Source of the DNA: a virus
Strand: one strand, 5' to 3'
DNA length: 30,157 bases
IMG/VR virus record: IMGVR_UViG_3300023176_005600
Coordinates: 1 to 30,157 of that record
The position numbers were made by a program, and so were the translations under genes. This document shows positions 1 to 30,157 of this stretch, one piece after another; within the stretch, counting starts at the first letter, position 1, and every line of letters starts with the position of its first letter. Below the pieces are notes generated by a model. The model saw only the letters and a program-made list of their open reading frames with translations, did not search any database and was not told the origin of the DNA.

Positions 1-1
1 T

Positions 2-538
2 TCAGGAACTTCAGGATCTTCAGGTTCATCAGGATCTAGTGGATCTTCAGGATCTTCAGGTTCCTCTGGATCATCAGGATCATCAGGATCGTCAGGTTCT
101 TCAGGTTCTTCAGGTTCTTCAGGTTCTTCAGGTTCTTCAGGCACGAGTGGATCTTCTGGATCTTCAGGATCGTCAGGTTCTTCTGGTTCTTCAGGTTCTT
201 CAGGATCTAGTGGTTCTTCTGGATCTTCAGGGTCAAGTGGATCTTCAGGATCTTCAGGTTCCTCAGGAACCTCAGGATCTAGCGGTTCTTCAGGATCTAG
301 TGGTTCTTCTGGATCTTCAGGGTCAAGTGGATCTTCAGGATCTTCAGGGTCTTCAGGAACATCAGGTTCTTCTGGATCTAGTGGTTCTTCTGGATCATCA
401 GGATCTTCAGGTTCTTCTGGTTCTTCTGGTTCATCAGGTTCTTCAGGTTCTTCAGGTTCCTCTGGTTCTTCAGGATCATCAGGTTCTTCAGGAACATCAG
501 GTTCTTCAGGATCTAGTGGTTCTTCCGGAACATCAGGT
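2..538 (+). repeat. Gly-Ser-Ser repeat tract 1
   Basis: In-frame run of Gly-Ser-Ser with occasional Gly-Thr-Ser triplets, built from 9-base DNA units such as tcaggttct and tcaggatct. Ser codons vary (TCA, TCT, TCC, TCG, AGT), so the DNA is imperfectly repeated while the protein pattern is strict. The tract continues off the left edge. Other-frame translations of this tract give artefactual Leu/Gln/Val-rich or Pro/Glu-rich ORFs. Confidence 0.95.
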
Positions 539-2494
539 ATTGATGGCACAAATTATTTAGGATTCTTTTCTGAATACGATTCAAGCAGTACGAACATTAC
601 AGTAGCACCATCATCCCAACAATTTGTATTAAATAATGCAAGCTTAAACAGTGTTACAGGTGCTGCGATTAGTACAACTTCTACTAATTCAGTAAATGTT
701 ACTAAGACGTTAGATATCTTCGATGAGATAGCAAACCCTGGTCCAAGAAGAGGAATTATACAGTTCTTAACCCCAGGAAATTCTCAATTTGCATCATATT
801 ATGTAACCAGTGCAACAAAAAATCCTCCAACTAATAGTTCATGGTTTCAACTAGATTTAAATTATATAGATAGAGGAGGAACAAACACACTTACAGGTGG
901 TGAAGATTATTGGGTAGGACTTAATGTAATTGGTGATGCAGGAACATCAGGATCTTCTGGATCGTCAGGCTCTAGTGGTTCTTCAGGTTCTTCAGGAACC
1001 TCAGGATCCTCAGGCTCTAGTGGTTCTTCTGGATCTAGTGGTTCTTCAGGCTCTAGTGGATCTTCGGGAACATCAGGCTCTAGTGGTTCTTCGGGATCAT
1101 CAGGATCATCAGGAATTTCTGGTACTTCAGGATATGTAATAGACAATACCTGGGATTGGACAACATCCGGAGGATCTCCAGCAAGTGGAGAAGCTAGAAA
1201 TAGCTCCGGATCTAATTTACCTGCATCACCCTTTGTCTTATTGATAAATGAAAACCCCATATCAGGACCTAATTATGTAAACATTTTTAATAGTTTAGGC
1301 AACGGAACCCTATGGAAAATAACGCGATTAGTTGGTGGATCTAACGTACTTTATTATACGCAAATCTCAGTTGGTGTTGATAACGGATCATATTGGGAAT
1401 TTGATTTAGATCATTTGTCAGGTACAGGATGGTCGCCTACTACAGGTGATGATATATTAATTCAAATTGCAGGAGTAGGAGCACCAGGAAGTTCTGGAAC
1501 ATCAGGTTCTTCTGGATCATCAGGCTCTAGTGGTTCCTCAGGATCTAGTGGTTCTTCAGGATCCTCAGGATCCTCAGGTTCTTCTGGATCATCAGGCTCT
1601 AGTGGTTCTTCTGGTTCATCAGGAACATCAGGATCGTCAGGCTCTAGTGGTTCCTCAGGATCTAGTGGTTCTTCAGGAACATCTGGTTCTTCTGGATCAT
1701 CAGGAAGTTCTGGTTCTTCTGGATCCTCAGGAAGTTCTGGTTCTTCTGGATCATCAGGAAGTTCTGGTGTTGGAGGTAGTGTAGATAGATTTAATGGGTA
1801 TGATGATGGTACTTTAAATGTAACTAATTTCTCTACCCAAGGTACCACAGCAGATATTAAAGTTTCGCATACACAATATGGTTTAGACCCTTCAACCAAC
1901 GCCTTAATTTACGATCATACGAATGATACTGCTCTTATTGAGATTCTGCAAGATGGATATTATATAATTAGCTCTAATGTAAATTACATTGTTGGAGCAA
2001 GTAGGAGTGGTTCTAGATCAACAATGCAGCAAAATCTCTATATTAATGGTGCTGTTGTAGATTCTTCTAAGTCTGATACTTACTCAAGAGGACAGCTTTA
2101 TAATGATGAAATTAATACGCTAACCACTGGTTATTTCTATTTAAATACGAATGATACTATAAGAATGGAGGTAAATGCAGCACGGATGGATAGTAGCGGT
2201 ACTGGAACTGTAGCGATCACTGATGCTGTTATTAATATTGCTCGGATATCAGGAGCAGCTGCTGCTTCTGGTTCTGACGGAGCACAGGGAGCAGCAGGAG
2301 CAGCAGGAGCACAAGGAGCACAAGGAGCAGCAGCAACAATTCCGTGTGATGGAACGTGTACATCTACTGAAGGTGGTAACCCAACATTGTACTACGGGAC
2401 TAATCCTGACGTTTATCTTGCAGAACCTAATGTGTGGTTCCGAATTGATTGTGATGGAACAACATATAACGTTCCTGGATACTCTTGTGAGTAA
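2..2494 (+). CDS. Collagen-like Gly-Ser/Thr-rich tail fibre or adhesin with C1q-like domain (5' end outside window)
   Basis: The reading frame is open from base 2 to the TAA at 2492-2494 (830 codons) with no stop, so the gene starts left of the window; a TTG at 1241 is only an internal codon. Layout in window codons: G-S-S/G-T-S tract 1-179, globular insert 180-313, second tract 314-377, second insert 378-495, third tract 496-589, a beta-rich domain 590-755, a short true collagen-type Gly-X-Y run 757-777, and a tip (778-830) with four Cys. The 590-755 region has the C1q/TNF-like pattern (GYYIISSNVNY, NLYINGAVV, then a strand after LNTNDTIRMEV). Collagen-like tracts of this kind form trimeric stalks in phage fibres, so a receptor-binding or decorating fibre is the natural reading. 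The Ser/Thr density and the glycosyltransferases downstream suggest O-glycosylation (inference). Exact virion location is unknown. Confidence 0.85.
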   Translation, partial: SGTSGSSGSSGSSGSSGSSGSSGSSGSSGSSGSSGSSGSSGSSGSSGTSGSSGSSGSSGSSGSSGSSGSSGSSGSSGSSGSSGSSGSSGTSGSSGSSGSSGSSGSSGSSGSSGSSGSSGTSGSSGSSGSSGSSGSSGSSGSSGSSGSSGSSGSSGSSGSSGSSGTSGSSGSSGSSGTSGIDGTNYLGFFSEYDSSSTNITVAPSSQQFVLNNASLNSVTGAAISTTSTNSVNVTKTLDIFDEIANPGPRRGIIQFLTPGNSQFASYYVTSATKNPPTNSSWFQLDLNYIDRGGTNTLTGGEDYWVGLNVIGDAGTSGSSGSSGSSGSSGSSGTSGSSGSSGSSGSSGSSGSSGSSGTSGSSGSSGSSGSSGISGTSGYVIDNTWDWTTSGGSPASGEARNSSGSNLPASPFVLLINENPISGPNYVNIFNSLGNGTLWKITRLVGGSNVLYYTQISVGVDNGSYWEFDLDHLSGTGWSPTTGDDILIQIAGVGAPGSSGTSGSSGSSGSSGSSGSSGSSGSSGSSGSSGSSGSSGSSGSSGTSGSSGSSGSSGSSGSSGTSGSSGSSGSSGSSGSSGSSGSSGSSGSSGVGGSVDRFNGYDDGTLNVTNFSTQGTTADIKVSHTQYGLDPSTNALIYDHTNDTALIEILQDGYYIISSNVNYIVGASRSGSRSTMQQNLYINGAVVDSSKSDTYSRGQLYNDEINTLTTGYFYLNTNDTIRMEVNAARMDSSGTGTVAITDAVINIARISGAAAASGSDGAQGAAGAAGAQGAQGAAATIPCDGTCTSTEGGNPTLYYGTNPDVYLAEPNVWFRIDCDGTTYNVPGYSCE
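941..1132 (+). repeat. Gly-Ser-Ser repeat tract 2
   Basis: Second Gly-Ser-Ser/Gly-Thr-Ser tract in the same frame, 64 codons, separating two globular inserts of the fibre. The DNA is close to that of tracts 1 and 3, so recombination between tracts could delete or swap the inserts. Confidence 0.95.
1487..1768 (+). repeat. Gly-Ser-Ser repeat tract 3
   Basis: Third Gly-Ser-Ser/Gly-Thr-Ser tract, 94 codons, leading into the C1q-like domain. Its final part shows a higher-order unit (ggaagttctggttcttct) repeated three times, suggesting recent expansion by slippage or unequal recombination. Confidence 0.95.
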
Positions 2495-2506
2495 TAGATT
2501 AATGCT

Positions 2507-2761
2507 ATGAAGGAAGTACCTAAGGTAGACATGTCACTTTTACAAATGGCCAATAATTTTGTTGGAGGTGAAGAAATTTCGAGAATTGAAATTATCAATA
2601 AGGAGGGTATTGTTTTAAATACATATGATTATTCCAAATCTACTGGTGATCATATTCCGAGTGTGATTTTTTCTATGTCCGATATTCTAGGTAATTCTAA
2701 TTCGATAGTTAGTAACCCCAATACAACTCAAAAGGTTAATGAATTCCCAGGATTACTTTAA
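2507..2761 (+). CDS. Small protein of unknown function
   Basis: 84 residues, ATG 13 bases after the fibre stop codon, in a different frame. No domain recognised. The protein has a central beta-type segment (ISRIEIINKEGIVLNTYDY) and no membrane segment or signal peptide. Position directly behind the fibre gene is where phages often encode fibre chaperones or small fibre accessory proteins, but nothing in the sequence proves this. No Shine-Dalgarno is visible; a second ATG at 2502 gives only a two-codon frame. Confidence 0.6.
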   Translation: MKEVPKVDMSLLQMANNFVGGEEISRIEIINKEGIVLNTYDYSKSTGDHIPSVIFSMSDILGNSNSIVSNPNTTQKVNEFPGLL

Positions 2762-2820
2762 ATAATTGAAAACCTTTGGATTGTTTGGCGTATAAGAATA
2801 AATCATTATTGTAATTCTAT

Positions 2821-3399
2821 ATGAAGGTCCAAACAATCATTATAGACGATTTCTATAAAAATCCCGATGATGTAAGATCATTTGCTTTAGCCCAAGAATT
2901 TAGTGCTCGTGGAAATTACCCCGGACAAAGAACGGTATCTTTTTTAGCAGATAACGTAAAGAATTCTATTCAGGATATAATTAGACCTTATGGCGGAGAG
3001 GTTACTTGGTGGGGTGATGATTCAACTGGGTCCTTTCAATATACAGTAGCTGCTGACAGATCCTGGATCCATAGCGATGACACAACAGATTGGGCAGGAG
3101 TTCTTTATTTAACACCAGATGCACCACTTTCTGCAGGTACTGGTCTTTTTAGGCATAAAGAAACTGGTCTTAATAGGTGGAGAAATTCTGAGCATCCTGA
3201 TGAGGTAGCTAAAGCAGCCCCTGTTAATATAGAATCCCAGGATATGACCAAATGGGAAATGGTTGATAAAATTGGAAATATTTATAATAGGCTGGTAATT
3301 TATCGGGGTGATTTATTTCACGTTTCTTTGGACTATTTCGGACTGGATAAAAATGACGGTAGGCTATTCCAGGTTTTCTTTTTCAACACGGAAAAATAA
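2821..3399 (+). CDS. 2OG-Fe(II) oxygenase-like protein (DUF6445 type)
   Basis: 192 residues. The 2-oxoglutarate/Fe(II) dioxygenase signature can be seen: His84-Ser-Asp86 (WIHSDD), a distal His167 (DLFHVS) and Arg181 (DGRLFQVFFF) for 2-oxoglutarate, on a pattern of strands typical of the double-stranded beta-helix (AGVLYLTPDAP, GTGLFRHKETG). This matches the DUF6445-type family from memory. These enzymes hydroxylate an unactivated carbon using 2-oxoglutarate, O2 and Fe(II); the substrate here is unknown. It lies between a collagen-like fibre gene and four glycosyltransferase-like genes, so modification of the fibre or of a sugar is plausible (inference). It ends at TAA one base before the next ATG. 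Confidence 0.75.
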   Translation: MKVQTIIIDDFYKNPDDVRSFALAQEFSARGNYPGQRTVSFLADNVKNSIQDIIRPYGGEVTWWGDDSTGSFQYTVAADRSWIHSDDTTDWAGVLYLTPDAPLSAGTGLFRHKETGLNRWRNSEHPDEVAKAAPVNIESQDMTKWEMVDKIGNIYNRLVIYRGDLFHVSLDYFGLDKNDGRLFQVFFFNTEK

Positions 3400-4698
3400 A
3401 TGCTAATTGTTAAAAGACCGACTGCTATTGTTTTTGGTTGGGATAAGCCTAGTGGCAATTATGAATTCGTTACCACAGTTTATTCTTCGGTAGAAAATAA
3501 CATGCAGTGGGTGAATTTGATTTCTATTGGCATAATTGATGTAGACAATAATGTACTATCGGATTTAAACATCAAACACACTCCTGATGTTTTCGTTTTT
3601 ATTGGTAGTAAGTATGATCAAATACATTCGCATTTTGATAGAATGGTTATAGAATACGATCAAATCCCAGATCCTGACACACTTGCTAATGATGTGGTGG
3701 TTAAGGCAGTAGACGTTCGTACAAACCCACACATTCCTCTTTTCAGCATTTTTACCCCTGCTTTCAAAACGGGGGAGAGAATATTTAGAACTTATCAAGG
3801 AATAGTAGATCAGAGTGAAACAGATTGGGAGTGGGTTGTTGTAGACGATTCGCCTTCAGACCATAACGACTTATGGCATGATCTTCAAAAGATAGCTTCC
3901 AGGGATTTAAGGGTTAAACCATATAGAATAACACCAAATACCGGGGGATTTGTAGGAATGGCTAAGAAGAGGGCCTGCTCTTTGTCTAGTGGTAAATGGT
4001 TGGTAGAACTTGACCATGATGACTATTTATTGGATAATTGCTTGGCTAAAATTAAATCTGCTAGCGATAAATTCCCTGACGCTGGATTCATTTACAGTGA
4101 CTGTACAGAAATGTTTGAGAATGGGAAATTTAGAAGATATGGTAGCAAAGATGAAAAATACGATGGTAATTTCTATGGTGTTGAAGGCAACAACTTTAAC
4201 TTTGGGTATTCTGGACACTCTTGGGTTAATATAAAGGGTAAAAGATATCTAACACATCACTATCCCTCTATAAATCCGATTACTATTAGATTTAATATTT
4301 CAATGCCAAATCATGTTAGGGCTTGGAGGTCTGATATTTATAAAAAAATCGGAGGGCATGCTGAAAGCCTACCAATAGCGGATGATCTAGAATTAATCAT
4401 TAAAACTTTTCTCGAAACAAGGATAGTCCATATTAAGGATTTGCTATATATTCAATATAGTAATGGCTCCGGGACTGTTAGCTATAACTCTTTCGAAATT
4501 AATAGAATTTCTAGAATTTTGAAAGAGAAATATAACAAAGCAATACATAACAGGATAATTGATTTGGGGTTCCATGATTGGGAGTGGGACGAAGAAAAGA
4601 GAACTAATAGGCACCAAGAGGCTATAATGAATAGTGACCTTAGTGATATAAAGTTCTGGGAGGATGAACAGGTTTTGAATTATGTATATGATGAATAA
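3400..4698 (+). CDS. GT2-family (GT-A) glycosyltransferase
   Basis: 432 residues. An N-terminal region of about 110 residues without recognised domain precedes a GT-A fold: FSIFTPAFKTGERIF (115-129) starting the Rossmann-like half, WVVVDDSPSD with the nucleotide-binding Asp pair (149-150), a DxD-type metal motif LDHDD (204-208), and ADDLEL (327-332) at the place of the usual catalytic acidic motif. Family GT2 enzymes move a sugar from a nucleotide-sugar to an acceptor with inversion; the acceptor is not predictable. No membrane segment, so probably cytosolic. Starts immediately after the oxygenase stop and overlaps the next gene by 17 bases, indicating translational coupling within one transcript. 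Confidence 0.85.
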   Translation: MLIVKRPTAIVFGWDKPSGNYEFVTTVYSSVENNMQWVNLISIGIIDVDNNVLSDLNIKHTPDVFVFIGSKYDQIHSHFDRMVIEYDQIPDPDTLANDVVVKAVDVRTNPHIPLFSIFTPAFKTGERIFRTYQGIVDQSETDWEWVVVDDSPSDHNDLWHDLQKIASRDLRVKPYRITPNTGGFVGMAKKRACSLSSGKWLVELDHDDYLLDNCLAKIKSASDKFPDAGFIYSDCTEMFENGKFRRYGSKDEKYDGNFYGVEGNNFNFGYSGHSWVNIKGKRYLTHHYPSINPITIRFNISMPNHVRAWRSDIYKKIGGHAESLPIADDLELIIKTFLETRIVHIKDLLYIQYSNGSGTVSYNSFEINRISRILKEKYNKAIHNRIIDLGFHDWEWDEEKRTNRHQEAIMNSDLSDIKFWEDEQVLNYVYDE

Positions 4699-5884
4699 GA
4701 GGGCTAAAATTTGCATGAATGCCATGGTAGCTAATGAATCCCGTGTTATTCTGAGAATGCTTGAATCCTGCTATCGATACATCGATTATTGGGTTATACA
4801 AGATAACGGCTCTACTGATGGTACCCAAGGTCTTATTAGAAATTTCTTTTCTCAAAAGGGGATACCTGGATACCTGTATGAAACTGAATGGCAATATCCT
4901 GGATTTAATCGGGATCACACTTTGCAAGAATGTTTAAAAGCTGATCATGGTTGTGATTGGATTTTAAGGATGGATGCAGATGAACAACTGGCTGTTGATG
5001 ATAATTTTGATTGGTCTTTGATTAACGACACATCTATTCAAAGTTTTAATATTACCGCTCAGGACCCGGGTGGAATATATTATAGAACTTGGCTTTGGAA
5101 TGCAAAATTGCCATGGTATTTCAAGCACGACAAAAGGCATGAGACAATTTATCTTTCTGGTCACAAAGAAGGGGAGGGTAATTTTCAGGTAATTAACTTA
5201 CCCCGTGGGTTTAGACATATCATTACAAATGACGGTAAAACTTGGGAAGACCCTTTAAAGTTTTTAAATGATGCTCTTTTACTTGAAGCTGATCAGGTTT
5301 GTTCTGGGAAGATAAAAGAGGATGATTACCATCTTTTCTATATTGGTAAAAGTTATGCTGATATTTATCAGAATGGAAATCTCCCGTTTGGCAAAAATCA
5401 TAGTGATGAATACGCTAGAAGGACTATATATTACCTTGAACATTATGTGAGAAGGAAATTTCCAGTTTATGATAATGACTCACCTCCTACAGTGTTTGAT
5501 GAGATGTGTTACCTTTCTATAGTTCTTATCGGACAAGCACATAGATTTATAGGAAATCGAGATCTCGCATATAAAAGGCTTGAACAAGCTGACTGGTATT
5601 GTCCGGATAGAAACGAGCACTGGGTTATTTTGGCAGAGATGCTCTTGGAGGACCAAAAATTTCATAGGATGTATGAAATAACATCAATGCTCATGAGAGA
5701 TGATAGGATATGCCCATTTCCTAGATTTCATTTTTTACTCTGGACCTCTTGTTACAAGGATACCTCTGATTATGTAGAATTTCTGTACAAAGAATCGATG
5801 AAATTTGTGGAACTAATTGAAACCCGAACAGACCAAAATAATTTAAAAACTATGGAAGACGCTTACTTTCCTGGTGAAATTTAG
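4682..5884 (+). CDS. SunS-like GT2 glycosyltransferase with helical-repeat C-terminus
   Basis: 400 residues. N-terminal GT-A domain with KICMNAMVANES (9-20), IQDNGSTDGTQG (39-50) and the metal motif RMDADEQL (96-103). The NGSTDGT block and the all-helical, TPR-looking second half (about 270-380, e.g. RLEQADWYCPDRNEHW) resemble the SunS-type group of GT2 enzymes, some of which glycosylate peptides on Cys, Ser or Thr. That makes a protein acceptor plausible, with the neighbouring fibre as candidate (inference). ATG at 4682 overlaps the previous gene; ATGs at 4688 and 4691 are equally possible starts since homology begins only around residue 8. Confidence 0.8.
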   Translation: MYMMNKRAKICMNAMVANESRVILRMLESCYRYIDYWVIQDNGSTDGTQGLIRNFFSQKGIPGYLYETEWQYPGFNRDHTLQECLKADHGCDWILRMDADEQLAVDDNFDWSLINDTSIQSFNITAQDPGGIYYRTWLWNAKLPWYFKHDKRHETIYLSGHKEGEGNFQVINLPRGFRHIITNDGKTWEDPLKFLNDALLLEADQVCSGKIKEDDYHLFYIGKSYADIYQNGNLPFGKNHSDEYARRTIYYLEHYVRRKFPVYDNDSPPTVFDEMCYLSIVLIGQAHRFIGNRDLAYKRLEQADWYCPDRNEHWVILAEMLLEDQKFHRMYEITSMLMRDDRICPFPRFHFLLWTSCYKDTSDYVEFLYKESMKFVELIETRTDQNNLKTMEDAYFPGEI

Positions 5885-5894
5885 ATAAAAACAT

Positions 5895-6170
5895 ATGGAA
5901 AACAATCAAACAAAAATAACATCTGAGGAGTTGGAAAAAATTAACTCCTTAAGAACCGAGATTTTAGAAAATGTTGAATCGATAGGTAGACTGAATATTA
6001 GAAAGCATTTTCTGGTAAAAGAACTCGAGCCAATAGAGGCAACTCTGATATCATTGCTTCAAAAGTCAGAAGAACTGGACACACAGGAGAAGGATGTAAT
6101 AGATGAGATCATTCAGAAATATGGGGAAGGCCAGTTAAATTTTGAAACTGGTATTTACACTAAAGAATAA
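5895..6170 (+). CDS. Small coiled-coil protein
   Basis: 91 residues, charged and almost wholly helical, with heptad-like Leu/Ile spacing from about 12 to 75 and a conserved-looking ending (IQKYGEGQLNFETGIY). Small phage proteins with a similar closing motif occur in other T4-like genomes as far as I recall, without known function. Lies between two glycosyltransferase genes and only three bases before the next ATG, so it is likely co-translated with the GT4 gene and could be its partner; this is inference. Confidence 0.65.
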   Translation: MENNQTKITSEELEKINSLRTEILENVESIGRLNIRKHFLVKELEPIEATLISLLQKSEELDTQEKDVIDEIIQKYGEGQLNFETGIYTKE

Positions 6171-6173
6171 TAA

Positions 6174-7226
6174 ATGAAAGAGATTGAGGCTTTAAGAAAA
6201 ACCAAATATGAATTGGTAAGAACAATCAATTCTATACAAAAAACATTGGATGAAAAAACCGGTGGAAAAAAGAGAATTCTTTTCGTTGCTCCACATCTTT
6301 CAACTGGAGGAATGCCTCAATACCTGTACAAAAAAATAGAGTCTTTTAACGAAGAAGCTGAAGTTTATTGCATACAATATAACAATACATCGGAGGAATA
6401 TGTTGTACAGAGAAATAGGATAAAGGAAAGGATTGGTTCTAGATTCCATTGTTTGGGGGAAGATAAGACAGAGATACTTGATTTAATTGATAGAATTTAC
6501 CCTGACGTTATCCATTTTGATGATTTTGTTGAATTTTTTGTAGACCCGTCGATTATTGACAAAATATATGCACTGGATAGACCATATTGCATAGTTGAAA
6601 CTTGCCACAGCTCAAATATTTCCCCATCAGATAAGATATATTGTCCGGATAAACTGGTTATGGTAAATCAATGGATGTGTAACAAATTTAAAGATCTTGG
6701 TGTTCCGACAGACATTTTAGAATACCCAATTGAGGATTTTAAAAGACCTGATAGAAAATCTGCCTTAGAGAGTCTTGGTCTAGATCCAAACAAAAAGCAT
6801 GTAATAAATATCGGTTTATTCACACCAGGTAAAAACCAAGGTGAGCTTATAGAGCACGCTAGAAATCTCATTGACTACCCAATACAATTTCACTTTATAG
6901 GAAATACTGCACCAAATTTTCAAAGCTATTGGGAACCACTTTTAGAAACACTACCTGATAATTGCAAATTATGGGGTGAAAGAGATGATGCGGATCTTTT
7001 CTATAGTGCGGCTGACCTTTTTGTTTTTACCTCTAATTGGGAGTTAAATCCCATTGTTATAAAGGAGACTCTTTCATGGAAACTACCGATTTTAATGAGA
7101 AGACTTGATCCATACATGGATTCTTATGATCAGAATCCATTGGTAAGCTATCTTAGCCCTAGCGGTGCTTTTTTAGATATACCTGCAGATACGGAAAAAA
7201 TTAAGGACATATTAGATTTAAGATGA
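6174..7226 (+). CDS. GT4-family (GT-B) glycosyltransferase with N-terminal coiled coil
   Basis: 350 residues. The first 30 residues form a charged helix, followed by a GT-B fold: RILFVAPHLSTGGMPQYL (34-51) with the glycine-rich loop, the linker into the second domain at NIGLFTPGKNQGEL (212-225, the usual G-K motif that contacts the diphosphate), and an EX7E motif Glu290/Glu298 (ELNPIVIKE) typical of retaining GT4 enzymes. About 350 residues is normal for the family. No membrane helix. It overlaps the next gene by four bases (ATGA at 7223-7226), indicating coupled translation. Substrate unknown. Confidence 0.85.
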   Translation: MKEIEALRKTKYELVRTINSIQKTLDEKTGGKKRILFVAPHLSTGGMPQYLYKKIESFNEEAEVYCIQYNNTSEEYVVQRNRIKERIGSRFHCLGEDKTEILDLIDRIYPDVIHFDDFVEFFVDPSIIDKIYALDRPYCIVETCHSSNISPSDKIYCPDKLVMVNQWMCNKFKDLGVPTDILEYPIEDFKRPDRKSALESLGLDPNKKHVINIGLFTPGKNQGELIEHARNLIDYPIQFHFIGNTAPNFQSYWEPLLETLPDNCKLWGERDDADLFYSAADLFVFTSNWELNPIVIKETLSWKLPILMRRLDPYMDSYDQNPLVSYLSPSGAFLDIPADTEKIKDILDLR

Positions 7227-8404
7227 AAAATAGAGGCTTAAAAGTTTATGAGAGCTTAAAAAAAGCGGACTTTGTAAGGTTTAGACACCCCTACACTTTT
7301 GAACTTACTTTTGATAATGGTGCTAATGTTGATTGCATAGGACCAAATAATGCTAAACCTTGTACAATAAAGTTCATGGATTTAAGTACTGGTACATATG
7401 GGTATACAGGTGAAATTTCTGCTGGACTTTTTACAAGGCTTTATAGAAAATGGTTTACTCCTTGGAGATTAGAGGCTTACGATAATGATGAATTAATCTA
7501 CCAGAGAGATCTGGAAGACGTAATTAGTGAGGAAAAAGTTTGTATTAGTGTTGATAGCAACTCACTTGGTGACACTCTAGCTTGGATGCCCGTCATAGAA
7601 AAATTCAGAAGAAAATATGACTGTGACCTCTATGTTACTACATTTTGGAATGAGCTTCTTGCTAACTATTATCCTTCCATAAGGTTTAGATCACCCGGGT
7701 CAAGAGAGATCAATACAAAAATTACATTTGGTGTGGGGTGGTATGACGAGAATGACCGCGATAGACATAGGAGGGATCCTAGAGCTATTTCGTTACAGCA
7801 GGTTGCTGGGGATATTTTAGGAATAGATGTTGAAGGTGACCTATTAAACGAAAGTGTACCACTAACAATACAAAACACAAACTCAACTATTGACGGAAAG
7901 TATGTGTGTTTGGCTATGGATTCTACCGCTAATGCTAAACATTGGCACTATGAGGACGGCTGGCAGAAGATTACCGATTATTTAAATTCAATAGGTTATA
8001 AGGTTGTTGTTGTACAAAAGCAGGGAACAAATTTAAATGGAGTGATTGACAAAACTGGAGATATTGATATTTTACAAAGAGCCATTGACATTTATCACTC
8101 CGATTTCTTTATTGGAATAGGGTCTGGTCTAAGCTGGCTTGCTTGGTCACTACACAAGCCAGTTGTAATGATATCTGGTTTTTCGGATCCCGCGTGTGAA
8201 TTTTCTACTAAAAACTATAGAATCATAAACCGCGATGTCTGCCATGGTTGCTTTAGTGATACCTCAATAAAATTTGATAAGGGGGATTGGAATTGGTGTC
8301 CGAGGTTAAAGGATACCGAAAGGATGTTTGAATGTACAAAAACAATTACCCCAGAGGTTGTTCAAACCTATATCGACGATCTGATACAAAATCACCTATC
8401 TTAA
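7223..8404 (+). CDS. Aah/TibC-like protein O-heptosyltransferase (GT-B, iron-finger cysteines)
   Basis: 393 residues. The second half carries the unusual signature of bacterial autotransporter heptosyltransferases: Cys340-x2-Cys343 (DVCHGCF), Cys359 (GDWNWCP) and Cys371 (MFECTKTIT), which in TibC coordinate an iron. Upstream are a GT-B core with SLGDTLAWMP (114-123; the Asp of GDT is at the place of the catalytic Asp reported for TibC, from memory), ACEF/SGFSDP and IGIGSGLSWLAWSLHKPVV (297-315), the GT9-like nucleotide-sugar pocket. The N-terminal 100 residues look beta-rich, like the barrel of TibC. Known relatives put heptose from ADP-heptose on Ser residues of autotransporter adhesins; here the obvious Ser-rich acceptor is the fibre at the left end (inference). 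Which sugar is used cannot be read from sequence. Confidence 0.8.
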   Translation: MKNRGLKVYESLKKADFVRFRHPYTFELTFDNGANVDCIGPNNAKPCTIKFMDLSTGTYGYTGEISAGLFTRLYRKWFTPWRLEAYDNDELIYQRDLEDVISEEKVCISVDSNSLGDTLAWMPVIEKFRRKYDCDLYVTTFWNELLANYYPSIRFRSPGSREINTKITFGVGWYDENDRDRHRRDPRAISLQQVAGDILGIDVEGDLLNESVPLTIQNTNSTIDGKYVCLAMDSTANAKHWHYEDGWQKITDYLNSIGYKVVVVQKQGTNLNGVIDKTGDIDILQRAIDIYHSDFFIGIGSGLSWLAWSLHKPVVMISGFSDPACEFSTKNYRIINRDVCHGCFSDTSIKFDKGDWNWCPRLKDTERMFECTKTITPEVVQTYIDDLIQNHLS

Positions 8405-8421
8405 CCTCTTTTATTTCTACG

Positions 8422-8429
8422 GATATATA
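8422..8429 (+). promoter_or_regulatory. Late promoter-like box GATATATA before the neck gene
   Basis: Exact match to the octamer found before several virion genes in this window, 44 bases upstream of ATG 8474. Resembles the T4 late box TATAAATA, recognised by gp55, whose gene is at 29629. The sequence from here to ACCGAG (8439-8444) is alignable with that following the box at 13633. Confidence 0.6.
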
Positions 8430-8434
8430 AACAT

Positions 8435-8454
8435 ACAGACCGAGCTTTGTCTGT
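8435..8454 (+). other. Stem-loop in the leader of the neck gene
   Basis: Inverted repeat ACAGAC/GTCTGT, six pairs with an eight-base loop, just after the putative late box and 20 bases before ATG 8474. No T-run follows, so it is more likely a leader hairpin than a terminator. Confidence 0.35.
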
Positions 8455-8473
8455 TAATAATATCTTGTAGATA

Positions 8474-11029
8474 ATGGCTTTTTACCCAGAAAATAGATTT
8501 CCAAAAAAAGGTATCCCCGTTTATAACGGCAACGGCGATCAGAGGGATCTTTCGGATCCTAGATTTAGATACCAAGACAATTTGGAGAATACTACCAAGG
8601 TTTTTCACCAGAGTACAGATAACTATTTTGGAACCACTGGAGCTGCTATGGCACGTGCTGAGCAACTTGGTTGTAATGGTTATCACACAGCTCTTGCTGA
8701 CGATGGGGTTTACTATTACTTACCATGTTCTGATGCTACCTGGTATGCTGAAAGAATACAGCAATTCGAAAGCTCATTAAATTTCACATACATAGGTAAT
8801 TATAGGGTTCTCACTTGGGATAGCCCATTTAACTATGTACAAGCCTTCAATGGGTGGATAATAGAAACAGCAGGTGCTGTTTTGGGTGATCCTGTAAATC
8901 TTGGTGATCCAACAGCAGCTATTCCAAATGACATTGCAATTGATTTTAGATATTCTGTTGACGGGAAAAGTTGGTCCCTTTGGGCTAATGTTGGAACTGC
9001 ATTAACTGGATTTTCTCAGGGTTATACCTCCAACAACGATTCGACAATCTTCTCAATTCCGCTTGATCCTTCAAAATCATTTTACCCGGAATTTAGATTT
9101 ACTTCCGTTGTAGTAAATACGGACGGAACACTGGCTTATGAGACAGATGAACCTATAGATCCTTCAATAGTAATCCTTGATTTCGATCTTGATCTTACCT
9201 ATGCTACTGGACCTAGTGGACCTTCTGGTTCAATAGATAACTTGGTTATTAATAGACCTGTACCAAATTGCTCTAATGAGAAGTCAAACAGACCAGTTGT
9301 TTTTGATGATTGCAACTACACTTTTAATCCCTATGCAATAAACAAGGCTGTTAACCTGTATAAGGATTTAAGCTTGGTTGTAAACAAGGTATTTGGGTTT
9401 GAGACAAATTATTATTCAGTGCAACCACAAGCTAGAGGTAAAGACGTAGTGTTGAAGGAGTATACTTTATTTGATGTTGTAGATGAACAATGTGTGAAGG
9501 TAATGGTTCCTTCAAATCAATTTCCAGATAACCGAACAAATTATGATCCCTTCGGAATCCAGTTTGACGAACCGTTCGAGATTCATATAGATAAGACCTA
9601 TTTCGAAAACATTTTTGGAAGAGGCTCACAACCAAGGAAGAGAGATATTATTTACTTCCCTTTAACCAATAGGATCTATGAAATAAATTCTACCTACTTG
9701 TTCAGGGATTTCATGTATTCTCCGGTTTACTACAAAATAGAGCTTAAAAAATATAGTCCTAAGTCTAATACGTATTTCAAAGACCCTGCTTACAAAGAGG
9801 AATTAGATGGAATTGCACTTACTACAGAAAAGCTATTTGGTGCAGAGGTTGAAGCTGAAGAGCAAAAAATAGCTAAGCCAGAGCAATACTCCGATAGTAC
9901 GCAAAGAAGACAAGAGGACCCAACCAGGTCTTATATCTATAAGAATCTTCCTATAGTTGGGTATGATCTCAATAACAACTGGACAATAGTGTTTAACAAC
10001 TACTACGATATGTCGGATGCTTTTGTTTCTGATTCAGAATTCGTATATCAGCCTAACAAGTATCGAGAAGCACTTAGGTATAAAAACAGACCTCTATTGG
10101 AGAGCGATGGTGAGGTATCCTACACCTGTTGGTTTAGTTTGAAGAACTATATTAATGAGGATAGCTTGGCTAAAAAACCATACTCTCCAGCACCAATCAC
10201 AAAAGTCTCAGAGGATGCTAACCAAATTTTATACAGCTCTCACCCATATAAACACAATTTAACCCCATTTAGGCAATTTTCGGATAACCCGGAAGGGTAT
10301 GTTGCAATTAGTACTGATGCTAACCATTCGGGAGGATTCAAGGTTCTAACTACTCCTGATGAGTTTAAATTTTCTGTTGCAAATCCAAATCTTCCTTATG
10401 CTAAGAATACTGCAAATTGGAAAATGCAAAAGGCACAAGCAAGGAATCTAATTGATGGAACCTATATCGATGGCTCTGGTTTGTTAAAAGGCATGAGGAT
10501 AGACTTAGTGCATTCTGGTACCAACGATGCTGCAAATAATAATTATGTACAACAAGGAAGCATTGAGATTATCTTAAACGATCTTACGTATGATTCCAGA
10601 TTGCAATTTACTCCAGAGCAGGGAGAGTGGTATGGATTGGTTGTTAATATAAGTAACAAGTATAAGCAGATGGGAATTAACATCTGGAAAATGTCGTATG
10701 ATCCAACAAATCCAGGTGCACAACAATCATCAGATTTAGTTAAAGTGCACGAAGATTATAGGACGTTAACCAAATCTTACATTTTTGATGCTCCCTCTGA
10801 TATTGAGACAAACGTAAACAACCCATTCTATGGGACGGATAATAACGCTTACAAGATTTACACATCCCCGCTCCTTTTATCGAATGTAAGACTGTTTAAG
10901 AACATGATAGATATTGATAAACAATCAATTGTCCTTAACCAGAACACTGTAAGGGATGAACAACTAGCATATATTATAGATAACGCTAAACCACAATTGA
11001 TCCTACCTAAATTCGCAAGAAATAGGTAA
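8474..11029 (+). CDS. gp14: Large neck protein with gp14-like domain
   Basis: 851 residues. The central part (about 285-440) reads like T4 neck protein gp14: FNPYAINKAVN, then YYSVQPQARGKD, YDPFGIQFDEPFEIHI, KRDIIYFPLTNRIYEIN and YYKIELKKYSPKSN, all in the order seen in gp14. It also has a 240-residue N-terminal region rich in beta and aromatic residues, a short collagen-like hinge (TGPSGPSGS, 245-253), and a C-terminal half that looks lectin- or LamG-like (GEWYGLVVNISNKYKQMGIN). T4 gp14 has about 256 residues, so this is a neck module with large additions, possibly forming whiskers or a collar decoration. gp14 joins head and tail with gp13. Next in order are gp16 and gp17, as in T4, which supports the call. 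Confidence 0.65.
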   Translation: MAFYPENRFPKKGIPVYNGNGDQRDLSDPRFRYQDNLENTTKVFHQSTDNYFGTTGAAMARAEQLGCNGYHTALADDGVYYYLPCSDATWYAERIQQFESSLNFTYIGNYRVLTWDSPFNYVQAFNGWIIETAGAVLGDPVNLGDPTAAIPNDIAIDFRYSVDGKSWSLWANVGTALTGFSQGYTSNNDSTIFSIPLDPSKSFYPEFRFTSVVVNTDGTLAYETDEPIDPSIVILDFDLDLTYATGPSGPSGSIDNLVINRPVPNCSNEKSNRPVVFDDCNYTFNPYAINKAVNLYKDLSLVVNKVFGFETNYYSVQPQARGKDVVLKEYTLFDVVDEQCVKVMVPSNQFPDNRTNYDPFGIQFDEPFEIHIDKTYFENIFGRGSQPRKRDIIYFPLTNRIYEINSTYLFRDFMYSPVYYKIELKKYSPKSNTYFKDPAYKEELDGIALTTEKLFGAEVEAEEQKIAKPEQYSDSTQRRQEDPTRSYIYKNLPIVGYDLNNNWTIVFNNYYDMSDAFVSDSEFVYQPNKYREALRYKNRPLLESDGEVSYTCWFSLKNYINEDSLAKKPYSPAPITKVSEDANQILYSSHPYKHNLTPFRQFSDNPEGYVAISTDANHSGGFKVLTTPDEFKFSVANPNLPYAKNTANWKMQKAQARNLIDGTYIDGSGLLKGMRIDLVHSGTNDAANNNYVQQGSIEIILNDLTYDSRLQFTPEQGEWYGLVVNISNKYKQMGINIWKMSYDPTNPGAQQSSDLVKVHEDYRTLTKSYIFDAPSDIETNVNNPFYGTDNNAYKIYTSPLLLSNVRLFKNMIDIDKQSIVLNQNTVRDEQLAYIIDNAKPQLILPKFARNR

Positions 11030-11043
11030 TTAACAGAATTGAT

Positions 11044-11817
11044 ATGCCAAGAAGAAAACCGAAACCAGAAAGGGTAGTCGAAGAAAAGATAAAAGAAAGT
11101 CTTGATTCTATACTGCAAGATGAAAATCTTGATTTTGATGCAGTAACAGCAGATGAGCTTCCTAGGCTAAAAACCACGGAACTTATGAACTTTAGTGAGG
11201 CTACTCAAACTACGGGTACTGATGCTAAGGGAGTTCTTGATTCCATAGTTAAGTTTTATCTTGATGAGAACCTCATAGACCAAACCGATTACATCGAATA
11301 CAAGAAGAAGATTGATTCGATGAACATCGCCTCTATGATGCTTCAACTTAAAACTGCACAGCACGCTATAACCAAGCTACTTGAAGAAATAGATCTTGGA
11401 AACGCCAATCCAAGAATGTTTGAGGTTCTTGCACAATTGCAATCTCAAATTATGCAAATGCCTAAAGACTACCAAACATATGTGCAAAAGATGGAGGATG
11501 GTTACAAATCAATAGCTACCCAATTGGAGGAAAAAAGCAATTCAGGATCATTTCAACTTGAACCTGGAGAAGACGGAAAGAATGTCTATAACCCATCCAC
11601 TAACGAATCTGGGGGAATTAAGGTTAGAGGAACTAAGGGATTAATGGAGGGTTTAAGGGATATTATAGGGGCTGAAATTGAGGATGTAAGGGTTGAGGAT
11701 GTTGACGATAACGCAGTAGTAAATGCTAAAAAGAAAGCAGAAATCGATGCAAGCAGAAACATCTCTTTGGATGAAGAAGATACTGGCTTGGAGGTAGAAG
11801 ATGATTTATTTGATTAA
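11044..11817 (+). CDS. gp16: Terminase small subunit, gp16-like
   Basis: 257 residues, placed directly before the large terminase with only two bases between stop and start. The centre (about 95-160) is a long helical segment with ALQ-type heptads and the piece LGNANPRMFEVLAQLQSQI, similar to the corresponding part of T4 gp16 (SGEATPRTFEVLANM, from memory). The acidic tail (DEEDTGLEVEDDLFD) and charged head are low complexity. gp16 forms rings, recognises phage DNA and stimulates the gp17 ATPase during packaging. Larger than T4 gp16 (164 residues), mainly through its N- and C-terminal extensions. Confidence 0.7.
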   Translation: MPRRKPKPERVVEEKIKESLDSILQDENLDFDAVTADELPRLKTTELMNFSEATQTTGTDAKGVLDSIVKFYLDENLIDQTDYIEYKKKIDSMNIASMMLQLKTAQHAITKLLEEIDLGNANPRMFEVLAQLQSQIMQMPKDYQTYVQKMEDGYKSIATQLEEKSNSGSFQLEPGEDGKNVYNPSTNESGGIKVRGTKGLMEGLRDIIGAEIEDVRVEDVDDNAVVNAKKKAEIDASRNISLDEEDTGLEVEDDLFD

Positions 11818-11819
11818 CA

Positions 11820-13616
11820 ATGGCCGAAAAAGAAGAGAAAGATTCCAATTACTGGAGTACCAAAAGAATAGAGGAACTTCTATTTAGGGTTGAAGAGGAG
11901 GGGCTTGATTACAAGTCTGTTGATAACCCCTTTCATGATGGTGACCCAGAGCTTAAGATGTCAAATCTTTTGTATGAGTATACACAAGACGAGATTTTAG
12001 AGATGGAAAGATGCGCAAAAGATGTTGTTTATTTTTCTAAGTACTGTAGGGTCATGACTGATGACGGTCTTTTTTATGTAAAACTTCGTGACTACCAAGA
12101 ATCAGTTCTCCGTGAGTATCAAGCTAATAGATTTAATATATTTTTAGCACCTAGACAGGTTGGAAAATCAATTACTTCAGCTATTGTCCTTGTTTGGTAT
12201 CTTCTTTTCAATCACGATAAAAATGCAATGATCTTAGCAAACGTTGGTTCTACTGCAGAAGAACTGATGGATAAGATCAAAGCAATAGTAAGAGGTCTGC
12301 CGTGGTTCTTAAAACCTGGTATGGTAGTAAACAATGTGATGTCTATGAAGTTTGATAACGGGTGTAGAGCAATTGCAAAAACTACTACAAAAACATCCGC
12401 AATTGGTTTTACAATTCACTTTCTTTATATGGACGAATTTGCTCATATCCACCCAAATTTTATAGAATCGTTTTTTAGATCAACATATCCTACAGTATCT
12501 TCTTCTAAGGTTTCTAGAATTATTATTACATCAACCCCAAATGGAATGAATAAATTCTATGAAATTTATAAAGGTGCTGTTGATGGTGAAAATAGCTTTA
12601 ATCCTATAAGGGTTGATTGGTGGCAAGTTCCCGGAAGGGACGAAGAATGGAAAAAACAAGAAATCGCTAACCTAGGTTCTCAAGAATTGTTTAATCAGGA
12701 ATACGGCAACCAGTTTTTAAGTTCCTCTACATTGCTTCTAGGATCTAACGAGCTTAAAAAAATTAAAGCAAACGAGGTTGAATATGAATGGAGGGACATT
12801 GATGTTCTAGAGGATGTTGGACTTCCGTATGACAATTTTAGATGGCATCCAAAATTCAGTTTGAATACTGATACTCTTTTCAATAATAGATTTGTTATTT
12901 CGATTGACTTAGCTGGTGGCGGAAAGGGGGATTTTACAGTTCTTAATATTTTTAAGGTGGTACCTCTGCCAAAAAAAGTAATAGAGGCCATGGATGATTT
13001 CCAAGATGAGTCTGACTTTTTCGGGCTTCTACAGGTTGGCATTTATAGGGATAATGAAATTGAGGTTGAGGATTTTAAAAAAATCCTCGAAGCCTTGGTT
13101 GTTAAGTTCTTCAATCCAGAAAATGTAAGGGTACTTTTAGAGATTAACTTTAAAGGTGAATTGCTTATAGACAAGCTCATTTTAAATGACGACTTTCCTC
13201 TCGAAATCTTTGTACACACAAAGCACACAGAATCTGCTAGGACGAGAAAGCCTGGTATAAAGTACAACGAGAAAAACAAGATGAAATACTGTGAGATTCT
13301 TAGATCTCAGATGAGGATGAATAGGGTAATAATAAACGAATCTACTTGGACTGTACCTGAGTTATTCTCTTTCGGTCTTAACACTAGGGGAACTTATTCA
13401 AGTCAATCTGGACACGATGATGTAGCAATGACGATTGTAAATCTTTCTGGGATGTTTGAATCATCCGATTTTTATGATCTTGTTGGTGAATTGTATGATG
13501 AGCTTGGTGAATCTACCTACCGGGATCTTATAGATCTAAAGATGGAAGAAAATAGTGAGGATGGAGCATCAACCAAAGAGGGAGGGTTCTATAGCTCTTT
13601 CAGTCAGTTGCTCTAA
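11820..13616 (+). CDS. gp17: Terminase large subunit (packaging ATPase-nuclease)
   Basis: 598 residues, close to T4 gp17 (610). ATPase half: Walker A APRQVGKS (110-117), Walker B LYMDEF (202-207), coupling motif TSTPNG (238-242). Nuclease half of RNase H fold: Asp363 in SIDLAGGGKGDFT, Glu441 in LLEINFKG and Asp533-Asp534 in GHDDVAMT, matching the three acidic residues of gp17. It powers DNA translocation into the prohead and cuts the concatemer. Position after the gp16-like gene and before the sheath follows T4 order. All catalytic positions are present, so it should be active. Starts with ATG two bases after the previous stop. Confidence 0.95.
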   Translation: MAEKEEKDSNYWSTKRIEELLFRVEEEGLDYKSVDNPFHDGDPELKMSNLLYEYTQDEILEMERCAKDVVYFSKYCRVMTDDGLFYVKLRDYQESVLREYQANRFNIFLAPRQVGKSITSAIVLVWYLLFNHDKNAMILANVGSTAEELMDKIKAIVRGLPWFLKPGMVVNNVMSMKFDNGCRAIAKTTTKTSAIGFTIHFLYMDEFAHIHPNFIESFFRSTYPTVSSSKVSRIIITSTPNGMNKFYEIYKGAVDGENSFNPIRVDWWQVPGRDEEWKKQEIANLGSQELFNQEYGNQFLSSSTLLLGSNELKKIKANEVEYEWRDIDVLEDVGLPYDNFRWHPKFSLNTDTLFNNRFVISIDLAGGGKGDFTVLNIFKVVPLPKKVIEAMDDFQDESDFFGLLQVGIYRDNEIEVEDFKKILEALVVKFFNPENVRVLLEINFKGELLIDKLILNDDFPLEIFVHTKHTESARTRKPGIKYNEKNKMKYCEILRSQMRMNRVIINESTWTVPELFSFGLNTRGTYSSQSGHDDVAMTIVNLSGMFESSDFYDLVGELYDELGESTYRDLIDLKMEENSEDGASTKEGGFYSSFSQLL

Positions 13617-13632
13617 ATAATTTGCTTTTTCC

Positions 13633-13640
13633 GATATATA
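13633..13640 (+). promoter_or_regulatory. Late promoter-like box GATATATA, distal copy before the sheath gene
   Basis: Exact octamer 16 bases after the terminase stop and 79 bases before the sheath ATG. The following 15 bases align with those after the 8422 box, including ACCGAG at 13650-13655. With the copy at 13685 this gives the sheath gene two candidate late promoters in tandem. Confidence 0.5.
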
Positions 13641-13656
13641 CAATTACTAACCGAGT

Positions 13657-13672
13657 AGCATACAAAAATGCT
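13657..13672 (+). other. Small stem-loop between two late boxes
   Basis: AGCAT/ATGCT with a six-base loop; AACC at 13649-13652 can also pair with GGTT at 13673-13676 across a four-base bulge. It is followed by TTGGTTT, so it may be a weak terminator for the terminase transcript or a leader hairpin. Confidence 0.3.
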
Positions 13673-13684
13673 GGTTTTGGTTTA

Positions 13685-13692
13685 GATATATA
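13685..13692 (+). promoter_or_regulatory. Late promoter-like box GATATATA, proximal copy before the sheath gene
   Basis: Exact octamer with 27 bases to ATG 13720, the same geometry as the boxes at 19542, 24191 and 26578. Flanks (TTTA before, GTAG after) resemble those of the 24191 box (GTTA, GTAA). Confidence 0.65.
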
Positions 13693-13719
13693 GTAGGCAA
13701 AAATATCTCTTGTACAATA

Positions 13720-16700
13720 ATGGCAAAGAAAATCAAACTGGATTTATCCCAATTTAAAGCATCAGGAGTCTATACGCTTGAGTTTGACGCTTCAGAAAAC
13801 GTCATTCTTACGTCTCAGACTATAAGATTGGTGGTGGGATTTTCGAATAAAGGACCTTTTAATGCTCCCGTGTATTTACCGGATGTAACTACAGCGGTAG
13901 CAATTTTTGGTGATATAGATAAGACTTTAGAGGCTAAAGGATCTTACTTCCACCGCTCAATATTTGCGTGTTTAAATACTGGCCCAGTATTTGCTCTGAA
14001 TTTGTTGAATTTGAATAATGATATAGATAGCCCTACAGCTGATGTGGTTAACTATTTTGGTTATTCGATTGATACTGAGCAATCTAACGGGGTTCTTACC
14101 TCCAGGCTATATTCCTCCTTCTATAATAAGGAGAGATTTTGGTTTGCTGATACCGATTACTTCTTAGCTACACTTTCTGCTGTAGATACTGGTAGACTTT
14201 TTAACCTTGTTAACCTTGGTAAGGAAGCAATAAGTGTCATTGTTAGGAAATCAACTGATGCGGTTCAACCTTTACAAGGATATGATGTTTTTGCCTTAGA
14301 TTGGTATGGAGCGGACAACGTTCCTAGCTTCATGCACCCATATGATTACATTTCGGATTACTTTATAGATGTTATCTCAGTATCTGGAGATTGGACTGAT
14401 TACGAGACACTATCTTTAGACCCTAAATGGAGTTCATACTTTACAAGAAATGGATTTATAAAAAGCCAGATCAACAATTTCTTATCACAACCTGATGTGA
14501 ATATTGTTACTTCAACCACAGGATGTTTAATCCCAGATTTTGTTGACCTGAATGGTAATAACCAATACATCCAAACGCTTATTAACAATAATACTCCTTC
14601 TACCGGTTTATTCTGTGCTGTTGATGAGGATGCAATGGATGATATCTGTACTAATCCTTATAAGATTGACCTTGTAGGACACCACTTAATTGACGAGCTT
14701 ACGGCAGATAGGGACATTGTTGATGCAAGACTTAATTTCTTAAGCTATGATCAGAATCTTACTGCTGATTACCTATACTCACAAAATGTTACGACAATAA
14801 CCGATGCAGCTACTGGTGCTAGTGGATCATCACCGGATTCTATAAATGTTGGTACACTACTAACTATTGGAGCTACCTCTACATATGGTGTAGGAGCAAC
14901 AGCTTTCGATGGTTATGATCCTTCCCTTAAGTATGGAGGTTTACATTATGTAGTAACTAACAGCGGAGTTACCGGTGCTTCCCTTACTACAGCAGAGAAA
15001 AACGAATTGGTATCTTTTGCAACTCCAAGCGCTACCTCTTCGCCTTACATTATGGGTAGAGTTACTGGTTTATCTGGGTTAACTGGTTCAGTTATAAACC
15101 AATTCTCCGAAAATGACCTAGTAAAACTAAGAGTGTCTGGTGTTATTCAAACGGGTGGAGAAGTGCTCCTAACATGGACACACCCACTTGATACTGCATC
15201 ATACTCTGCTCAAGGTGTCTCAGTTACTCCATATAGCAATATGGTGGGAGCTACATCTGGAAACATTTCTGCTGACTATTATCAATTTGCATCTTCTGAT
15301 TATTTAGATATTACATCAGTTAGTTCAGTAACCGGTGGAACAGCTAGTAACGCCTTAACTGGACAATTGTCTACAGCATTCTACCAGGACTTGCTTTACG
15401 GTGAACTTGAGGATGGAGACCAGATTTGGTTAAATGAAACTGGAAGTTCCATTAATTATATTTCATACGAAAGCACAATTGATAGAGACCAATTTGCTGT
15501 AGCATATGCTAGGCAGTTTGATAACGTTGCTAGACAAAATCCAGACAATTTGGTAGATTATACTGCATTCTCCACGGGTTTACCTGGCAGCAAACCTTTT
15601 GCTTCTGACAATATTGGTCTTCCAGTAGCTGCGGGTAAGACTGATATAGTTACATCTGTAGGCTCTATTAACCAGTTTATCGATGTGATAACACAAATAG
15701 ATCCGACTAATTTCACTATATCTTCTTCACCATCATCCCCAATATCTGTTGGTGATCTTATAGTATCTACTGACCAGGATATTTGTGAAACCGTTGGTAG
15801 TAATAGACAATATAGGTTAACGAGAGTTACCTCGGTTGCTCAAACAACAACACCAAACGTTGTGCAAGTAACAACTGCAAGGCCTCTTTATTACTATGCG
15901 GGGAGTCCGATTCAAGTTCAGAAGTTTAAGTCAATACCTCAGTTTACTAGGTCTTTCGACTTCACATACCTGAATGGGTTTACAATGAGGGATTCCCACA
16001 GGCCAAATGGTACTGATGCTAGAGTATCTGAACTACTGGATGTAATGTACAACACAAACATTGCAGCGACACTTGCTGCTAAGGATGTGATCTCGTTCAG
16101 ATACATCGTAGATACCTTCAGTGGTCAGATTTTGCCTAACTCTAAATATCAGCTTAGTAAGTTGGCAATGATGAGACAGAAGGCTCTTGCTTTAATTAAC
16201 GCTCCTTCGATGGAGCAGTTTAGGGAGTCAACAGACCCTAGGTTTACTGATGCACCAACACAAACTAACCCGTATCCTTCACTGAAGGCACAATATATTT
16301 CGGAAGGTGGTAACTTATCTCTTAATCCTTCTTACACTTTCAGTTTACCTACTGAAGATCAAGGAGCCAAATACGCTGCTTTCTATACGCCATACTTAAC
16401 GGTAAGGGAAAATAATAGAAATGTAAACGTTCCTCCTGCAGCTTATATCTCCAACAACTTTGTTAGAAAATTTGCTAATGGCGAACCTTACAGCATTATA
16501 GCAGGTCAGAAGAGAGGGGTAATCTCAGGACAAAACCTTGTCGGACTCGAATATGATTTCACTGACGAAGATAGAGGATGGTTGGAGCCAGTAGGTCTTA
16601 ACCCTATAATTAAGAAGAGAGGCCTTGGTGTAGTTGTCTTTGGTAACCAAACAGCTTATCAAACTGTTAATTCGGCATTTAATTTAGTACACGTGAGGGA

Positions 16701-17016
16701 CCTTCTCATCAGTGTTGAGAATGACGTTGAAGAGATCATGGCTAACTACCTATTTGATTTCAATGAAGATTCTATAAGACTAGAGATCAAAACCCTTGTA
16801 GATAACTACTTAGATGGAGTTAGAGCTGGTGGTGGTATTTATGCTTACCAAGTAATCATGGATTCTTCTAACAACCCTCCTTCTATTATCGATCAGAACA
16901 TCGGTATTATTGATGTAATTATCGAACCTGCTAGAGGTATTCAGAAGTTCATAAACAGAATTACTGTTACAAGAACTGGTGGTATCGCTGCTGGAGGATT
17001 TATCCAATTCGCTTAA
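13720..17016 (+). CDS. gp18: Contractile tail sheath protein
   Basis: 1098 residues. The start (SQFKASGVYTLEFDASEN, then TIRLVVGFSNKGPFNAPVYL) and the end (VHVRDLLISVENDVEEIM, IDVIIEPARGIQKFINRITV) are characteristic of phage tail sheath proteins, whose N- and C-terminal arms interlink neighbouring subunits. It polymerises around the tube and contracts at infection. T4 gp18 has 659 residues; the extra length here is in the middle (about 330-700), Gly/Ser/Thr-rich and beta-like, probably one or more inserted surface domains. Position after the terminase and before the tube genes is the T4 order. The gene is preceded by two candidate late boxes, as expected of a highly expressed virion gene. 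Confidence 0.93.
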   Translation: MAKKIKLDLSQFKASGVYTLEFDASENVILTSQTIRLVVGFSNKGPFNAPVYLPDVTTAVAIFGDIDKTLEAKGSYFHRSIFACLNTGPVFALNLLNLNNDIDSPTADVVNYFGYSIDTEQSNGVLTSRLYSSFYNKERFWFADTDYFLATLSAVDTGRLFNLVNLGKEAISVIVRKSTDAVQPLQGYDVFALDWYGADNVPSFMHPYDYISDYFIDVISVSGDWTDYETLSLDPKWSSYFTRNGFIKSQINNFLSQPDVNIVTSTTGCLIPDFVDLNGNNQYIQTLINNNTPSTGLFCAVDEDAMDDICTNPYKIDLVGHHLIDELTADRDIVDARLNFLSYDQNLTADYLYSQNVTTITDAATGASGSSPDSINVGTLLTIGATSTYGVGATAFDGYDPSLKYGGLHYVVTNSGVTGASLTTAEKNELVSFATPSATSSPYIMGRVTGLSGLTGSVINQFSENDLVKLRVSGVIQTGGEVLLTWTHPLDTASYSAQGVSVTPYSNMVGATSGNISADYYQFASSDYLDITSVSSVTGGTASNALTGQLSTAFYQDLLYGELEDGDQIWLNETGSSINYISYESTIDRDQFAVAYARQFDNVARQNPDNLVDYTAFSTGLPGSKPFASDNIGLPVAAGKTDIVTSVGSINQFIDVITQIDPTNFTISSSPSSPISVGDLIVSTDQDICETVGSNRQYRLTRVTSVAQTTTPNVVQVTTARPLYYYAGSPIQVQKFKSIPQFTRSFDFTYLNGFTMRDSHRPNGTDARVSELLDVMYNTNIAATLAAKDVISFRYIVDTFSGQILPNSKYQLSKLAMMRQKALALINAPSMEQFRESTDPRFTDAPTQTNPYPSLKAQYISEGGNLSLNPSYTFSLPTEDQGAKYAAFYTPYLTVRENNRNVNVPPAAYISNNFVRKFANGEPYSIIAGQKRGVISGQNLVGLEYDFTDEDRGWLEPVGLNPIIKKRGLGVVVFGNQTAYQTVNSAFNLVHVRDLLISVENDVEEIMANYLFDFNEDSIRLEIKTLVDNYLDGVRAGGGIYAYQVIMDSSNNPPSIIDQNIGIIDVIIEPARGIQKFINRITVTRTGGIAAGGFIQFA

Positions 17017-17037
17017 TTTCAAAAAATTGAAAATTCG

Positions 17038-17045
17038 GATAAATA
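17038..17045 (+). promoter_or_regulatory. Degenerate late box GATAAATA before the first tube gene
   Basis: GATAAATA differs from the local octamer by one base and is nearer T4's TATAAATA. It sits 20 bases before ATG 17066. The same leader has an AAAGGA (17051-17056) nine bases before the ATG, one of the few Shine-Dalgarno-like tracts in the window. Confidence 0.4.
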
Positions 17046-17065
17046 TAAAAAAAGGACAAGACTAA

Positions 17066-17620
17066 ATGGCTGGTTTACCACATTACCAAAATTCCATAAA
17101 CTCGGTTAATAAATTTGAGCCGGTTTACCTTAACCAATTTGAGGTAAATGTTATACCACCTGCGGCTGTTTCTGGAGGTCCAGTGCTACTAGAACAAGTT
17201 GTTTCTGTAAGTGGTTTGGATGTGGATAAAAACCCTAGCTTTGTATCTCAGAAATATAAGTTTGCAAAGAGGAACTATGCTGGAGGTAAACCAGATACAA
17301 CAACTCTGGATCTTGGTTTAAAGTTTACTGTCAACCTTGACGATGCTAATTCAATGTACGTCTTTAAGACGATGAGACAGTGGACTGATTTAATTTACAA
17401 TCCATTGACAGGGGCGCAAGGAATTAAAGCAGATTATACTGGGACAATCGTTGTGTCTGTCTTCAATAAAAATGGTGATGTATTTAGGAGAATTACTCTT
17501 AAGGATTGCTTCCCACTAAAAGCAATTGATCCTATGGAGCTAGAATACGTAAATGGTACTACGCTCTATGAGATTAATATGACTTGGGCAGTTGATTACT
17601 GGGACGATTTATTCCTATAA
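17066..17620 (+). CDS. gp19: Tail tube protein
   Basis: 184 residues (T4 gp19 is 163). Typical gp19 landmarks: start with YQNSINSVNKFEPVYLNQFE, the RNYAGGKPDTTTLDLGLKF strand pair, MYVFKTMRQWTDLIYNP, and the ending LYEINMTWAVDYWDDLFL. It stacks as hexameric rings forming the inner tube through which DNA passes. It follows the sheath gene as in T4. Its sequence is closely related to the next gene's product. Confidence 0.92.
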   Translation: MAGLPHYQNSINSVNKFEPVYLNQFEVNVIPPAAVSGGPVLLEQVVSVSGLDVDKNPSFVSQKYKFAKRNYAGGKPDTTTLDLGLKFTVNLDDANSMYVFKTMRQWTDLIYNPLTGAQGIKADYTGTIVVSVFNKNGDVFRRITLKDCFPLKAIDPMELEYVNGTTLYEINMTWAVDYWDDLFL

Positions 17621-17637
17621 AATATAACAAAGCATAA

Positions 17638-18216
17638 ATGGCAGGTTTACCACATTTTAACAACTCTAAGGCAGCAAGGAATAACTACGAGCCGGTTTTC
17701 TTAAACCAGTTTGAGGTTCTTATAACTCCACCTAACGGTATCAATCTTGCTAATACTACATTTAAGGGTGAGAATATACTTACTCAGCAAGTGAAGAGTA
17801 TTTCTGCCTTACAAGTTGATATACAGCCAGCTGATGCTGTTACCCAATATTACAAGTTTGCTGAAAGAAGGTATGCTGGTGGTGAACCATCTACATCTGA
17901 TGTACAGTTTAATATGTCTTTCGAAGTGAACCTTAATGAGGACAATTCTATGGTTCTTTATAAGGTTTTAAGACAATGGTCTGATTTAATTTACAATCCA
18001 TTAACTGGAGCAATGGGTCTTAAAAGAGATTATGTTGGTTCTATGGTAGTTTCTGTTTTTAATAAACAAGGTGATGTCTTCAGGAGGATAACACTGAACA
18101 ATTGTTTCTTGGTAGAGCCAATTACTCCAATGAACCTTTCTTACGATATCGGAGATGCTCTTTATACCATTGATACTACATGGAAGTCAGATTACTGGAA
18201 CGACCTATTCCTTTAA
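17638..18216 (+). CDS. Second tail tube-like protein (gp19 paralogue)
   Basis: 192 residues. Aligns end to end with the preceding gene: shared MAGLPH.N start, EPVFLNQFEV, RRYAGGEPSTSDVQF, RQWSDLIYNPLTGAMGLK, VVSVFNKQGDVFRRITL and a final DYWNDLFL. Differences cluster in the loop at 35-60, where it has a longer insert. Either a minor tube component (terminator or initiator ring) or a second major tube subunit. Separated from the first copy by 17 bases, so co-transcribed. Gene duplication is the simplest origin. Confidence 0.88.
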   Translation: MAGLPHFNNSKAARNNYEPVFLNQFEVLITPPNGINLANTTFKGENILTQQVKSISALQVDIQPADAVTQYYKFAERRYAGGEPSTSDVQFNMSFEVNLNEDNSMVLYKVLRQWSDLIYNPLTGAMGLKRDYVGSMVVSVFNKQGDVFRRITLNNCFLVEPITPMNLSYDIGDALYTIDTTWKSDYWNDLFL

Positions 18217-18260
18217 TACGGAACTTAACTCCAATTTTTTTCTATAATTTCTGGTTTTTT

Positions 18261-18279
18261 TATACCAACGGTATATAAA
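18261..18279 (+). promoter_or_regulatory. Palindrome with TATATAAA immediately before the gp26-like gene
   Basis: TATACC-AAC-GGTATA (18261-18275) is a six-pair inverted repeat merging into TATATAAA (18272-18279), only four bases before ATG 18284. If the TATATAAA were a late box, transcription would start at or inside the gene, perhaps favouring the ATG at 18293; otherwise the hairpin would mask the ribosome site. A T7 run and a T-rich stretch just upstream could end the tube transcript. Confidence 0.3.
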
Positions 18280-18283
18280 GAAA

Positions 18284-19351
18284 ATGTCAAATATGTCCGA
18301 TAATAACCTTTCTCCAGAAGAAATACTCAGGGAAAAAGAAATCGCTGGTGGTATTAAATATGATGAACCAGATGGCTTGAATCTGGATACAGAGCTACAA
18401 GAAAATATTTATCCAGAAAAGCAGCCCGAAAATACAGAAGACCCTCTTGGTAACATTCATGAAGGTAAAGTTGAAAGTCAACCTTATGTGCAAGAGGCCG
18501 AATCTAAACCATTAGACCTTGGGTGGAAAAACCTCCCGATGGGGATGTTACCCTCTCAGGGATTATTTTATCCGGAAGCAACAAGAATAGCTATCAGACC
18601 AGCGGAGGTCAGGGAAATACGACAATTCTCAACAATAGATGAGGATGACATGCTAGATATAGATAACAAGCTTAATTTCATTCTTGAGGCATGCTGTAAA
18701 GTTAAGTTTGAGGAAAACGGAGGTCTTGTGTCTTACCGGGACCTAAAGCAAGAAGATAGGTTCTTTATCATCATGGCTATAAGGGACTTAACTTTTGTTA
18801 AGGGGGAAAACAGGATTATTGTAAACCCTGAAGGTGGATGCACTACAAAAGGATGCTCTGGGATGGAAGGTATTGAGCTTAGAACTGGTGTGTTGAGCAA
18901 TTATGATATAGATCGGGATTTGCTTAAATATTATTCCACTACCGAAAGAGGTTTTGTTTTCCCTATTAGAAGAATAGGGAAAACTATAAAAATGTCGCCA
19001 CCGTCAATTGGTGTAACAAAAGCAATATCATCTTTTGTTGCTGATTGTGTTGCAAAGGGTGAAGAAGTCGACAAGAGTTTTATAAAAATAGCTCCATTTT
19101 ATTTTAATGATTGGAGAGGTCTTGATTATTTTAAAATCAAAGAGACTATGGTTTCTTCTTTGGAAGAATGGACAAAGGAGGAGTTTTCTGCTTATTTTGA
19201 ATTAGCAGAAAAAATCAAGATAGGAACAAATCTAAGGGTAAGAGTAAAATGTGATTCTTGCGGTGCTGGGGAGGTCACCGCTCCAATTTACTTTCCCTCC
19301 GGGTTCAGATCTCTTTTCGTTATTTCAGATATCTTTAGAGAATTATTTTGA
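18284..19351 (+). CDS. gp26: Baseplate hub protein, gp26-like (T4_baseplate family)
   Basis: 355 residues. From about 80 on it follows the T4 baseplate family (PF12322 from memory): LPMGMLPSQGLFYPEATRIA, REIRQFSTIDEDDMLDIDNK, LNFILEACCKVKF, YRDLKQEDRFFIIMAIRDLT and a Cys pair region (CTTKGC, 186-191; CDSCG, 323-327) suggesting a zinc ribbon. The first 75 residues are acidic and low complexity. gp26 belongs to the central hub at the tail tip. The reading frame ends at TGA 19349-19351, but the sequence after residue 338 looks unlike the family end, while the +1 frame continues naturally (see next entry). ATG 18293 is an alternative start. Confidence 0.75.
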   Translation: MSNMSDNNLSPEEILREKEIAGGIKYDEPDGLNLDTELQENIYPEKQPENTEDPLGNIHEGKVESQPYVQEAESKPLDLGWKNLPMGMLPSQGLFYPEATRIAIRPAEVREIRQFSTIDEDDMLDIDNKLNFILEACCKVKFEENGGLVSYRDLKQEDRFFIIMAIRDLTFVKGENRIIVNPEGGCTTKGCSGMEGIELRTGVLSNYDIDRDLLKYYSTTERGFVFPIRRIGKTIKMSPPSIGVTKAISSFVADCVAKGEEVDKSFIKIAPFYFNDWRGLDYFKIKETMVSSLEEWTKEEFSAYFELAEKIKIGTNLRVRVKCDSCGAGEVTAPIYFPSGFRSLFVISDIFRELF

Positions 19352-19526
19352 TCTCAAGTTCCGTCTTTGGAGAGAACACACAATAGATCCTAATTGGCTA
19401 GAGTCAGTTCCTTTTTATGAATATCAGATTTGGCTAGATAAATTAAACGACTCTGTTGAAGAGGAGAACAAGAAAAAACTCCAGGAGAGTGGCCAGACCG
19501 AGGTCTTTAGCTTTAACAATAAGTGA
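19299..19526 (+). CDS. Probable +1-frame continuation of the gp26-like gene
   Basis: This frame is open from 19248 to TGA 19524-19526 but contains no ATG; only a GTG at 19251, deep inside the gp26-like gene. The part beyond the overlap reads as a real protein: NYFDLKFRLWREH, DPNWLESVPFYEYQIWL and a charged helix EEENKKKLQES. A +1 shift at TTT CCC T (19292-19298) would join residue 338 to it and give a protein of about 413 residues. Alternatives are an assembly indel, or a separate small gene with a non-ATG start. Similar short tail proteins that end in a hydrophobic mPFYE-type helix are known as assembly factors in other phages. Confidence 0.5.
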   Translation, partial: PGSDLFSLFQISLENYFDLKFRLWREHTIDPNWLESVPFYEYQIWLDKLNDSVEEENKKKLQESGQTEVFSFNNK

Positions 19527-19541
19527 TAATCGTTAATGTCT

Positions 19542-19549
19542 GATATATA
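19542..19549 (+). promoter_or_regulatory. Late promoter-like box GATATATA
   Basis: Exact octamer with 24 bases to ATG 19574. It lies within an inverted repeat TCTGAT/ATCAGA (19539-19555). Confidence 0.65.
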
Positions 19550-19573
19550 ATCAGAAAATAACCCAATCTGTTA

Positions 19574-20992
19574 ATGGTAAACGGATCTGACAAATTGCTA
19601 AGAGAACTTACTACTCTTTCTTCAAATTTTGATTCACTTTATCAAGAGCTTAAGGAATCTACTAAGGCTAATATAGAATCCTCCGAGAGTATAAAGAATC
19701 TGACAAGTGATATTAAAAAAGGAGCTATGCCCAGCGGGCAAGATTTGGAAAAGGCTTTTAAGGGATTTACCGAGTCTTTTACTAAAACGATAACTTCTGA
19801 GAATGATAAGCTCATCAGCGATTTAAAGGATAGTATTTCCAAGTCTCTTATTGAATCCTCCTCTAATTTTATTTCAAATTTACCTAGTCAAATTGCACAA
19901 GTAAAATCCGGAGAGCCAATAGATTTTAAAGGTATCCTGAGTAGTGGTGTAAAAAATGTTTTCTCTGATGTTATACCAAAAATTCCTGGACTGAAACAGG
20001 GTGGTACTGTTGAGGGTGATGGTATTGCGGTTGTTGGTGAGGGTGGACCAGAGCTTGTTAAGTTAGATAAAGGCAATAAAGTTAGGACTATGGAGCAGCA
20101 GATGATGGATATGATGCTTGCGGAAGAGAGAGAAAAAAATATAAAACTTGGAAGAATTGTACAACAAAACCCATTGCAAGCTGCACTTTCTAAGATTACA
20201 TCCGACTCAAAGCTTATTAGCGAGTTTATAGAGTATTCTAAAAATGACCTAGACGAAAGTGACCAGCAGGAGCTTTTGGCTGATCCTGATTACCTAAAGG
20301 ATGAATTTGATTATTTCCTCAGCGAAAGAGACCGAGAATATTTTACTCAAGAGGATCTTCAAAAGTTATCTTCGGCCTCGAATGCTCCTAAGGTAGAGAC
20401 GATAAAGGATACAGAGGTTCTCAAGACTCCAAACCCAAGCGTTCCTAAAGTGGAGACAATAAAGGATACCGAAGTTCTCAAGACCTCAACACCAGTTGTA
20501 CCTCAAAAATCTGAGGTGACGCCTAAACAAGATTTGGTTTCAGAACAATCTAAACTTAAGTCAGGTATATCCGGCGTAAATGATATAACAGCTTTGGTTA
20601 AATCAAAAATAGAAGATGCAAGGAAAAAAGGATCTGATGCTATGAGTCAAGTTGTAAGTACCTCGCAAGAGCTAAAGGAGAGAGTAACAAAACCATTTAA
20701 TAAAGAAAGCGAAGGTAGTGGTGGTTCTAGTGCTAATAAATCTTCTAATGCTTTGGAAAAAATTAATCAAGCAACCGCAGCTCTGAAAGAATCCTCTTCT
20801 CCAACAAGCAGTACACCAGCAAAAAAGTCAAAAGAATCTTCTGCATCAAATACTCCTGCATCTTCCGACACAATGACTTCTAAGGACGTAAAGGAGATGA
20901 AATCTTTGCTTGCTTCGATATACCAAGCACTTAGATCACCGCTAACAATTGTTAACGACGTTCCGTTTAGACCAACGTCAAACAATTTCTAG
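19574..20992 (+). CDS. Structural protein with tape-measure-type motif
   Basis: 472 residues. The first 110 are helical and Ser/Lys/Glu-rich like the coiled-coil part of tape measures. A clear motif follows (141-170): KQGGTVEGDGIAVVGEGGPE then LVKLDKGNKV, the VGE.GPEL element found near the ends of many tail tape measure and tail-tip proteins. The rest is low complexity (Lys, Ser, Thr, Glu), with a 19-residue tandem repeat at about 272-309 and a conserved-looking last 40 residues (MKSLLASIYQALRSPLTIVN). T4 gp29 has 590 residues and other tape measures are often longer, so this may be a tail-tip component or a shortened tape measure rather than the length ruler itself. Preceded by its own late box. 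Confidence 0.5.
   Translation: MVNGSDKLLRELTTLSSNFDSLYQELKESTKANIESSESIKNLTSDIKKGAMPSGQDLEKAFKGFTESFTKTITSENDKLISDLKDSISKSLIESSSNFISNLPSQIAQVKSGEPIDFKGILSSGVKNVFSDVIPKIPGLKQGGTVEGDGIAVVGEGGPELVKLDKGNKVRTMEQQMMDMMLAEEREKNIKLGRIVQQNPLQAALSKITSDSKLISEFIEYSKNDLDESDQQELLADPDYLKDEFDYFLSERDREYFTQEDLQKLSSASNAPKVETIKDTEVLKTPNPSVPKVETIKDTEVLKTSTPVVPQKSEVTPKQDLVSEQSKLKSGISGVNDITALVKSKIEDARKKGSDAMSQVVSTSQELKERVTKPFNKESEGSGGSSANKSSNALEKINQATAALKESSSPTSSTPAKKSKESSASNTPASSDTMTSKDVKEMKSLLASIYQALRSPLTIVNDVPFRPTSNNF
20387..20500 (+). repeat. Two-copy 57-base tandem repeat inside the tape-measure-like gene
   Basis: Units 20387-20443 and 20444-20500 encode PKVETIKDTEVLKT plus five variable residues. The shared 14 codons differ mostly at third positions, so the duplication is under protein-level selection or not recent. 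Confidence 0.85.
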
Positions 20993-21000
20993 CAATTGTT
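20981..21000 (+). terminator. Possible weak terminator at the end of the late block
   Basis: AACAATT/AATTGTT, seven pairs with a six-base loop that includes the TAG stop of the preceding gene. It is AT-rich and followed by TATAACTTCATTTTTT rather than an immediate T-run, so termination is uncertain. Confidence 0.3.
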
Positions 21001-21012
21001 TATAACTTCATT

Positions 21013-21031
21013 TTTTCCCAACGTGGGAAAA
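21013..21031 (+). other. Perfect hairpin or operator before the dCMP deaminase gene
   Basis: TTTTCCCA-ACG-TGGGAAAA, an eight-pair perfect inverted repeat with a three-base centre. No T-run follows on either strand. It lies four bases upstream of a TATATTTG box, a position where a protein-binding operator would act. Confidence 0.45.
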
Positions 21032-21034
21032 CGT

Positions 21035-21042
21035 TATATTTG
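21035..21042 (+). promoter_or_regulatory. Possible host-type promoter box TATATTTG
   Basis: TATATTTG fits the -7 consensus TAnnTTTG of Bacteroidota primary sigma factors. A good TTTG at the -33 place is not evident (T-run at 21011-21016 instead). It would drive the deaminase/sigma block, which lacks a GATATATA box. Confidence 0.3.
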
Positions 21043-21074
21043 TTTCTCAACTACTTTTTAATCCTGAACCGAGA

Positions 21075-21635
21075 ATGGAAGAAGCATTTATTGATCCCTC
21101 TGATTTTTTCACCAAAGAAGATCTAGCAAAAGGAGATTATTGGATAGCAAGTCCAAGCCTTAGCAGAGTTATTACCTCGGATGATAATTTCAAAGAAATA
21201 GACGAAACCTTTTATTCCATTAAGGATAGGAAGATGGATAGGGTCTATCTAGAAATGGCAAAGGTGTGGGCTACTAATTCTTATTGCGAAAGGATGAAAG
21301 TTGGTAGTCTTATTGTGAAAGATAAATCTATTATATCTGACGGCTATAACGGTTCACCCACAGGTTTTCCAAACGTCTGCGAAGATTCATCTCACGTCAC
21401 TTTACCTCATGTATTACATGCAGAGGCTAATGCGATTACTAAGTTGGCTAAGAGTACACAAAGCTCTGATGGTGCGACACTTTATGTTACAGTATCTCCT
21501 TGCTTTGAATGCTCTAAACTTATTATTCAGAGTGGGGTAAAAAGATTAGTGTTTAAGGAGTTATATAGAAAACTCGAATCGCTTAAGTTTTTATTCGACG
21601 CTGGAATTGAACTTGTTAGATTAAATAATAAATAG
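21075..21635 (+). CDS. cd: Deoxycytidylate (dCMP) deaminase
   Basis: 186 residues. Zinc-dependent cytidine deaminase fold: His115-Ala-Glu117 (LHAEANAI) and Cys143-x2-Cys146 (SPCFECSK), preceded by MKVGSLIVKDKSIISDGYNG and GSPTGFPNVCED, the arrangement of phage and bacterial dCMP deaminases. It converts dCMP to dUMP to supply thymidylate for DNA synthesis. The usual family start corresponds to about residue 54 (MDRVYLEMAK); here 53 extra residues (acidic, aromatic) precede it, and ATG 21234 is an alternative start. First gene of a block outside the late-box group, consistent with expression before the virion genes. Confidence 0.9.
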   Translation: MEEAFIDPSDFFTKEDLAKGDYWIASPSLSRVITSDDNFKEIDETFYSIKDRKMDRVYLEMAKVWATNSYCERMKVGSLIVKDKSIISDGYNGSPTGFPNVCEDSSHVTLPHVLHAEANAITKLAKSTQSSDGATLYVTVSPCFECSKLIIQSGVKRLVFKELYRKLESLKFLFDAGIELVRLNNK

Positions 21636-21669
21636 GAGGTAAAAAAGGAAATTACTGGGGGAATCAAAA

Positions 21670-22287
21670 ATGGCAAAAGAAAAGAATATTCAAGTTTTAG
21701 CTGAAAGCTTCATTCAGACTAAAGGAGAGAGGGAATTCCGGCCTCTCTATGAAAGGGTAAAACCCGGAGTACTAAACCACTGTTATGGAATTCTTAAAGA
21801 CTTTGAGTTGGCCGAGGATGCTTTCTTAAATGCAATGTCAAAAGTATGGCAGAAGATAGATCAATATGACCGCGAGAGGGGTAACTTTTCTACCTGGTGT
21901 TATAATATAGCTAGGAACGAATCTCTTTTACTTCTTAAGAGCAGGAAGCGATATATTTCACAAACTTCTGAAGAGATGGAGTACACTTCGGCGAAAGCTG
22001 AGGAAAGAAACCCTTCTTATGATATAGAAGACGACCCTCTCTGGGAATTTCTTTGTGGAGGAAATGATATTGACGATGTTTATGAACAAGTCATCGATGA
22101 GATCAAAGACCTTCCTCTTATCTATCGGGATATTATGATTGATCGTGAGATTAATGGAATGAAATACAAAGATATAGCCGATAAGTATGGAATAAAGAAG
22201 AGGTCTATTGCTACAAGAATTAGAAGAGCCCGTACTAAAATCCGAAAGAAAATGGAGGATGCTATGGGAAAATCTGATTTTAAATAA
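21670..22287 (+). CDS. ECF-like sigma-70 family factor
   Basis: 205 residues. Region 2 at about 22-94: FRPLYERVKPGVLNHCYG, DFELAEDAFLNAMSKVWQKI and FSTWCYNIARNESLLLLKSR, the pattern that binds core polymerase and the -10 element. Region 4 at about 137-196: VIDEIKDLPLIYRDIM and a helix-turn-helix KYKDIADKYGIKKRSIATRI. Linker of 40 acidic residues, no regions 1 or 3, as in group 4 (ECF) factors. It would redirect host RNA polymerase to a class of phage promoters; it is distinct from the gp55 homologue at 29629. Its leader has purine tracts AGGAGGT (21634-21640) and GGGGGA (21657-21662), of which only the second is at workable distance from the ATG. Confidence 0.85.
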   Translation: MAKEKNIQVLAESFIQTKGEREFRPLYERVKPGVLNHCYGILKDFELAEDAFLNAMSKVWQKIDQYDRERGNFSTWCYNIARNESLLLLKSRKRYISQTSEEMEYTSAKAEERNPSYDIEDDPLWEFLCGGNDIDDVYEQVIDEIKDLPLIYRDIMIDREINGMKYKDIADKYGIKKRSIATRIRRARTKIRKKMEDAMGKSDFK

Positions 22288-22748
22288 TGGGAAGAATACT
22301 AGCTATATTTAGGATATTAAAGATCATTAGGGAGTTAAGGGTATACTCCCAATACAGGTCCACTGTAAAGGATGAGAGCATGAACTCTCCCTTTTGGACA
22401 CGGTTGAGGCTGAGACATGATTGGCTTGGTAGAATTTACACTGTTGTAAATTTACCGCCGGAGGTAACACAATCTAGGGATTTCCCTGTCGATGCAAGAC
22501 CTGCCTACGTTTTTGAAGAGATTAAATCGGTAAACGACTACTTAACTAAGCTAAATTTGCAAGAGATTATTACTCCCGTACTTAAGCCTCTACCTGAAAC
22601 AAACGGGGATTCCTATTTGGTTATTTATTACTTCTTTTTTAGGCATTTGTCTTGGCTTTGGATTTTAAGATTTTTATTAGAGGTAACTGCTATTACTTTT
22701 GTTTTTTTGAAATTGGAATTAATTATAACTTATTTGGGATTTGCTTAA
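22287..22748 (+). CDS. Membrane-associated protein of unknown function
   Basis: 153 residues, starting at TAATG shared with the sigma factor stop. A basic N-terminus (ILKIIRELRVYSQYRS), a soluble part with WLGRIYTVVNLPPEV and a hydrophobic C-terminus containing one or two membrane segments (about 107-124 and 127-150). Not recognised. Tight coupling to the sigma factor gene and the nuclease gene suggests the three are made together, but no functional link can be read from the sequence. Confidence 0.65.
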   Translation: MGRILAIFRILKIIRELRVYSQYRSTVKDESMNSPFWTRLRLRHDWLGRIYTVVNLPPEVTQSRDFPVDARPAYVFEEIKSVNDYLTKLNLQEIITPVLKPLPETNGDSYLVIYYFFFRHLSWLWILRFLLEVTAITFVFLKLELIITYLGFA

Positions 22749-23547
22749 TTTAGAGAAGACAAAACAGGATTATCAAAAGAAGCTAGATATTTTTAAGGAC
22801 TCTAGATTTATTTTTAACGAGTCTGTTCATACATATCATTTTGATGGGGTCAAATATGATTCTGTTACTACCTTTCTTAAAAAGTTTAAAGTCCCCTTTG
22901 ATCGTGAGTATTGGGCTAATAGAAAAGCCGATGAAAGAGGTGTAGACGTTTCTGTTATAAAATCCGAATGGCAAGAAAAAGCGAATGTTGCAAATGCTCT
23001 TGGAACCAAGGTTCATAAGTGGATAGAAGATTACTGGACAGGATTGGATCCTGAAATGCCAGAAGACCCGGAAGTTAGGAGTAGGGTCGAAAAATTCTTA
23101 GTCCTTAGAGATGAAAGATTTACAGACCTTGTGCCACTGGAGTCTGAGTTAAAGGTATTTTCGAAAAAATGGAGATTAGCTGGAACCGTGGATCAACCCT
23201 TTCTTATGTGGGACAAGAAAGAAAATAAGCTTTTGTTCCTCATCGGTGATTGGAAGACCAATAAGGAATTTAAGGACGATAATCATCCAAAGGGTAGATT
23301 CAAAAAACTTTTGCATCCTTTCGTGGATCTTTATGAGAATTCTCATAATGAATATTCCATACAAATTAGCCTGTATAGGCTAATAATAGAGGAAGAAACC
23401 GGATTAGAAACCCATGGAGGTTTCCTTTGCCACATTGGGCCTCAAGACAAACCTAAACTATATCCTGTAAAAGACTTACGAGAAAGACTTAAGATATATT
23501 TGCAACATAATCGGGAAGAATTCGATGTTTTCGATATCTCCGAGTGA
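22741..23547 (+). CDS. PD-(D/E)XK nuclease, RecB/Cas4-like
   Basis: 268 residues. Motifs in family order: ESVHTYHFDGVKYDSVTT (27-44), GTKVHKWIE (88-96, His92), VPLESELKVFS (131-141), AGTVDQPFLM (148-156, Asp151), IGDWKTNK (168-175, Asp170 and Lys172) and SIQISLYR (206-213, the Q-x3-Y motif). These are the active-site motifs of RecB-type nucleases, which cut DNA ends or process single strands with metal ions. Start assigned to TTG 22741, overlapping the previous gene by eight bases, because no ATG occurs until about residue 106 and conserved sequence begins near residue 22. No helicase domain, so it acts alone or with a partner in recombination or host DNA degradation. Confidence 0.85.
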   Translation: MLNLEKTKQDYQKKLDIFKDSRFIFNESVHTYHFDGVKYDSVTTFLKKFKVPFDREYWANRKADERGVDVSVIKSEWQEKANVANALGTKVHKWIEDYWTGLDPEMPEDPEVRSRVEKFLVLRDERFTDLVPLESELKVFSKKWRLAGTVDQPFLMWDKKENKLLFLIGDWKTNKEFKDDNHPKGRFKKLLHPFVDLYENSHNEYSIQISLYRLIIEEETGLETHGGFLCHIGPQDKPKLYPVKDLRERLKIYLQHNREEFDVFDISE

Positions 23548-23588
23548 AACATTACTGTTTAAATAACTAAAAAATAAAAAGAAATCAA

Positions 23589-24110
23589 ATGGCAAAGTCA
23601 AAAAAACAAACACAGCCAAAAGTAGTAGAACTAGATGCTGACCAACTTGCAGATTCAGTGGGTGAAGAAGCTCTTTCTCGTTTAAATGAGGGAAGGATTA
23701 AAGCTGCTGAGGAAAACCTAGAAAATGCAAAAAAGAGAGTAGCTACCAAAGTTTATGCAGTCCAGTTTGAATCAATGGATCACATAGATAGATTTATCAG
23801 TTTTATGGAAAATGAGGCAGAATGGAAAGAAAAGGAGTCTCTTGGCGTTATTGAAATTTGTAAGGTTTTGGATAATCTAAAATCTGATGGCATTAAGAAC
23901 AATATACTTTACTTACAAGCTTTGCCTTTAGAAGCAAGTCACTATTTTATATCTAAGCAAAGTGGTAAAGGACTTAAAGAAGCTAAGGAATTTATTTCCC
24001 TTTTGAAGCCTTTTGAACAAGGCCTGGAATCTGCAAAAGCTGATGCAAGAGAGATTCAGGATTTAGAAAAAGAACTCGCCGCAGCTCAACAGGGGCTTGA
24101 ATTAGCCTAG
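23589..24110 (+). CDS. Unknown protein with coiled-coil ends
   Basis: 173 residues, starting 41 bases after the nuclease stop. Lys-rich start, a helical segment 27-52, a compact middle domain (55-140; KVYAVQFESMDHIDRFISFM, LYLQALPLEASHYFISKQ) and an Ala/Glu-rich coiled coil at the end (LEKELAAAQQGLELA). Not recognised. Last gene before a strong terminator, so it closes the block that starts with the dCMP deaminase. Confidence 0.65.
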   Translation: MAKSKKQTQPKVVELDADQLADSVGEEALSRLNEGRIKAAEENLENAKKRVATKVYAVQFESMDHIDRFISFMENEAEWKEKESLGVIEICKVLDNLKSDGIKNNILYLQALPLEASHYFISKQSGKGLKEAKEFISLLKPFEQGLESAKADAREIQDLEKELAAAQQGLELA

Positions 24111-24135
24111 AGCACACTATACAAAACCATTATAT

Positions 24136-24169
24136 AAAATAGGCCTTGAGTGATCTAGGCCTATTTTTT
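24136..24169 (+). terminator. Intrinsic terminator
   Basis: AAAATAGGCCT (24136-24146) pairs perfectly with AGGCCTATTTT (24157-24167) over 11 bases with a ten-base loop; the T-run continues to 24169. The A-run on the 5' side could make it work in both directions. It separates the deaminase block from the next late-type block. Confidence 0.9.
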
Positions 24170-24190
24170 AGTGTATATGGATTTGGGTTA

Positions 24191-24198
24191 GATATATA
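24191..24198 (+). promoter_or_regulatory. Late promoter-like box GATATATA after the terminator
   Basis: Exact octamer 21 bases after the terminator T-run and 24 bases before ATG 24223. The terminator-then-box arrangement is what is expected at an operon boundary. Confidence 0.7.
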
Positions 24199-24222
24199 GT
24201 AAAACTAAAATTGTAAATAATC

Positions 24223-24516
24223 ATGGTACAAAAGATTAAAGACAACTTCCAATTCATAGTATTAGGATTTCTAGTATTGGTTTTTTTCAGACAGTGCGGG
24301 GTAAACAGAGACATCGACCGTATTGAAAAGGAGCTCAAAGCATCCAACACAGAATTAAATACCAAACTTGACTCGATCAACACACTTACAAAGGCTGAGA
24401 TCAGGCATGAGATGAATCAGGTAATGTTTCAGTTCCTTATTTATGAGGACGATTTTGATAAGAAGAGAATTTCACTTTCTGAGATTAAAAATAAGATAGA
24501 AGAGAGTGAAGAGTAA
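24223..24516 (+). CDS. Small single-pass membrane protein
   Basis: 97 residues: short basic start, one membrane helix (about 10-24, FQFIVLGFLVLVFF), then a charged coiled coil (RDIDRIEKELKASNTELNTK) and a helical tail. Orientation and function unknown; small late membrane proteins in phages include spanins, holin partners and envelope-stress factors, but no lipobox or holin pattern is convincing here. Overlaps the next gene by 11 bases. Confidence 0.6.
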   Translation: MVQKIKDNFQFIVLGFLVLVFFRQCGVNRDIDRIEKELKASNTELNTKLDSINTLTKAEIRHEMNQVMFQFLIYEDDFDKKRISLSEIKNKIEESEE

Positions 24517-25294
24517 ATCAAAATTGGTAAGCGGGTTTATCATAACTACTTTTGTGTCTCTGTACCTTATGGTGTCTGTGATATCCACTATCCACGTTAT
24601 CGACTTCTTTAAGCTTTCCAATCCTACTTGGTTAGCAATTTCGTTAGCTATTGCATTTGAGGTTGGTGCTGCAGCTTCCCTTGCTTCTTTGATTGCAATG
24701 GAGAAGATGAACAAATCCCTTGTATGGTTCCTATTCATACTTTTAACAGCAATGCAGGCTATGGGGAACACGTACTATGCATTTGTTAACCTTGGTGATT
24801 ATAGTTCATGGTCTGAGCTATTTGGCTTGATTGAGGAGGAGAGAGTTTTCCAAAAGAGAGTGCTTTCAATTGTTTCTGGTGCTATTTTACCTATCGTAGC
24901 ACTTGGCTTTATCAAGTCACTGGTTGACTATATTAAACCAGAGGAAGTTGAAATAGATGGTGGTGCATCGGATGATTCTTGGAATTCATCAGTTGACACC
25001 GGGTTGGATGATGCTGATGATATAAGCGAACCTCTAATTTATGATTCTTCTTTAGATATGATTAAACCTGATGTTATGTCTTCACCTGTCTATGAAGAAG
25101 CACCTCAAGATGATTTCTATGGAGCACAAGCTATCGAAAAAGAAATTGTGGAAGAACATGCGGAGGTTAAAAATTCAATTATGGAGGATAACGTTGAGGT
25201 AGTTAATGTAAATGCGAACAAAATAAACCCGCGTATTAGACCTAAAGTGGTAGAAATGCCGGAAAATCCCGACATAAACCCTACAAGACTTTAA
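24506..25294 (+). CDS. Four-helix membrane protein with acidic tail
   Basis: 262 residues from GTG 24506 (TTG 24524 is an alternative). Four likely membrane segments at about 9-32, 42-65, 71-93 and 119-140, followed by a 120-residue hydrophilic, Asp/Glu-rich tail that would lie on one side of the membrane. Not a recognised family. It is paired with the preceding single-pass protein through overlapping genes, and both lie behind a late box, so they may form an envelope complex made late in infection. Confidence 0.65.
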   Translation: MKSKSKLVSGFIITTFVSLYLMVSVISTIHVIDFFKLSNPTWLAISLAIAFEVGAAASLASLIAMEKMNKSLVWFLFILLTAMQAMGNTYYAFVNLGDYSSWSELFGLIEEERVFQKRVLSIVSGAILPIVALGFIKSLVDYIKPEEVEIDGGASDDSWNSSVDTGLDDADDISEPLIYDSSLDMIKPDVMSSPVYEEAPQDDFYGAQAIEKEIVEEHAEVKNSIMEDNVEVVNVNANKINPRIRPKVVEMPENPDINPTRL

Positions 25295-25295
25295 G

Positions 25296-25970
25296 ATGAG
25301 TGCAAATATAGGTGACAATTTAGAAATCTTCGGGGGTGGATCTAGTAAAGGTGGAACTGGATCAGGCACTCCTTTCGGCTATGGCGATAGTAACCCAGCA
25401 TTAACGACAGGTCAGTCTGGTCCTTTTGATACTAGATATACGTTAATTGCTAACACTCCTGGGTCTATGAGAAGAGTAAATCTTACCTTCTCAAACTATA
25501 ACGATCCACACGAGGTAAGGATATTTCAGACTTCGATGAATGTTACCTATCAAGCAGATATAGATGAAAAATTAGATCTTTCTGAATATTTTCACCCTTT
25601 ACAGTCATTTTCAGGATACCAGAGACAATCTTTTGTGATCTCCCCTGACACCTCTATTAATTTGGATCCTGGGGATTTTGACACTACTCTGGGTGAAGTA
25701 AGTCTTGTTATGGCAAGAGCTCATTATTATGCTGATGCTGAGGAAGACCAAAGACTTCTCTACTGGCATTATAACAGTGGATTAAGATACATTATGTCTG
25801 ATATGATGATGCTTACAGGCCAAGTTAAACCTGATGCTTCCTGGAAGGGGTGGCAAACTCTGCCTGATATGGATGACCAGGTTGGATATACTGGGGCAGC
25901 TACTGGTGGATTTGTATTTTCAAATCCTACTGAATATCCGGTTAAACTTACAATATTAACAGCAAGCTAA
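25296..25970 (+). CDS. Probable virion-associated protein, paralogue 1
   Basis: 224 residues. Gly-rich start (IFGGGSSKGGTGSGTPFGYG), then a beta-rich body; no known domain. The last 70 residues match the next gene's product: YWHYNSGLRYIMSDMMMLTG and a final GGFVFSNPTEYPVKLTI. Gly-rich tails with beta bodies and late expression suggest a capsid decoration or fibre-related protein, but that is weak inference. Starts one base after the preceding stop and overlaps the next ATG by one base. Confidence 0.6.
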   Translation: MSANIGDNLEIFGGGSSKGGTGSGTPFGYGDSNPALTTGQSGPFDTRYTLIANTPGSMRRVNLTFSNYNDPHEVRIFQTSMNVTYQADIDEKLDLSEYFHPLQSFSGYQRQSFVISPDTSINLDPGDFDTTLGEVSLVMARAHYYADAEEDQRLLYWHYNSGLRYIMSDMMMLTGQVKPDASWKGWQTLPDMDDQVGYTGAATGGFVFSNPTEYPVKLTILTAS

Positions 25971-26515
25971 TGGCAACAAGACCTATTATATGTCCACCTC
26001 AGCCTATTGAGGGATTTCTTTTTAGAAAGGATAAGTTTGTTCTGGAGGAGGATTACAATATCACCAATTTTTTTGACTTTAGTGACTTACGGGATGAGGT
26101 AATTTCCTATTCAAGACTAAAAGTAACCCTTAAAAGGAATAAAAGTGTAAAGATAAGTCAAACTGACATTGGGGACTCTAACGGATTTGTTAAATGGATA
26201 GCAGTTAAGGTAAAGTACCCAGCTCCTAGAAATCCGATTCTTTATGGATCCCAGACACCTATTATACCGGGAGTCCCAACTCCAACAAACGGTACCCCTC
26301 AAGTCAAGAAATACATCTATTGGACATATAGAGGAAATACATATAATGTCGGGGAACTAATGATTCTAACTGGTGGAAAGTTAGGGTCAACAGATTCCGA
26401 AAAAACCGGATGGAACCTCAGTGAGGATTTCCTGCCGTATGAAGACGGAGGAATTACGTTCAGCAACCCTCACACTGACATTGACGTAAAGCTTGAAATT
26501 ATTATAGCAAGATAA
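25970..26515 (+). CDS. Probable virion-associated protein, paralogue 2
   Basis: 181 residues. C-terminal 65 residues are related to the preceding protein: IYWTYRGNTYNVGELMILTG and GGITFSNPHTDIDVKLEI. The N-terminal part (FFDFSDLRDEVISYSRLKVT) is beta-rich and differs. A Pro/Thr-rich loop (PIIPGVPTPTNGTPQ) divides the two. The shared module probably forms the same beta domain with different N-terminal attachments. Function unknown. Confidence 0.6.
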   Translation: MATRPIICPPQPIEGFLFRKDKFVLEEDYNITNFFDFSDLRDEVISYSRLKVTLKRNKSVKISQTDIGDSNGFVKWIAVKVKYPAPRNPILYGSQTPIIPGVPTPTNGTPQVKKYIYWTYRGNTYNVGELMILTGGKLGSTDSEKTGWNLSEDFLPYEDGGITFSNPHTDIDVKLEIIIAR

Positions 26516-26519
26516 GTTT

Positions 26520-26541
26520 TTCCAAAAAATATGATTTGGAA
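26520..26541 (+). other. Stem-loop after the paralogue pair
   Basis: TTCCAAA/TTTGGAA, seven pairs with an eight-base loop, five bases after the stop codon. No T-run follows on the + strand, so it may protect the mRNA 3' end or be a weak terminator. Confidence 0.3.
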
Positions 26542-26577
26542 GAATATATAATGGAAAAGTTTCAATATCACAGGTGT

Positions 26578-26585
26578 GATATATA
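26578..26585 (+). promoter_or_regulatory. Late promoter-like box GATATATA
   Basis: Exact octamer 23 bases before ATG 26609. It overlaps the GTG at 26576 that would otherwise extend the next gene, which argues for the ATG as true start. Confidence 0.65.
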
Positions 26586-26608
26586 GAAAGCAAAAAAACA
26601 CAAGTAGA

Positions 26609-29401
26609 ATGGACTTACTTAATCAATTAAAAACTCTTAGGGAAACAACCACTAACCCTGAAGTTAGATCGATTTGCGAATCCCACAATAATGAAATACA
26701 AAATGGGGAATCTGTAAATGAATCCGCAATCCTTGAATCTGTTGACCAGGTAGTAAAGGAAAGTGAAGGCGAAACCGCTGCAAATCCTATCGAAATGCTA
26801 AGACAGCAAGAAATAGAAAGATCTAAATCAGCAGCTCAAAAACTAATGGAATCTTGGGGTGGTATTGGATCTAATACCTCTAAAAATTCTGGATCTTATG
26901 TAGATGGTAAGAAAGATGATTCTGTTGAAGTTACTAATATTTCTGAGAGTCTTAAGGAGGTGGCAGAAAAGGATCCTTCAGCTAAAGCATTCATTGATTC
27001 ACAGGCAGTTAATAATCTTGGTGTATACGAGTCTATTCTATCTTTGAAAGGCACTGGCATTTACGAGCATCCGAATGTAAAAATCCTTTGCGAGAAATTT
27101 ACTCATCTTTTAAAGAACAATAATACCCCTGAATTTTTATTAGCTGAGGCATTTGTCCAGGAGCTACAAAACTTCAACTGGGATAACAAAGTAAAATCAG
27201 CAGTAGAGACAATTAAGGAAAACGTCGCTTCGCTAAGACCTGAGATTGAGGTTTCAAAGGCTTTATATTCTATTGAAAAGAACGCTGGTGCTGATTTCTA
27301 TTCTCCAGTAACAGAATCTCTGAATAAGTGGTTGATATCAGAGAATAAGTCCGTTTCACTTTTGTCCAAAGAGATCTCGAGATGGTCTTTTAACCCGACG
27401 GTAAGAAATCTTGTTAATACGCTTTCTTTAATGGAATCCTCAGAGTCTAAGCTAAGTATACCGGTTAACAATGGTAATTCTTCTGTGAGGAAAGTTTATT
27501 CTCCAGTACACGTTTCTGGTGGTAAGACAGTATTTACTATTGGTAGTAATGTATTTGAAGGTAATTCTGAGGGAATCAAGAGACTCTCGAATGTTGAATA
27601 CTCTGCTCTGCCAGAGTCATTTAAAACTTTGTTAGGGTCATTTTACTCTCCGATGGTTAAAATTAACGAAAGTGGACTAAGTTTCTATGTTGGAAACAGC
27701 AGCTTCAAGATTGTGGAAGAGTCTGACTCTGTATCAATCTATTCTAAAGAGAATAAGATTAACTTTAGTGACACAACTCAATTGGCAAAGCAGATAGCAT
27801 TAGAAATATCTGGAAGCTTGGGAGTTAATGAGTCGAAAGCAGTTTCTGACATCATTAATCTTTATGAAAACTTCTCAAATGTTGTTGAGCTTGATTTTGC
27901 TAAAAGGTTAGAATCTAAAGTTTTCGAAGGTGTATCAGTAAACTTGATTAAATGGAACTCAAACCTTTATCTTAACAGGATCAACGAAGGAATGAACGAG
28001 AATTCTTTATTCCAAGTAAATGGTACGCAAGCTACTTCAATGGTTAAGGATCTTATGAAATATGATATTTCTGAAGGATTAACTGAATTCTTGGACGGTG
28101 AGAATAGAATTAAGTCAATTATGCTTAATGATAGAAAGCAAATTATTGACAATATCGCTATTGTAGAAAATGAGATCAATAAGATCTCACAAGCAATGGC
28201 TACCAACCCACTTTACGAAAACTCTAAGGAAATGGCAAGAGCCAAGCATATGCTTGAGCAGGAGCTATCTTCGCTTAGGAAAAAATGGTCGGCTGTTAAC
28301 GAGGAGATCGAAAAAATAGAATCTTCTTCTGTTGAAATGGAGGATTTAAACGAGGATCAAAAATTCACCGTTGGTGATTACGTAAAGGTAAAGGAGTCCG
28401 GAAATACAGGAAAGATTATTTCTATGGATAGTACGTCAGGTTCTTACACTGTACTAATGGATAACGGAAGAACCGGTGATTTCAGAATGGATGAAATCGT
28501 TGACATTGAGGAAGCTCTAAAATCTGCTGGTGAAGAAAATCAGGAAGCTGATGAAACTCAAGAGGAGGTTAAAGAGAACGAAACACCGATAGAAACTGCT
28601 GAAGAAAATACAGAGGATGCTTTGGAAGAGTCTTCTCAGGATATGGCAGTAGCTCCGGAGAACAAAACAGCATCTGAAAAGGATAAAACTCCAGCTTCTA
28701 CACTAAAGGCAAATACTTCTGAAGCACCTGCAGCTAAGGATCAAGATGAAGCTGGTAAAAAAGATATCGAGAAAGAAGACCACGCTAATTTAGAAGAAGC
28801 TCCTGAAGGAAGCGAAAAGGAAACTGATTATAGCGTTAAGCTTAAGGATTCTTTGGTTGATAAGATTGGGTATAACGTAAATGAAAATACAGAGGAAGTG
28901 GAGTCATCAGATAACGAAATGGCTACAGCTCCTTCCGAAGGAAATTCGGAGTTGTCTGAAAGAGATGTTGAAAACACAGATCAGCAATTAGCAGAAGCAC
29001 CGGGTGGAAGATCTCATGCGGATTATGAGGTAAAATCAGTTAAAGCTGAAGAGTCAAATCCTGACATGGTAAAAACAGACTCAGACATGGCATCTGCTCC
29101 TGGAGATGGTACTGACAAGGAATTACATCACGAAGTTGGCGATGAGATGGGATATAACCTTGATGAGGCTGATGATATGGAAAAAACAGATCAGCAATTA
29201 TCAGTTGCCCCTGGTGGTGAGCACAAAGCAGAATATGATGTTGAAGTTGCCAAGGCAGAAAAAGCAGCAGCCGATATCATGAAAACTAACCAGGAATTAG
29301 CAGAAGCACCAGCAGCTGGTACTGAAGCAGAAACTGATTTAGAAGTTAACCCAGAAATGGGATATAACATTGACGAAAGCGAGGAGTCAAAAAAAAACTA
29401 A
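26609..29401 (+). CDS. Large helical protein with KOW-like domain and repeated acidic tail
   Basis: 930 residues from ATG 26609; an in-frame GTG at 26576 overlaps the late box and is rejected. The first 560 residues are mainly helical (LLNQLKTLRETTTNPEVRSI at the start). A KOW/SH3-like piece lies at about 585-635 (VGDYVKVKESGNTGKIISMD). From about 640 the protein is Glu/Asp/Ala-rich with repeats of the type x-M/L-A/S-x-A-P and MGYN-x-DE. Not assigned to a known family; late expression, size and composition suggest an internal head or scaffold-associated protein (inference). It stops at TAA 29399-29401, just after a slippery A AAA AAC, with a repeat copy continuing in the -1 frame. Confidence 0.75.
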   Translation: MDLLNQLKTLRETTTNPEVRSICESHNNEIQNGESVNESAILESVDQVVKESEGETAANPIEMLRQQEIERSKSAAQKLMESWGGIGSNTSKNSGSYVDGKKDDSVEVTNISESLKEVAEKDPSAKAFIDSQAVNNLGVYESILSLKGTGIYEHPNVKILCEKFTHLLKNNNTPEFLLAEAFVQELQNFNWDNKVKSAVETIKENVASLRPEIEVSKALYSIEKNAGADFYSPVTESLNKWLISENKSVSLLSKEISRWSFNPTVRNLVNTLSLMESSESKLSIPVNNGNSSVRKVYSPVHVSGGKTVFTIGSNVFEGNSEGIKRLSNVEYSALPESFKTLLGSFYSPMVKINESGLSFYVGNSSFKIVEESDSVSIYSKENKINFSDTTQLAKQIALEISGSLGVNESKAVSDIINLYENFSNVVELDFAKRLESKVFEGVSVNLIKWNSNLYLNRINEGMNENSLFQVNGTQATSMVKDLMKYDISEGLTEFLDGENRIKSIMLNDRKQIIDNIAIVENEINKISQAMATNPLYENSKEMARAKHMLEQELSSLRKKWSAVNEEIEKIESSSVEMEDLNEDQKFTVGDYVKVKESGNTGKIISMDSTSGSYTVLMDNGRTGDFRMDEIVDIEEALKSAGEENQEADETQEEVKENETPIETAEENTEDALEESSQDMAVAPENKTASEKDKTPASTLKANTSEAPAAKDQDEAGKKDIEKEDHANLEEAPEGSEKETDYSVKLKDSLVDKIGYNVNENTEEVESSDNEMATAPSEGNSELSERDVENTDQQLAEAPGGRSHADYEVKSVKAEESNPDMVKTDSDMASAPGDGTDKELHHEVGDEMGYNLDEADDMEKTDQQLSVAPGGEHKAEYDVEVAKAEKAAADIMKTNQELAEAPAAGTEAETDLEVNPEMGYNIDESEESKKN
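28630..29398 (+). repeat. Degenerate acidic protein repeats (xMAxAP / MGYNxDE)
   Basis: Copies visible in protein order: DMAVAP, EMATAP, QLAEAP, DMASAP, QLSVAP, ELAEAP, each introduced by Asp/Asn and followed by Gly-rich residues, interleaved with IGYNVNE, MGYNLDE and MGYNIDE. A further copy (KMSVAPDGK) lies in the -1 frame after the stop codon. Confidence 0.8.
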
Positions 29402-29575
29402 GAAAAATACTTAGTAAAGTTTGGTCTTTTGCTCCTACGGGAGAGGAGCAATCTGAATCTCCAGAGCCTTTCGTCGATAATATCGAAGATAAAATGAGCG
29501 TCGCCCCAGATGGAAAGGAACCTACTGGGGACACGCTCATTTCTTCTGAAGATGGTACCGAAGAGGATAAGGCTT
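29398..29575 (+). CDS. Probable -1-frame extension of the preceding protein
   Basis: After A AAA AAC (29392-29398) a -1 slip continues at CTA 29398 and reads 58 codons to TAG 29573-29575, starting LRKILSKVWSFAPTGEEQSE. It carries IEDKMSVAPDGKEPTGD, the same x-M-S-V-A-P-x-G unit as the tail of the zero-frame protein, so it belongs to that protein rather than being chance. The product would be about 988 residues. The alternative is one A missing from the nine-A run in the assembly, which would fuse the two frames permanently. An internal ATG (29494) would give only 27 residues. Confidence 0.5.
29429..29451 (+). other. Stem-loop downstream of the slippery site
   Basis: TTGCTCCT/AGGAGCAA, eight perfect pairs with a seven-base loop. 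It starts 30 bases after the slippery heptamer, farther than the 5-9 bases usual for a stimulatory structure. No T-run follows, so it is not a standard terminator. Confidence 0.45.
29492..29542 (+). other. Long imperfect hairpin before the gp55 gene
   Basis: 29492-29501 pairs with 29533-29542 (core ATGAGCGT/ACGCTCAT) and, after a 2x2 internal loop, CCCCAG (29504-29509) pairs with CTGGGG (29525-29530); 16 pairs in all around a 15-base loop. Followed by CTTCTG rather than a clear T-run, so it could be an imperfect terminator, an RNA-processing site, or incidental to coding sequence. Confidence 0.5.
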
Positions 29576-29586
29576 AGGTCGAAACT

Positions 29587-29598
29587 AACCTCGAGGTT
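29587..29598 (+). promoter_or_regulatory. Perfect 12-base palindrome upstream of gp55
   Basis: AACCTCGAGGTT, 30 bases before ATG 29629, unusual in GC content for its surroundings. It may be an operator. Between it and the ATG lies AATATAAGTATAAAGG, which contains TATAAGTA (29613-29620), only eight bases before the ATG. Confidence 0.3.
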
Positions 29599-29628
29599 TA
29601 AACTAAAAATAATATAAGTATAAAGGTT

Positions 29629-29988
29629 ATGGCAAAGGCTTATGTAAGGAATAAAGATCTGATGGCTGCAGTATTGGAGTCAAAGGAAAAAGGTGAACTC
29701 ACACCTGAGACTATAGAGATGTTTGGCCTAATGGTTCAAGGTATATCTAAGAAGATGGCTTACCGGGATCCTGATGATAAAGCAGACTGTATGGCTTTTG
29801 CTATGGAGGACCTTTGCAAATATTGGAATAGGTTCAATCCAGAAAAATCTAATAACCCCTTTGCATACTTTACACAGATAGCTAAAAATGGTTTTGCTAA
29901 AGGATGGAAAAAAATACATCCACCAAAAGCTCCAAAAACTATTCCTTTTTCATACATAACCGGAGATGACAATACGTATAATGTGTAG
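29629..29988 (+). CDS. gp55: Late transcription sigma factor, gp55-like
   Basis: 119 residues. Aligns with the first two-thirds of T4 gp55: YVRNKDLMAAVLESKE (5-20) against YVNNKELLQAIIDWK of T4, FGLMVQGISKKMAYR (32-46) against the AEGLSKRF segment, and KSNNPFAYFTQIAKNGFAKG (73-92) against YKNPHAYITQACFNAF (T4 text from memory). gp55 is a minimal sigma-70 region 2 protein that directs host polymerase to the late -10-like box. T4 gp55 has 185 residues and ends in a short hydrophobic motif that binds the sliding clamp; this protein stops soon after the region 2 part (PFSYITGDDNTYNV), with no evident clamp motif. The GATATATA boxes in this window are its likely targets (inference). Confidence 0.8.
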   Translation: MAKAYVRNKDLMAAVLESKEKGELTPETIEMFGLMVQGISKKMAYRDPDDKADCMAFAMEDLCKYWNRFNPEKSNNPFAYFTQIAKNGFAKGWKKIHPPKAPKTIPFSYITGDDNTYNV

Positions 29989-29990
29989 AA

Positions 29991-30157
29991 ATGCCGGATA
30001 TAAAAAAAATAAAACCCAACGGGGATTATAAGTCTGGACTATATGTAGCTCAAAACCCAGACAAATATATCGGCGACGTTCATAACATAATATGTAGATC
30101 CTCGTGGGAATTTAGATTTTGTCGCTATTGTGACAATAATGAAAAAATCATTAAATG
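29991..30157 (+). CDS. gp4-like head completion protein, start only (3' end outside window)
   Basis: ATG 29991 is two bases after the gp55 stop and the frame is open to the window edge (55 complete codons). SGLYVAQNPDKYIGDVH followed by IICRSSWEFRFCRYCDNNEK matches the start of T4-type head completion protein gp4 (also called gp50), in which KY.GD and YRSSWE lead into a TnsA-like nuclease fold. The diagnostic second half is missing, so a related TnsA-like endonuclease is possible. Confidence 0.6.
   Translation, partial: MPDIKKIKPNGDYKSGLYVAQNPDKYIGDVHNIICRSSWEFRFCRYCDNNEKIIK

Follow-up and report, generated by a model that had tools for sequence, protein, structure and literature searches.

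A candidate fibre-glycosylation module with a TibC-type enzyme in a T4-like phage

Glycosyltransferases of phages are mostly credited with acting on DNA or on the surface of the host cell. On bacterial spores, the BclA filament carries an O-glycosylated collagen-like Gly-X-Y tract, there with GPT repeats, rhamnose-based glycans, and enzymes other than those considered here. TibC transfers heptose to serine of a protein and recognises a beta-helix (PMC4358343). Among viruses, virion proteins of mycobacteriophages carry glycans (Freeman et al. 2023, as cited in PMC12619734), and Mimivirus L230 is a collagen lysyl hydroxylase/glucosyltransferase (PMC9614988).

We analysed a window of 30,157 nucleotides (the whole stretch of DNA studied; IMG/VR record IMGVR_UViG_3300023176_005600, positions 1 to 30,157), which represents part of the genome of a T4-like phage (Table 1). 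The original prediction had described a fibre with three long tracts followed by five enzymes on one strand, with overlaps of 17 and 4 bases. The ORF listing of the window places all island genes on the plus strand at the coordinates given earlier, with GT2a and GT2b overlapping at 4682-4698 and GT4 and GT9 at 7223-7226; the 84- and 91-aa ORFs had been absent from the earlier list. Family profiles bore out the labels for both GT2 enzymes, GT4, and the TibC-like enzyme. The 2OG-Fe(II) oxygenase label stands on fold and cyanophage annotation and not on Pfam, which returns DUF6445 rather than a 2OG family. The glycosyltransferase genes adjoin structural genes, being flanked by the fibre on one side and by the neck and terminase genes on the other, and the nearby terminase large subunit shows that the island belongs to a region of late structural genes.

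Table 1. Features of the island and its neighbours (window coordinates).
Feature	Position	Strand	Remarks
Collagen-like fibre, 3' part of gene	2..2494	+	5' end cut by window; three long Gly-Ser/Thr-Ser tracts, non-repeat domains in between, Cys-bearing C-terminal domain; proposed glycan acceptor
84-aa ORF, no assigned function	2507..2761	+	Variable among relatives
Fe(II)/2OG-oxygenase-fold protein (DUF6445, phrog_1644)	2821..3399	+	Proposed modifier of glycan or fibre
GT2a, GT2-family glycosyltransferase	3400..4698	+	Variable cassette; PF00535 1e-10
GT2b, GT2-family glycosyltransferase	4682..5884	+	Variable cassette; PF13704 6e-7, PF00535 1e-5
91-aa ORF	5895..6170	+	Conserved core together with GT4 and GT9
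GT4-family glycosyltransferase	6174..7226	+	PF00534 2e-10; proposed extender of first sugar
GT9, predicted TibC/AAH-family (TIGR04414) protein O-glycosyltransferase	7223..8404	+	PF01075 7e-6; TIGR04414 279.5 bits
Neck protein (T4_neck-protein / head closure Hc2)	8474..11029	+	3' neighbour of island in close lineage
Terminase large subunit (T4-like)	11820..13616	+	

The fibre matches the Pfam Collagen family (PF01391, 1e-49) through Gly-X-Y runs of 61, 23, 34, and 7 triplets. The three long runs together comprise 118 triplets, 97 of them GSS and 13 GTS; threonine occurs in the X position only, and the Y position is serine in 111 of 125 cases. Codons for Gly and Ser differ synonymously, so the repeat is maintained at the protein level. 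Proline is nearly absent from these tracts (one triplet), and in three fibres the tracts hold 0 or 1 triplets with lysine or proline. The full fibre is longer than the copy in the window, reaching 1440 aa in contig G001 from the same phage and 2033 aa in a relative, both with the 5' end still open. Gly-Ser/Thr tracts are present in many uncultured viral contigs, where they seem to break assemblies, and we know of no role assigned to them.

We consider it probable that the phage O-glycosylates its own fibre and that the island is a fibre-glycosylation module. GT9 would add the first sugar, probably heptose taken from the ADP-heptose of the host, to hydroxyls of Ser/Thr in the neighbouring fibre's Gly-Ser/Thr-Ser tracts, in the host cytosol and before or during assembly. 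GT4 would lengthen the glycan from this first sugar, and a swappable cassette would complete it: here GT2a, GT2b, and the 2OG-fold protein, elsewhere sulfotransferases, FkbM methyltransferases, or GT25 enzymes. The outcome would be a proline-poor Gly-X-Y rod on the virion, sheathed in sugar. Such decoration may, as the original prediction suggested, stiffen the stalk, keep proteases off, or alter the host range.

Two other explanations are each unlikely in our estimate. Once infection is under way, the enzymes might alter the LPS or capsule on the host surface and thereby exclude competitor phages, as has been proposed for pelagimyophage glycosyltransferases, the adjacency to the fibre then reflecting a hypervariable host-recognition region; or they might glycosylate a different virion protein, such as the neck, the capsid, or a second fibre, with the GSS tract as a bystander frequent in the same aquatic phages. 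The evidence bearing on these and on glycosylation of the neighbouring fibre is given together below.

The TIGR04414 score of GT9 exceeds the cut-off of 200, as did all 26 records searched, each of which had been chosen for having a GT9 relative. Against TibC, phmmer gives E 1e-57, and the predicted model of GT9 (pLDDT 88.6) matches TibC across 357 residues, the N-terminal barrel among them, with Z 38.5. The LPS heptosyltransferases and a further GT9 protein reach only Z 19-21 (19-20 for the LPS enzymes, whose match begins only at model residue 104). Sequence and model together assign GT9 to the TibC-family protein O-glycosyltransferases, and a core enzyme from a protein O-heptosyltransferase family, far nearer to TibC than to the LPS enzymes, speaks against modification of the host surface. 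TibC has Asp-110 as catalytic base and Thr-226, Lys-230, Trp-305, and Arg-286 at the donor site (PMC4358343). D117, T235, K239, and W305 are the equivalents in the window, each invariant in 47/47 viral clusters; R286 aligns with TibC Arg-286 in a column outside the conserved set of the viral family. The iron finger (CxxC-x15-C-x11-C) has the spacing of TibC Cys 339/342/358/370, and alignment finds its four cysteines in 47/47 viral clusters, which were collected partly via a seed within this loop; a motif search on extracted regions gave 46/47. The catalytic Asp, Lys, and Trp and the four cysteines are identical across these clusters and across the bacterial loci with a usable GT9 region (65 of 80).

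The viral enzymes differ in the thumb stretch, which has 36-38 residues in 39 of the 47 clusters, 35 in one, and 41-42 in seven, versus 46 in 58/65 bacterial relatives. The thumb hairpin in the window is nine residues shorter than in those 58, and in the TibC alignment the hydrophobic tip (TibC Phe-265, Val-266) is missing. The autotransporter target repeat TIGR04415 was found in none of the 26 records, which are mostly fragments, with a positive E. coli control. Nor does any of these records hold the heptose-synthesis adenylyltransferase TIGR02199 over cut-off (four weak matches lie below it). On these 26 records, we rejected a phage-encoded ADP-heptose supply; the donor would come from the host, or a different sugar would be used. 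TibC recognises a beta-helix, and one would not expect a GSS tract to fold in that way, a point against the fibre as acceptor. A report of a phage TibC-type enzyme was not found in the partial body of papers covered.

Taken jointly, these features would allow a broader reading, in which a glycan sheath made by phage enzymes covers the virions of many large aquatic phages. A TibC-type enzyme with a shortened thumb would have exchanged autotransporter beta-helices for Gly-Ser/Thr-Ser fibres as its target and would prime between hundreds and more than a thousand Ser/Thr sites on each chain. The outer sugars would vary with a swapped cassette of additional transferases, a 2OG oxygenase, a sulfotransferase, and a methyltransferase, and glycans instead of hydroxyproline would stiffen and mask the proline-poor collagen-like rod. 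We hold this joint reading tentatively, as close to evenly balanced and leaning slightly against.

The original prediction had drawn an analogy with bacterial adhesins encoded beside their glycosylating enzymes and had suggested a search for co-occurrence in related phages. Among the matches listed, TIGR04414 was found in 22/50 GSS-drawn viral contigs (21 over cut-off) and in 0/44 GPx-drawn ones (p 6e-8), and in 16/42 versus 0/39 when restricted to contigs of 24-120 kb. In its essentials the analogy held up: the gene at the end of the island belongs to the TibC family, and co-occurrence with GSS tracts is far above the GPx control among the matches listed. The association, being with GSS and not GPx tracts, argues against both alternatives introduced above. 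The pattern scans returned at least 120 stretches, about 80 of which were listed. The GSS sample comprised 50 of the 58 contigs of at least 20 kb among the matches listed, without the eight smallest, the second locus of one contig, and contig L201 (found by both patterns); the GPx sample comprised the 44 such contigs, also without L201. One GSS-drawn contig (G019) had previously been found through GT9 too. At 70/79 GSS-drawn loci among the matches listed, an ORF encodes the tract as a repeat of the protein. Median G+C is 0.49 in the GPx sample and 0.39 in the GSS sample (among the matches listed), and the GPx control contigs may stem from other phage kinds. No TIGR04414 gene was seen in 28/50 GSS contigs among the matches listed, a point against glycosylation of the fibre; the contigs are fragments.

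Starting from the enzyme, a GSS tract lies in the examined flank of 26/43 viral GT9 clusters versus 2/80 bacterial loci (p 4e-13). Those two loci, L669 and L670, are the two closest matches and L669 has a thumb of viral length, so both may be phage contigs. Counting against the fibre, an uninterrupted six-triplet tract is missing from 5/26 enzyme-bearing records, including Microcystis phage Mel-JY01, a sequenced phage with a named host in which the enzyme lies near a GTS-rich reading frame. A comparison built on the Mel-JY01 terminase gave mostly short contigs and was left out of the tables.

The original prediction named, as grounds for refuting it, the occurrence of the enzymes in relatives without any Ser/Thr-rich fibre, and this was found only in part. 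Six neck-gene contigs of this lineage (L164, L167, L168, L170, L172, and L182, with L167, L168, and L172 near-identical) carry all five enzymes beside a fibre whose visible part is mostly GAQ, which would suit another virion protein as the acceptor. All six begin within the fibre gene; five show 1-6 GSSGTSG islands, which favours the fibre, and L172 has none in its 103 visible fibre residues. The 84-aa ORF recurs at 33-37% in five GAQ-type contigs. In an independent T4-like sample, the GT9 gene was found over cut-off in 2/19 tract-free contigs, and in 4/19 at E up to 0.001, including two marginal matches of 12-14 bits. This contrast with the GSS sample is weak (p 0.02 and 0.10, respectively), and the enzyme in tract-free contigs again suits another virion protein. 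The sample drew on 50 of at least 120 terminase stretches (24 listed and 26 unlisted), and the tract scan covered the 20 in contigs of at least 24 kb.

Within 16 contigs, GT9 was no closer to the tract than random positions (mean quantile 0.40, combined p 0.19); it lay within 10 kb in 11 of them. The test took 16 of the 22 positive contigs, leaving out six larger ones (121-548 kb). We therefore rejected adjacency as general proof. The missing proximity signal would fit modification either of the host surface or of another virion protein. In the lineage of the window, the 91-aa ORF, GT4, and GT9 form a core that keeps its place next to the neck and fibre genes at GT9 identities as low as 53%, which argues against another virion protein, and the overlap of GT9 with GT4 amid late structural genes argues against the host surface.

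Enzymes of the GT2 and GT4 families typically serve to build LPS and capsules, a point in favour of host-surface modification. In PDB sequence searches, GT2a found distant polysaccharide and GlcNAc transferases only, and GT4 had no match at E 0.01. GT2b weakly matches a peptide S-glycosyltransferase model (E 0.009). GT4 is fused in frame directly N-terminal of the GT9 enzyme in 17/22 enzyme-positive GSS contigs among the matches listed. As a general marker of GSS phages GT4 was rejected, with 4/28 TIGR04414-free GSS contigs (two sub-cut-off) versus 8/44 GPx contigs (one sub-cut-off) carrying it among the matches listed. The predicted 2OG model (mean pLDDT only 68) has the double-stranded beta-helix fold and resembles prolyl hydroxylases of the PHD2 type (Z 12.4 across 150 residues, rmsd 3.4). 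H84, D86, H167, and R181 are candidates for the HxD...H metal triad and the 2OG-binding Arg; in homologues L173 and L174 (43-46%), one or all of the triad residues are missing. Collagen-type Pro/Lys hydroxylation was set aside as its role because the tracts hold hardly any Pro or Lys. In favour of host-surface modification, a 2OG homologue sits in a large sugar-synthesis cluster in Synechococcus phage Sf-FS3, and glycosyltransferases in the host-recognition region of pelagimyophages have been interpreted as acting on the host surface (PMC7029224). Glycans on mycobacteriophage capsids and tail tubes (cited in PMC12619734) would in turn be a precedent for another virion protein. Hypermodification of DNA, with the glycosyltransferases acting on modified bases of the phage genome, is a recognised role of such enzymes (PMC10202952, PMC12619734) and would suit a 2OG oxygenase fold, but it is very improbable given a TibC homologue, genes among structural genes, and relatives whose equivalent setting includes sulfotransferases and FkbM methyltransferases.

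Returning to glycosylation of the fibre, large aquatic bacterial viruses appear, from their gene content, to carry their own enzymes for attaching sugar to a long serine-rich fibre. If the module acts in this way, it would provide a testable substrate and a first enzyme for a large phage group, extend the TibC family beyond autotransporters, and suggest how a Gly-X-Y rod functions with almost no proline.

Several known systems come close to the proposed module. In cyanophage and pelagimyophage host-recognition regions, sugar enzymes lie between fibre genes, as they do here (PMC7029224). In Synechococcus phage DSL-LC02, a collagen-like protein and a tail fibre flank a 2OG homologue, an FkbM protein, and a mannosyltransferase; tblastn found no TibC-type enzyme in it or in other cyanophage records except Mel-JY01. 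Mycobacteriophage glycans sit on the C-termini of capsid and tail tube subunits (PMC12619734), whereas here a repeat fibre and a TibC-type enzyme are proposed. Mimivirus likewise encodes collagen-like proteins and a glycosylating enzyme with a hydroxylase domain (PMC9614988); L230, however, modifies lysine and is a different transferase, and the tracts here are virtually without Lys or Pro. With TibC and AAH, whose partners are TibA and AIDA-I, GT9 shares the fold, N-terminal barrel, iron finger, and catalytic residues, and in both cases the substrate, which for GT9 is a proposal, is a surface protein with long repeats. The bacterial autotransporter heptosyltransferases form a dodecameric ring and transfer heptose from ADP-heptose to serine. 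GT9 is encoded by a virus, has a shortened thumb stretch, and comes with the autotransporter target repeat in 0/26 records; its proposed partner is a Gly-Ser/Thr-Ser fibre, and it is fused to or overlaps a GT4 enzyme and is accompanied by further sugar modifiers.

The genes that the original prediction described (a Gly-X-Y fibre, a 2OG protein, the glycosyltransferases GT2a, GT2b and GT4, and a TibC-like enzyme, GT9) lie where it had placed them in the window, with overlaps of 17 and 4 bases. The last of them, GT9, is a member of the sequence family TIGR04414 (autotransporter O-heptosyltransferases), scoring above the curated cut-off, an assignment narrower than the label "glycosyltransferase family 9." Its alignment with E. 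coli TibC covers 338 residues (1e-57). When the predicted structure (pLDDT 88.6) is superposed on TibC, the match extends over 357 residues with Z 38.5 and takes in the N-terminal barrel. The next-best proteins, a Veillonella GT9, E. coli heptosyltransferase II, and WaaC, reached Z 19-21.

We compared GT9 with its viral relatives, represented by the best 80 viral loci, the window, and three public phage records (84 regions, 47 clusters), and used the functional residues of TibC named in PMC4358343 as a checklist. The base D117, together with T235, K239, and W305, is invariant in 47/47 viral clusters, as are the iron-finger cysteines C340, C343, C359, and C371, whose conservation is partly ascertained because some viral relatives were found via seeds within the iron-finger loop. 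Arg-286 is present in the window GT9 and is not conserved across the viral family. The thumb stretch, which builds a ring in TibC, is shorter in most viral clusters: it spans 36-38 residues in 39/47, 35 in one, and 41-42 in seven, compared with 46 residues in 58 of 65 bacterial relatives. The family's canonical autotransporter target repeat, TIGR04415, was found in 0/26 records, with a positive E. coli control. GT9 thus has TibC's fold and catalytic site but probably acts on another acceptor. We do not class it as a true bacterial autotransporter heptosyltransferase (BAHT), since checks for two features of that functional family came out negative.

The original prediction had proposed a search for co-occurrence of the enzymes with GSS-tract fibres, and at the contig level the result is positive. 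Fifty viral contigs were drawn among the matches listed by their GSS tract alone and then searched for TIGR04414, which was present in 22 (21 over the cut-off), versus 0 of 44 control contigs drawn by a GPx tract among the matches listed (Fisher p 6e-8); for contigs within 24-120 kb, the counts among the matches listed were 16/42 and 0/39. Of 50 contigs taken from at least 120 stretches matching a T4-like terminase motif, five had TIGR04414 at E up to 0.001, three of them over the cut-off. Twenty of these contigs are 24 kb or longer. The single one with a GSS tract is TIGR04414-positive, and the enzyme occurs in two of the 19 without a tract over the cut-off and in four at E up to 0.001. The contrast between the GSS set and these 19 is weak, at p 0.02 and 0.10, respectively. 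The converse search, starting from the enzyme, found a GSS tract in 21 of 26 large records and the reversed pattern in none, and a GSS tract lies in the examined flank of 26/43 viral GT9 clusters vs 2/80 bacterial loci. A distance test on 16 of these 22 contigs spoke against simple adjacency: compared with random positions, the enzyme showed no excess of closeness to a tract (mean quantile 0.40, combined p 0.19), and the link is therefore one at the contig level; the distance is within 10 kb in 11 of the 16. Tight adjacency of enzyme and fibre characterizes the window's lineage, along with some others.

A second association concerns GT4. Directly N-terminal of the TIGR04414 domain, 17 of the 22 positive contigs encode a GT4 domain in the same frame, and the window's GT4 and GT9 genes overlap by four bases; this arrangement supports joint action of GT4 and the TibC-type enzyme. 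A phmmer search for relatives of the window's GT4 was positive in 11 of the 16 contigs examined. GT4 enrichment was not found in GSS contigs without TIGR04414.

Many viral GT9 regions lie within proteins of 700-1600 residues that also contain GT4, FkbM methyltransferase, GT25, or DXD-type sugar-transferase domains. A search of 50,697 public phage records gave four matches to GT9 at E 1e-5. One is Microcystis phage Mel-JY01 (locus L193), in which the relative (7279-8427) forms the end of a 1227-aa protein that the annotation calls an FkbM methyltransferase. The triplet-rich frame near it (see the table) has no uninterrupted six-triplet GSS/GTS run and is not called whole in the deposited annotation, where minus-strand hypothetical genes cover most of it. 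The other three are huge-phage records, two of them sharing one match at identical coordinates. In the record of 735 kb, the GT9 protein, a GT4 protein, and a collagen ORF of GSS type are neighbours, and the record of 636 kb yielded no GSS tract. The closest "bacterial" GT9 matches are MAG contigs of Schekmanbacteria (L669) and Arenicellales (L670) with GSS tracts nearby, L669 having a thumb of viral length; both are perhaps phage contigs binned into MAGs. Two contigs carry tandem TIGR04414 copies (G007:16025-17906 and G112:4622-6558), one copy of each pair being weaker, with a stop codon counted within the match.

Around the window, 34 loci were collected via the neck gene. Wherever the contig extends far enough, the neck gene is preceded by the core (91-aa ORF, GT4, and GT9), and a Gly-X-Y fibre lies farther upstream in contigs that are long enough. 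The two exceptions both have neck identity under 60%: one locus (L188) has its GT genes on the opposite strand, and the other (L192) has, over the 4.3 kb before its neck gene, other phage genes and no island. In locus L173, no 91-aa ORF was detected. Fibre and core are separated by a set of genes that differs among relatives, with 2OG, GT2a, and GT2b as the window type. One locus (L177) has a sulfotransferase and a GT2, plus an RCC1-like protein, and a 230-kb contig (G013), whose fibre also starts with a GSS tract, has a GT4 and a sulfotransferase. The sulfotransferases in the GT2/2OG cassette position suggest that some relatives may make sulfated glycans. In six loci (L164, L167, L168, L170, L172, and L182), GAQ makes up most of the visible fibre, which has 0-6 GSSGTSG islands (L172 having none), and all five enzymes are retained.

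Positions of additional features in the window and in related loci
Feature	Location	Strand	Basis or match
Sheath-like protein, unusually large (1098 aa)	window 13720-17016		presumed from size and gene order
Two tandem tube-like proteins after the sheath-like gene	window 17066-17620, 17638-18216		presumed from size and gene order
1200-1600-residue proteins, one chain with varied mixes of GT4, FkbM methyltransferase, GT25 or DXD transferase and TibC-type domains	L037:6668-11023, L065:7340-12139, L052:4748-9505, L193:4747-8430		
GTS/GTD/GSS-rich reading frame, 1016 aa, open at record start, near the Mel-JY01 enzyme	L193:2-3052	+	
RCC1-like repeat phage protein in cassette region	L177:2756-4003		PF25390, E 2e-59
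Sulfotransferase genes in GT2/2OG cassette position	L749:7705-8523 (G013), L177:4003-5808		

The window is an IMG/VR fragment of 30,157 bases. Profile matches mark its terminase and neck genes as T4-like, and the three best matches of the terminase in public phage records come from uncultured huge phages (37-39% identity). The fibre gene is truncated by the left edge of the window, and its visible part has three long tracts of 61, 23, and 34 Gly-X-Y triplets; 110 of these 118 triplets are GSS or GTS, and their codons vary synonymously. The fibre reaches at least 1440 aa in a 107-kb contig of the same phage and at least 2033 aa, with 611 triplets, in a relative. No complete 5' end of the fibre gene was seen among relatives of the window's lineage. 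The window and many contigs among loci L159-L190 start within fibre repeat tracts, and the repeat seems to break assembly. After the third tract, fibre residues about 630-756 (window 1890-2270) form what we take, by eye, to resemble a C1q/TNF-type trimer domain; the region had no Pfam match at E 0.1.

The model of the window's 2OG protein has a PHD2/P4H fold (Z 12.4; pLDDT 68), and the protein retains a plausible HxD...H motif and Arg, part or all of which is lost in its homologues in loci L173 and L174. Hydroxylation of the tracts by this protein, as in animal collagen, is unlikely because Pro and Lys are almost absent from them; the protein may act on a sugar or elsewhere. In Synechococcus phage DSL-LC02, a homologue annotated as FkbM, a mannosyltransferase, and another FkbM enzyme lie between collagen-like and tail fibre genes, and in phage Sf-FS3 a homologue lies within a sugar-synthesis cluster.

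The proposal that the phage decorates its own fibre with sugars is partly supported and becomes more specific: the last gene is a TIGR04414 enzyme and the GSS link holds at the contig level, though proximity within contigs showed no excess. Judging from these genes and domains, the island is probably a form of virion glycosylation with a retargeted TibC-type enzyme. We infer the order in which GT9 and GT4 would act. In the most likely sequence, host ADP-heptose or another sugar donor would serve GT9 in priming Ser/Thr of the fibre, GT4 would extend this first sugar, the cassette enzymes would complete the glycan, and the fibre would be assembled afterwards.

In the animal Riftia, a proline-poor collagen is held by galactosyl-threonine. 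Neither a phage TibC-type enzyme nor phage fibre glycosylation of the proposed kind was found among the open-licence PMC papers listed, an absence that is not proof. Parts of the mechanism have precedents in published work: TibC glycosylates autotransporters (PMC4358343), mimivirus L230 acts on collagen-like proteins (PMC9614988), and mycobacteriophage virions are glycosylated (as cited in PMC12619734).
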